From the NCBI GenBank assembly GCA_021234155.1, contig JAJEKV010000034.1, positions 5,346,028 to 5,410,027 on the forward strand: a stretch of DNA of 64,000 nucleotides. The letters are read 5' to 3'. Source of the stretch: Isoetes taiwanensis (Eukaryota > Streptophyta > Lycopodiopsida > Isoetales > Isoetaceae). Every line of letters begins with the position of its first letter. Position 1 is the first letter of the stretch. Shown here one piece after another: positions 1 to 64,000 of this stretch. The position numbers and the translations under genes are program-made. Under the pieces are notes generated by a model, which saw only the letters and a list, made by a program, of their open reading frames with translations, searched no databases and was not told the DNA's origin.

Positions 1-414
1 GTTTTTAAAAACAATTTTTTATAGTGTTATTGTAAATCTTCACAGAAGTATTAGATTCTCTCATACCTTATTATTTTTGAGGTGCTTCTATTTCATGCCA
101 TGATGCAGATTTAAAGATCTCCAGTATTTCGTAATATATCCTCATGCTCGTGTGGTCTTCCTCTAGTGTGTGTGCACGTGATTGCATCATACTCCCCAAT
201 TTCATCTTCACAAATCGAGGAAGAAGGGTTTAGTTACAGGTAGATATGGAATACAACCTCGGGGGGGATCAATGTATATGGTAAGTACAATTTTGTCCAC
301 CTATAGCTTCAAGTATTTGAATTCAATTTTAGTTTTTGTGATTTGAACGTCCCACACACCCCCAGCCAATATGGCAAATTCTAAGTACATAATTTTCTAT
401 TCCATACTTCTTCT
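1..414. other. Unassigned AT-rich DNA
   Basis: No coding, RNA or repeat signal that I can support. It leads directly into the decayed reading frames that follow. Confidence 0.5.
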
Positions 415-3120
415 ATGGTTTATATTAGGATAACACTTCCATCGGAAGAATATGCAAAATCAAATGCATGCAAGACACAGATGCAAGAGAGTGATCATAA
501 TGCTTTAAGAAACAGTGGGGCAAAACATTTCGACATTTGGGCAGTTGCTGAATTATACCTTAGAAATCCCCTAAGAGGAAGCTATCCAAATCTTAATTCT
601 ATTGCAGAACTTGTGAAATATGTTTGTGATGGAAGATCAGGTTTGTTGGGATATTGTGAGAGCATTGTCCAATATAACATGCAATTGGTTCATCATATCA
701 GTCATCTAGCATACAGTTTGCAGCAAAAATAAGAAAAATCTTGTGGTTTGATAGAAGACAATCATAAATAGACTAAGCAGGTTCATGTGATAGAAAAAAA
801 AAATGAAATACCAGTTTCTCAATTAGAAACTTAGATCTCAAATATGAAGCAAGATTTTGTACTAATAGAATTTATTACAACACAAGTTGAAAGAACAAGT
901 TCACTTGCAATTCTTGATATTAAGAAGCATAGGTTACAAGCAACCTCATTGCAAAGAAGGTTAAGCAGGATAAAGAAGATATCATTTAGTCTTAGAGAAC
1001 GAAAAAGAAAGAGGAAGCCCATTAACGAGGAGAGCTGCTAGAATAAGGATTTATGCTATTAAGCAAGTGCTACAAGAGAAGAAAGGAAGAAAGGTGATCA
1101 ATGAAAATTTTGAAAAAATTGTAAGAAGTGTAGCTACAAAAGAAGAAATTTTGGCATTTGTTGAAGTCTCCATCAAATGTTGATCTCGGAAAAGATGTTA
1201 TTGACATGGTTATTACTGAAATCTATATAAAAGTTGTCATTGATAAAGTGCAAAGCATTTGTGATTTAACTGGAATTAGTATATAAGCTTACGAGTCATT
1301 ATTTAAGCTATTCTATGATGCCTTTAACATAGTTGGTACCAATAAAGTCATTGTTCCAAGGCCGCGCTATGTGAAGCAGGTGAGAACAAGAAGGAACAAT
1401 GACATTGAGAAAATATCACAACTGGTTGAATTCTTACCCTTTGTAGAAGTTGATGGCATGCTTGGTGGACCACATTGTATGGAGAGCATTAGGTCTAAAT
1501 GCTAGGAACTATTTATGGGTTAACTTGGAGAATATTCTGAAATTTATGGTTGTTTACTACAATTTGAATGTGATTGAGGTTGGAGGACAGCTAAAAGTTT
1601 GCTTAAAGCTGGACGAAATGGAACAAAAACATCAAGTAAAGTATGAGAGAGTATCTTAGTGCTCATGAGTAAGGCGCTATCACCATATTATGAGGAACAA
1701 AGGCAGTTGAAGAAGAAAGAAAAGGATCCAAAGAAGAAGCAAAGAGATTCGGAGTGATTTTCTATTCAATCAGAGGACCACACTTGGTGATTGGGCTTGT
1801 TTCAAGTTGAAAAGGAGAACTATATAGTCCTAAAATGAATGTTTGATCAAACAAATATTCCAGCAATGATTAAAAGATATAATGACGGTGAAAGACTAAA
1901 TGTTGAAGGGTATAGATCATTTCCGATTAAATTTCACATGGCTTCAGATCTAAAAACAGAGGATGCCATGTATAATATCAGTTCCATGAATTGCTTGTAT
2001 TGTGATCATGTAATGAAAAAGGCAAAGAACAGGCCTTCAATTAGCTGCAATCAAGATTTAGCATCTAATCGACATGAGAAAGATGACACTTTTGATCCCA
2101 TTTTACCAATTCCTATTAGAAAGAGTTCATGTCTGCACTCTCCATGCCATTGTTAGAATTGTTGAGAAGATGATTTTTCATTCGGACTATTTTGTATGGA
2201 ATATAAAAAATGAGATAAAAGGGAATGAAGCTATTGAGAAACTAGAGAAGATATTATCTGAAGCAGTCTACATGGCAGATGTGTCAAATTAGGGAAGGAC
2301 TTGAAGCTGTCTCATGGCAGAAGTTCAGTTTCAGCAAAGGTCTCTATTGTCCATGACAAGGCAAGGCATTTTCTGTCCAATGACAGTAAAAGAAAATGTA
2401 TCTTTTATTTTGGCAAGAAGCTGGTAGATGCTAAAAGGGATAAGATAGATGCCATGACAAGAAAATGTTATGCATAGAATACATTGTCTGATCTTAATGT
2501 CCTACTGCGAACGCAATACTTCACAGAGAAAGACAAGATAAATTTCAGTTTTTTGGTCAACAAGTTTACCAATGGGGAGAGCGTGAGGTCACGCATTATA
2601 TATATTTAATTTATGCACATGGCCCTTGGTTGGCAGACAAGTATGTCAACCTTGCTATTTGGAATACGCAAGGCATCGAGAAGTCACATAAGCAAGCCAA
2701 AATGGCTTTTAATAGAAAGATGCAGCGTGGCAGCAACAACACTTCTCATAAATCCAATCCATTCATTCAAATGACTCAATGGTTTTATAGAGGGGTCCTC
2801 TCACACGATATGAGGAAGATATAACAAGACGAACTGCGCCAAAACCTGATGATTTGGAAGAAGGAAATGAAGACAAGAGGCCTGGAAAAGTACTGAAGCT
2901 TCCAACAAGATGATAAAATGGCGAGGAAAGAGAAAAAGAGTTGGAAGCAGGTATTGTTCGTAGAAACATTGCGATGACAAGTAGAGTAAATGCATCTACA
3001 TGGAAATTGCATGCTTCATGCTTCCTATCTTTGATGGAAGTTTGTCCGTTAATAAATTTGCTCATGCTGAAAACCTATGTAAGTTGGGAGACTCGCAACC
3101 CTTGCAGGAATTTCTCTAGT
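415..3120 (+). pseudogene. Decayed transposon-like coding region, family not recognised
   Basis: A string of plus-strand coding fragments (about 415-732, 1320-1470, 1560-1660, 1839-2156, 2630-2824) reads as one broken protein of several hundred residues. Frameshifts and stops separate the pieces. Visible parts are a stretch with KHFDIWAVAELYLRNP, a basic Lys/Arg-rich segment near 990-1020, a middle segment with LKLDEMEQ, a CLYCDHV Cys pair near 1995, and a C-terminal block with NTQGIEKSHKQAKMAFNR followed by NPFIQMTQWFYR. The composition (basic segment, Cys pair, invariant-looking WFYR end) suggests a protein carried by a DNA transposon, but I do not recognise the family. No terminal repeats were identified. 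It may instead be a decayed host gene; the lack of GT-AG boundaries at the frame changes favours decay over introns. Confidence 0.4.
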
Positions 3121-4490
3121 TAGATTGTTGTAAGAAGGTCTAGCAAGTACTAGCTTACTACAAGTTTAATTCACTAGACATATGTATTCTTAGTAAGAAC
3201 ATAAAACTGCACACGATAACAACTTTTATTTCGAATTCCATCTGGTGTAATCTGGATTTATTTAATGTCATAACCATCATAGGCACAAAAAGGAAAAATT
3301 TGGTACAATCTCTTTTGCAATAAGCTGGCAATTCCTAGTCCAGAGGATATACAAGATGCTTCAGCTAGGTACTTTTCAGTATCTTGTATTAAGATGATCA
3401 GCAAACTCTATTGCCGCAACACAAGGGGTCTGGATAATCTGCTCCAGCCAATTGTGTGAAAAATGAATTTTCTCTTGTAGGTGAATCATATTTGAAAAAA
3501 GTGCCCATATTTTGTTAGTCATGGTCTATGAAACAGAGGTGAGCACACACTTGTGGTCCTCATTTATGATCTGAAAATGCCTTAGTGATGTGTAAAATAT
3601 TTCAGATAGAGATTACTTGCCTTAGGCAGCCCATATATAGTCTCTGGATTACCATTGCAAAAGGTTAGAAATATTCTAAAATCTAAGAGCCATTCTAGAA
3701 GGATAGTGAGGGAAAAGAATATTGCAGCGTGACTAGCAGTGACAACTCTCAAATGAGTTTTTGATGGTTCCTACACATGGAAGGAATCGAAGGCCAATGA
3801 TGAGCCATTGAATTTATCATTAGGGTTAGGAAATATTGAAGTGGAGGTAAGCTCTTTCAATGCAGGCCAGGATACAGATCAATGCCTTCCAAGATACATT
3901 ACGGACTTGCATTTTGTCTTATGTGCCTTTGCCAATGAGTTAAACTTGGCATATGCATCTGCAAGAAAAATGACATACTTGAGGTTCTAGATAAACATCT
4001 GCAATTACTAAACCCTCAGTAGTCATTATCTCCGCTTGTCTAGTATCATCATTACTGCAAAGGTTTTTCCCTTGAAAACCTTTCGAGGCAGGGGTTTTTT
4101 AATCCTAGTAGTAATGATTGTACTAGCTCATTGTATGGGTCCCATGACCTATTGGTCTCCGTGGACGTTAAAAAAACTATTCTACTCTATTCTATTCAAT
4201 AGTAAAGTTCTGCATCTTCTTTAATTCCATAATGCCAACTATAAGAATCTGCTGAATCACATGCCAATTGAAAGGGCTAAGAAAAATTAGACTAAAAAAA
4301 TTGATAGATGTACCAGAACTTCATGATCATTAACACTATATTTTCAATGACATCACAGCAATATATGTTGCCCAAGTTTCTCACTTGTAACTGTAGACAA
4401 CCACTTTGACCATTCTGGAAATGAGTATTATGTTCATTCTCTGAACATTTGTCTGCTTCAATATTGCAAATATTGACTCGATTATCTTTA
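3121..4490. other. Unassigned DNA
   Basis: Short reading frames only. I see no recognisable protein, RNA gene or ordered repeat in this stretch. Confidence 0.4.
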
Positions 4491-4492
4491 TT

Positions 4493-6086
4493 TTAAACTC
4501 TAAAATTTTCTACATTATTAGCTTGTTTTCCTTCTATACTTTGAACTTTTATCCCCCTTATGTCCATGCTCTTTTGACAAGTGAGGTTGGAGAAATGCCT
4601 GGCTTTGCAATTATGGCAGAAGTTTGGTAATCCTACCCATCTCAACTGGAGACTAATTTGTTTGCCAAAGAAATCAATGAGAGGGATAGAGGTGGAAATT
4701 GATTTGGAGATGTCAAGTTGGATAAAGCATTTCAAGGGCTTATATGGGGAAAACTCAGTGGAAATATAGGTGCCAATGGAGTTAAAGATGTTACAGAATC
4801 ATTCTTCACTCTAGTAGAGTTCACTCATGCTAACAGAAGCAATGAAGAATTTTTCAAAATCACTGATAGGAATAAAAGGGCTCCATTTCATAAAGGAAAT
4901 TTGGGAAGTGTTAAAGGTTGATCGACCAAGTTTGAGCATAAAGTTTGCAATTCTTTCATTGCCACATTCCATAAGAAGATAGGGATAATTAAGCCAATAA
5001 ATGGAATTTATGATAATTCCTTTGTGGAGTCTGCGAAGATGATCCCATAATTTCTCAATTCTAATTCCAACTCTATCCACACAAATAATGACAACAGTAG
5101 TGGAGAGAGATTCTATTTTTGAAGCAATTGAAGAATTGTTCAGGTGAATACCTTTGTAGAGTTGGAGATTGGGCTGAGTCAGGTATTGCACGTTGAAAAA
5201 TTCTAAATTACTTGTTGAGCAGGTCTGGGAGCACCGTAAGGGATGGAAACTCCATTAGCATCTAGAGGAGGAGTAACATTGTCAAGACTAGGATCCTTAG
5301 ACAGATTGTCCCATTGTGGAACATCAGAAGAGAAATGTTGCATTTCTTTGGAAAGGAAGTTTAAATCAGCAAAATTCCCAAATTTAATCACTTTATAAGG
5401 ATCAGAATAGAAAGAACTTAACTGGTTTGGGAGATCGCTTCTTTGGGATGAGGGAAGAAGCATAAACTTGTGAAGAAGAATAAGCGAATTAACATTTAGA
5501 GTTTTTGAAATATTTGAATTTTTTAAATTTTCAAGTTTTTTAGCCATAATGAGGAAAAACAGGGGACAGAAGGAAATTGACGAGAAGAATGACGAGGTAC
5601 AAGCAGAGAATGGGAAATTAGAGGAGAAAACGAGACAAAACTAGCTAGGTAACAGGTTGATTAGGTAGAAAGACCAAAGATTTGCCATAAAATTTAAAGC
5701 CAGTAAAAAATTCAAGCCTGGGATCATTCTGAGAAGACTCTGACTGAGATCTTTCTGTCCGTCCATTCACAAAATACCTGGAAGATTGCTGTAGGTGAGA
5801 TATTTTTCTTCCCTGTGAATTCAAGAAGCGAGGATTCTATAATTTCACTTTCAAAATCCCTTGAGCAGGGAACAAAGATGTATTCGGGTGTGAAGAGAGA
5901 GTCTGGGAATGTTTGCTTGAACACCAATTGATCCCAAAGTTCAGAGAATGATCCTTGAAGAAAACCACAGGTTATTCTCTGATCATGCTTCAGAATTATG
6001 AAGAAATTACCATCCATATATAGCTTGAGATGAGGGGAATCAGCTGGGTGCTGGGCCTCTACAAGGCCAGCAATCAAATTAGCCAA
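4493..6086 (-). pseudogene. L1-type LINE ORF1 (gag-like, DUF4283/zinc-knuckle) relic
   Basis: Minus-strand fragments at 5724-6086, 5203-5547, 4811-5191 and 4493-4735 follow one another in the order of a plant L1 ORF1 protein, an RNA-binding chaperone for retrotransposition. The central fragment contains MKWSPFIPIS, matching the W-x-P-F segment of DUF4283. The last contains FIQLDISKSI, then a Cys/His cluster (CHNCKARHFSNLTC), which corresponds to the zinc knuckle at the end of such proteins, although the histidine is displaced by one position. The pieces lie in different frames with stops between them, so no intact protein can be made. No matching ORF2 lies immediately downstream on this strand, so the copy is partial or rearranged. 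The assignment of the first two fragments rests mostly on position. Confidence 0.5.
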
Positions 6087-6721
6087 AGTTTCGATTCAAT
6101 GGCAAAATTTCTGATGAATTTTCATCAAGAAAGTGTTCGAATCGAATGAGACAAAAATTTCAAGAAAAATGGCGCATTTTTGCTGACGTGTTCTCCCATG
6201 TTGCTCCTCGCGTACACTACACTACATCACGAAAAATATCAGGGCTTCACCAGCATGGTATTAGATAGACACTACAGCTTCCAGGAAGAGTTAAAGATCG
6301 CCAGGATGGAGCGAATATTCTATGAGAAACAATATTTGGAGAATTACTATGGTAATCTTTAGAATATTCTTAAAAATGAACATTCGAGACATGATAACTT
6401 CATTTGATCCAACGGCAAGCAATGGTCCGATCGAAAGCACTGGTGGGAGAAGCAAGGTTTAAGAACCTGGAACTATTTGCCTACAACCACACCCCAAGGC
6501 ATCCTAGTCGTCAACAATGTTTATGCTCGAGCATATTCAAAGCCCCCCAAAAAATTACAAGAATTTCGAAGTGATATCGGAAAGCCGTATCCACCACGCC
6601 ATATTCGGTCGCCCATTCTAATGGAAATTTTGAGGGTTTTCGTGTAGCAGCTCCCAAAGAATCCCCTGTCCAATCTCCATTAGAGTGTGCTTCTGGCTAA
6701 TTAGAAGAATTGGGAGCCGTC
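6087..6721. promoter_or_regulatory. Upstream region of the Yippee-like gene
   Basis: Lies between a LINE relic and the Yippee-like start codon. It must hold the 5' untranslated region and probably the core promoter. I cannot place a TATA box or transcription start with confidence. Plant genes of this family may also have a 5' leader intron, which I cannot exclude here. Confidence 0.3.
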
Positions 6722-8274
6722 ATGGGGGATGCTGATCTAGTAGTGCTCAAAGGTCCACGGATTTATAGTTGCAGTAATTGTCGTAACCATGTTGCTGATC
6801 ATGATGATGCTATTTCAAAGTCCTTTCAGGTGAGAAGAATGCTATTTGAAGTTGTTAGAGTCTTGGCGTGTTTCTCTTTGCTTGCTTACCTTAGTAGAAA
6901 AGATTAATCGGTACATTATTTACAGCAAGTTTGATGTTTTGTTGAGATTCTAGCTTGCAGCCTGGAAGTATTGTTTGAAAATCTTGTGGTAAGTTGTAAT
7001 ATGATTATGGTGCGTAATATGACATGATAGCTTACAGAAAAACTGTTAAGGGGGCATGGATAATCCATACAATATGGAAATGCGAACTTAACAATTTTCT
7101 GGAATTCTGAGGTCACGAGGGGCTTAAGTTAACTTCTAGGGAAGCCGCCAAAACAGTTATAACAACCACCGAATCTATTCATAAAGATTTTGGGCGAGTT
7201 AGGAACTTGGATTAGTTTGCTGATTTTAATACGCAACTAAAAAGTATGCAGCAGGTTACCTTACATATCACCGAGCCCTATAATTTAGTGCTGGCTGACA
7301 AAAGAAGTTTGGTAGTTACATATTATATCACTGAGCCCTAAATATGGTCTGTGAAACACTGTCAATTAAGAGCAAAGATTCCACAAATGACAGGTTTGTC
7401 AATTTTGTTTACCTGCCTAGGATGTGAGAAAAAGTACAGAAACTAGGCTAGGAAGGATGTGTTGTTTCATGCTCTTATTATAAGAACAAAGGAATTGCTG
7501 TACCAAGCTGCCCTGAGGTTTGGGCTAACAAGTTCTTACTGAAATATACCTGCTAAATGCCTCCATCATGTGAATTGTCCCCCTGTTTTCTACAGCATGA
7601 CCTTGATATTCATAGCGAGATCTATAGCAGATTCATCTCTTGCAATTTCTACTGTTATTTTAGTGTACATCATTTACATCTTCTGTTTCACATGAATCAA
7701 ATGGAGGGTGCAATGCTTTCTTCTTAGGTATCATGCTGCCAACTGACATGCCATGTCGCATTGTAGGTCGAGATTTACATATTTGAATTGTTCAAATGGC
7801 TGCGAAAGTTATAGATGTGCGTGCCAGGCAGAATCTTTGCTTTCAAACCAGAGCTGATGCGCATGCTCTTTAAGGTTGCGCGTTATGTGGAAGAAGGCAG
7901 CATGAATGGTTTTGTTGTTATATTGCTTTTTCTTGTTTGTCAGATTTTTGCAACATATTTCTTTCAGGGTTGTGTTTACTATCTCCTTATGGTTTTTGCA
8001 TACGGTCTCTGATATACCCTAACAGTATGGTAATGTTTTATCACAGGGAAGGAATGGAAGAGCATATCTTCTTGCTCATGTAGTTAACATTATAGTTGGC
8101 CCACCAGAAGATAGACAGCTTATGACTGGGCTGCATACAGTGGCAAATATATTTTGTTCACAGTGCTTGGCAATTTTAGGCTGGAAATATGAAAAGGCGT
8201 ATGTTGAATCTCAGAAGTACAAAGAGGGGAAGTATATACTTGAGAAAACTAAAATAATGAAGGAAGATTGGTAA
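6722..8274 (+). CDS. Yippee-like zinc-binding protein (two exons)
   Basis: Coding exons are 6722-6829 and 8047-8274, separated by a 1,217-bp intron with GTGAGA at its start and TTATCACAG at its end. The intron is phase 0. The 111-residue product is a full-length Yippee/YPEL protein, a small conserved eukaryotic family built on one zinc-binding fold. Two CxxC pairs are present (residues 17/20, in YSCSNC, and 73/76, in FCSQC) with exactly 52 residues between them, as the family requires. Other hallmark segments are [14 protein letters not shown] across the splice junction, [18 protein letters not shown] and [12 protein letters not shown]. The methionine at 6722 is preferred because plant members start a few residues before the VxLxGPRIYSC segment. 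Animal members are linked to cell-cycle and centrosome roles; the function in plants is not settled. No frameshifts or stops: it looks functional. Confidence 0.93.
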
Positions 8275-9104
8275 TCATCACTGTACATAAAAGAATTTGG
8301 CAAGTGGCAAGGCTTGTATGTCTCGTGTAAAGATTAGCTTGCCCTATTACTTGTACATGATTCTGTCAAAATAACATGAGTCTCTGAATGCTGATGATGC
8401 ACCTTTGCAGTTCATGTTCTGTATATTTCAATGCGTGGATTTAAGGATCCATATAATTGTAAAGAACAGATTTTACATTTATCCTAAAAGCTTTGTTCGT
8501 GTATATTAGGTCAAAGTGCAAAAGTGTATAAAGATATAAGGTTAAATCGTAGGGAAAAACTCTGAAATACGTCTCGTCTCTTAGTTATTCGCGTGCCTCA
8601 AATTTTGGCTAAACAAATTTCAACCTCAACACTGTGCAGTTTAGCATGGATTTGCAGAGGCCGCGTAAAGGAGGGGGCGCTTGTTAGTATGCAACAAGAA
8701 CTACTCCTTCAGTTGATCTTGATCCGCTGGTTAATCCTCCACTCCTTTCACCAAGTGCATTGAGAACGGAATTTTTGAGTCTGGGATTTTTGACAGCATG
8801 GGAAAGTTTCTTTGAGAAGAAGCAACAATTTTGATCTGACACCGCCAACTGAGCAGCTGATGAACAGATGTTAGAAGCAATGGACAAATAGTTGCCGGAT
8901 GTAGCAAGAATATGGGCCTTATCGGATCTATGGGGTTAGAATATGGTTGCAAGGTAAAAAGAAGAGCCAACCACCACTTAAAACATTTGGAGATTTTAGG
9001 AAGGCTTTTAAATCAGATAACACAGTATGACCTAAACAACGGGACATGAAACAATCTACCAAATACACTTCTAAGTTCCCTTGTTGGTGCAAATGGAAGA
9101 ACTA
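8275..9104. other. 3' flank of the Yippee-like gene, otherwise unassigned
   Basis: Contains the 3' untranslated region of the upstream gene, whose end I could not fix. A minus-strand frame at 8684-8887 is open for 67 codons but has no recognisable family features. Confidence 0.35.
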
Positions 9105-9300
9105 ATTGAGATGAGATGAGATGAGATAAAACAAGATAAGTTTTTTAACATCGAGGGGAAGCTCTATGACATATATGATGAAGTACATGCAAAGGGCGAG
9201 AGCCCAAACTAAAACTTGGGGGCTAAACCCCATCTTAAGAATAGAAGAACATAAAATTATGAACAAAGATAACGAACCCCAAGAGAATAGTATATCCATA
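9105..9300 (-). mobile_element. Possible LINE 3' end relic
   Basis: Read on the minus strand, this stretch has a GGGGTTTAGCCCCC-type segment and a GGGCTCTCGCCC segment. It ends in a short tandem tail of TCTCA units (seen on the plus strand as GAGAT repeats at 9111-9127). A simple-sequence tail after a 3' untranslated region fits a non-LTR retroelement end. No protein domain is left, so this is a weak call. Confidence 0.3.
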
Positions 9301-9305
9301 CTACA

Positions 9306-9335
9306 CTAGAAACGTGTGCCCGGCAATGCCGGGCA
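9306..9335 (-). mobile_element. Helitron 3' terminus
   Basis: On the minus strand a GC-rich hairpin (plus positions 9317-9335, arms TGCCCGGC/GCCGGGCA, three-base loop) is followed by 11 nt ending in CTAG, and then by T. Hairpin, about ten bases, CTRR and insertion next to T is the known 3' end of Helitron rolling-circle transposons. The element would extend to the right from 9306. I could not find its TC-starting 5' end and saw no Rep/helicase coding sequence, so it is probably a non-autonomous or truncated copy. Confidence 0.55.
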
Positions 9336-11997
9336 TTAGTTGGATGCGTGGAATGGGGAGATGCAATAGAGTGCATAAGTTGAATGGTATGTAATGGATT
9401 GTCTAGAGTTTATCATATTTGTTGATGCTTGTGAAAATGAAGATGATGGTAGTGGGAATTTTGGTAAATAGTTGGTCATTCAAATTTGTAAAGTTATATT
9501 AGCATAGTGTGTGGAACATGGGAAAAGGTGTGTGGGAATGTTATGTATGTTTACTTTCATATGAGTGGCAAATGGTGGTGTAAGATGTTGGTGTATTACA
9601 TTGTACCCGTAATTGCTAGACTATTTACTTTTTTGGATGGGAGTGGATAACAGTCTTGCCAAATGTATATGAATGGCCTCCTCATATGAATTGTTTCCTC
9701 CATATGTCCTACATGACAGGTGATTAGTTAAACTACTTAGAAATCATATCTACAAACAAAAATCATATATGATTTTAGAACCTATATGTGATGGGTAAAT
9801 ATTCTTCTATGGGTCATTTTGAGAAATGACTACTTTTACCATGTCATACGTAATGGGTGGCCGACGATAAGGGCATTCGCATGTGACAAATGTTAAGAGT
9901 ATGTTTGATTGTATCATCAAATTTGTGTTGCATAGGTTCATTGTATAAAATGGTTCATTAAACAAACAACTCATGAGAAAGCATAAGGCATTATAAGAAA
10001 CGCGGGAGTGAAATGATCATTGCATGAATAGCGAACACGTGAAAATGATTTATAAAACAAACAACAATAAACCTTAGGGTTTAGATATTCTGTGTGTGGG
10101 TGACAAATTGTGCAATGTGAGATTTAAGTGGAGTACATATTGAAATGTATGAGTGAACAAAAAATCATTAACCACTGCCGGAAGTACATATAGCAGGTGC
10201 AATTGCAAAAAATCTGGATGTCTTGAGTTGTAAGTATAAACTAAACTATCATTACTTCTTATATTTGACAGTCGAAATTGTGAACCCACTCTAAAAATAT
10301 GCCAGCATAAATCACATAAGAACGATAGCAAAGGAAACATTGAGGCCATAGTTGAACCACACGCTAAAGGAAAGACATTTGAAAGCCTGATCTCTCAAAA
10401 GGACTTATACCTGGAGCACCGCGTTCGTCAAGAAGTTCCAAATGTAGTGGAATCAAGATGCATGCAATAATTTTGAATATAAGATTGCTGCAAATTAAGG
10501 AACCTATCAGATCTACATTTAGAAAGAATTCAACTCGCCAAACCATGCAATTCTGATCCATAAATGACAATGGAAATGGCTATTTTGAGCATCATTTCAA
10601 TATGTTCCTATTTTTAAATTGAATTAAATTAACCTACCAAGCCACTGCATCTATATTTATAGAGATCAAAGCAACTAAAAAATCTTATAACTTATTCAAA
10701 AACCTTCACAAATAATTGAATAGAAACCTGGTTTTTGTCGCCTCCTGGTTTGTGCCACCTTCTAACCCAGCGGTTTGCCTCTGCTCCTTTGAACTCTAGA
10801 AACCAAGAGGACTTGCCAAAATTAGTAGACATTAATTAGAGAAACATGGAAATTGGAAATCAAACTTGTACATAAGACAATAGTGGTGCAAATGAGTATC
10901 ACAGTACAGTTTTGGTTTGTGGAAATGATAGAATATGATCAGAAGGCTAATGCAGGAGAAACAGCAAGTGTCACAGCAGCAGAAATTATAGATAACATTC
11001 CAATTGTTGGTCTATCACGAACTGATCATTGTTGGACATGCAGATGTGTCTTTAAGATTATGGAATGCAAAGTTACAGAGCCTCTTCATTAAACACATGG
11101 AAATGTTGTTACGCTTGCCCTTGGACTTAAAAAAAATACTCATAACTTGCCAATTAGTTTAGGATCCTACCAAAGTCTTTCCTATATCTGTATATCATTC
11201 TCACAGAGAAAAAAACAGTAGGAATATTCACCCAAAGATATTCTGGCACCTGATCCTAAACTTACTAGATTAACCTCTAAAGAGATCAATTGAGTAGTAT
11301 GAGAGCACTAAGGAGAGATAAAAAAAAAACAGAAAATCAAAATACCTTGAGAATGATAAGAATTTTTAGTCTAAATGTACAAAGCCGTCTAGAAGCTTTA
11401 ATGCTGAAGAACAACGATTTGCAGCGATGAATTTCTAATCTTTTCCATTTTGACAACGCACCCCAAAGTTATTCTACCAGCTTTGTAGCTGAGAATGGCG
11501 CCCAAAGAAGAACCTAATGCATTCATCTGTAAAAAAAACAACGAATAAATAAATAGGGCTGATGGCATTAGAAGATTCCAAAAAAAACAAAAAATAAGAA
11601 CACCTTAAGAGACTTGAGAATGAGAAGAGATCTTTGAGTCTCGGTGATGGAAACTGTCCAGAAGCTTTAATCCTGTAAAGCAAGCATTTGCATTAGTTTT
11701 AGTTTAGCAAGTATGCATTTTAATTTTTGCTCGTTTCTACAATTTACAACATTCAGCTCAAGCAAAATGCACGATCCAGCATATGGTCCAGCTCAGTTTT
11801 ACCCAGCTCTGATTGAGGCGCCAAATCATAGAGCGCAACGAAAAATCTTGAGGTGCCAAGGATCTTTAAGTCAGCAAGGAGTGAACTGAGATGTATTTAC
11901 ATCGAAGTAGGAGGTGGATGGAGAGGTAGCTCGGCCAGTTCAAATTGACATTGAATGCCCGCAACTACCATCCCGCAGGGAGAACGCAAACTGGAAG
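9336..11997. other. Unassigned DNA, possibly Helitron body at its left
   Basis: AT-rich, no supported gene. The left part may be the body of the Helitron whose 3' end is at 9306. Near 11030-11090 one frame reads GHADVSLRLWNAK, which resembles a WD40 blade, but it is a single short segment without neighbouring blades. Confidence 0.35.
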
Positions 11998-12031
11998 GGA
12001 ACGCCGCATGCGGCGTTACATGCGGCGTTCC
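11998..12031. repeat. Inverted repeat (13-bp arms, 8-bp spacer)
   Basis: Arms GGAACGCCGCATG and CATGCGGCGTTCC are perfect reverse complements at 11998-12010 and 12019-12031. It is GC-rich in an AT-rich background and would form a strong hairpin. No CTRR motif follows on either strand, so I do not call it a Helitron end. Confidence 0.6.
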
Positions 12032-12379
12032 AGCACGGTTCCCAACCCTATCCCAAAATAAAAAAGAAGATTAGAGGTAGCCTAGCCAGGGGTTTGGAGG
12101 CCAACAATTGCGAATGATGGCCATGCCACCCTGCGTGCCACCCATATACACTAACCACTTCTTTTGTATTCTCACTTCCCGAAGCTCTTCATGCCTTCTA
12201 GCCAGTTGCAGAGGGGAGAGATCTTCATGTATAGAGAAATGACTCCCATGTTGTAAAACGTATACGGTCCTGTGGTGTTTGAAAATGCACTAAAATAAAC
12301 TGGGCCAGTCCAATCTATGAGCATCAACCCGTGTAGCTGCGACGATGCCAGGGCTCGGCAAATGCATCATATGCATGAA

Positions 12380-12838
12380 TTAATGTTCAGTTTTCTTCGC
12401 ATCCGAGCATTCAATTGTCTCAGGTACTCTGGCTTGTTCCAACCAACTTGATTCTGGTTCCTTGAGATTATCCTGTGCCTCCTCTGCCATTTGTCTGTCA
12501 ATGTCCTCTGTTTGTACATCCTTGTCTGCTGGCTGGGATTGCTCGTCCTTGCACCATGCCATGAACTTCAATATGCTCTTCGGTCCGCATGCTGGCATCA
12601 ACATGGAGTGCCTTAGTAGACACCTGAGGAGACTTCTCTGAGAACTTTAAGACGGTAGAGTAAAGCAGAATTAGAAGTTCATATAGGTCTTTCCCCTCTA
12701 TTAAAATATTTGTACCTTGGTAGAGTTTGCACCAAAGGCCTGAAATCAGGTCTTGACCCGATATACCGAAGCAAGGGAGTACGAGTGCTTGGAGATCAAT
12801 TACCTGTTCTAGCAATGGCTTCGCTAGTGATGTGCCTG
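12380..12838 (-). other. Minus-strand reading frames of unknown nature beside the LTR
   Basis: Two overlapping minus-strand frames (12380-12604 and 12498-12965) are open here. The first encodes an acidic, Gln-rich peptide containing KDEQSQPADKDVQTED. Neither matches a family I recognise. The position next to a putative LTR suggests retroelement-derived or flanking sequence. Confidence 0.25.
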
Positions 12839-12839
12839 T

Positions 12840-13348
12840 CATGAATCTACGTGAAAACAAGGAAAATTCTTGGAAAACATGCAAGAAGTACGGAGAAAAT
12901 ATGCCAAAATCGGCGAAGAATCTAATATATGAACAAGAACCAAGAGTACAATGGCCCGAACGCAAGCGGGAACACGAGACAACTTAGAAGGCTCAAGACT
13001 GGTGTTGAACCGGAATGGTTCAACAAGAAGGAGGTGCCTCCTTATATATCTAGGCCAACGGTCAGGATTGTGCCACTCCAATGGATGAGATCACGCCAAG
13101 TGTCATGCATGCATGTAGGTTCTAGAATATCCTAGAATCTCCTGGAAACAGTCCCACATATAAGAAAGATGTGAGAACATCTTCAACAAATATTGGTAGT
13201 GCACTTGGCAAAGGTGTATGACTTGTAACTAGAAGGTTACAAGTTCAAACTTTGTCTTGTGCAACTATCCTTTTGTATCCATGTGACGACCATCTTTTGT
13301 ACATAGGAGTACAATATTCGTAAGATACGAATACTCGTATAGTCGTCA
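12840..13348 (-). mobile_element. Probable 3' LTR of the minus-strand chromovirus (left edge approximate)
   Basis: It begins on the minus strand with TGACGACTATACGAG immediately after the end of the chromodomain reading frame (stop at 13351-13353). This is where a 3' LTR should start. About 300 bp in, a TATA-like box (TATATAAGG on the minus strand, plus positions about 13041-13050) fits an LTR promoter. The far end and terminal CA could not be placed, and no 5' LTR partner lies in the window for comparison. Confidence 0.4.
13197..13267 (+). repeat. tRNA-like segment, possible SINE head
   Basis: About 70 nt whose ends nearly pair (TAGTGCAC with GTGCAACTA). There is a box A-like TTGGCAAAGGTG, a self-complementary middle (ACTTGTAAC/GTTACAAGT) and a box B-like AAGTTCAAAC. 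It could be a decayed tRNA-derived promoter of a SINE. The stems are imperfect and I cannot assign an anticodon, so I do not call a tRNA gene. Confidence 0.3.
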
Positions 13349-13349
13349 C
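13283..13349. repeat. Inverted repeat at the LTR boundary
   Basis: GTGACGACCAT at 13283-13293 and ATAGTCGTCAC at 13339-13349 are inverted copies with one mismatch. Inside lies a second symmetric segment, ATTCGTAAGATACGAAT (13316-13332). The outer right arm overlaps the presumed LTR start. Confidence 0.5.
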
Positions 13350-13350
13350 C

Positions 13351-14632
13351 CTATCCCCCTCCTACGACGGCGCAAGCCCTCGGAGCTGGAGCTGGAGCTG
13401 GAGTACTCAAACTTGGCTTACTCCAGTAACGTCGGTGAAACTCTGCAATTTTATCAGGAGCATTAGTCAGATTTGCAGTAGGCTCCCAGGTTCTATCACT
13501 TGGTGAGTATCCTTCCTAATCGATCAAATAATAAAGACGACGCCGTAGGGACTTGAAGCCCAAAATTTCTCGAACTTCAAATTCCTCGTGATCATTCATC
13601 TCGACTGGTGGTGGAGGTGGAGGTACTCGATTTGGAAATAGATTCGACATATAGAGTTCTAACAAAGACACGTGGAATACTGGGTGAAGTCGAACTAAGG
13701 GCGGAAGCTCCAGATGAAAAGCAGCATCATCGACTCGTTCAATGATCCGATAGGGACCCAAGCGCCAAAAATCGAGCTTGTTACAAGGACGAGCTGCCGG
13801 CAAATCCTGATACAAGAGCCAAACAAGATCGCCAACTGCAAAAGGAGGAGCATCTTGGTGGTGTTGATCAGCATGATAACGATTGGGCCTGGAGGAGATA
13901 GTGCTGAAGATCATCCTGGAGCATGCGGAGGTTCTTGAGTCTGTCCTCGACACTGAGATTGACTGAGTCATATCTAGGAGCCATGAAAGACCACTGGGGA
14001 TGCATGCCGAAATTAATAAAGAACGGTGTCTGGCCCAGGAAGCATTGACAGAATTATTGTAAGTGAATTCTGCCAGGGGTAGCCAGTCAACCCAGTCATC
14101 TTGCTGATAATTGATGAAGCATCGCAAATACTGCTCGTGTTTGATAAGTGCGCTCCACTTGCCCATTGGTCTCTGGGTGATGTCCAGAAGAGAGCAAACA
14201 TTTCACATACAAGAGTTGCAAAAGACGCTTCCAAAAATTGGCAACAAACTAGGGGCCACGGTCACTGGGTATCTGGTAAGCCATGGAGTCAAACCACTCT
14301 CGAAGCAAGAGAATAGCCATGGCTTCACTGGAGATAGAAGTGCTGCAAGGAATGAAATATGCCATCTTGGAAAAAAGGTCAACGACAACGAGGATGGCGT
14401 CATGGCCCTGGGAGGATGGAAGCTCGACAATGAAATCCACTGAAATGTTCTTCTAAGGACCGGCTGGAACTGGTAAAGGATGAAGCAGGCCATGTGAACG
14501 GTGCTTGGGAGCTTTTACACGACAACAAGTATCACATGGGCGTACAAAAGTCTCAACAGTGCAGCAGAGACCTCGCCACCAATAATCTCGAGCAATGAGT
14601 TCCAGAGTCTTGGCAATCCCAAAATGGCCGGC
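13351..14632 (-). pseudogene. Ty3/gypsy chromovirus integrase and chromodomain (C-terminal part)
   Basis: Minus strand, continuing the integrase that starts at 23900-24155 beyond a later insertion. In order: HFGIAKTLELIARDYWWRG with a CDTC pair (zinc-binding domain), MDFIVELPSSQGHDAILVVV (catalytic core with its first Asp), SDRG (second Asp), NYQQDDWVDWLPLAEF, LHPVFHVSLLE, and a chromodomain with EGYSPSDRTWEP ending in AEFHRRYW. NYQQDDWV, HPVFHVSLLE and FHRRY are typical of the Tf1/sushi/Tcn1 type of chromovirus. The coding sequence is broken: there are frame changes between about 14166 and 14440, and a TAG stands where the chromodomain Trp should precede EGY. A proline-rich tail and a run of CCPG-type repeats precede the stop. 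The product would insert element cDNA into chromatin; this copy cannot. Confidence 0.85.
14627..14632. repeat. Target duplication, left of the 9.3-kb element (position depends on TIR start)
   Basis: The left flank reads GGCCGGC before the GGGTAAAA end; the right flank reads CGGCGAG after TTTTACCC. The shared bases are CGGC, or CCGGCG if one G is given to the flank on each side. The coordinates are approximate by one or two bases. Confidence 0.6.
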
Positions 14633-14654
14633 GGGTAAAAGCATGAAAGGGTGT
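14633..14654 (+). repeat. Left 22-bp terminal inverted repeat
   Basis: Starts GGGTAAAAGCATGAAAGG and ends GTGT at 14654. All 22 bases match the reverse complement of 23878-23899. Confidence 0.92.
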
Positions 14655-14674
14655 CTATAAATGTAGCCTTTTTT

Positions 14675-14692
14675 GTACATATACATATGTAC
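14675..14692. repeat. Subterminal GTACAT/ATGTAC motif, left end
   Basis: GTACATATACATATGTAC is a perfect palindrome 20 bp inside the left TIR. It matches the GTACAT motifs clustered elsewhere in the element and may bind the transposase (inference). Confidence 0.6.
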
Positions 14693-14880
14693 CGAATGCA
14701 CATTTTTGGAATAACTGTCATCATGACCCGCTAGTAACTGCCATGATTAATGGCTATCCACTACTCGAACCCATAATTATCGGATTTTGAAATTCTTTCC
14801 CAAATTCTTTCTTGGTTTGCCTCTCGTTCACTATCCTTTGCCTTCTGCTTGAATTCGATCCACGAATTCTTCATCTAGCT

Positions 14881-16095
14881 ATGGCCCCAAAACGCCCCCG
14901 GATGAGTGCTTGCTCATCACCACACCCTAAGCAAGAAGCCGATTGCTTCCGGCGGTGGAATTTTACCTCCAAGGAGTTTACGTTTGGGTTCCGAGGTGAT
15001 CCAAGCCAAAGACCTCCCGTGATAAACATCAGAGGCCCACATACCCAACCTAGAGATGGTTATGAGCGAGGTATGGGGTGAAGCTCTAAAAAGCAGGCGA
15101 GGATTCAAGGAAGGGAGAATCCAAGCGCATGGAAAGATGATTTTTAAATATTATGAATTGGTTTATGGCAAGAAGCGGGTTACAAACCATTATATTTCTA
15201 CCTATTTTTTGCCGAGCATTTGCTCTTCACTTGAAGGGACGGCTTGTTGATTGGATGGACGTGGCTAGGACCGCCAAAGATCTTGCCAAAACCCTCATTT
15301 CAGACGTTACAGAGGACCCTACAACAGGTAAATCCTCAACTATCAAACAGGACATCGTATTGCAGTGAGAATATTAGAGCCTTGGGTTATTCTAGATCAG
15401 ATGTTGACACAATAAAGCAGTTACTTAAGCATGGGTTGGAGGAGAAAACTAACCTATTGAATGAAGTAGAAGCACTGGAAGAAAAAAGGAGGGATGCATT
15501 GAAGGTCATCACCGGATTGAGGGTAGAAAGGATATGCTATCAGAAGATCCGCAGCAGATCTGCCGAGAAAATAGATGAGACAAAGCAGAATTTGACAAAT
15601 TGTCCCGGGATCCTGGCTGGAAATCAAGTTATCTTGAGTGTTGAAGTACAAGTTGGAAGACTTGGTTATGAGTAGACATGATAAAGAGCAAAGACTCTTC
15701 TAAGCTAGAAATTGGTTTGCGGGGAAGCAACTAAAGAAATTGAAAGGCATGAAATCTCAATTGAACAAGCAAAGGAAAAACTTAATTGCATTGAATTGGT
15801 TCAGCAAAGGCATTCACTGATTTTTGGATTTCATGGGGAGAGCGGGACCTATTGTTACGCACCGAGGCCCTACCCCCGTAGGAGCTACTTCTATAAAGCA
15901 GTTCATCACATTCGGTTCATGTACTGTTGTGGCCAAGGCTTTGGCAAAGCGGGTTTGTTCTTTGCTAGCTCCATGCGAGAGATGCTTATTGCCTCTTACG
16001 CTTGTGTTATCCAGTCCATGAAAGGCAATTGCATAAAAGGTTGCATCCGGGATGAGGGCATTCGAATTCAGCTTGGTTTCCCTCTTTGTGAAAGG
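14881..16095 (+). pseudogene. N-terminal exons of the transposon's plus-strand gene (coiled coil)
   Basis: The first ATG is at 14881 (MAPKRPRMSACSSPHPKQEA), after a pyrimidine-rich leader. A Pro-rich basic start is followed by frame changes. At 15360-15560 there is a heptad-like, Glu/Lys/Leu-rich segment (DTIKQLLKHGLEEKTNLLNE, then VEALEEKRRDALKVITGLRV). At 15712-16095 comes a second charged helix and then RHSLIFGFHGESGTYCYAPR. A GTATGC donor follows CCTCTTTGTGAAAG at about 16095. Stops and frameshifts mean this copy cannot be translated through. I do not recognise the N-terminal domain; coiled-coil oligomerisation is an inference from the heptads. It belongs with the basic segment and the Ulp1-like core downstream as one multi-exon gene. 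Confidence 0.45.
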
Positions 16096-16149
16096 TATGC
16101 ATTGCTCTCAACTAATTTAAACTTATATTTCTCTTAATTCATATTTGTT

Positions 16150-16625
16150 ATTGTAATCCGCATAGTTCTACATGTATGGCTTTTCGGTGCATTGCTATTC
16201 CTTGTACATGTATAACTTTTAGTGTACATCCGTAGTAGCAGAGGTACATAGGCATATATTTGCTTATTTATTGATGCTTTTATTTTTGAGCTTGGATTTG
16301 CAGGTTGTATCGGTTGTACATGTCTCTAATGGAGTCTACATCGCAAATAGATGTACATGCATTTATCTTTAGAGTGCATCCGTAGATGGATTCATAAGTA
16401 TGTGTATTTTTACATATATGTGCTTTTTTTTGGGCATAGATCTACATTCCCTAACTGGATACACTGGGTACATCCGGGTACATCCGGTACATCCGGGTAC
16501 ATTGAGGTACCTCTATGTACATTGAGGAACATGTACATGTACATTTGGCTATAGTTAAATGTACTTACGTACATTTGGTACATTTTATGTACATGAAATG
16601 TACATGCTTAGCGAGAATGTACCAG
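16150..16625. repeat. GTACAT repeat cluster 1 (intronic)
   Basis: More than fifteen GTACAT/TGTACAT motifs occur here, including GGTACATCCG repeated head to tail near 16465-16500 and ACATGTACATGTACATTTGG near 16527. The cluster lies in the presumed intron between the coiled-coil exons and the basic exon of the plus-strand gene. Confidence 0.8.
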
Positions 16626-16875
16626 ATATTTCTCATTAGTTACATTTTTCATGTTCTTTTATGTCTATTGAAATTTAGAACATTTGTTTGTTTTTGATGA
16701 GGAAGTTCCTATCCTATCGAAGCGGCTTTAATGGTCGATGTTCTTGAGCCATCATGACGACTCTTTCTGATTTTATTGAGCATAATAAGGGCCAGAATCA
16801 ATCAGACCCTCAACCTTCCAGCTCCGGATCACCAATGACATTTCTGATTGCCGAAGAATAGAACCATGAACAGCG

Positions 16876-17550
16876 GTGCCTCCTCGAACATGGCAAAGTG
16901 AAGTTGAGGAAATTGAGAGGATGGCACTTGAGAAAGCTAAAGCGATTGCGGTCGCGAGACCCTTCAATGGCTCACGCAACGAAACTCTTTCATCACCAAG
17001 TGCTAAATTAGTAATTGGAGAAGCTAAGAAAGATTCAAACACGTCTCAAGCATCATCTGCGAGGTCCCGATTACGGACTGTTACAGAAGAAGCTACAAAG
17101 GACACAGAGATCAGATTTTATCGGGGAGATACGAGGGAAGAGGAAGTTGAGTTGGTAGTTGAGTCCACTCCAAAGAGGAGGCAAAAGAATCTTCGGTGAT
17201 GGCACTCCAAGAGGAAAAAAACAGGCAAAATCTCCAAAGAACAAAAAATGTCCTCCGAAAAGAAAATCTCCGGGCAAAAAAAAGTGCCACCACCACCTAG
17301 AAAGAGGTATGTCCAAGATGAACTAATTTTGTTAAACATCTCGATTTATGATAATTAACCACATTTTTTTTTGTACATAGGACACGATCACGAGGCTATG
17401 AAGGAAGCCGATCCCGATCCTTCCGAAGCTGGCGGAAGAGGAAGAGGATCTACAAGAAAATATTGATGTGATAACAAATAAGGTGCAAGAAATCCACGTA
17501 AGATGCCGCGCGGTGATGAATTTACAAGGTGAGTAATATACAATTGATTA
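16876..17550 (+). pseudogene. Basic, NLS-rich middle exons of the transposon's plus-strand gene
   Basis: The frame at 16876-17199 begins MPPRTWQSEVEEIERM, carries Ser/Arg-rich sequence (SSARSRLRTVTEEA) and ends in ESTPKRRQKNLR. The next frame is strongly basic (PRGKKQAKSPKNKK, then PPKRKSPGKKK) up to a GTATGT donor near 17306. A further exon starts after TTTGTACATAG near 17381. It reads either RTRSRGYEGSRSRSFRSWRK or, in another frame, a coiled-coil LPKLAEEEEDLQENIDV, and ends at a GTGAGT donor near 17529. Nuclear localisation or DNA binding is plausible from the basic stretches. The frame conflicts show decay. Confidence 0.45.
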
Positions 17551-17599
17551 CAATAGATATATTCTTTTTGCTAATCTTTGTTGTTTCCTTGTGCGGTTT

Positions 17600-18436
17600 A
17601 GTGAACCGCCCGAAAAAGGTTGGTTCCATTCACTCCTTATAGGGACTGTCCTCCTAAGCCCCGCACCCTCTATCTTTCAAAGTGATGTTGACGAAGTTAC
17701 CTTTGGAAGTCGGACTTGACCTCTAAGATGGTAGATGTCTATGGGAGGTAGGCTAGCATTTCAACATATTTATGTTATTTCATTCCCTAAGTCACTCATC
17801 TTATGTATTAATATGTATTCTGGATTTGTGTGCGAGGTACCTTTGTAGCGATCTTCCATCGATTGGAAACACAAGTTTTTACGGTTCGAACCAACACCTT
17901 CGAATTTTGTGAATTCCCTCAAGAACGGGCGGATGCACTGAGAACACTAACATAAAGGAAGGGCTGGATGGCATTTTGATTGCAAGATGCCAATACATAT
18001 TTGTTCCAATTCGCAAGGCCCAATTGTGGCATTGGCAATACTTGTGCTTGCTGATCCGGTGAAAAGCTCTTTTCCATCTATAGCTAGCCCAAGTATACAG
18101 ATCCTCTCTCTGTCAAAGGCTATGTACCCGATGCTAAAGTGGTCGAAGTAAATATGAGTTTCGTTTTTGTTTTTATGATTTGATTATTCTCATATTGCAA
18201 TTTCTTATGCTTGATTTATTCTCACATTGCAATTTTGCGAGTTTCATAAGCTTGTGATCAATAACATGATGCTCGGATCCAACGGCTTAAGCCATGGTAG
18301 GAAGAACTTTGATGCTCCGTGTTACGTCCTAAAATGCGAAACTAGTACCGGCAACCCTTGCATGTACATTGTGGCTTACATGCACAAATTCATAGATGCC
18401 GTGGTTGATGCAATGACGAAAGCTCCATTTTTGTAA
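17600..18436 (+). pseudogene. Ulp1/C48-type cysteine protease-like core in the transposon
   Basis: After an acceptor GCGGTTTAG at about 17602 the frame reads EPPEKGWFHSLLIG. Further on, DLTSKMVDVYGR resembles the LNDxxIDFY start of Ulp1 domains. At 17975-18055 the sequence reads GILIARCQYIFVPIRKAQ then LWHWQYL. A hydrophobic strand with VPI just before HW is the Ulp1 pattern (catalytic His at 18030-18032). One frame over, ILVLADPVKSS continues the strand after HW. At 18341-18400, TGNPCMYIVAYMHKFIDAV matches the catalytic Cys helix (DCGxYVxxYM in the family; Cys codon 18359-18361), with Asn-Pro in place of Asp. An intron near 18150-18230 separates His and Cys. Such proteases cleave SUMO-like conjugates and are carried by several plant and protist DNA transposons. 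This copy is frameshifted. Confidence 0.55.
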
Positions 18437-20107
18437 GTAGAACATGTTATTTTCCTATTAGTTATTTGTTGGTATAGTCCTCTAATACTTGTGCACCATG
18501 CGAGATGACACCCAGTTGGTTCAGCGATGCCTATGCCAAGTCACGGAGGGATCATCTAATGGAGGCATTAATTGTAGAAGGCGAGATGAATATACAAGGA
18601 TTGTTCCTACACGGGGTAGATAGTCCCTTTGACTTGTTTGTAAATTACAGTTTTGTATGAGCCATGCTCAGGAGCTTCTTTGTACTCAATAAGTAATGAA
18701 AAAATTAATTTATTTGTCTCACTTACACCTGTGCAAATAAAAATCGTGTAATTATCAATGTGTTTTCTCAATTGTGTGATCTGAAATGTAATTATAAATT
18801 GTGAATCTCAAGTGTTTTCTTTGTTGTGGTGAATCATCTAATTGAGGGAGAAAGCTCATTATCTTTGACTTAAATTACGTGTTGGGCAAGAGTGTGCACA
18901 AGAATGAAAATATTAACTCAAGATACCAACAGATCCGGAAAGATGAGCTTCGGTTTAATATAGGAAGTTTTTTTTTCTTGCGGGCCGGGGTTAGCATCCT
19001 TTGTTAGCATTTGTAAGAGAAGGGTTTGATGTTGCCATCTGGTCTTCACTCACTTCTAAAAATCTTCAACCAATTGTGGAACATATTTGTGATGCTTTTT
19101 CCATAAAAGCTGAAGTTTGTTTCTGACGGGGGGGCGGTGTTGGACGGACGCCACACAAAACCCCCTCTTGAACCTCAAAGGGGTTGTTTGTGAAACCATT
19201 AAGCGTGGTATGGAAAGAGTACCCCAGTACTATGGACATACGGTTACGATCGATTGACGAAAGATACAAATCCACTTTGAATCTGTAGGAAGCTACATAT
19301 GTCCTTTCTCTTGGACACGGATATTAGCCGGTGACAGATTGCTTGTCATGGAGCTCATTCCATGGCTTAATGGATTCAAAATGGCGAAGATGGTATAGTT
19401 TATGTGAAAGAGCATCTAATGACTAATGCGGCCGGATGGCATATCGGAGGCGTGGTGGAGCAGTTTTTTTGGCGGCAAACTATGGCAGCAACTTGGGTGC
19501 TCTTTGCCTAAATTTAGTCAATATCTGGGAACAAGGAATGGAGAAAGCGCCATCATGTTATTGGCCTCTCGGTGGCCCATTGTTGGTACAGACTTTGACT
19601 GATGTACAAATTCAAATGTTATGAATATATGTATCAAAGTTTTTGTTCATTGCACTTGAGTACTCTTTTTTCTTGTCTTTCTTATTGGTACAATTATGAG
19701 TGTGTATACATAATTAAGTGATCTTCATTTGCTTTGTAGATGAATGGTGAAACACAAAAGACTATTAAGAAACTAAGAGATAGAGTTCTCTTTGCACCCA
19801 GAGGTAATACAAACCAACACAAAGCCGCAAGTACATAGGGTTGGGGACCGATTATCGCCTCTATACTGTTGTTCCTGAACTTTGGGAAAAGGTTGAGCAA
19901 ATTGAAAATTATGAGGAACGAGCAACCATGAAAGGTATATTGGCAGCAAATCACTTGTTGCACAACCCTTGGGGGAAGGCACGTGTCCTGGAAGATGCAG
20001 GCCATGTAGGATGGAAAGGTTTGCCGATTGGCACGTGCTATAGAAACCGCATGGACTCTTTTGCTTTAGAGGATATCTCTTCACCCCTCTCGGGCTGGAA
20101 GACATGA
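18437..20107 (+). pseudogene. C-terminal fragments of the transposon's plus-strand gene(s), unrecognised
   Basis: Plus-strand fragments include TPSWFSDAYAKSRRDHLMEA near 18510, ending at a stop by 18660. Others are a frame at 19436-19624 with AANYGSNLGALCLNLVNIWE and one at 19841-20107 with YTVVPELWEKVEQIENYEER and KARVLEDAGHVGWKGLPIGT. I recognise none of these. They may be the end of the Ulp1-like gene or a third gene of the element. The last stop is about 480 bp from the end of the convergent transposase-like gene. Confidence 0.3.
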
Positions 20108-20357
20108 TGCAATAGTCATAAGATATCGGGCTCCTCTTGACATTTTGAAGCTTGGTCATGAATTATGAGCCATGCTCATTTTCGGGTGTGTTGTATTTAT
20201 GTCCACAATATAAATATATCAACCATTTGTACATGAAAACCTGTCCATTTCTTATCTTTGCCATGACTGAAACCATTTTTAATGTTTATGCAATTCAACT
20301 TTCTTGTGTTCAATTCTAATCAACTTACACTTAACAAATTTTTATAATATTTCTGGA

Positions 20358-20420
20358 ATGTACAACAGATGTACATAAGATGTACATTGTTGTACATCTT
20401 ATGTACATTGATGTACATAA
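20358..20420. repeat. GTACAT repeat cluster 2, between convergent genes
   Basis: Six or so GTACA/TGTAC motifs are packed into about 60 bp, with an inverted arrangement around TTGTTG (CATAAGATGTACA facing TGTACATCTTATG). It could fold as a hairpin and sits where the two convergent genes would terminate. Confidence 0.75.
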
Positions 20421-20588
20421 TGCACTTCTGAAGTAGTCCAGTTCTTCAGTTCTTATAACAAAGTATTACAATATTTCTGGAAAGTACTACAGATCTGACT
20501 TAGTCCATGTCATCTACAATTCTTTGGAAGTTGTGATAACAATGTCTCATGGACTTCATCGGCAAGTGAAATGTCAGTGCTTGCCCCT

Positions 20589-23500
20589 TCACTTGTGTTT
20601 TACTTTCTTGAATGGGATCGAACCCCAATCACGATTCTCGCGGTACCAAAACATTCTTAGTAGGAAGCGGTTTATACTTATTGTGGCGACTGGGATTAGT
20701 TCATAATATTGTCCTTCAATAACACTAGTGCCAGAGTATTCATTTCCATAGTCATCAATTGAATCTTCTTCCAATGCATGCTTTTCCACGGGTGCACATG
20801 AGAACATAGTATGAAACACCTTCCATTGTGCGGTCTTTGCAAAAGACACAAATACATCCAAAGCTTGACTACGATTGTCATCTAAACCCGACCTTGTCCT
20901 CTGCATACAAAACATCCACATCATTTTCGGCTTCAACACGAGAGGCAATATGATGCGTGGGCTCCAAACGTTTTAGAGACCATTCTCCACAATGTTTAAT
21001 GTTCTCACAATTCAACCAATTGAAGTTAATGCAAGCATCACAAAAGCACGAGAGTGGTGCTGTGATAGCAACTTTGTTGGATCTGCTTTGGGTTTATAGT
21101 TGACCGCGAATGTATCTGCTTGAGTACCGGGTAAAGTCTTGCAATTGAATGCTTGCTACCTATTCACATCTATTTTCCAACCTCACAAAACACCCTTTCA
21201 CAATCCGATTCCTTGGCCCTTAAAAGCGCACAAGGCGTTTTACACTTTTATCTTTGGCATGCCATTTTGTTTTCTCGCTCACTCTCAAGCCACAACTTTG
21301 CTATACCAGCCTCGCCATCATGTGTGCCTTTCCCATGGTCAGATCCAAAGAAATTCCATATCACTTTCGAATTTTATTTTCAACATGGTATCTCTGATTC
21401 CATACCATAATGCGTCTGAGATTTGAATTGAGATGCACAACCATCCGACCACACATAATGAAGGTTTATGTGTCCACCTCCATTATTCTTAAGCCACCCC
21501 AAATGTAATTTAAAACCATGTTGCACAAAATGAGTGTCATGCTTCGTCATCTGAAACATAGAAATGCCTTTTTTTTTTAAGCTTATCTTCTATTTTCATC
21601 ATTGAAATATGGACCAAAATACTAATTTGATCACGATTCCAATGCTCGGATTGCACCGTCCCTCGGGTTTCAATGTGTAGTTCTCTGCAAAGTCAACAAC
21701 GGACAACACACTATTATCGGGGTTTCTCAACACATCTTTTAAACTGTTTGCTCGGCCCGGTGTCTTTTTGTAAAGTTATGATTCGTAAACTTAGCAAGCT
21801 GATTTTTCATGTTCTTTAACAAAGCAGATGCTTTGTCATTCGATCAACTAATCTAAGCCTTACGGATGTACCTTTTTGGATGGCTCATTGACATATGCAT
21901 ATACTTGCCGGTCCACATTCGAATTCCATCTTCCTTGTTTGGATGGATGTCTAATTTCTTCACTCCACATTCATCACACATTAAGCCTTTGATGCATTTT
22001 TAGTTTATGCCATTCATCCGTCACATATTTCCATAAACTGTTGACCTCCACAAGATACTAACATTATCAAAAGTCTTCTTGTTTGCTTGACATACTCCAT
22101 TGTTTTTCTTTGGGATGCACGGACACCTTGCAGCGGCAAAGTGCAATTAACATGTAGGGATCTCCTCATATCATTGAAGGCCTTTACAGACAGACCGCTT
22201 TTGCTCATGTTTGACACAACAACATGTGTTTCTCTCCTTCAATTTCCTTATGCAATCAGGTTTTGGATACTCGAATCGTGAAGGCGAATTTTGGTATCGG
22301 GATTACGATATACAAACTGTTGATAAAGCTCGGACCGCAATAACAAAAGCATTAAAGACCATGTTAGCAAAATGATGTCGGCAACCGGATGCCAAAAGAG
22401 TAGTGAACTATACTATTGTACAATTAATGTATGTTCTATGTACATAAAATGTCCATCCAACAGTTCCAGCGATCATTCTTGTACATCTAATGTACATCTA
22501 ATGTACATCGGTACATCTAATGTACAGACCAACAGTTCCAATCGATCCATTCTTGACATCCAATGTACATCCAATGTACATCTAATTAATGTTCCAATAT
22601 TAGTACATCACATTAATGTTACAATATTAGTACAACTAATGTACATATGTCCGATTTGTTTGGCTTCATTACGAAAAGTACACTAAAATATAAAATGATG
22701 TAATTTTGATATTCAAGTACATGTAAATGCTTTTTGCATGGACATGTAAGTGTTAATGGATGTACATCTAAAAAGTACCTAATAGCACATCACTGCAAGA
22801 TTTCTGCTACTATGTAAACAATGTAAAATGCAATACATTTCATGAAAACCATGTGTATTCATTAACAGGTCACTCGGAACAGAACTAGAATGTACAAAAG
22901 AAAGTCATGAAAGAATTTTGGAAGAAAACATAATCTCCAAAACTGAATTGATTCAATTACAAGAGCAAACCTGTGAGATATCAAGGTATTGTATTGCTTG
23001 TGTTCTCCTCTTCATGACATCTCTAACCTTTGGTGAAACTTTGGTATTGTCAAGCCAAAATTCACGAACCTGACATTTGATTGAATCATCGATTCTATTT
23101 GATCTTGGCATCCTTCCTGCCAAAGCCCATACATTTGCTCCACTTAATGACATTATCTTCCTTCTTGCTGCAGCTTTGGATAAATTTCTTGGCTGTATCT
23201 TTAGAAATTTTGAAGAAACATTCTTGTTTATATCTCCTTTTTTTCTAACAATCATTGATAACAGTGAATGTTTTGCAGCCAATTTATCTTTGCTATTAGC
23301 AGACTTTACTTCTTGAAGCCCATCTTTCAAGTTTCTGATCATTGATTTCATAACAATAACTTCGGAAGGATTTCCAATTACAGGTTCGAAAACAGAAAAA
23401 AGCCTGTCATCTTGCAACAAACGATCACAAAAAACTAGTCTTTGATCTGGACGGCGTTTGCCAAAGAATCGAGGATGCAATCCACCGACAATCAACATAT

Positions 23501-23590
23501 TTGCTTTATTTGTTTTGTGGCATAACACTGGCCAATGTCGGCATACTTACGCTTAGAACCATCACTTCCATTGGAATTCTCACCCTCCAT
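20589..23590 (-). pseudogene. DDE/RNase H-like transposase gene of the 9.3-kb element
   Basis: Minus strand, start codon at 23588-23590 (MEGENSNGSDGSKRKYADIG). A largely open N-terminal region (22953-23528) has NLSKAAARRKIMSLSG and REFWLDNTKVSPKVRDVMKR. An interval with GTACAT repeats (intron-like) follows. Then come a Cys-containing middle (22014-22217), DFAENY (21677-21694), SDGCASQFK (21425-21448), WNFFGSDHGKGTHDG (21314-21355), LSCFCDACINFNWLNCEN (about 20998-21050) and VIEGQYYEL near 20720. The order matches uncharacterised animal and plant transposon proteins that I recall with DFxENY...SDGxxxQFK...HGKGxxDG. The acidic residues are probably the catalytic triad (inference). Several frameshifts and stops break this copy. 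The reading frame at 28294-29428 is a relative. Confidence 0.68.
22427..22770. repeat. GTACAT repeat cluster 3 (inside the transposase-like gene)
   Basis: About a dozen (T)GTACAT motifs, many as CTAATGTACATC units, lie between the N-terminal and middle coding parts of the minus-strand gene. The location fits an intron. Confidence 0.8.
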
Positions 23591-23810
23591 GAACAGATTG
23601 AAATTGATTTGTATTTCTTGTAGATTCAATTGGCATGTGTTTGCTTCTGGAATTCGTTCGGTGTTCGTCCTGTGAAAGGGGGGAATTTCGGAAAGGGAGG
23701 GACGGATCCATTCGAATTGGTTCGGTGGTTAACCAAGAATTTCGGGGGGAATGTCAGGGATGATCTTGCAATCATTGCATATCTGACACAAAACGACAAA
23801 CTATAGTATC

Positions 23811-23880
23811 TTGATGTACATCTAAAATGTACCCCAAAAAAGCACAAATTCGTCCTTCAATTCAGTACGATGTACGTACA
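23811..23880. repeat. Subterminal GTAC motifs, right end
   Basis: GATGTACATC, ATGTACCCC and GATGTACGTACAC occur within 70 bp of the right TIR, mirroring the left end. Confidence 0.6.
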
Positions 23881-23899
23881 CCCTTTCATGCTTTTACCC
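23878..23899 (-). repeat. Right 22-bp terminal inverted repeat
   Basis: ACACCCTTTCATGCTTTT followed by ACCC, the exact reverse complement of 14633-14654. Confidence 0.92.
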
Positions 23900-24155
23900 C
23901 GGCGAGAGGAGAATCATGACAGGACTGCAGAACTTGAAGTCGGGGAGCACTATCTGGAATATCCAGAAGTCCATTACGGAACAGAAGTCCATTTTGAGCC
24001 CCAAAATGATCATAGTTCAACCACATTTGCCGGGAAGATGATGCTAAGCAAAACGATGCAAATATACCCTGTGCCAAAAGATCAAAAAGAAGAGATGCTC
24101 GAACAGACTCCAACAAGGATGTATCATGAGGCCTCTCGAACAAAGTGATGGCCAT
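23900..24155 (-). pseudogene. Chromovirus integrase, N-terminal zinc-binding part
   Basis: Minus strand. It reads NGLLFRNGLLDIPDSAPRLQ then VLQSCHDSPLAG, the usual entry into the HHCC zinc-binding domain of Ty3/gypsy integrase. The reading frame breaks at LAG, where the 9.3-kb transposon is inserted. The partner beginning GHFG lies at 14632 and below. Upstream residues (ITLFERPHDTSLLE) probably belong to the RNase H-integrase linker. Confidence 0.8.
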
Positions 24156-24486
24156 AAGCTGGAAACGATCAGGTCCTAGAATAACCTGTGATTATTGATC
24201 AAATACTGGCTCCCCTGCCTTCATAGAATAAATTACTATTCCTATATTTTAGTGTAGCCAAAATAAGTTTGGCTAAACCACCCTCAAATTGGAGCTTGAA
24301 GTTTCTAGCACTTGGCTAAACTACATGATTTTTCTCCATCACCATTTCTTGGCATTACACTAATTTTAAAAAGTCCAAGCTTTTGGACAAAGACATTGAA
24401 TTCGTATTATTACAATTTAATTTAATATAGACAAAGTAAACATCAATCAATATAATGTGGCATAATGGACGGAATTACCGTCATTG
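24156..24486. other. Unassigned gap in the minus-strand chromovirus
   Basis: About 330 bp of AT-rich DNA lies where the RNase H domain (normally several hundred bp) should be. I find no RNase H motifs. The domain seems to be deleted or replaced. Confidence 0.45.
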
Positions 24487-24912
24487 TTATAACTTCCTTG
24501 ATACAAAGAAGCAACAAAGAAATAAACATACATGAACACGTCCTGCGAGCGAGCATCTAGCTTTCCTTGTGGTCCACTCAAAAGGGACATCCTTCCTGGT
24601 GAGACGTGTGAAAGGCAAGACAATCTTTGAATAGTTCTTGATGAAATAACGATAAAATTTGGCAAACCTCAAGAAGCAATGTACATCTTTAATTGAGGAA
24701 GGTGTTTTCCAATCAAGGATTGTACTAACCTTCTCTAGATCCATGAAAACACCCTGAGGTGTGATGTGATAGCTAAGAAACTCAACATTATCCTGCTCGA
24801 ACTTCTCCACCTTGGCATAAAGTCCATGTCCCCCCAGCTTCTAAAGGACCTTCCGAATATGTTTTCATGCTCCTCCAAAGTCTTCGAATAAACTAGAATA
24901 TCATCCAGATAG

Positions 24913-26531
24913 TGTGACGTTCTAGGGAAATATACGCTATATATACATATATTTCTGGGTCCATCACTATACAAGTCTATTTCATAGCCTTGTATACCTT
25001 AGGAAGTGCCATGCGTGCATATCTAAGTTATATATGTAACTTAGATAACCTTAGGATAAAACCCATGTCCCACATGACCTTATCTTATTGGGCAACCGCC
25101 ACGTGGCTATATCCCATTGGAGCCACGTGTCATCCCATGTGAACCCTAACCTATATAAACCTAAACCCTAACCCTAGGCCTCTTTTCCTAGCCCTATCAC
25201 CCTGGGAACCTTCTTCGCCCTCGAAACCCCATTTTGAGCACCGTTTGCTATGGCATAGCCTAGTGCAGCAGCCCCCAGAGTGTGTGCACGATCTCGGAGT
25301 GAGCCCGGCTTCGACCACTTCGTGGAGCATGGAGACGCCAGGAATGGGAGGGAGCGCTTCGGGAGCAGGTATTTGGAGTAGTGTCCATAGTAGTTCATCT
25401 GGAAGTTAGCACTCCAGATGGATCAGTATGTTGTATCTAGAGTAGAGCCATCCTAGAACCCTTATTCAACATCTTGAACCCTAATCAAGGAACCCTAATT
25501 GTAAGTTAGATATGTATGATTAGGTTAAGATGTTCTTATGATGATTATTATGATATGATGTTATGTGATATTGGTTGATCATGTTTGCTTCTCTTGTAGC
25601 CTTACTTAGTAATGCTCCTAGTTAGACCCTTAGTTCCTATTATTATTGCGGCCTGTGTATAGGAACCCACCGTGCTAGGGGGGCTATGATGTGACTCAGC
25701 ACTACACAACGGGGCTAGAGGAGATATGGAGGGAGGGTCCCTGCTGAGCGTGGCTACTGGGGACCCCATAGTGGGCTAGGCTTATAGTCGGTCACTTCGT
25801 GTGGGCCGAGCATGTGTCTGACACCTCCTGGGGCAATGGTGTTGCCCTGCCTCTCAAAAGTTGCAGGTGTTGGGCTGACTCTTGTTTTGGGGGGTAAGTC
25901 GGGGACAAATCGTGTGTCGCCACGATTCTCTAGCCGCCCGTGGGACCTCTAGACCCCGGGAAGGGGAGATACAACCCTTCCTGCCTCGACGGACTGGGGA
26001 GATGCAACCTGGAGTAGTCTCGATGGGTGATGCCATGAGATTGCATATCCGGAAGGCTAGAGTCATGCCAGAGCCCGATCTAGCCCATCTGCAAAGTATG
26101 CACAGGAGGGGCGGATGGAGTAGTCAACCCTAGCCATTGTCTATAGCCAGCCCCGCCAGTGTTATGACTCGGTCTGCTCTATCTTGAGACCTAGTCGTCG
26201 GTCTACTTTCCCCAAGAGTCTAAGCCTTGGGTAGGAGCTCCTCATGTTTTACGGTATATGTTTATCTTTGATGTGTCTCTGCATATGTGGATGTGCTACC
26301 CTTCGAGGTAGCGTGATGCATAGTTATTGCTAGTTCTGACGATGTTTATGCTTCCGCTGTGATAGGAGCCCATAGGGGAAGGGTATGCAAGACACCTCCG
26401 TGTCCCCTTCCCGCACTAGGGGTACCATGGAGTGCGGGATAGACGAAGGGACCGTGCGATCGGAGGACCGGATGGGGGATTTCCTACGGAGTGTACGGCC
26501 GGGCGCCATATATTTTGTAGGGAGCGTCACA
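24913..26531 (+). mobile_element. Solo LTR, 1,619 bp, of a second chromovirus family
   Basis: It starts TGTGACGTTC and ends GGAGCGTCACA, so its ends form the 7-bp inverted repeat TGTGACG/CGTCACA with canonical TG...CA. It is flanked by a 5-bp target duplication, GATAG (24908-24912 and 26532-26536), and lies inside a reverse transcriptase that becomes continuous without it. The first 352 bp match 27942-28293 with about twenty mismatches and no length change. The right part (about 25818-26531) matches 62955-62267 in reverse. Reading frames within it are incidental. Confidence 0.88.
25152..25172 (+). promoter_or_regulatory. TATA box and telo-box-like motif in the solo LTR
   Basis: CTATATAAAC is followed at once by CTAAACCCTAACCCTAGG. 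A TATA box with an AAACCCTA (telo-box) motif just downstream is a promoter arrangement known from plant housekeeping genes. Here it probably marks the LTR transcription start. Confidence 0.5.
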
Positions 26532-26700
26532 GATAGATGATCACAAAGAGATCCAAAGACTCCCAAAAAACATCGTTCGCCATGTGCTGAAAGACTGCTG
26601 GGGCATTGGTAAGGCCGAAAGGCATGACGATATATTCGAAATGACCATGCTGAGTTTGAAAGGCTGTCTTTCACTCATCATCTTCCCTGATCCGAACAAG

Positions 26701-27600
26701 TTGTCCAAAATGGCACATTTTGTGCCTTGTAGGACCACAGATACGGCATTAGATACTACCGTTCTATTTGCAAAGGAGATCTTTAGACTCCATGGCATGC
26801 CTCGTGAGATTATCTCAGATAGGGATTCTAAGTTTATGAGTGCTTTTTGGCAGGATCTGTATCACCCGCAGACCGACGGTCAGACGGAGCGAACTAATCG
26901 TATTATCGAAGATATGTTAAGGAGTTATGTGTGGAACAAGCAGTCCAAGTGGGATGATTTCATCCACTTAGTAGAGTTCGCCTACAATAATACGAAGCAG
27001 GAGTCATCCCAGATGTCTCCTTTTATGATCAATTATGGGTACCGGTGCCTGACCCCCGATACTTGGCACAACCCAGTGTCAAAGGTGGAAGTTTCCCAGC
27101 AAATGCTATCAGATATGCAGCAGCTGGTTGAAGAGGTAAGGGGATATTTGTTGGCAGAAAGAAGTCGGCAAAAGAGCCTAGCCGACAGGCACAGGACCGT
27201 AAGGGAGTTCAAGGTAGGCGACAGTGTGGTTGAAGATCAAGGTGAAGCAAGCCAAGCTTCGAATAGGGAATTGCAAGAAGCTTGCTCCCAGGTGGGCAGG
27301 CCCCTTTAAGATTTTGGAGTGAGTGGGCACCCAGGCCTACAAGCTAGATCTTCCAGCGCACCTCAAAGTCCATAAGGTCTTCCACGTGAGCCTCTTGAAA
27401 AGGCACAACCCTAACCCTGATGAGGTTTTGGAGAATCCAACCCTGTTGGAAATGACGGAAGATTGTGCATGAATTGCTCCTTGATAAAGCATTCAAGAAG
27501 ACCAGGAGGTCTCAGTTCCTCCAATTTTTGGTCAAGTGGAAGCACTTGCCCGTGGAGGATGCGACGTGGGTATTGAAGCAGGACTTGGAGAAACAATAAG
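26701..27600 (+). pseudogene. Second Ty3/gypsy chromovirus: integrase core to chromodomain (plus)
   Basis: The plus-strand coding starts abruptly at LSKMAHFVPCRTTD (the first catalytic Asp is lost). It continues with EIISDRDSKF (second Asp) and YHPQTDGQTERTNRIIEDML (catalytic Glu), then LVEFAYNNTKQESSQMSPF, and after a frameshift near 27235 HLKVHKVFHVSLLKRHNP. A chromodomain with KTRRSQFLQFLVKWKHLP and ATWVLKQDLEKQ ends at 27600. About a dozen residues normally present between FWQDL and YHPQ are missing in frame. Sequence details differ from the minus-strand element, so this is another chromovirus lineage. It runs into its own polypurine tract and LTR. Everything 5' of the integrase is absent. 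Confidence 0.85.
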
Positions 27601-27928
27601 TCGTCTCCGACCTTGTCGACGCCGACTTGCCAGGCAAGTGAGAAGGGAGCATCGAGGAGGAGCGCATTACGTGGAGATGGGGAGCCATGATTTAGACTTA
27701 AATTATGAACCCTAATAACTCTTGTAATAATGTTTTGACTTATTATAAGGAGTAACCTTGTGAAGGCTATATAATTTTGTATAAGTACAAATATAGCCTA
27801 TATTACTTGTTAACTGTTTAATAGGAAGTTGATCATTTCAATTAAATTGAAGTTGTGTACTTATGTTGTTTTACAGGGATAGTGTAGGTTCGTCACCTTA
27901 GCGCAATGCTGAGGGCAGCATTGTCCTA

Positions 27929-27941
27929 AGGGAGGGAAGAA
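27929..27941 (+). promoter_or_regulatory. Polypurine tract
   Basis: AAGGGAGGGAAGA lies directly before the TGTAACG start of the LTR, where plus-strand DNA synthesis of a retrotransposon is primed. Confidence 0.7.
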
Positions 27942-28293
27942 TGTAACGTTCCAGGGAAATATACGCTATATATACGTATATTTCTGGGTCCGTCACTATA
28001 CAAGTCTACTTCATAGCCTTGTATACCTTAAAAAGCGCCATGGGTGCATATCTAAGTTATATATGTAACTTAGATAACCTTAGGATAAGACCCATGTCCC
28101 ACATGGCCTTATCCTATTGGGCAGCTGCCACGTGGCTATATCCCATTGGAGCCACGTGTCATCCCATGTGGACCCTAACCTATATTAACCTAAACCTTAA
28201 CCCTAGGCCTCTTTTCCTAGCCCTATCACCCTGGGAACCTTCTTCGCACTCGAAACCCCGTTTCGAGCACCGTTTGCTGTGGCATAGCCTAGT
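27942..28293 (+). mobile_element. 3' LTR, first 352 bp only
   Basis: Begins TGTAACGTTC after the polypurine tract and matches the solo LTR base for base in length until GCATAGCCTAGT. It then stops abruptly and the transposase-like reading frame begins. A TATA-like CCTATATTAACC remains near 28180. The remaining roughly 1.27 kb of LTR is missing, so a rearrangement happened at 28293/28294. Confidence 0.85.
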
Positions 28294-29428
28294 ATTCTTG
28301 TGCACCTCACATATAGAAGGGATCTTGAGACACAAGAAATGATCAAGGAAGAACATTTTTATATATTTGATGACAGAAAACATGATTCTTTGTTTGTGCA
28401 GCATTGCTTTCTCTTATACAATCATTGGATGCAAGAGAAGGAAATCACTTTGAAGAAGCATTATGTCTTCTCAGATGGTGCAGCCTCACAATTCAAAGGC
28501 AAAAAATCATTTTACTTTGATGCTAGATTCAAATCTTTAACAGGTTTAGACATGATGTGGAACTTTGGGTGCTCTGGCCATGGGAAGGGAGAACATGATG
28601 GTGCAGGAGCAGTAATAAAGAGGGCTTTGAGAGCAGCACAGTTGAAGGGCAGCAAGATGACCAATGCACACGAGGTGGTGGAATGGCTAAAGCAGTACAT
28701 GTCAACAGCAGCACCCACAACATATAAAAAGAAGATTCAAACTGTAAGTAGAACTTTTTGGGAGGTTGAAATAGGACAAGTGGACAGAAAAAATCAGTGG
28801 GAAGCACGTCCTATTGAAGGATCTAGAAACTTTAATTGTTTCCATGGGTGTTCAAATCACATGACACATTTACAGGTCAGAAACCTCTCTTGCTTTTGCA
28901 CATATTGTTTAGATTTGAATTGGGAATCTTGCCCCAATGTATCATATACTAAGAAGTTTGAACTAGTTGTGGTACAGCCCATCAAAGCTATTGTTGAAGA
29001 AGAAGTACATGATGAAGGAGAAGAAGCATATATTGGCAGCGTTGACTTATATAGCATGCAAGTATCTATAGGTGATGTCTTTGCAGTGGTGGCTCCAAAT
29101 AACAATCACGAGAATGTGAAATTCTACCTTATCCTATGTACCAAAGCTAAGTACTTGGTGTTAGAAGACTTTGTAGATATGCAAGGGCAGAAGTTTGTGA
29201 AAGGGGATGAGGTCATAGAAGGGACATACTATGAGAAGTTGGTGAATTGTAAATCCAGCTACAAGTTTTGTAGAGGAAATAAAGCAATTGTTTATGCCAC
29301 TCAAGTTGCAAAGAACAAAGTCTAGGTTGGTTCAAGCAAAGCACGTTGTTAAGAGGGGAGTGGTTTACACTCTAAGTGCCAAAGAAGAACAAGATATTCT
29401 AGAGAGGCTTCCCACGTTGTTGGAATAG
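28294..29428 (+). CDS. Transposase-like protein (SDG...HGKG family), N-terminally truncated
   Basis: Open without a stop from the LTR junction to 29325, at least 341 residues. A one-base shift then continues the protein to about 29428 (LSAKEEQDILERLPTLLE). No ATG stands at the 5' end; the frame begins inside the protein. Features (counting from the GTG at 28300): YIFDDRKHDSLFVQH (21-35), SDGAASQFKG (58-67), WNFGCSGHGKGEHDGAGAVI (87-106), LSCFCTYCLDLNWESCPN (196-213), and KFYLILC...VIEGTYYEKL (274-314). These align in order with the minus-strand gene inside the 9.3-kb transposon. By analogy it is the catalytic half of a DDE-type transposase; the first acidic motif is lost. It is the best-preserved transposon frame here and sits downstream of an LTR promoter in the same direction. 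Confidence 0.68.
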
Positions 29429-29577
29429 TGGAAAGAGCAATTGTGTAAAAGGTAATCAGATAGATACTTTTATGAATATAAAGAAGTTTTCAGATTTTGC
29501 ATTCTCATTTTTATGCTTGATTCTGAGAATTTTGTACTCGAATGTTGAATGAATTCCAAGGTAAAACAGAATTAGAA
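29429..29577. other. 3' flank of the transposase-like frame
   Basis: AT-rich, with no feature beyond the end of the preceding frame. Confidence 0.3.
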
Positions 29578-30025
29578 AAAGACACAAGGCACAAATTTAC
29601 ACAAGGCACAAGGTATACAAAACCACAAATTTACAGAAAGGCACAAGGCCATCATCCACATTAAAGAAGGCACTAAGGCCTGGATTACAGAAGGCACAAG
29701 GCCTGGATTATAGTCGGCACAAGGCCATTACAATTAAAGGCACTAAGGCCTGGATTAAACAAAAGGCACAAGGCCTGGATTAAACTGAAGGCATAATAAA
29801 AAGGTATTACAAAACCAATTGATTAAAACAAAAAATACCAGAATACTTCAGAAAGGCACAAGGCCATCATACATTAAAAAAAGGCACTAAGGCCTGTGTT
29901 ACAGGGGTCGGCACAGCCATTACATTTCAAAGGCACTAAGGCCCGTTTCACAGAAGGGTGAGATCAAAGAAAGGCACTAAGGCCTATAGCATCTGTTTTT
30001 TCAAAAAATTACAAAGGCACAAAAG
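29578..30025 (+). repeat. AAGGCACAAGGCC tandem-like repeat
   Basis: The motif AAGGCACAAGGCC or AAGGCACTAAGGCC, usually followed by TGGATTA(CA), recurs more than a dozen times with spacings of about 20-45 bp. It starts shortly after the transposase-like frame and may be the subterminal repeat of that element (inference). Confidence 0.75.
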
Positions 30026-32105
30026 GCCTGTGGTTGAACTTGATCAAAAGAAAAGAAAAGAAAAAAAAAAACCTTAAGTCCTGAAACAAGACATTTAGAA
30101 CTAAAATCCCATTTGAGAAATTAGTCTCCAATTAGCAGCCTTAGATAGTATAGATGCAATATACATCTAAATATTGACTTGGTTATCATGATTAGATAGA
30201 AGAAGTAGACAGCAAGACATAAGTCAAATGCATCAGATAAATGACAAGTTTAAAACATTTTCAGTATAAGACCATTGAAAGTGATGAAGACCATATATTC
30301 CAGCATGTCTTAGCATTTCAGAGATACAATAATGTTTCAGATCCAAAATCAAATAGAAAGAAAGTAAATAATTCATTTTTAAGATCCAAATATCACAGTT
30401 TATAACAGTAAAAGTGGAAGCCCCTCCAATATTCGAAGTAAAACTCCAAGAGAGACGCTCCAATGAATTGATAGATAAACATATCAATGCAAAGAGTAAA
30501 AGATCCCGTTACCGCAAAGTAAACCAACCAAAAATTAGCCTAATGGGTAATCATGGCAAAGCACTAGCGGTGTCATGGGATCTTTTAGGTTATCCCCTTC
30601 ACTCGCTTGATAAACGTAAAGATAAAGCGTAAAAACGTAAGATGAGGATTAGTCTAATAATATCCATACGTTTTTACATCATAGCAGTTTTTAAAGAGTA
30701 GCTAAGATCATTTGTGTAAGATCCTATGCATTTCTAGCACTAAATTTGGCTAGAATCACTGCTATATTATTAATAAGAAAATACAGAGAATAATCTCATG
30801 TTTGAGCAATAGGAACTGAATATAAAACTCACAAACCCTATGTGTATTTTGGAAAGCTATATCCCCTCAGATTTGATATGCAGACCAGATCCTTAACCAT
30901 ATATGACAAATAGTAAACTATGGCGATTGTCGTTTCTTGATCCGGATCTATCTAGAATTGAAGTCTTACATTAAGCACAAAAAGGACCTAGTTAGCCCGG
31001 ATCCATCATAATTCATGTGGTTACTTCCACCTATCGGAGAAATTTAAAGCAATGAAATATGGACCTAGTTCTCGTTTCTAGGTGTTTATTCCATGCATAA
31101 GAACAAGAGTTTAAGATACGAGGCATTTTCCTATGTCTATTGAAAGTAAAAAGATATGTTGTAATACATATTTCCAAGACCTCAAACCCGAGTATGTTGG
31201 TGCGGACCGGAGGTCTCCATTGTCTCCAGATCCGTAAATTGCTTGAAGCTAGATTGCATGAGTGAATATTGCTATCTGCTATCACATGGCATCGGCACTT
31301 TTGTGGACTTGCTAGCATTCCAAAGCATATTCAATGGTATTGCATGCGGGATTATTAGCACTTACTTCATTTCCTTTCTTGACGGGAAGAACAACGGTAT
31401 GAAAATAGAACATCTCCTTGCCCTTAGCATTAACGCTCTTCTCCTCCCTGAAGCTTTTTCTTAGTGGAGGCATTGAATCCCCCTTTCTTACGCCCATAAA
31501 TCTAGATTGCATAGATCGGTGCCTTCTTCCTTCCAACCCGGTGGAAGCAAATGAAATGGACGGAAGAGAGGTGTGCATACCCATCGTGCAAAAAAAATAG
31601 ATCGGATAAAGGAGTTCCTTACCGGATTAGCATCCGGTCGGCAAGCATTCTTGCATATATGCTCCACGTTAGGTTTTGAAACCCTAAAATGCAATCTCCA
31701 CGATTTTAGGAAAACCTAAGTTAGAAATATAGAGCATAATAACTTATTTTTAATTGTTAGGACATGTTCCATGTGGGGTTTGCATGCAACTTTTGACCCC
31801 AATAACTGTTTCAACCGCTTTAAGATGTGCACTTTAAGATGTGCGATTGATACCCTTAGCTTTCGGACTTGGGAACATTATCAAATGTGCATTGATTGAT
31901 AACCTTAGCTTTCGGACTTGTGAACATTTCCAACATATGAGCATTGAGTACCTCAACTTATCCTCAGATTGAAAGCACCTTGTGGCCCGTATAACCTACC
32001 ACCACAGGCATATATTTCTCAACCTTACATTCCAGAAAATGGCTTAGCATATTTGATGAGTAGATATAGACAATTTCTTCTATAGAACATCATTGAAAAT
32101 GGAAT

Positions 32106-32109
<4 letters not shown>
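30026..32109. other. Unassigned DNA
   Basis: No supported gene. On the minus strand a frame opening at 31694 (MHFRVSKPNVEHICKNACRP) runs to a GTAAGG-like donor and could be a first exon, but nothing recognisable follows. A direct repeat TACCCTTAGCTTTCGGACTTG / TAACCTTAGC... occurs at about 31850-31920. Confidence 0.35.

Positions 32110-32147
<38 letters not shown>
32110..32147 (+). repeat. Poly(A) tract, 38 bp
   Basis: Uninterrupted A38. It could be a retroposon tail on the plus strand or a simple repeat. No recognisable LINE or processed gene precedes it. Confidence 0.85.
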
Positions 32148-32149
<2 letters not shown>

Positions 32150-32186
32150 CAAAAGGTGGCTTCCTGAGCTCCCGGGACTTCAAGCT

Positions 32187-32501
32187 TCATCTGTAAGAAA
32201 AGTTCAGAAAGTTAGAAAGCCTGTAATAAAAGAAAGCAAAAATTGAATGCATGCTACTTACTCTCCAGCCAATTTTGGAATTCCAAAAACATTTCTTCTT
32301 CTTCGTCCGGGTCTTCTTCTTCGCTGGTCTCATGTTCGCTCCAGTTGTTATCTTCTGAATCAATCTGCTCCTCGGAAGAATCTGCATCAGAGGAATGGAA
32401 ATTGGAGGAATCCACCTCTTAAAGCTCGAGAAGAGAGTCTTGAGCTTTGAAGAGGAGCTTTTAGGCTCGGGGCTCTCAAAAGAATCACTCGACGTAAACA
32501 T
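32187..32501 (-). CDS. Possible acidic protein exon, unrecognised
   Basis: Minus strand. One frame starts MFTSSDSFESPEPKSSSSKL. A second frame from about 32420 is highly acidic (DSSEEQIDSEDNNWSEHETS, then EEEDPDEEEEMFLEFQNWLE) and ends at a GTAAGT donor near 32262. A TTCTTACAG acceptor near 32193 would add a short terminal exon. The two frames do not join without a one-base change. It may be the N-terminus of a transposon protein or a broken host gene; no family is recognised. Confidence 0.3.
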   Translation of the reverse strand: MFTSSDSFESPEPKSSSSKLKTLFSSFKRWIPPISIPLMQILPRSRLIQKITTGANMRPAKKKTRTKKKKCFWNSKIGWRVSSMHSIFAFFYYRLSNFLNFSYR

Positions 32502-32929
32502 CTGCCCTCAAGAAGGAAAATTTGTCCAAGATCCTATGCCATAACCTGGCAAGGACACGTGCCAAAGGTATGGAAAGCAAGGCCCGTCTTGGAGGGGGGG
32601 AAGGGGAAGCAGAGCGAGGGAGAGGGAGGCCCGGCTGACATTCTGCTTTGGGAGAATTGGACGATGCTTCCCTCCCTCACGACCATAGCCTATAAAGGTC
32701 TGGCGTGAAATTAATTTCTCAGAGGGCTACTTATTTTAGGATTTCGTACCATTAGTATCTTAATCGTAATGATTTAGTAGGATACTTAATAACTACCCCT
32801 AAAATGACCATAATTTTATTTTCTGAAATATTAAAAAAAAATATCTATCCTGAAATGGCCATTCTTTTTCGGACACCAATCATATTATGTTGGCTTGGCA
32901 CTTGTTTAGTAATTGTAATTATAATTAGT

Positions 32930-33600
32930 TAGTGTAAATTGATTGTTGACTTCAAAATTGTTGACTTACGCTTCACCAAACATGTTGGTCAATGAAAGTC
33001 AAACATGTAACAAAGGGGGTGATTCACACTTGTTGACTTGAAAATTGTTGTCTTACACAATATGCCTTAACATAATGCATAGAATAGCATAGGTCAAAAT
33101 TGTTGACTTACGCTTTACCAAATGCTTGGGGTGATTCACACTTGTTGACTTGAAAATTGTTGACTTACACAATTTATGCCTTAACATAATGCATAGAATA
33201 GCATAGGTCAAAATTGTTGACTCATGCTTTACCAAATGCTTGGGGTGATTCACACTTGTTGACTTGAAAATTGTTGACTCAACGCTTTTACTAAACATGT
33301 TGGTCAATGAAAGTAAAACTTTAGCTTAGGGGTGATTCATACTTGTTGACTTGAAAATTGTTGACTTACGCTTTACCATGGTCAATAAAAGTCAAATATT
33401 TGCTTGGGGGTGATTCACACTTCTTGACTTGAAAGTTGTTGACTTACACAATTTATGCCTTAACATAATGTATAGAATAGCATAGGTCAAAATTGTTGAC
33501 TTATGCTTTACCAAATGCTTGGGGGTGATTCACACTTGTTGACTTAAAAATTGCTGACTCACGCTTTACCAAACACAATATGCATAGGTACACAATATGC
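32930..33600 (+). repeat. TTGAC-rich tandem repeat, about six units of 78-115 bp
   Basis: The block GTGATTCACACTTGTTGACT followed by TGAAAATTGTTGACTTACGC recurs at about 33020, 33131, 33244, 33331, 33409 and 33524, with variable insertions. Each unit carries two or three GTTGACTT motifs, so the array holds many TTGAC cores. Confidence 0.85.
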
Positions 33601-36600
33601 CTTAACATAATCCATTCATTTGGCATTTGTTGATTTGGCAATTGTTGATTTGGTAACATGTGGAACATTGAATGCATGTGGGATATTTGAGCCCATTACT
33701 AAAAAAACAAGGTGCTGCGCACGGAGGGTTGCCCTCCATGGCCGGAGGGTGAAGAGGCTTAAAGCATAGTTCAAAGTCATGTTTTGACAATCAATTCAAA
33801 ACTATAAACCTGAATATTTGGAACAAAATCTATTTATATTTGCTTAATATTCGATCACACAAAACCTCGTGTATTTTTTTTTGTTCCTACATGACTGTGG
33901 TTGTTAAATAAGACGCTCGTGAAGCTGATGGAGATTGTGTAGCTGATAAGAAAAAAATGGAAGGTATTAAAGACAACGAGATGCAAGTGTCAACAAGGTG
34001 ACTGCTCCATATAACTAGGGTGAAATTTTTGTATGATATTGACCTCAATATAGCAAAGATCATGCTAGTTGTATCACTATTCTACATTGCTCTTCCATTG
34101 TTAATTTTTTTTTTGTACATGGAAACGTGCAAGTGATTGACCATGTGTGTGTTGGTTGTCGATCATTTTCCATATGCCAAAGTAGGTTGCAGATGTGTAA
34201 GCAGAACATTTGCTATGAGAAACCTTAAAGCGTATTTTCTTGATTTTATCTATAAATCTTCCTCTTTGTTGTGCATGTGGTTGACTTGAGATACTTCTTA
34301 GGACGACTCAGAATTGACTGCATTGCAGTGAATATCCTATTATTTCAGTGTCTTCTTGATTGATCCAAGTTAACATTGTCCTTTGTTTGTTTCCCTTTAA
34401 GCAAAGAATTATGCCGACTAGAGCCAATTAATCGCTTTCTTATCCGACTTCGATTTTGAAGGTTGAATTAGATCGGGTTGTGTGTTTTTTTTTTTAAAGA
34501 TGATGTTTGATCTGTGCATTTTAAACAACGGAATCAAGGTAGACAATAATCTTAGTTTTTCAAGGATTCGGAGTAAGTAATCTTGGTGTCTTAGCAATGG
34601 GTTGTATGATAGATAGATAGTAGCTTTAACGTCACGCCACTAGGCAGCATCCAACTGGACATGTGACCACACACCACACTACAAGCTAACAATAGGAATT
34701 ATTTGGATTCTCACGGCTTGGGCTCCTCATCGATTAGGATTTAGCTTGTCAAGGATTTGGCTTCTCAGTGATGGATCGTAGTTCTCAGGGTAATCTTACT
34801 CACATGGATGGATTGTGTGAGAGCTAGCAAGAAGGCCAGCACAAAAACGATCTATGTCTAATTGCAATTCCATTATCCTTTCTCCCTTTTTATTTTCAAC
34901 CTTATGGAAGCTCAATATTCTGCAATTCAGCTTTTGACGAACGCTCAATGGGATAATAGATTCCATTCCTGTGAGCTAGGCTGGGCAAGCAGGGGAGCTG
35001 CTTTTGACAAGGCAAGCAATGAAATAAAAATATATATCCTAGTTCTGTAAGGTCATGTTGGCCTTAGAATCAAAAGATAACATTTCTAATTTTGATGGAT
35101 TATTTTTAAAAATTTAAAAGGAGTTTTTGCCAACATGGTAATTTTAAACTATTTAACGAGTGCATTCCAATGTATATGCCTCGATCCGAAGGTTGAAAAA
35201 CAAAAGCAATAAGGTTGTTAAAAGGTCTAGGCCATCTGTAACCTTGTCTGTTGATACGTGTTAGAATGTCTACGCACACATCCAAACCAACAAGCAACTT
35301 TACATAGGTATAATCCTCTCAATGGTTGTTTGATTCATGATTCTCAAGATGAGTTGCAATCAACGCGCAACAAAACTATTTGTCACACCTTCACAAAAGG
35401 GAAGTCTAACAAGATAGACCTATTCAATACAGCCAATCAGTTATCCATAACAATAACAAACGTACATTTCAAAGCTCACCAAAACTCATTTGCAACTCGA
35501 TTAATGTTCGCATAGTTTATTCATGCCGTATGGCGCTAGCAGCATCAACTGGGTGAAATATCCTAGCTCTCCTGTTTTGATTTATTGTAATCACTTGTTT
35601 GGGTTATCAGTATTTGCAAAAAATGCACGTCACATCATTATGAGTCAATTATTTTGAATATTTACTCTGTCAAGACTCCAAGTGTTGCTTTGAAGGACAA
35701 GGCTATGATTTATAACCCAATTGCGAAATAACTTGAAGAGCTTTTGACACATCATTCGAAATTCCATCTCCAATTAATTCCTGCATGGCCCTCCTCATTA
35801 GACCGTGGTTCACAAATGCAAATTCTTAAAGAAATCAAACAATATTAGTCTTACAGTCTCCTTGGGATAGCTCATATGCTCTCTAGTAATTGTCTCATGA
35901 AGGAATATATATCTGCCAGTTTAACCACTAAATGAAAGAACATGGTAAACTAACAGGATATTAATCAGGGCTGAGACACAAGGTTAGTTGGTGCAGAAGG
36001 TAGCACCTGCAAGCTAACCTGTCGGTGGTGATAACAAAGATATAACTTAAATTGGGAAGTTACCTCGTCTTCATATGGATTTGAATTCTTCTGGAACCAG
36101 AGGCGTAAGAGGCGTAAAAACTCCTGTGACCCATAGTTGGTGAAATGGTGCCAAACAATGTGATGTACACATTTAACAAAGAGAACAAATAGTTGTGTGA
36201 CCTTATCAATATTCTCAGGTGCTAGACCATGCTTAAAGCTCTCTTGATAGGAAGAAGCAATCCAATAGCGGCTTGAATCGGGTGCATGAACCTACATCAA
36301 CCCACCACTTTCAGGGCTTCCATTTTTTGAAGCTTCATGTAATGTCCTTATTGCATGAATTCTATTCACGTCTCATTTTCTTTCTCCTTTTAATTAAAAA
36401 GGTGCATTACGTCTATGAATTGAAAGAGCTTATGACCCCTGCTTAAGCCCTAAAATTTGTTCACCTCCACAAACTCCAGGGTGTTAGATGCTACTGGCTC
36501 TGCTCCAAGAAAATAGAGCCTATATGTTCTTTTGTGTATTATATAGGGGAGATGCTAAACCCATGGCATCCCATGGAAACAATCTCATCAATCCCCGGAT

Positions 36601-38492
36601 ACATAATTTAGATGGTGTTTCATGTCATTCCATGGTAATAAAAATAGAAAGGAAGATGTGCTTTATGATGCCATTTGTACCCAGGCATATTCTTCTACAT
36701 AGCCTTTGGTCGTACACGATGATGCACACGAATACACCACTATTGTTCCCTAGTCCAGAGAACCTGGTTCATTTTGCACCTGCAAATAGTATAGCAGCTG
36801 TGGCATCACCTAGAATGAGACAACATAGCAAATTGATTAGAACGGTCTTTAACCGAACTTCTGAACGAGATTGCTTACCTGACATTCAAAGATGCGTGGA
36901 CCTCCACATAGACTGCAGGATGGAGCATTTGATGCTTCAAGTTTGCCATTAAAATTCAACCACACTGGTTTTGCAACTCTTGACCTGCAGTACCTGTACA
37001 AGACTCCTGTAATAGTACAACATGTTTCCTTTACGTCAAAATCAATTTACCTTAAAACTTGAGTTGGGGACTTCGCAATACGAGCCTGGAATGAAGCCCA
37101 GATATGACATTCCTTTGGTGCCTGTAGATGAAAACTTAAATTAGCAGACAGTATAAATTTATGTAACCTATGCCAATATTAACATCTTAATGCTACCTCC
37201 TCAAAGTACTTCAGATCCTTCATTAGAACTCCATCCATATCTTTATTTGAGATCTTATATGAAAGCGCATCATCTTGTAAAGCTTGTCCTTCTTCTTCCT
37301 CCTCTTCTACAAAAAGCAGTTCAAATTCTCGGCCATAGCTTGATCTTTGTAGCTAGGCCTGTCTTAGCAAAATAAGCACAAGTTGATCCTTCATTGCAAA
37401 GATCCGAGCTGTTGAAATAGACTGCATCGAACTTGTTTACAAGTAGTGCTATGACACGACGCCCGATTGGCTTCGTCTACAATTGAAGATAATCAGGGCC
37501 AAGTACTAACCATCTTTCAAATTCACGATAACATCATACTCTAAAGCGTACCACTTTGGACATATAGCTTATTAGAATTATTTGCTACCTTCAAGCATTT
37601 TTACTAACGATGACAACAATATCTTGTCATTTTACAAGTTCCACAAAGCTTTCCACCCCTCCATGACCCACACCAAGCAGAGAGAACCGCATAATTGAAG
37701 AAAACATAAGTATAAACTCCACAAAGCGCAATTTATGCAACATCACAATAATAGATGCTACTATAGGAATCTCATATGAATATGTTCTTTTGCCATCGGC
37801 ATGACAAAAATGTCCAATACATTTTACTCCGGTCTTTTGCCGTGCATGGGCAAATTACATCATTTTTTCACGAATAGTTTGGTTTGGAGCAACTTGTAAG
37901 ATCTCATTTTGCACATTTTTAGATAACTTTTAAAAATGGGAAGACAATATTGTAGCAGCAAAATATTCTTCAACAATGTTTATAACTTTACCTTTAAAGG
38001 CCTCAACGGATTGGGCCCGCGGATTCTCCAACCAATTTGTGCAAACCCGAGACTTGGATGCGTGCGGATCTTTTTTAACATAGGAGGGAGAGTTAGAGTA
38101 GCTCGAGCCCTTTGAAATTAGGACATTTCTAACAAAGAATATGGTCTTCGGCAATTAGGGGACATTATGGTTGCAGGCAAAATTTGGTCAGACTCACGGT
38201 GCCAACAAATGTCTCTTCCAATTTGTGGTTGAAAGCTCTGCGAGGGGATTGCTCACGGCAAAACGGCCATGATTAGGAATAGGGTCTTTGAAGATTTTGG
38301 CGGCTAAGAGGTCGAGGTCGAGGTGCTACACTTATTTAGGGTTTTGGGTTAGAGGCGGTTTTGAGGGTGCTTGCCCAACAAATGGCGAACCGAGAGTTTC
38401 TGACCTATTGGGAGTTTGGCGGCGTTTTTGGGATGTTCTTGGTATATACCAGACATATACGGGGAATATGCGAAAACCCATGTAAACAAGGG
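33601..38492. other. Unassigned DNA
   Basis: Only short reading frames and no recognised protein, RNA gene or ordered repeat. The minus-strand frame 37930-38154 (KSRVCTNWLENPRAQSVEAF) and a plus-strand frame of 154 codons at 36488-36952 are open but carry no family signature. A GC-rich segment with GGAGGGTTGCCCTCC occurs at about 33723-33738. Confidence 0.35.
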
Positions 38493-38510
38493 ATTGCCCC
38501 CCTAGGGGCA
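38493..38510. repeat. Short GC hairpin
   Basis: TTGCCCCCCTAGGGGCAA has 7-bp arms around CCTA. It is part of a locally GC-rich segment (38290-38580) in AT-rich surroundings. No CTRR end follows it. Confidence 0.5.
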
Positions 38511-38990
38511 ACCCAAAAGGGTGGACAAGGATTACATTTTGAAAGAAGTCCACATAGTTAAAGGCGAGGGCCCTCTGGCCTGTAACTGAAGATTACAAGC
38601 CAGCGAGTCATAGCTCTTTCATCATCTAATCTCTATCCACACTCTTCAATGAAGCAGCAAAAAACTATTTATATATGCACACGAATTTTGTGATACATGC
38701 ATGTGGGATATTGCTAACTTTGTGTTAGGTTTGTGCTAATTTTGGGGTTGCTGTTTTGGCGATATTTTGTGGCCAAAGCATGCCGAATATTTGAGCCCAT
38801 TATAATGGGAACTGCATACCAGAGAATTATAAAGTTCTTTAAACGTTTGTGGTGTTGATAAACACCAAATTACAATAAAAAAGGGATCTAATGTTAAAAA
38901 AACATACAACAGTTTAGGACAAGTCCATGGTCTTTAGTACCTCCAACACTTTTGTGCTTTTCTCATCATACTGATTTCGAAAATGCACAA
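38511..38990. other. Unassigned DNA
   Basis: No supported feature apart from the hairpin immediately to the left. Confidence 0.3.
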
Positions 38991-40752
38991 ACCTCTGTAC
39001 ATAAGCAATTACGTTCACTTACAGTTATTAGCTTCTCCAAGTAAGGTACCATAGTCTTCAGCAGGTAATCAGTCATTTATGTCGATCCACGAAGGACCTT
39101 GGTGTGATGCGAGGAATCGCATTATTCTTAAAATTCACGCACTGTAAGGATCAATCAACAAAGTTGTCCTCATGCTAAATTCGGACATTTCTCATAAACT
39201 TTTGTGAGTTTTTGATGTAGCAAGAAGTTCCTCCTTTCATTTTCAAAGGATGCACCATCCATTTGAAAAGAAACTTATCCACTAAGGACCGAGGAATGAA
39301 AAGACCTCGGTGACTAATCAACGAAAGTGATTGGAAGACCACATACCAACAAACAAAATGTTCTAAGGACGAATTGCATGAACTGCCGCGCTCGGCACGG
39401 CCAAAGAAGAACCTCTTTTCTTGATGGAAGAAGTTGGACACCTTCCACCACATCAGGTACTGCTTTAGCCTTTTTGAAAACCTTGTACAGGAAATTCTCT
39501 GGATCGATAACCAAAAGCTTCTTGCCAACAACACTAGCACTGTGCAATGACAACTATTAGAGAAATTATATCAGTACAACAGGCAGAAAGAAACACACTA
39601 GAATCACCTTAGTTTCTTAGTTATTGATTTGGATGGAGCTCGTTTGCTGGAGGAAACCTGCTTGGAATTATTCTTAGAAGGAGATTCTCCAACTGATGCC
39701 AAATCAGTTTCTTCCTCTGTGATTGCCTTCTCCACAATATCAGCACATTTGTCCAAATTAGAAACATAATCATCTATATTCTTCAACACTGCTTCACGTT
39801 CTTCGTCTATTACTTGCACATCATTGTCTTCAATTCATTTAGAAATGTCAACTATAGAGTTTGAAATATCAAACTTGAGCTGCATCATTCAAATTATCAA
39901 ACTAAATAAGTCTGAACAAAGATCCAAAGTAGTTATACTTCACAAGAATAACTTACTTTTTGATCTTTACAACTATTACTTTGTTCAAACATTGTCTCTC
40001 TTCAAGTTTGGGCTTGTAGAAAATAATAAAGTGCAATCTTCAATGGATTGCATAATTATATCAGAGCTCCTCCAAAGTCGCCAGGTGTGCTTAATGATGG
40101 ATCTTGAGTGCATTCAATGGACCTTTGCACTATAATTGGGGAGAGAATCACGGTCTGGATCTACATGGAAGTCCAATGGACTGAACCAATTATGAGGCAT
40201 CGGCTCTCACAAGTTGATCTCTTTGAGAAACATATGTAAGCATAAATTGGATGAAAATTGTGCATGCAATGTGCAACAATGCTGAGACACAAAAGTGGAT
40301 CATAGGCATATGTCTGAAAAGAACAATTTTGTAATTTTGCAAATGCTACGGTGAGAATTTTGGATGTTCCAAAAATGGAAGGTTGAGTTGCAGTCCAGAC
40401 ATCTTATTTAGAGATGAAGCTATTTCTTTCAACTTCTCCAGCCTTGGTTTATGTTCTTCGTCTTCTGCCCAATCTCTCCAACACAAACATCAGTTCTTTG
40501 GTAACATCTTCTATAGATGTTCATAAACTGATCCACAAATAGTGGATTCATTCGACTAGACTTATAAATTTGCTTGGTACCCACCGATTTTTTTTACCTG
40601 ACCAAATATTTTGCTTATCTCATCTTGAGCCATATCGCCTTTCTTACATCGAAGAGGTCATGCCCTCGAGAGGCAACACGAGATGTGTCAAACATCCTCC
40701 TTGCTTCCTCTTCATCTATGGTCACTTTAGGTTGAGTTTTCTTTGTTGCCAT
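38991..40752 (-). pseudogene. FCP1-like (CTD-phosphatase/NIF domain) gene, broken
   Basis: Minus strand. Exon 1 starts at the ATG at 40750-40752 (MATKKTQPKVTIDEEEARRM) and ends with a GTAAGA donor at 40657. Further coding pieces are VTKELMFVLERL and DEEHKPRLEKLKEIASSLNK near 40400-40500 (one extra G between them breaks the frame). Another is 39608-39819 (NLDKCADIVEKAITEEETDL), which splices in frame over a 68-bp intron into 39539 (SASVVGKKLLVIDPENFLYK). That block has the shape of an FCP1 homology domain: LLVIDPEN for the first motif, then WPCRARQFMQFV for the RPxxxEFL helix, LHQKLTKVYEKCPN, TTLLID and NFKNNAIP. FCP1-type enzymes use DxDxT/V and dephosphorylate the RNA polymerase II tail. Here the motif is DPEN, so the second Asp is missing. 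Later stops mark a pseudogene or a catalytically dead relic. Confidence 0.5.
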
Positions 40753-40859
40753 TCTATCCTGCATCAGCTTTGAAATTATATATCACTGGAAGTTCTTCAT
40801 TGTGTCTGCAAAAAACTAAACCAATCCAAATCATAGCACTAAGTATCCTGAATAGTACT
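40753..40859. other. Upstream flank of the FCP1-like relic
   Basis: Short interval that would hold the promoter of the broken gene. No element can be assigned. Confidence 0.25.
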
Positions 40860-41290
40860 AACTCTAAGAGCTTAGCAACGAACTGCTACTTTTTCCAAAT
40901 AATTACTAATTGTCACGAACACCAATTACCTTGGGCCCCTCAATGCGCAAAATAGCAAATGCTTAGCATGTCATGCTAAATAGCAGCTAACTCTTTCTAA
41001 CTTAGCACTGAACTTCATCTTCTTAGCAACCACCGCTAATAACAATTTGAGCCGGCAAGTGTAGCACAAAATTCGTGTTCTTAATGTAACCTGCTACTTA
41101 GCAAATGTTGCCTACAAACATAGCACGAAATCACTAAGTAACTCGGGTACACATCACATACTAACTAGCAAGTACTGCCTGCGAAACATAGTACCAATAT
41201 AACCTGTTAGCATAATTTGCTAACTTATTGTCTGCAAACATAGTACCAAATGCTAAACTCGTTAGCATCAACTACTGAACTTGCACGACC
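40860..41290. repeat. Degenerate repeat rich in TTAGCA/TGCTAA
   Basis: Motifs such as CTGCTACTTAGCAAATGTTG, GCCTGCAAACATAGCACCAAAT-like strings and GTTAGCAT recur with a loose period of roughly 45-65 bp. The units are diverged, so this is an old tandem repeat. Confidence 0.5.
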
Positions 41291-42002
41291 AAACATTACT
41301 AAGCTGTACTTTTCGCTGATACCAAGCCCAAAAAATTCTCCACACCTGGAATGCAATTCTCCACACCTGCTACATTAACCTTTGTCTTCAATATAGAAGC
41401 ATGAAATATAATAGAATGAAATCATTTCCACATTATTTACCATTCCCAAAGATTTGTCAACAAAGATTAGATGCTTACCACTAAAACAACTTTTCTTGAG
41501 TCTGAGAAATTGTTCAGATGAGCAATTTGATCCGAGCTCTTTACAAAGCAGGGTAATGGGATCTCGATTGTCTGGCAATCAATTGTTTAGAATGGTACAA
41601 ATGGCGAATTAGAAATTCTGGCGTAGGCGGACCACAAACAATTTACTCGCCCGGTTAACCAAGCAGGGAAATGGGATCTCGATTGGGTAGCAATTGTTTA
41701 GAATGGTACAAATAACGGATTTCGATAATTTCTTTGTAGGGCGAGACGATCACAAACAATTTGATCCAAATTTGGTTAACCAAGCAGAGTACGGGGATCT
41801 CGATGGGGAGCAGCTATGTTTCTGAATCCGATCCAAGAAACTCCAAGAAGGTAGGAAAGGGGGAAAGGTTCGACGGTTTAGGATCCCATGGGTGGGATTT
41901 AGTGCTAAAATAAAATTTAAAAATTCAGTTAAACCCCCTTAATTAGCGCTATTATTTAGGGCTAAAAATGGCGTCATTTATGCCACCCGTAGCGTGCGAG
42001 GA
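41291..42002. other. Unassigned DNA with a diverged direct repeat
   Basis: GGGATCTCGATTG and AATTGTTTAGAATGGTACAAAT recur at about 41555-41605, 41655-41715 and 41780-41810, spaced by roughly 100 bp. No gene is seen. Confidence 0.45.
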
Positions 42003-42290
42003 CTCAATAAGGGATTGCAAATTAGAATATGGGGATTTACAAAACAAAAATGAAGAATGGGGAATGCAGAGAAATGGGGTAGCCAGTGTTAGTAGGGGTA
42101 ATGTGGAAGAGTAATGGGGGATTGCAATTTAAAACATGGGGATCTATGAAAAAAAATGAAGAATGGGGGATGACGAGAAATGGGGTAGTCATTGGATAAT
42201 ATGGGTAATGAGAGAGTAATAGGGGGATTGTAGTGCAGAACGTAGGGATTTGGAAGAGAAATAAAGAAGGGGAAATGAAGAAAAACCAGG
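42003..42290 (+). repeat. G-rich tandem repeat, unit about 107 bp
   Basis: GGGATTGCAAATTAGAATAT, GAAGAATGGGG and GAGAAATGGGGTAG recur in three successive units (about 42009, 42115 and 42224). The units resemble those at 51605-52070 in their GGGGATTG and GAAATGGGGTA motifs. Confidence 0.7.
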
Positions 42291-42453
42291 ATTCACATGA
42301 AAAGGGGTTGAAAGGAAAGGAGGATGAAGATTATATTTGGAGGATTACACATCAAAATGATATTGCCTATGAATTACAGGGGATTTGCAGTTCAAAGAGG
42401 ATTTGTATCGTGAGATTTAAAATGTACTTTATATTTGTATCATATGGTTTAAA

Positions 42454-42468
42454 GTGTAGTTGCTTGTC
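42454..42468 (+). repeat. LINE target-site duplication, left copy
   Basis: GTGTAGTTGCTTGTC, identical to 48653-48667 behind the poly(A) tail. Confidence 0.9.
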
Positions 42469-43399
42469 GAAACGAAGTTTTGGCAGACGAAGGCATGGCG
42501 GCTGTCGGAAGTCGGCCTGGGTCCGACCCAGGTAAAAACAACGGCCCCGGGGGCATCCGTCATACCGCCCGGTGGCGGCTTAAAGGCTGGACCACAACCA
42601 TCCGCCGAACCCTGTGGGGATCACGCAAACCGCCCCGGCCGATGTGGCCTCCAACAAATCGATTTGAAATTGGGGCTTTTGCCCGGGATGAGGTAAATCA
42701 TTTCCCTTGCTTATCGATAAGAATCGAGGTTCCATCTGGCGGAACCCGAGGATCGCAAACCGTCCCCAGCCGATGGGGCCTCCAACAAATCGATTTCAGA
42801 AATTGGGGCTTTTGCCCAGCATGAGGTAAATCATTTCCCTTGCTTATCAGATAAGAATCCAGGTTCATTAGCAGCCGTCCCTGCTTCACATAGTATTAAG
42901 CATCCCGCAAAGGGCAACCGAGTAGATAAGGTATCAGCAAGGGGAAGATCGGCCTCTAAGGCAAATGTGAGTGCCATTGGTGCTATCCGAAAATTGAAAA
43001 CGCAATGTTAGGGGCGGGGACGGGGAGATAGTGCGGTGGGCGAGAAAAACTTCACCTGAAGTGCAACAAAGCAATCAACGAAGCCCGATAAGATCATGAT
43101 GGAGGTTTTGGGCGGATGATAATCAAGCATTCCCAAAGGACTTAAATAGAGGTAAGAGTTTTCCCTCTACATCGGTAGATAATGTGATTTTTGAACCGAA
43201 GCGGGGATAGTGAAGCGGGCAAAGTAAGAGTAGGGGAAGATGGGGGCTGGCTAGTGGTAATGCAAGGAGTAATGCAAGGGAGGCTTGGAAAAACAATGAC
43301 ACGATAGCAAGAGTTAACAAGCCTAGATTTTGAGTGGATAAAGAATAAGATGCCATGAAAGCGCCCGGGGAGTTTAAGAGTAGATCAAAGACTTAAAAT

Positions 43400-44600
43400 A
43401 GTAGAAGCGAGGTTTTGCTCAAGATCCGGGCAAACCGAACAAAGGCCAACTTGAAGAAAATGGAACCGAAAGTCTTTGGAAATATGGAAGTAGATGAGGA
43501 ATCTAACTATCCAATAGCGGAGATAGATCATGGTATGCGTAAAAGTGGTGGAGAACACGGTATCCGCGATCGTCATTGGTTTCTTTACAAAAGTTCACGG
43601 ACCTCGAAAGCTGGAATCTTGGCTCTCAAAGACACTGAAGAAATTAGGCCTACCTCAACACGAATCGCTAAAGAGGCTTTGGGAAGTAACTTCTTTCTCA
43701 TTCTTTTTATAGCGAGCAAGCGATGGTAGATAAGATGGTGTCAGCGGGAGAGTACATTTATATCAATATTACTCACACGGTTTCTCTCCCCATCAAATCT
43801 CGGCCATCAAAATTCGTGTTGGTTAGAGATCGAACACTTACCTCGGACATGTTGGTATTTTGAATTCTTAAAGGTCATTGCTAACACGGTTGGAGCATAT
43901 ATCTCACATTCCATCGCCAAAGGACCAAAGATTTGTGTAGCAATACCGCAGCGTCGGGCATACCTAAAGGGGTGGTAGTTAAGAGTGGCAAATGCTCTTT
44001 CAAGTTCCCCACGAAATTGACCAATAGATGGGAAATATCTGAGAATGTTTGGGACATAAAGATTGATGGACTAGAAGAGAACCCCCAAGTCAGGTCTAGA
44101 AAAGCTGGGACTCCTCAACAACAAACTCCGACTGGCCTTAATGATCCTCCCACATCCAATGGTGCTCCAGTTAGCCACCCCATCACTCAAGTAAGTATCA
44201 CCCCATGCGCCCCTAGCCAGGGAGGTGAGAATCACTGCTCCAACATCGTGGGAAATCTAGCTAACGAATCGACGATACAGCCCAGTAATCTCATAAGTTT
44301 ACCAAAGCAGATGATCAGTCATGGGAAGTGGTAGGTTCCAAACAAAAAGGGAGGACTAGGAACATTGCTCGGAGGAGCGGAGCACTCCGGTCAAAACCTC
44401 TTCCCCAGGCATCTCCGAGTACTCACAGTGTTCTAGGAGCAATAAATCCTTTCTCTCAGTACATTCTGGAAACGACAAACACAGAGAAGGGAACGCTTTC
44501 TGAAGCGGAAGGAGGGATTGGGAGAGATATAGTGGTATATGGGGAATTGGATGAAATAGAGAGAGTCATTCCCCAAACAAAAATAAGTGGACGGATCTAA
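43400..44600 (+). pseudogene. LINE ORF1 (gag-like) relic
   Basis: Fragments in three frames: AIVIGFFTKVHGPRKLESWL followed by LWEVTSFSFFL (DUF4283-like), SGKCSFKFPTKLTNRW then WDIKIDGLEENPQVRSRKAG near 43985-44100, and a Pro/Ser/Gln-rich tail to 44334. The last piece, 44328-44600, is basic then acidic. No zinc knuckle can be read clearly. The position ahead of the endonuclease gene and the composition support ORF1, the RNA-binding protein of L1-type elements. Confidence 0.55.
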
Positions 44601-44737
44601 TGGAAGAGGAGGATATGGTGGGCCGAAGATCCCCGCTCTAACAGAAAAAAAAAACAAAAAGGTAACAAGCACAAGTCTAGAAGCGTAAGGGTCCGGACAA
44701 AGCATGAAAAGGAAAAAGGGTCCGAAAACATCTCTTT

Positions 44738-47700
44738 ATGAATCATAAAATTCTCGGTTGGAATATTAGGGGAGTAAAATCCCTCGAATACAAGAAGAGT
44801 AGGTTAGCAAGTGCCATAAAGGGGATCAACCGGATGTGATATGCTTACAAGAACATAAGTGTAAAAAAGGAAGAAATACAGGAGTTGTTCAAAGTAATAG
44901 GCAATGAATACGTGGGTATTCTTTGCGATAAAGGAAACTTCTAGTCTTGAGGGGACCCCCATCGCATGGAAAAAGAAGTAAAAGTATGTGAGTCCGCGGT
45001 GTAGACAGATTTGGGAGATGGTCTTTAATCTTATGGCAACATGAAGGTAAAGTATGGGGCTTGGTGAACGTTTCGCCCATAACAACCCAGAGGAGAGGAG
45101 CCCTATGGGCCACTCTTAGGCACAAATTAAAAAGGTTCGGGAACAAGGTAGCTTGGCTAATGGTAGGAGATTTCAATATGGTGGAGGCGGTGAGGATAGA
45201 CATCATCAATAATAGTGCATGGGTTTGAGAAAGTCTAGTTGGTGCAAACTGTTAGAAGATATAGGCTTCATGGAAGTAGACAGAGATAAGGGCTATACAT
45301 GGTGTAACGGATGGATAGGCATGGGTAGGACTTATGCAAGACATGGTAGATGCTACATCAACGATGAGGCACTTACCATCCTTCCAAATGTGCATAGATC
45401 CAACCTTCTACAAAATGCTATCTCGGATCACAATCCACGAGGTCATATCTACCCCATTTGCAGTTAGAACCTCTAAAAACAATATTCAAACTCAACACTA
45501 GATATCGAGAAAGATCCGAGGAATTTGTGGAGGCTTGTAAAAGCATATGGAAATCCACTTTGAGCGGGCTCGGGGATGGAAACCATGATAATGGCCACAG
45601 GTAATATAAAAATTATGCCAAAAGTTGGGGTAGAGCTAAAGTGCAAAGGGAGAGGGGAGAGTTGGATAGCCTTTACAATCGGCTCCACTCACTTAGAGCA
45701 TTGGGCCCGAATGATGGGATAGAGGAGAAGGGAATAATATAACAGATAAAGGCACTAGAGGAAGTCAAGATAATGGAGAACGGATGCAAAGCGAGGATTG
45801 ACTTGGCTAAATGAAGGTGATAAATGCACCAAGTTCTTCTTTAAGTGACTAAAGAAAAGAAGAGGTCGTCTACTCTATCAACCATTGCACTAGGCGACGG
45901 CTCAACCCTCAAATCCGAGGGGGATCTAAAAAGGTACTTTACATAATCATTTCCAAGGTTTTTGGGGAACATAACTTACCATTCCAAGATACATATGAAG
46001 AGCTAGTGATCTCAAAAGTTTCACCTATAATGAGCTCTAGCCAAAAAAGATATTCTGATTAAGCCCTCTCTCTATGAAGGATCTTGAAAAAGCCACCCTC
46101 TTATTGGCTAAGAATAAATGTCCAGAGTATGGATGGAATTCCCATCGAATTCTACCAATGCAATTGGGAATGGATTAAAAATGATATCTTTTCTGCATAC
46201 GGACTTCTTGCAAGCTGAAAATTTAAATCCAAGATTGAATCTGGTGCATTGCCTTGGTACCCAAGTGTAAGGAGCCAAGCACAAGTAACGATTGGAGGCC
46301 TATCACACTCCTATGCATTTTACAAAATCATAGCCAAGGCTATGGCGGGGAGAAGATCAAACCAATTTTAGCGGAAGGTATCTCACAAGCCCAATCGGCT
46401 TCTTACGGGTAGGAGTATTAGGAGCAGCAACGTGGCTGGCACTTTTGAAGGGTTGCCTTTGGGCGTAAAAACAGGACAAAAAGTAGCCTATCTAAAGCTA
46501 GATTTCACCCAAGGCATATGACAAACATTAGATGGAGTTTTTACGCATAAAATGATGCTCAAGCTGGGTTGTGGGGATATTTTTCTGAAGGGGTAATGAA
46601 ACTCTTGAGATCATTTCGTGCCTCGATCTTATTTCAAGGTGAATCATCTCCTATATTTGAGATTAAGAGGGGCATCGGGCAAGGTTGTCCCGGCTCCCTT
46701 CCTCTTCAATATAGCAGCAGAAGCTCTCACGAGTTATTCCTGCAAGCATGTCGCAGACGGTCTCATTCGAGGGACTAGAAATGTGGGGCCGGTTCTCAAC
46801 AAATCTGTAACCGATGTATCGCGAGGCGACTCATTTCTATTTATTGAGGAGAGGAAAACAATATGTCGTAATGCGGGACAACTCACGGCCACCTTCTCAA
46901 TAGCTTCAGGGTTGCCTCATAAATTGGAAAAAATGCTCGGTCGCGGTGGCCTTTGGGAAACGGGCATCCCATATGCTTGGAAAGCTTACCATGGAAAATT
47001 ATCCCCGAGGGTGAACACTCCGACTTGTTAGGAATCGGTGGGCATTAACATCACTAGTGCACGAATATGGGATGAAATGCTACTAGGCCTACATAAACAC
47101 CTAAATTGGTGGAAGGTAGCAAAGTTATCCCTTGCGGGGAGGATTCTCATGGCAAAACATGTGCTAAGTAATACTTATGTATACATATCATCAATTCTAC
47201 TTGCTCAGGGAGAAGGTGCGAGGAGTTAGAAGGGCTGATTGAAACTTAAATGCAGGAGGTAATGAAGAAGGTGCAGCGATCAAAATTGCTTGGTGGAAGT
47301 GCAAGAGGGACAAAAGCGAAGGGGGAATTGGTATGTTTGACATAGTCTTACAGAGCAAAGTATTAATAGCCAAATTCATATGGATGATTCTTGGGAAAAG
47401 GTGAAATCTCCAGGTTTGCACCTCATCAACCAAGCTCTATTATATTCTTGTAAGCATAGTAAGCCCTCCATCAAGGTCTCGCTTCCATGGTCTCTCTTTT
47501 TTATCTCAAGCCAAGTAAAGAAGCCTCCCCTTCGAAGGGTCTTATTTCGCTTGGAATGCCATAAAGAAACTATTCACGCTTGATATCGGCAAATTTAAAA
47601 GCGGGGACCTCCCCTCCATGGTGGGTACCAATGGAATTGCACAATAAACAAGGCCCATTAGGTATAGTGGGTGATCGCGAGGATTGTGAAGAGATGGAAA

Positions 47701-48429
47701 AAGCGAGTGGTATACATTCTTGTGCTCAGTGGTATATGGGAGAGCACGGCGGTTAGGAAGCATTTCAAGCCTGTTTTGGTTTAAAGGAGGCGGAACAAGA
47801 TAATTTGGGAATGTGTGGCTTCCGTACTCCCAAACACAATAAATAGAGGAGATCAAAGTCCATGGGTCGTACATCCTTTGATCTGACCAAACAAGTTTGT
47901 GAAGTCATGCTACAATGGTTTGAAGACTAAAGGGATTTCTTCAATTATCTCCCAAGTGGGAGCTAGTGATCACGGAGGACATCCTTAAAAACATCGGAGA
48001 AATGCTTGGCTGAAATTCCTCCCTCCATGAATCAACACCTTTCTTTGGCAAAAGCGATCCACGAGGGGTCCCAAGGGTCAATCATTTAGTCTCCAAATGG
48101 GACAATAGCATTGAGCCCACTTTGCCCTATGTGTGAAGAGGAAGAAAAATCCATAGAACATTGTGCGGTGGAATGTGGGATCTTTGCATGAAGTATGGGC
48201 ACTGGAGTGCGGATAGGTTGAATACCCCTTAGGAACCAAAGAATTGCTGCTAGGAATTCTCCCTCGAGAATGGTGTCCCAAGAAGAAGATTTCTTTTCAC
48301 ATAGCCGGGCTGGATGATCGGGTCAATATGGAAAGGAGGAATGCCCAGAGTCTTCCATTTGAGAATCGGGGAGGTATTCATATCATCAACTTGGCTACTT
48401 CACGGAACTTGAAAGACTTAAAAATTTAG
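44738..48429 (+). pseudogene. LINE ORF2 (APE endonuclease and reverse transcriptase) relic
   Basis: The ATG at 44738 opens MNHKILGWNIRGVKSLEYKK. Endonuclease motifs follow in order: ICLQEHK (about 44840), GDFNMVEA (about 45170), GYTWCNGW (about 45293) and ISDHNP (about 45420). Reverse transcriptase motifs come next: LKLDFT before an AYD equivalent (about 46495), IKRGIGQGCPG (about 46665) and a degenerate YADD-like site followed by SFLFI (about 46825). A Cys/His-rich end near 48120-48180 and a last open piece to 48429 complete the protein. ORF2 of L1 elements nicks DNA and copies the RNA at the nick. More than twenty stops or frameshifts make this copy inert. Confidence 0.85.
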
Positions 48430-48652
48430 GCTAGTTTTTTAAATGTCTTGAGAAGAGGTAAAGGAAGAAATATGGGGCACCTATTTTAATCTGGTCTAGG
48501 TCGGGAAAGAGAATAGTACAAAAGTGGAGCTACGTAGCTACCCCCATCTCATATTCGTGGATGGGTGCACCTCTGCCATGTGGCTTTGTATCATTCTCTC
48601 TAAGTAAATAAAATCTTTTTTATCCCTCAAAAAAAAAAAAAAAAAAAAAAAA

Positions 48653-48667
48653 GTGTAGTTGCTTGTC
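48653..48667 (+). repeat. LINE target-site duplication, right copy
   Basis: GTGTAGTTGCTTGTC directly after the A24 tail, identical to 42454-42468. Confidence 0.9.
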
Positions 48668-49106
48668 TTCAATTTTTGATCTACTTTCGACGGCCTTCTT
48701 GGCCCATCAAACACATCAGCCCTGTAGGAATAACAAACTATTTTCCCCTTCTTCAAAGAGTCACATTACATCCAAAATGCTGCTCAAATTTTACCCGCCA
48801 AGATGCAAGTACCTTTCTCATCCTATCAAGAACATGCTTTAAGCATCCATGAACTCGGCTCCATCCGACGAAGAAATGAATAAACTTCACAACTAGAATT
48901 CCCATTTGCTTCATTTCGACTACAAAGAAGAATCATAGTGTGACATCATTTTTCACTACACAAGTAGAGGTGTCAAAAAAGAAAATGCAAAAAGTGTATT
49001 TTTGCGAACGAATACCAAAATTGGCAAAGTGTGATAACATGGCAGAACTGTTTCAAAATGTTGTTAGGCTATGGCGAGTTAAGACGGTAGAAGCGCATCA
49101 TTGAGG
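48668..49106. other. Unassigned DNA between two LINE tails
   Basis: No gene or repeat recognised. Confidence 0.35.
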
Positions 49107-49809
49107 TTTTTTTTTTTTTTTTAGAGAACGGGGTGTTTTTTATATTTATCAAAATAAGAAGTACAATGTTTCAAACATATAAAGGATTACTACAGGAGAA
49201 GCCTCAACATCTTCATCCTTTATGCGTAGAAACTTATTCTTTGCTCTGTAAGGTGATATATATACATGAAGCATGATAATCTCCCATTTGGTAACCGGGA
49301 TAGACAAGAAGATCTTGGAAAAATAGCTCTGAAGCTTTCTTTTACATATAGAAGAACCAAAGAGAAGATCTAGAACCACTTTGAACATAGAAGGAAGTAC
49401 CATAATATGAAACCGGTTTAGTTCTTTGCATTGTTGGGATGCAAAGCGGTCGAGCCCTAAGTAGGCTAGACCCACTAGCCCGGCCCGCCAAGACTCCTCC
49501 CAAAAGTACGGTTTATGATATAAAAGCTTCTTCCTGCTCACCACGATGTCCCTAGCTCGGCCCCTAGGTGATCTCATTTCACGTACTTGGATCCATTCTA
49601 ATAATTCGAATTCCCACAAAGACTTCATGATAAAAGCGATTCTCGATCTTATCATGAATAACTGAATCTTTCTTGCTAGTAAGAAAGAATGGGAAGAAGT
49701 AAATGGCGGAAGTAGCTAACAATTTTCCAAGTTTTGTAAAGAAAGAACAGACTGCCAAATTTTTACAGGGCCAAGAAACGCCTTTGTTCAAGAACTCACA
49801 AGATTTCAT
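49107..49809 (-). pseudogene. 3' part of a second LINE (ORF2 C-terminus and poly(A) tail)
   Basis: A T16 run at 49107-49122 is the poly(A) tail of a minus-strand element. Behind it two overlapping minus-strand frames (49579-49809, then 49149-49655) give a Trp- and Lys-rich protein end: NKGVSWPCKNLAVCSFF, RSPRGRARDIVVSRKKLLYH, KPYFWEESWRAGLVGLAYLG and LDLLFGSSICKRKLQSYFSK. Domain identity is inferred from the context and the style of L1 ORF2 C-termini; no catalytic motifs are retained. The copy seems 5'-truncated, as is common for LINEs. I found no clear target duplication. Confidence 0.5.
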
Positions 49810-49999
49810 TCCACCTTATAAGCTTAGCTATTCGGTGTAATCTTTGCAAGATGCGGGGAAAGATTATAATGCTAGGAGCATTAGAGCGAAATACCACGTT
49901 AGTGGTTTACCTCGAGATCAAGAAACCTTGAGAAGATGCTTCAAAGGCCACAAATTCTTCATTGGTGATGAAAGATCCAGGAACCGAAAGATGTTTGCC

Positions 50000-51500
50000 A
50001 CGATCCCCGCTAGTCCGGCTCAATCCTAAGCGGATACAAGAAATTGCAGCGGTCTTGGGAAGGTAGGAAAAAGGGCCTCTCCCTGCCGTCGCCGCCCTAG
50101 CCGCAGGCGCCAAGAACTTCAACGGCCATCAGCACACATCTCGTGAGGCTTGAGGTCAGTTTCGGCGGCGCTGGTCGCAAATCTTTCTTCTCTGTTGGCG
50201 CCATGGATAGAGCTTCAGTTTGAGTGTAGTTTTGTGTCATGTAGAGTTTTTCTTGTTGATCATCCAACAAACTTCCTTAGTGCTTGCTTTTTCTGTGTTG
50301 CGATCTGAAGATTTTGGATTTTTTTTCTGGATCATCAAAGAAAGTTTTGGAAGGCTATTTTCCGTCATTTTTTATTTTTGCTGTCGATTTTCTCTTGCAT
50401 GCTTTGTTTTGATGACTTGTTTGTGTTTTTACAGGGGCAGATGCTCTGACGGATGATAGCAGGTTAAGTTTTCTTGTTATCTTGCATTCAAACACATATT
50501 TTTGACTTACTGAAGAAGGTAACCAAGACAATCAGCAAGCACTACAGATCCCCAAGGCCTGAACAATATGCATCTGCCACAAAAGGTTAACTTTCAGGCT
50601 ATTTTTTCGACATTATACCTGCATAGCTTCGTCATCAACATCATATGCCTCTGAATCACAAACCGAGTTCACCATGGAGGGGTTTTGCAGCAAAACCGTA
50701 CGCATGTTTATCTACACTTGAGTTATTAAGTATATGAGGGCCGGGGGTCTCTGATTTTGTATCCTATGGTAGTCTGACCCCAAAGCTAATCTCTAGTGCA
50801 TGACAGTCCTTTATCATTTTAACTAGAGATTTCCAATAAATATCAAGACAGGTGAGCATTCTTGTCTTGCTTATTTATTTATTTCATTGTTTCGATATTT
50901 CGTTTATTGTTGTTTGGCTATAGTTTATGTATGTAACTATTTCGCACAAATTCAGGAAGCAGGGAAAATGGTCAGATTGATCTTATGCATGCTCTTCTTT
51001 CTAGCCTTGGCATATGACTGTCGGCCACATAATCGGGCCTCTATGGAGCACTGAGAGACGAATTATACAAATGCAGATGTCTGCAGAAACTAAGTATAAC
51101 ATAAAGCCATAGAAAAGGTTCTATTGGTGCATGTTTTGGTCCATTATCTGCATTAAACTCCTTGAATCTTGAAGGGACTGCATTGACAGGTGACAATACT
51201 AAAGAGTAGGCAAACTGTTCTGCCCTTAAGCTCATGAATCTGGGTGGAAATAGATTGAGTGGCAACATGCCTAAAGAGTTGGGTAATTGCTGAGCATGAT
51301 TAGATTGACGGGAAACATTCCTAGAGAGTTGGGTAAATTTTCTGCGCTCCAGTTTTATTCCAACTGAGATAAGCAATTGCCGTGCTCTTCATGGATTGTT
51401 TCTTTCTTCTAACAATTTAACAGGAAATATCCCAATTGAGTTGGCCAAATATCTTGTTCTCACGCACTTGTATCTGGATTCTAATACCATTGATCAGACT
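50000..51500 (+). pseudogene. LRR receptor-type gene relic
   Basis: A GC-rich leader at 50020-50220 precedes small exon-like pieces, one reading GADALTDDSR after TTTTTACAG near 50433. At 50968-51054 a start codon opens MVRLILCMLFFLALAYDCRP, a signal-peptide-like segment. From 51146 leucine-rich repeats are readable: LNSLNLEGTALTGDN, ALKLMNLGGNRLSGNMPKEL, RLTGNIPRELGKFSAL, and LHGLFLSSNNLTGNIPIELA ending in LYLDSNTID. They follow the plant LxxLxLxxNxLxGxIPxEL consensus of receptor-like kinases. Stops (after KE and after GNC) and frameshifts break the frame and no kinase domain follows. A decayed extracellular domain of an LRR receptor is the best reading. Confidence 0.6.
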
Positions 51501-51604
51501 ACTTAATTTATTTTTGCTATAGGTCAGATTACTCAATTTATTTTTGCTATAACATTGGTTCAATCTTTATTTGGGTGCAACTTCCTAAGTCATAAAAATA
51601 CAAA

Positions 51605-52070
51605 ATACAAAAGGGGATTGTTGCTGAAACGGGTATGAACAAATTGTATATGGAGACAAAAATTTTTAATAAGAGGATATTAGTTTATAAAATCACAAAG
51701 AAGGGTATGAATGTTGGTTGCGAGAAAAGGGTATGAACATTGCATACAAAAATGGGGTATAAATGAAGGAAAATTTTCACTTAAGAGGATATTAAACTAC
51801 GAAATCACAAAGGGGAATTGTTGCCAGAAAAGGGGTAGGAACTTTGGTTGCGAGAAATGGGGTACGAATGGAAATGGGTACAAATGAAGAAATTTTCAAG
51901 TAGGAGGAAACTAATCTACAAAATTACAAAGAGGGGATTCTTACTAGAAAGAGGTATGAATATATTTGTGAGAAATGGGGTATGAGCATTCCATATGGCA
52001 ATGGGGTATACAAAAAAAATACAAATAAGAGGATATTTAATCTAAAAAATCACAAAGGGGGGATTGTGGC
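51605..52070 (+). repeat. G-rich tandem repeat, about four units of 110-125 bp
   Basis: Each unit runs roughly GGGGATTGTTGCC, GAAAtGGGGTATGAA, CAAATGAAGAAATTTTCA, AAGAGGATATTAAACTA, AAATCACAAAG. Units start at about 51607, 51703, 51812 and 51931. Confidence 0.75.
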
Positions 52071-53120
52071 CAGATACCCCGTTTCTGAAAATCACTTCCT
52101 TTCATAGAAAAGGGGGATTTTTAGGGGTTTTTTATGGTGCATTTTAAGGAGGATATGGGCATCATTTTTGATAAGGTCTTCTAAGTATTTTTACACGTTT
52201 GGTATTTTTAGATTAGGAAATCCAAAGGGATGGCCCCGATTGCTTGATTCCCAGCATATGGTAAAATTATTCTTTTGATCAATGGTTAGGATAGCCATAA
52301 AGCAGGACCCAAGCTGTGAACCATCAACAGTTTGTCTTACAAATCCTGAATCAGTGGCTCTGTCTGCAAGAACTGATTCATGTCCATTTCCATGATGACT
52401 CATGGAAAACTAAAATATATCCAATGGAACAATAGAAGACATACGGGAGCTAAGTCAAAGCAGAAACAGGAGATTTGGGCCAGGGGATTTTTCTTTTGGG
52501 CTTAAATCGTGAACAGAAACAGGAGATTTAGGCTTAGATGATGATAAAAAACAGAGGATTTTGGCTCTGTGAAGCGAGCTTTAGCGAGCTAGCCCTGTCA
52601 TTTGGGATCTAGCGAGCTGGCCCTGTCATTTCCGGTCTATTCTTCCAATCTTTTTCCGGTCTTATTCAAACGCTTCTCCAGTTTCAGCTCTGAAATTTAC
52701 AGCTTGGGCCCCCACACATTCTTATCATATCATTTTTTGCATCATTTTGCTCTGTTTTTTCAACCCAATACCTGTAAAAGGCTCCCGCTTTTTCCTCCGA
52801 TTCAACCTTGAAGATGCAGAAATAATGCCAACGCTTTTGTCTGTTTCCCAACAGACGCGTGCTCCAAGGTCAATAGTTTCCAATTATTCTTTCACTGCTT
52901 TTTTTGGCCAGCCCTGCCCATCCATGTTAGGTCAATATTGTTGGCATGTTGTTCATTTGTGGATCCAAGCTGTAGCCTTTGTTTTGTTGGAAAAAAAAAT
53001 AAAATAAATAAAATATGAAGGTTATAAGTTATGTTGTCTACAATTGTGCACTGAAAGAATGATACTCCCATAATCACCATTTTTTACACCTCTTTTTTAG
53101 TCCCCAGTGCCTACTTCTGC
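52071..53120. other. Unassigned DNA
   Basis: A short direct repeat, AGCGAGCTAGCCCTGTCATTT / AGCGAGCTGGCCCTGTCATTT-like, lies at 52583-52630. No gene is seen. Confidence 0.4.
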
Positions 53121-53395
53121 GAAGTTCGCAATTCATACATTATACATATTTCTCTGAAAAGAATATCCATTATCAACATCCCATGGCTATAATTTAGACA
53201 TGAAGTTCGTACTTCTTACATTATACATATTTCCATGAAAAGAATATCCATTATCAACATCCCATGGCTATAATTTAAATGATTCTCTAAATCTTCATCT
53301 AATAAATATTTTCCTGAAAAGAATTATCTATTATCAATATGATACATCTATAATTTAGATTATTCTCTAAATCTTCATCTTGAATTACAAATCTT
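53121..53395 (+). repeat. Tandem repeat, 81-bp unit, about three copies
   Basis: Two close copies start GAAGTTCG at 53121 and 53202 and share CCATTATCAACATCCCATGG. A third, more diverged copy runs from about 53300 to 53395. Confidence 0.8.
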
Positions 53396-56300
53396 CAACT
53401 AGCATGGTGTCTAATCTATGAAGATATATTTAAGAACATCTCATAAGTTTATTAAAAGGAGTATATTGGTCTTCCATTTGTTTAGGTGCATGTTAGGTCC
53501 TTGCCAGCATATTATGGGCATGTATTCTAGCTGGCTCAAGTTGCAGATTATCCTTAATTTCCTAATCCCGATTATGTAATAGGCACTTCCACAATTTTGT
53601 GTTCTAAATTGTTGTGTATGGTGCATCTCAACATTTTCCTTCAACATGCCATGCTTTCTGAATGTTTGTTTTCAATTCAAGTGTATATGTTTTTTGCCTT
53701 TGTTGTTAACATTTTTGCCTCCATTTGCAGGATCATAGGTGTTGTATAAGCCAACCACACGTGAAACTTGGTCATTGTTGTAACAGAGGGTAGCATTCTA
53801 CTGTAATACTGTGGTGGTATTTACACACCTCTTTCCTTAGAGTTAGCTATTCATGGTAGGTTGCCAATTGCTTCTGCACCTATTTCTTATTTGGCAAGTT
53901 AATTTATTGGAAAATAGATCATTCAAGATGGTCTGCTCTATAGTTTCTTTTCTAAATACCGATGTATGTTGCAGTTGAGATCTTGAGAAAAGCAATGGAC
54001 TTGGCTAAGCCCAATGTATAGATAAGTGTTTATGCACATGGTGACATTTTGCATCTATTTTTTATTTTCAAACTAGATCTGTATTTTGCAGTTTAGTGTG
54101 GCCACTAAATGAGATACCTATATTTCTGGCAGGGAATTTCATAATTCAATGTTCGAACAAGTTTTCTGGCCCCTTCTAGTCGAAATTAAACATACTAGAT
54201 ATGATGCCTTTGATGTTGAATAAGAAAGAGGATTTATATTGAATACATTTAAAGTTATGTAAAACATCCATTGAGTGGCATGCTTTACATTACCTTGCAT
54301 GTGTTTACACAGTTTAGAATAAAAGCACATATGGAGATATGATTGCTATATGGATGTATATTGGTATGCAAAATGTGAACATCCGAGGAAGGCACACAAT
54401 ATATTCTAATTTAATAAATCAAGATGTGCCTATCCAATATTTCAATAGCATGGAACAAGATGGTAGACCAGATCAGGGAATTTAAATATATTTATTTCAT
54501 GCAATCGTGCTAGTCTGTGGGATGAAGGTCATTGGTATTTTCAAATATATGACAGGAACTCTTGGCATTACGCTTGATATGTTACATTATAATTGTTCGA
54601 TCGATCTTTCCAGCCGTGCAAGGTGCATAATAGTAGTAACTATACTTCAAGCTACATTTCAAACTAATATTTGTAGGTGGATTTCTTCTTAGAGAATGCT
54701 GGCTACATGGTTACATACATTATATGAAATACTATGAAATACCATATGAACAACTCCATTATGGCCCTGCATGCTGATTTGTTGACTGTAATTAAATTTT
54801 GTGGATAAGTTGGTGAGGGACATGCTGTCACATTGACTCAAACTTTTGAGTTAGCAAATGGAAATCATGACGAATAGGCTAGATTGTTTCTAGAATGGCA
54901 AGTTTGCGAGCTTTGACATTTTGACATAGACCTGTATAAAGTTTGAGCCATAACCATGCTCTAAATCAGCGGTTATTAATTGGTGTAGTGAAACTATGCA
55001 TGATAGCTATGGTTTCTTTGTACTTATGTTTATGTTATGGAATTCGTTAGTTGATTCATCCAATCATACGGTGAAATTTCTCATGTTTCGTGCGAGTTGT
55101 ATGGCTTAGTAAACTAGCAGTTCAAGATCTCATTGTGGCTGCCAATATCCCTTGCTGTTAGTTTATATATGTTACAGATATAGATAGCTTTCTTAAAGAA
55201 TCAAATATCCTTTTTTTTAACTGGAGGCTGTAACTAAGGAGTTGAATATCATAGGGCAACCTTTGCAACTAGACCATGAAATAAAAATCAATGGGTAACA
55301 ATAATCAAACTACAAGCTACTAACAAATGAGATATGGAGTATGCATTTAGAAAAATAAACAATGTGCATTGGGAGGCTTTGCTTGAAAGTTCCCCCCCCC
55401 CCAAACCCCCCTTCTCTCCTCCCTTCTTTTTTGTAATTTGGAGCCAATAGGATGAGCCATTAGCTACACTTACAAACTCCCTAAGCCCGTTACCCACTTA
55501 CAATATTACATACGCCGTTAATTGTTAGGTTATAAAAACCATAACAAAATATCAATGAATGTATTTTCAACATATTTCTTCACAAAACCACTTCTCCACC
55601 CATAGACTAGACGTAAATTACCCGACATCTTTTACAATAATATTCTAATCCAATCAGCCTAGACGAATTTTGATGCAACTTGGGAGATCCAAGTCTTGAG
55701 CGTCCTTTACAAAGCTATTATCTTTTGCGCGCCTGATTTTCAGACCCAACTCGACTTCTAAACGTAATAGCAACTAGAACGGGTAAGGTGATCTTGGAGA
55801 CACACAAGCTCAAAACTCAATAGCAACCATTGGATGGTGGAAATAGAAAAAGGAGAAATAAAAGATGGTGGACTAAGGGTCAGGTCAATGTATATGGATC
55901 CATCCAGGCCTAAAACCCAGTGGCTACCATTGGGTGGGGTGTCAATGGAAAAAGTTGAGCGTTTGAAGTCTCGAAGGAAATTGAACTATAGTGGGAAACC
56001 CATGGTTGTATGAAAAATGCGTCTCTATCCTATAGACACCAGAACACAAGGCACTAGCATACGTTCCAATCTTGCATATTCCTAGATTGACATGCATCCA
56101 TTATAACGACTGTTCAAATAAGAGAGTTCTCTTCGCAAAATTGTAGGTGAGAGTAAGATCTTTCCAATGACAACAAAAGTCTAGATCGGACTTGGAAAAT
56201 ATACCTTGTAGTGTTCCGGATTTAAAGAATGTCCAACAAGTCAAAAGGGCATAACTTGCCACTTTTACATCATGTTCTAATCTACATTATGTATGGAGAG

Positions 56301-57878
56301 AATGAATTACCAACATAACTAGATAATGTTTTTGCAGAGTTGTAAGGACTCTCTAGTGTTATTAGCTATAAACTACTCTAGTTTGTTATTAGGCATCTTT
56401 CGTGGAGTTCCCATGCAATATGAACTTTTATTTAAAAATTTCAAAAGACTTTGTTGTCTACATTTTTGGTCCATAAAGTGTTTCCTTTATAGGGCGAGGG
56501 TAAAATATGAACTTAAAATAGCTTGGCAAAACATGTCCCCCAAAAGCATGGATCGAAAATAGGGGGTTTCTCCCCGAAAAATCCGCCCATTCTTAAGAAT
56601 ATCCGACCATCTAAAAATATTTTTGGCGAGTTTCCGGCATAAAAATAAAAAAAATCCGGTAAAATACACCAAAAACTGCACTTCCAAATATTTTCTCTGG
56701 CAATCTAAAATACAAGGCGGCATTTTTACTAGTCAAGGGCATCACTATTTTCAAGCCCTGCCCAAAAGTGGATGATTCCCCATTCAAATTTGGGCATCAT
56801 TCTTGGATATCTGGCTCCAAGGAGAATATCTTCAAAGAATTGGAACATGGTTCCACGTTTTGCCAGCTACAAGCTCTCTTTTCGTGGACAAACTTTACAC
56901 TCACACTATGCGATTACTTTTAGAACAATTCTAATGCAAAGGTGAGAGAGTACAAATTGTCTACTTGTTGTTGTGACTTTTGAGCCAAGTTATGAAATAA
57001 AGGGTAGGGGCCCACATGTTCTTTGTTGAAACGTCTTTAAGTTTAAGGACAATTTGAGGTTCATGCATGCATCTTTTAAATCTCTCACTTTGATAAGACG
57101 CTTTGGTTTCTTGGGAAGACATCTAACTTCCATACACCCATTGTCTTCAATAATGTAATAAGATTCTCCATCACATCATATAGAACCACTAGTGCTTCAT
57201 TGGGATGACTCTACCATTGCCCAAAAAGGAGCTGGTTTTAATCATAGAATAGTGAGAAAGATTTCATATTTGGCACCCAATTCAGTTACATAATTAATAA
57301 CCACATGGTGGTTCGCTCAGTTAGTTTATTACCAGAATCCCTTTGTAGTGGTATTCGTGCATCTTTCTATGATGGATAATCGTTTACCAAAGACCCTCGG
57401 TCAAACCTTCCAAACCTGAGCATCTTTATACAGAGCATAGACCAAATTGTATTTTGTTTATTAGGTATTTCTTCTCCACAATTCCAGATTCTCGTTGTCA
57501 CAAATAAGCATTTCTTAATGTTATCACATCAGAATTACTCAAATACGTGATTCATCAGATGGAACTTGAAATGACAGGTTAGTCGCAATAGTGCTAGTTT
57601 AACAACACGGCTATCAATTTCGGGAGATGTTTTTCCTTAATCCCTATGATGTCTTACCATCTCCAATTGCCTAATAACCATACATAGATTCCAAACAGCA
57701 CCTAGTTGGACGGAACAACAGAGACACAAACATTGATTAGCAATATAGTTGGAAGGAACAAACAACAACATATAATCGATCTTTCGTACAGAGCATTTAG
57801 TGACATAGTTGGGAAAATTTTAACGCTAGCGAATTTAGGTATGGCAGTTTTGGTTTGTTGCTCTGGGAAGTTGGTGTG
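53396..57878. other. Unassigned DNA
   Basis: AT-rich DNA without a supported gene. Short simple runs occur, for example C11 at 55391-55401. Open frames are all below 80 codons and show no family features. Confidence 0.4.
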
Positions 57879-57952
57879 GGCAGAGGATACAAGTTAATAT
57901 TCATAAAAGATTCTATGGCAGAGGATACAAGTTAATATTCATAAAAAATTCT
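57879..57952 (+). repeat. Direct repeat, 38-bp unit, two copies
   Basis: GGCAGAGGATACAAGTTAAT and the following ATTCATAAAA(G/A)ATTCT occur twice head to tail, from 57879 and 57917, with one or two differences. A recent slippage or replication duplication. Confidence 0.85.
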
Positions 57953-59312
57953 CCTGGGTATTCCAATGCAATGGAGCCAACAAGAGGAAGCAAGGATATA
58001 TTCTTCTAGGCATGAAGGGGAAGAGGTTTACCAAGGTAGGTTTGTCACTAATGAAGAGGACAAGATATGTTGGGAGCATGATGGCATGGGGCATGGGGTC
58101 ACAATTTGAAGAATATGCCCAAGGTCCTAAGTGCAGGACCAGGCTGCCAAGGTGAGGTGGGTGTCCCTCTCCATGAACCAACTTTAAGGACAGCCTATAG
58201 GCATCATGCATGTGACCCTAACTTTTTATGCTGAAAACAATGTTTCCATAATCTGCTGATGTGGCACAATCCAAACCGTTGGCATTGCGCTTCTCAAAAT
58301 CTCCAATGGCCCTGATTCTGCCATAACACTACATTCAGAGTGAATTTATTTTCAGTTTTTAAGGTGGGATTCTTGTTGCAACCATAAAGTATAGCTTAAT
58401 AGCTATTCCATTTAACCAGATCAGCCCCCCTGCAGTGATGCTATAAAAGAATCTCCCTCCCAAAAAAAATGTAGACTCCCTGTACTTTTCATCTGCCTGA
58501 CACCTTCAAATTTCTGGCTCGCTCCTTTTTTCTGTACATAAAAGTTGCCTTGTGGCTTCCCTTGTTGATCTCTCACAGCCTTTGCAATTCTTATCAAACT
58601 ATTGGACCCTTTGGTTGAGATATTTCTGGAATATTTCATCATCTTTTCGTCAGCAACACTGAATCATATTTCCCTGTAGATTTAGTTACTCATAAATTAA
58701 ACTTTCCTGTAGATCTGACTTCTTTACTTATAGTTACAGAGACTTAATATTCTATGGAGTAAATCTCACATTTAATGTGCTTAAGGGACTCATTATACAA
58801 AGACCATGCCTCAATCTACAGCTACACACCCTACAGTTCAACTTATGCACACAGACTTAATACTCTAAAGACTAAATCTCACATTAATGTGCTTAAGGCT
58901 CTCATTAATACAAAGACCATGCCTGCCTCAGATCAGAATTCAGAAGTAACTAACAGCCTAGTCAATGATCTCACGAGTTCTCACAGAGACCAAATCTGAG
59001 ATCTGTCTTTATTCACAGAAGCACAGAACCAGAAACATACCAACAAGCAATAACATTCACCATCAAGTTGATACATCAACAAGGGTTCATATCATAAGTA
59101 TGTCCCTCCTACTTGTGTATTTATTATCAATGTGAATGTAGTGCAGAAGAGAACAAAAGGAAAAATAGGATTTGGACCTTGCATTGCTCATAACAGCAGC
59201 ACAGGCTGCAATGCAGGAACCAAGATAAACAATGTTTCAATCCCCAGCTCTTGAGATTTAAAGAGAGGGACATATGCACTGTACAAATATGGAAGCAAAA
59301 ACCAAGAACCTG
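57953..59312. other. Unassigned DNA and 3' flank of the DUF868 gene
   Basis: Near 58740-58920 a diverged direct repeat of about 100 bp is visible (TAAATCTCACATTAATGTGC and TACAAAGACCATGCCT occur twice). The right end must contain the 3' untranslated region of the minus-strand DUF868 gene. Confidence 0.45.
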
Positions 59313-60212
59313 TTATTTCTCATTCCTCCAGGCATACAAAAATAAGGCAAAACCCTGAGGCAAATGAGGCTCTTTATCTTTCATATCAAAACTAGAAGGC
59401 CACTGGAGGCCAGGAGGAGCTGGAAGATCTCTGAGCCATGGTTTTTCATTAGGATGGCAAGCTTGAAACATAAAAACAGCATGGCTTACACTAGGATTAA
59501 ACAGCCAGTTATGAACATCCCAAAAAACTTCCACAGGTTGGCCATCAACTACTATGGTCTGGTTCCCTCTGAACTTCCATGTTAACCTCTTAACCTGAAC
59601 TGCCACTTTTCTGTCAATCCTTACATACAACTTTGGTTCTTTTCCTTGCCCTGTCTGACACTCTATCATTATCTCATGAGTCTTTCCATTGTCTCCAAAC
59701 TGAGCCTTTGTGGTAAAATATTTTTTTCCAAACAGGTGCTCTCTTCTGCATAGCAATGTAGCTTCTATAGAAGGAGGTCTCCCTTTAATTCTCTTATATG
59801 CTTCCTTTTGCATGTCACCAAGGAGAAGAACCACTTCCTTCTCAGAAACAATGGCTACATAAAAGCTTTCTTGAGGTTCAGGACCACATACATATTTAGC
59901 TGTTGCCAGATCCCAGTAGACCTCCACCTTTCTACCTTCAATGTTTATGCTCTTGCAACCCTGTTTCTTCCAAAAAAGCCATGGCCTCAGCTCCACTTTG
60001 CAGCCGTATTGGAGTGATGGGTCGTCGATTATCACACTCAAGCCCTGCCCTATCAGATTTTTGCACCATGTTATATTCACGAATCTGCAGTGCCCTGCGA
60101 GCTTCGTTTGATATAAACAAGTTACCAGATTCTGTGACATTCGTGGACCCGACGAACTATCAGCAACCTGGACTCCATATTCTCCAAAACAGGACGGAAA
60201 TGGATCCGGCAT
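59313..60212 (-). CDS. DUF868-family protein, single exon
   Basis: An intact 299-residue frame. Typical DUF868 segments in order: FPSCFGEYGVQVADSS (5-20), QNLVTCLYQTKLAGH (27-41), ITWCKNLIGQGLSV (47-60), LRPWLFWKKQG (76-86), VEVYWDLATAKY (95-106), ESFYVAIVSEKEVVLLLGD (115-133), FGKKYFTTKAQFGDNGKTHE (161-180), VQVKRLTWKFRGNQTIVVDG (210-229), PVEVFWDVHNWLF (231-243) and HAVFMFQAC (248-256). Length and single-exon structure match the land-plant family. The start at 60212 gives the usual short lead (MPDP) before FPSCFG. The biochemical role of DUF868 proteins is unknown; no signal peptide or membrane segment is seen. No internal stops, so it appears functional. It points strongly to a land plant. 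Confidence 0.95.
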   Translation of the reverse strand: MPDPFPSCFGEYGVQVADSSSGPRMSQNLVTCLYQTKLAGHCRFVNITWCKNLIGQGLSVIIDDPSLQYGCKVELRPWLFWKKQGCKSINIEGRKVEVYWDLATAKYVCGPEPQESFYVAIVSEKEVVLLLGDMQKEAYKRIKGRPPSIEATLLCRREHLFGKKYFTTKAQFGDNGKTHEIMIECQTGQGKEPKLYVRIDRKVAVQVKRLTWKFRGNQTIVVDGQPVEVFWDVHNWLFNPSVSHAVFMFQACHPNEKPWLRDLPAPPGLQWPSSFDMKDKEPHLPQGFALFLYAWRNEK

Positions 60213-60662
60213 TTTCCACTAAAAATACATGCAATTGATCGGATCTGGATCTGCAAATGCGTTCATAGATTTGGAACGATCGGATAACTGGCGGTGGGAA
60301 AATAGCAACTGGGCATCATAAATGGCACCTCGAGCAGTTGCCTTGAATAGCGCTGATGCCAGGCGGCAGAGAAGGAAGCGCTTGGTGAGATTAGAAGAGA
60401 AAAACGATGGAAAAAAGATGGTGTTTCATTGGGTATCAAACGGCCATGATGCAGCGACGAAGGAAGGGGCAGAATAGAAAATGCAGGGAGGAAGCCATAG
60501 CTGGACGTAGGCTGTTTCTGAGCGAGGCCGCCGGAGTTGATTTGAAGCAAAATAGAAACAGGGGGCGACGGCCGCATCCAGCCGTTAACGCACATGGGGC
60601 GGATGCCACGTCGGCTTGCGTCTGTCGGACGCAAAAAATCCTTTTGACCTTTGACCCGACGC
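60213..60662 (-). promoter_or_regulatory. Upstream region of the DUF868 gene
   Basis: GC-richer than its surroundings. It contains several ACGT cores (for example CCACGTCGG at about 60608), a GCGTC-TGTCG-GACGC hairpin (about 60618-60632) and two adjacent W-box-like cores, TTTTGACCTTTGACCCG (about 60643-60659). These are candidate stress-response promoter elements by motif only. No TATA box was fixed. Confidence 0.4.
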
Positions 60663-61036
60663 AAAGCCGCTTTACGGATTTCCACGTCATTGCCACGTAG
60701 ATGCCGTGCTGGCACGGTTTTACGTGAATTTCTTGCACTTTCGGAAACGTCACAAACATGACATATGTTGTTAACTATCTCCCATGTTCGTTTGTGAGGG
60801 GTACAATATGTCTTCTTACTACTTTGCGTGCCATTGTCAAAATCAAGTCCATCCGTTGATTTTGATACTTAACACTTCATGACAAACATTGCGTTCCTTG
60901 AGTGTGCCAGAGACGTGTCAAATGTTGTAACAATTAATCGTCTGTCCCGTGACAATTGTTTGTCTACAAATTCAGGTATTGTACAACGGAGCCATCACAA
61001 AAAACTGTGAGGGATGTTGATACTTTATTAGACACT
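60663..61036. repeat. Duplicated segment, copy 1 (upstream of DUF868)
   Basis: Matches 61909-62266 in the same direction over about 370 bp, roughly 80 percent by eye. Shared landmarks are ATTGCCACGTxGATGCCGTG, GTACAATATGTCTTCTTAC, GGAGCCATCACAAAAAACT and GTTGATACTTTA-TAGACAC. It contains the palindrome CCGTGCTGGCACGG near 60702-60715. Confidence 0.8.
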
Positions 61037-61908
61037 AGAACAGTCTGCCAGTGCAATACATTATGCAACTTTTGTCGCAATGCAATTAGTAATGCATAAA
61101 CAACAACTAATAGTTGTCAAATCCTATTTGGGATAGTGTTATAAATTAGCCTAAGCTTATTTCATTGATTGTCTTTTAGTACATTGTTGTGAATAAAATA
61201 AGGATGAAACAAAAAATGTATTTACAATTCTATGCAAAATCTGCAATCTACGCGTTATACGAATATAGAAACTCTACAAGAGCCATATGTACATGTTAGT
61301 CCATTCAAAATAAGAACTATATAGAAGTTGATCTGCAAAAATATATTACTAATCTCTCGATGATCTATAAAGCTAGATAAAGGTAAAGTCACCAATATAA
61401 TTTTTGGCGTATAGGGCAAATTGATGCTAAAATGTTTTTGGAAAATCACTTTGAAAAATCACATGTTAGTGAAAAATCCTCACTAGGTTTTATGTGGGTT
61501 TTATGGCGATTGTTGGGCAATGGCATGGCAGAAGGCTAGGATGTTAATTTGTGACATTTTGGTTTAAATCCTTTCTAATTTAAATACTTCATGTAAAAAT
61601 CTGGTGTTATTGCAAACATATTTTTGCAACTAGTCTTGGATCTCTGCTTTGTTTAGCTTCTGCAGACCATGGAGTCCAAGATTTTGATGGAGTATATGTT
61701 ATTGGTTTGGTTCTTCATGTCTGTTTTGGTTTAGAGTTGGTATGAGGAAAGCATTCAAAACAGTTGTAAAGTATACCATAGATTATGCTTTTGGGATCTT
61801 GGGTCGAGCCATGGAAGAAAGATTGGCCTTGAGCATGGTTCAGAGGACAATAATTTGCAATGTGCAGTATCTTTTTTAGAACTGTAGCATTTTGCCTCTA
61901 TCCCAACA
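61037..61908. other. Spacer between duplicated segments
   Basis: No gene or repeat recognised. Confidence 0.4.
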
Positions 61909-62266
61909 AAAAGCTGCTTCACGGATGTCCACGCCATTGCCACGTGGATGCCGTGTTGGGACAGTTATTCATGAATTTCTTGCACTTTTGGAAATGTCAC
62001 AAACATGATATATATTGGGGGTACAATATGTCTTCTTACCATTTTACGTGTAATTGTCAAAATCACGTCCATCAGTTGATTTGGATATTCAGAATCATGT
62101 TCCTTGAGTGTGTAAGAGATGTGTCAAACATTGTAACAATTACTCAATCCTCCTGTTCCGCGAGAAAAGAAAGTGAACATGGCAATCGTTTGTTCAAGAA
62201 ATTCAGCTATTGTATAAAGGAGCCATCACAAAAAACTATGAGGAATGTTGATACTTTACTAGACAC
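61909..62266. repeat. Duplicated segment, copy 2
   Basis: Second copy of the segment at 60663-61036. It is cut at AGACAC, exactly where the LTR fragment begins. Copy 1 continues past that point (AGACACTAGAACAG), so the LTR inserted in or replaced the rest. Confidence 0.8.
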
Positions 62267-62955
62267 TGTGACGCTCCTCACCAAATATACGACGCCTTGT
62301 CGTACATCTCGTGGGAAATCCCTCATCCAGCCCTCTGGCCGCATGGGCCCTCCGTCTATCCTGCACCTAGGATAACTGCAGTGCATGAAGGGGAGATGAT
62401 GGTGTCTTGCGCACCCTTCCCCTACGGGCTCCTATAACAACGGAAGCATAAACATAACATCAGCACTAGCAATAACAGCACAATCAACTACCTCGAAGGG
62501 TAGTGCATCCATACAACCATAGATACATCAAAGATAACAATATAACATAAAACATACGAGCTCCTACCCTGGCTCAGACTCGTAAGGGAAGTAGACTGAT
62601 GGCTGGGCCTCAAGATAGGGCAGACCGAGATATAACAAAGGCAGGACTCACTATTGTTATATCCGTCCCTCCTGTGCACACTTTGCAGATGGGCTAAATC
62701 GGGCTCTGGCATGACTATATTCTGCCGGAGATGTCTCATGGTATCACCCATTGGGACTACTCTTGGTTGCATCTCCCCGGTCCGATAAGGTAGGAAGGGT
62801 TGCATCTCCCCTTCCCGAGGACTAGTGGCTCCATGGGCAGCTAGAGGATCATGGCGACACACGTTCATACCTGACTGAACTCCGCAAAATAAGAGCCAGG
62901 CTGACACCTACAACTCTTGAGAGTCAGGGCAAATACCATTGACCCAGGAAGTGTC
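62267..62955 (-). mobile_element. LTR fragment of the solo-LTR family (minus)
   Basis: It begins TGTGACGCTCC, the reverse complement of the solo LTR's GGAGCGTCACA end, and follows that LTR backwards from 26531 to about 25818. Shared blocks include the segment around GAGATGCAACC and GACACTTCCTGGGTCAATGG. The remaining roughly 900 bp of the LTR are missing at the junction with the LINE fragment to the right. Confidence 0.82.
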
Positions 62956-64000
62956 GAATCCATACCCAATCTTCCATGAGGTTAAACAAACTTATGATAT
63001 CTGTACGCTCCTGCATTGATGTATCATACTATAAAAGGCCCGCAATCCTCCTGAAGCACGTTTTTGGGCAGCCCTTGTCCACCTGTAATTGCATGTCATA
63101 TCAATTCCAAGATATTTATATTCTGTTACCTTTTGTAAGGGGATACCACCCACTGTAAATGTAGTGCAATCTTTGCCACCAAAAACCATGATTTTAGACT
63201 TGTTTACATTAATCTGCATATGCTTCAATGTGCAAAAGGATTCAAGCACGTCTAGGTGTCTCTGTAGCCCGCCTGCATCCCTAGATATCAACACTATATC
63301 ATCTGCAAACATTAGCAATTGCAGTACATACTTGCCAAGCCTTGCTCCCAAACCACCTAACCTCATCATCCAACATTCAAGTTCATCAATGAGTAGCCCA
63401 AAGAGAGTAGGAGGCGGGGGCAGCCCTGTTTAACTCAATTGTGTTTTTATTTGATCGGATCACGAGAAAGGAAAAGAGAGCTCAACGGAACTTTATTATA
63501 ATGACATGCAACTGCTTTTCTCAATTCTATAGGAACTTGCAACCACTCAAGTCTTTCAAAGAAGATCATGCGATTCACTCTATCAAAGGCTTTGGTTAAA
63601 TCTATAAATGCCAAAACCTCTTATTGCGCACCCTTAAGCTCCTTCCGTGATCACTCTCGGTGTGACTAAATGGTCCAAAGTAGAGTGATTCATACGAAAA
63701 CCCCGCTTGCCTGGTGATCTTACATTTACGCTTTCGTCGCTTGACAAGAAATCTTATACTCAAGCATTGAGGCAAAAAGTTTAGCAAATGTATTACTCAC
63801 AAGAATGGTTCTATAGTTTCTTATATCATCTTTATCACCAGCCTTGTGCACTGGCACAACTCTATTTAGACACCATTCTGTAGGAAAATACCCTCTCAAA
63901 AGTGCTTCATTACATAAATCTGCCAAAAGGCTATAGAGCTCGTCTCCTCCCCATTTAAAAAGCTCAATTGATATACCCTGTGAATCACATGTGCGCCCAT
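62956..64000 (-). pseudogene. LINE reverse transcriptase fragment, runs off the window
   Basis: Minus strand, entering from beyond the right edge. 63726-63926 reads GYFPTEWCLNRVVPVHKAGD then IRNYRTILVSNTFAKLF (fingers). Around 63550-63610, in a broken frame, an AFDRVN-type motif and FFERLEWLQVPIE are visible. 63350-63430 reads PPTLFGLLIDELECW after a degenerate QGCPLSP. 62992-63369 carries LLMFADDIVLIS (catalytic FADD), VNKSKIMVFGG and EYKYLGI (palm and thumb). The IDELE and YLGI style differs from the L1 copy at 42.5-48.7 kb and suggests another LINE clade. A large part of the region is still open, so it may be younger, although frameshifts remain. Confidence 0.8.

Follow-up and report, generated by a model that had tools for sequence, protein, structure and literature searches.

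Within the 64,000-nucleotide stretch of the Isoetes taiwanensis genome analyzed here (the window), a 9.3-kb insertion raises the questions of (i) whether it is a discrete mobile element; (ii) whether such an element belongs to a named superfamily, the initial annotation having called it apparently of an unnamed type; and (iii) what it encodes in addition to a transposase. The following features define its limits:

14629..14632, no strand: target duplication (TSD) CGGC, left copy
14633..23899, no strand: whole DNA transposon, 9267 bp
14633..14654, plus strand: left inverted end (TIR), beginning GGGTAAAAGCATGAAAGGGTGT
23878..23899, minus strand: right TIR
23900..23903, no strand: TSD CGGC, right copy

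We confirmed that 14633-23899 is a cut-and-paste DNA transposon. Its inverted ends are as perfect as first described (14633-14654 and 23878-23899 are complementary at 22 of 22 positions), and its termini are GGG. Removing the element together with one CGGC reopens the H2C2 frame of a retrotransposon integrase, the left half of which matches Pfam Integrase_H2C2 (E 1.7e-13); this empty-site reconstruction bears out the earlier claim that excision repairs the interrupted integrase. The boundaries and the TSD are thus directly supported.

To a genome-wide scan (1,658,258,908 bp in 1110 contigs) with the last 21 bases of the left TIR, allowing at most three mismatches, there were 6417 matches (3,186 + 3,231), as compared with 20 + 32 for the reversed control. 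Among the 100 matches listed we found 26 facing end pairs, mostly in two size classes of about 9.2 kb and about 260 bp, the latter being MITEs, of which those of exactly 260 bp recur. Copy number and MITE size class are therefore also matters of direct observation. Such a search had been recommended in the initial annotation, and the thousands of ends, the facing pairs, and the further copies bounded by the same TIRs, many with a 4-bp TSD, establish the multi-copy element that it expected.

Perfect 4-bp TSDs flank seven of the nine further elements with both ends (AAAT, TGCA, AAAT, TATA, CTAT, ATCA, AGCA; chance of at least seven of nine, p about 5e-16), the exceptions being L020 and L022, and they also flank both of the further long elements taken from the genome-wide TIR scan (TGCC, ATCA). 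With the CGGC of the window copy included, 10 of 12 long elements have a matching 4-bp TSD; these ten are of mixed composition, and none is TTAA or CCGG. The choice between 4 and 6 bp, initially left open, is decided by these other copies, which fix the TSD at 4 bp and exclude a 6-bp TSD with a GG start. The single MITE examined with both flanks (L032) has no TSD. As separate observations, a related transposase is nested inside one copy (L026; right end not fixed), and a plant DUF868 gene was matched (E 9e-107).

The transposase is encoded on the minus strand:

22971..23590, minus strand: gene 2 exon 1, coding for an N-terminal region with homology to Calypogeia P0055
20500..22334, minus strand: gene 2 exon 2, coding for the cysteine-rich part, the DDD catalytic core and the C-terminal part
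21275..21754, minus strand: DDD RNase H-like catalytic core (VVDFAENY, SDG, HGKGTHDG), by motifs and predicted fold

Judged by motifs and structure models, gene 2 is a DDD transposase gene, the two exons of which have a coding capacity of about 820 residues. The predicted fold of a homologue (P0009) is an RNase H-like integrase core, and the same catalytic motifs are present in the element's own copies, in agreement with the DFAENY...SDG...HGKG transposase initially described, for which a DDE/D-type core is now predicted. In the P0009 alignment, the three presumed catalytic-site aspartates are invariant in 45 of 45 relatives; because D221 is equally invariant, the assignment of the triad rests on the structure model. 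The P0055 model (pLDDT 71.6) confirms the core only, its first 240 or so residues being mostly of low confidence. At E<=0.001, Foldseek returned a single match from the PDB (NurA, E 7.8e-4, prob 0.41) and a single unnamed protein from viral models (E 1.2e-4, prob 0.21), both superposing poorly. The family, which we regard as a transposase family on the strength of this predicted fold and the conserved triad, comprises 241 proteins at E<=0.01, with no Pfam domain among the 120 listed, and its members include proteins of moss, liverwort, conifers and Klebsormidium, with Ceratodon, Calypogeia, Taxus and Cryptomeria among the genera represented. None of 57 pattern matches in viral contigs is a relative, nor is any of 33 in a prokaryotic species collection, the scan detecting pattern-bearing relatives only. 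A confident model gives a Pfam-less family an integrase-type core, and this unannotated family merits a curated model.

Opposite the transposase, the second, convergent gene region reported earlier is indeed present, and it holds the following:

14881..18657, plus strand: gene 1, with a low-complexity/coiled-coil-like N-terminal part followed by SENP/Ulp1-like exons
17819..18474, plus strand: SENP/Ulp1-like core (YIFVPI...; CPKMPETSTSNPCMYI... in other copies)
18805..19599, plus strand: HAD phosphatase domain of NIF/FCP1-like type, with DLN replacing DxD in motif I
19718..20165, plus strand: terminal exon, following the NIF domain and matching no known family

The start and stop of gene 1 were read by eye, its frame being broken in the window copy. 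While the convergent pair that includes the transposase was correctly recognized, the NIF domain was overlooked, so that there may be three genes rather than two: this domain may be a gene of its own or the 3' part of gene 1. Its homology is directly supported by matches to PF03031 in copies L014 (E 7.9e-13; 48.8 bits versus a cut-off of 21.8), L017 (E 1.1e-12) and L019 (E 9e-9). The replacement of DxD by DxN is observed just as directly, all 15 of the 15 copies having either DLNSV or DLNYV as motif I; the catalytic motif of NIF/FCP1-like phosphatases is DxDx(T/V) (PMC7281111).

The Ulp1-like protease core initially proposed is plausible as a fold, in that a PDB search up to E 10 gave two weak matches, both to SENP7 (E 0.8 and 0.96), in two co-linear stretches; the SENP7 residues aligned with the core are ones that we take to be catalytic. 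It has no Pfam match, the C48 profile included. Its cysteine is kept in 15 of 15 copies and its histidine in 0 of 14 in the aligning frame, the position being occupied by Asn in the copies and by Ile in the window copy; a His-Trp is present in another frame, which in the window copy is in frame with YIFVPI. The SENP-like core thus probably lacks the catalytic histidine and, as far as these alignments indicate, both cargo domains apparently lack a catalytic residue.

Whether this cargo has a role is a separate matter. We give somewhat less than an even chance to the explanation that the NIF and SENP-like parts are pieces of host genes, captured by chance transduplication as in Pack-MULEs and without any role. 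Frames broken in the copies examined and a missing catalytic residue in each domain are what it would lead one to expect, and the synonymous excess among variants found in at least two copies (141:298 versus 214:569 for single-copy variants) is not significant (p 0.088), giving no significant sign of selection on the cargo; however, all 15 copies holding the NIF stretch share cargo identical in kind and position, and the closest solved structure to this domain, UBLCP1, is distant (E 2.4e-5). Furthermore, of 212 candidates scored against the NIF stretch, none is homologous at E<=0.001, which means that the stretch was not recently copied from an ordinary phosphatase in that set.

The window copy is a decayed family member: its frames are disrupted by stops and shifts, as frames also are in the other copies examined. 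It is possible, if rather doubtful, that most of these breaks are nanopore assembly errors, which would make the element younger and better preserved than its sequence suggests. The Isoetes taiwanensis assembly was built from Nanopore reads (PMC8566536), the 9.3 kb of the window copy differ from the copy majority by 139 indels (1-2 bp) as against 474 substitutions, and the recurrence of MITEs at exactly 260 bp points in the same direction. However, with just 12 short indels in copy L019, such errors are not uniform among copies, and the substitutions that separate copies from the majority (1.8-5.9%) indicate real age.

As to the superfamily, Sola elements are described as having a DDD transposase, a 4-bp TSD, a length of mostly 2-9 kb and TIRs of 11-1124 bp, and are said to occur in bacteria (PMC10741241); Sola annotations already exist for the genomes of a moss, a fern and a conifer. 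The present element combines a predicted DDD RNase H-like core with 4-bp TSDs (10 of 12), a length of 9267 bp and 22-bp TIRs. Since transposase type, TSD, size and host range are those of Sola, its designation as an unnamed type is probably wrong, and the element most probably belongs to this named superfamily, the comparison being with published descriptions and features. We consider it likely, overall, that the window element is a decayed member of a cut-and-paste family, most probably Sola, that is present in high copy number in a non-flowering land plant and carries accessory cargo.

A distinct, still unnamed DDD superfamily with a 4-bp TSD, resembling Sola in gross features only, would be in keeping with the lack of Pfam matches above curated cut-offs for the transposase pieces and five relatives, with the lack of relatives among the viral and prokaryotic pattern matches, and with a likeness that was drawn from descriptions; it appears unlikely, given that the testable published features of Sola are present, bacterial relatives excepted, and that moss and conifers, in which Sola is annotated, are among the named relatives of the family. 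We hold equally improbable a bolder form, in which a separate DDD lineage or superfamily, abundant among non-flowering plants, would carry the SENP-like and NIF-like pseudo-enzyme pair as a silencing-evasion module and mobilize a large family of 260-bp MITEs in trans. Finally, although Ulp1-like cargo is known in MULEs (PMC13317346), the paper on Ginger names Ulp1 21 times, and TSDs of 4 bp are shared by Ginger, Kolobok and piggyBac, it is very improbable that this is a CACTA, MULE, Ginger, KDZ/Plavaka or piggyBac/Kolobok-type element with an Ulp1 gene, as its GGG ends are neither TGTNR nor CACTA, its TSDs include neither TTAA nor CCGG, and Pfam assigns it no domain of the integrase, MULE, CACTA or piggyBac kind, KDZ/Plavaka being set apart by the absence of a Pfam match.

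Individually, Ginger1 and Ginger2 (4-bp TSD, TGTNR termini, gypsy-type integrase) were rejected on the GGG termini and the absence of an integrase match in Pfam, and Kolobok and piggyBac (4-bp TTAA target duplication) because none of the ten TSDs, from CGGC to the second ATCA, is TTAA. Ulp1-bearing MULEs, with TSDs of 7-12 bp, and CACTA/EnSpm elements, with CACTA/CACTG ends and 3-bp TSDs (both PMC10741241), were rejected on the 4-bp TSD and, for the latter, also on the GGG ends.

For the preferred reading, a probable Sola family with accessory cargo, we propose that the N-terminal part of the gene-2 protein would bind the 22-bp ends and that its predicted Asp-Asp-Asp RNase H-type active site would excise the element; insertion through staggered cuts 4 bp apart would leave 4-bp duplications that show little preference for particular sequences. 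The MITEs of about 260 bp may be mobilized in trans by this protein. The plus-strand SENP/Ulp1-like and NIF/FCP1-like cargo would be dispensable for the transposition reaction; its likelier role is to bind host proteins that are SUMO-linked or phosphorylated, which could help the element to escape silencing. A well-bounded, probable Sola family with thousands of ends is placed in a quillwort genome along with its derived MITE class.

Compared with known Sola elements (Sola1 of Physcomitrella, Sola-2 of Cryptomeria, Sola2 of Dictyostelium fasciculatum), the element is similar in its DDD transposase, 4-bp TSD, 9-kb length, short TIRs, distribution in non-flowering plants, and coding capacity (about 820 residues versus a published 888 aa). 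It differs in that its TSDs extend beyond the AT-rich, AWWT-type TSDs of Sola2 (PMC3627910), and in carrying NIF- and SENP-like cargo, which goes unmentioned in the passages on Sola compared here. Against the Sola assignment weigh these mixed TSDs and the fact that, although Sola is said to occur in bacteria, none of the 33 prokaryotic pattern matches is a relative. This cargo, NIF/FCP1-like and weakly SENP/Ulp1-like, is the new part of the element; none of the 20 papers listed among 43 literature matches mentions both DNA transposons and a NIF/FCP1 term. With UBLCP1 and the FCP/SCP phosphatases its NIF domain shares PF03031 homology, but has Asn for the second Asp of DxDx(T/V) in all 15 copies.

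Fungal IS3EU elements, with their TET/JBP and alpha-kinase genes, similarly carry signalling or epigenetic enzymes as DNA-transposon cargo, the alpha-kinase gene and the transposase running in opposite directions (PMC12730594), although superfamily, host and cargo all differ. The Kaonashi/KIU-carrying MULEs (VANDAL) are, like the present element, plant DNA transposons in which an accessory gene has an Ulp1-like domain (PMC13317346); they differ in TSD length (7-12 bp) and transposase, and the protease domain here is weakly recognizable and has a NIF domain beside it. In VANDAL MULEs of Arabidopsis, the accessory protein VANC counters silencing (PMC13317346). If the quillwort cargo is functional, a plant transposon would have taken up SUMO- and phosphatase-related folds to serve as binding proteins, in parallel to the VANDAL anti-silencing genes.

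The feature list of the element and its relatives is as follows, in window positions except for the last line.

14633-23899: the element, with perfect 22-bp inverted repeats at both ends and CGGC flanking it left and right
about 23590-22971, minus strand: transposase exon 1
about 22334-20500, minus strand: transposase exon 2
C4:57670-57921, plus 39 more places listed: MITE family of 260 bp whose ends are those of the element

Comparison of both ends bore out the perfect inverted repeats proposed in the initial annotation. When the flanks were joined with one CGGC retained, a single open frame ran across the zinc-binding region of a Ty3/gypsy integrase (LQSCHDSPLAGHFGIAKTLELIARDYWW), confirming the exact repair on removal that had been claimed; the left part of the interrupted frame has a Pfam match. 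Since the reconstructed empty site is an open integrase frame, the ends of the element are exact. In a sample of 20 stretches representing 19 further copies, nine of which include both ends, the left and right 4-bp flanks are identical in seven of these nine (AAAT, TGCA, AAAT, TATA, CTAT, ATCA, AGCA) and differ in L020 and L022. Two more long elements, found by an end-pattern search, have duplications of TGCC and ATCA. The target site duplication is 4 bp, without fixed sequence, so that of the two lengths suggested initially the shorter stands; the 6-bp alternative is ruled out by a 4-bp duplication in 10 of 12 long elements (the window copy, the nine further copies and these two).

A whole-genome DNA search with the element returned 48 matching stretches, the window itself being one; four others align as a single stretch (query 34-9300, 90-92% identity). 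A 21-base end pattern, allowing at most three mismatches, has 3,186 matches on one strand and 3,231 on the other (reversed control: 20 and 32). Of the first 100 places listed, every one an exact match, 52 can be grouped into 26 facing pairs with spacings below 25 kb; ten of these pairs span 252-265 bp, 14 span 9.1-9.8 kb and two are longer. The genome-wide search for paired ends that had been proposed thus has its counterpart in these listed pairs. Three left ends (C2:47004, 51595 and 56148) share the same 20-base flank at a spacing of 4.55-4.59 kb and represent an element end within a tandem repeat or duplicated unit.

The elements of about 260 bp with the same ends show that the family includes a MITE class. 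In a search with one of them, L032, 40 of 724 candidates were scored, namely L032 itself and 39 others (258-264 bp, 90-91% identity), and the recurrence of one and the same length in many copies points to recent amplification. L032, the one MITE examined with its flanks, has no matching 4-bp flanks, which counts against trans-mobilisation of the MITEs.

Eleven copies diverge by 1.8-5.9% from their majority and carry 12 to 139 short indels (1-2 bp) each, part of which may be assembly error, as the published Isoetes taiwanensis assembly is described as Nanopore-based (PMC8566536). Single-copy changes are nearly even across codon positions; those common to at least two copies show a small, non-significant synonymous excess (p 0.088), which does not decide either way on selection on the cargo.

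The window copy of the transposase gene is broken by stops and frame shifts. The presumed splice acceptor could be read in 13 copies: it is CAG in eight, CAA in three and CGG in the window and L009. ATGTAC/GTACAT repeats cluster at 20345-20420 and 22426-22640, where the element is presumed to be non-coding; its 9,267 bases contain 69 occurrences, and the remaining 54,733 bases of the window contain 32. The transposase pieces gave no Pfam match above the cut-off. A homology search up to E 10 with an open stretch of 297 residues from the copy L013 listed eight proteins, seven at E 8e-42 to 2e-19, and a profile built from the query together with these eight retrieved 241 proteins at E<=0.01; no Pfam domain occurs among the 120 of these listed. 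Relatives listed with their organism come from the moss Ceratodon, the liverwort Calypogeia, the conifers Cryptomeria and Taxus, and the alga Klebsormidium; exon 1 is 29% identical over 155 residues (E 2e-15) to the N-terminal part of the Calypogeia protein P0055.

At 28288-29325 on the plus strand, the window has another open frame (345 aa) that belongs to this transposase family and is far better preserved. It is 44% identical (E 7e-82) to P0009, a homologue with a predicted RNase H-like fold, has no DNA similarity to the element's transposase gene, and begins directly where a gypsy LTR ends. An LTR pair at 24913-25264 and 27942-28293 (352 bp, 94% identical) belongs to a compact retrotransposon on the plus strand, whose integrase-like frame lies at 26521-27309 (by eye; no Pfam match). 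A long minus-strand open frame at 59313-60218 belongs to a plant gene of unknown function (DUF868, E 9e-107). In the element copy L026, a related transposase gene is nested at about 1200-6280 (plus strand, starting GGGTGCTTTT), beside a frame on the minus strand whose cysteines, judged by eye, follow a RING-like pattern; the host copy has also lost sequence around it.

The cargo includes, on the plus strand, a NIF/FCP1-like phosphatase domain (PF03031; E 7.9e-13 in L014, 1.1e-12 in L017 and 9e-9 in L019), and the solved structure nearest to the L017 stretch is UBLCP1 (E 2.4e-5). Active enzymes of this type are described with DxDx(T/V) at motif I (PMC7281111), whereas all 15 copies containing the domain have DLNSV or DLNYV. 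Upstream lies the putative Ulp1-like core of the initial annotation. This stretch has no Pfam match, and against PDB sequences, up to E 10, it gave two weak matches only, both to SENP7 (E 0.8 and 0.96). Two co-linear stretches align, the first YIFVPI...LAI with YIFVPV...LAV and the second, around a Cys that all 15 copies retain, CPKMPETSTSNPC with CPKVPKQDNSSDC. The aligned frame has Asn where SENP7 has His, and His is absent from all 14 copies (13 Asn, one Ile), although a different frame contains a His-Trp and is, in the window copy, continuous with YIFVPI. The NIF exons may be part of gene 1 or a separate third gene; inspection by eye found no splice donor of fitting phase.

The element's being of an unnamed type was not borne out. 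Sola2 elements are described as having inverted repeats of 12-21 bp, AT-rich 4-bp duplications and an 888-aa transposase (PMC3627910). Compared by published description, the element shows the structural features of Sola that were tested. A scan of a prokaryotic species collection, which finds pattern-bearing relatives only, found none in bacteria. Sola elements are reported from the Azolla genome (PMC6786969), a Physcomitrella Sola1 is listed as also found in Capsicum (PMC9033089), and 56.7 Mb of Sola-2 is given for Cryptomeria (PMC11539532); Cryptomeria also encodes P0066, a member of the present transposase family. By these structural features and published descriptions the element is probably a member of Sola rather than a categorically new type, differing from the described Sola elements by its cargo.
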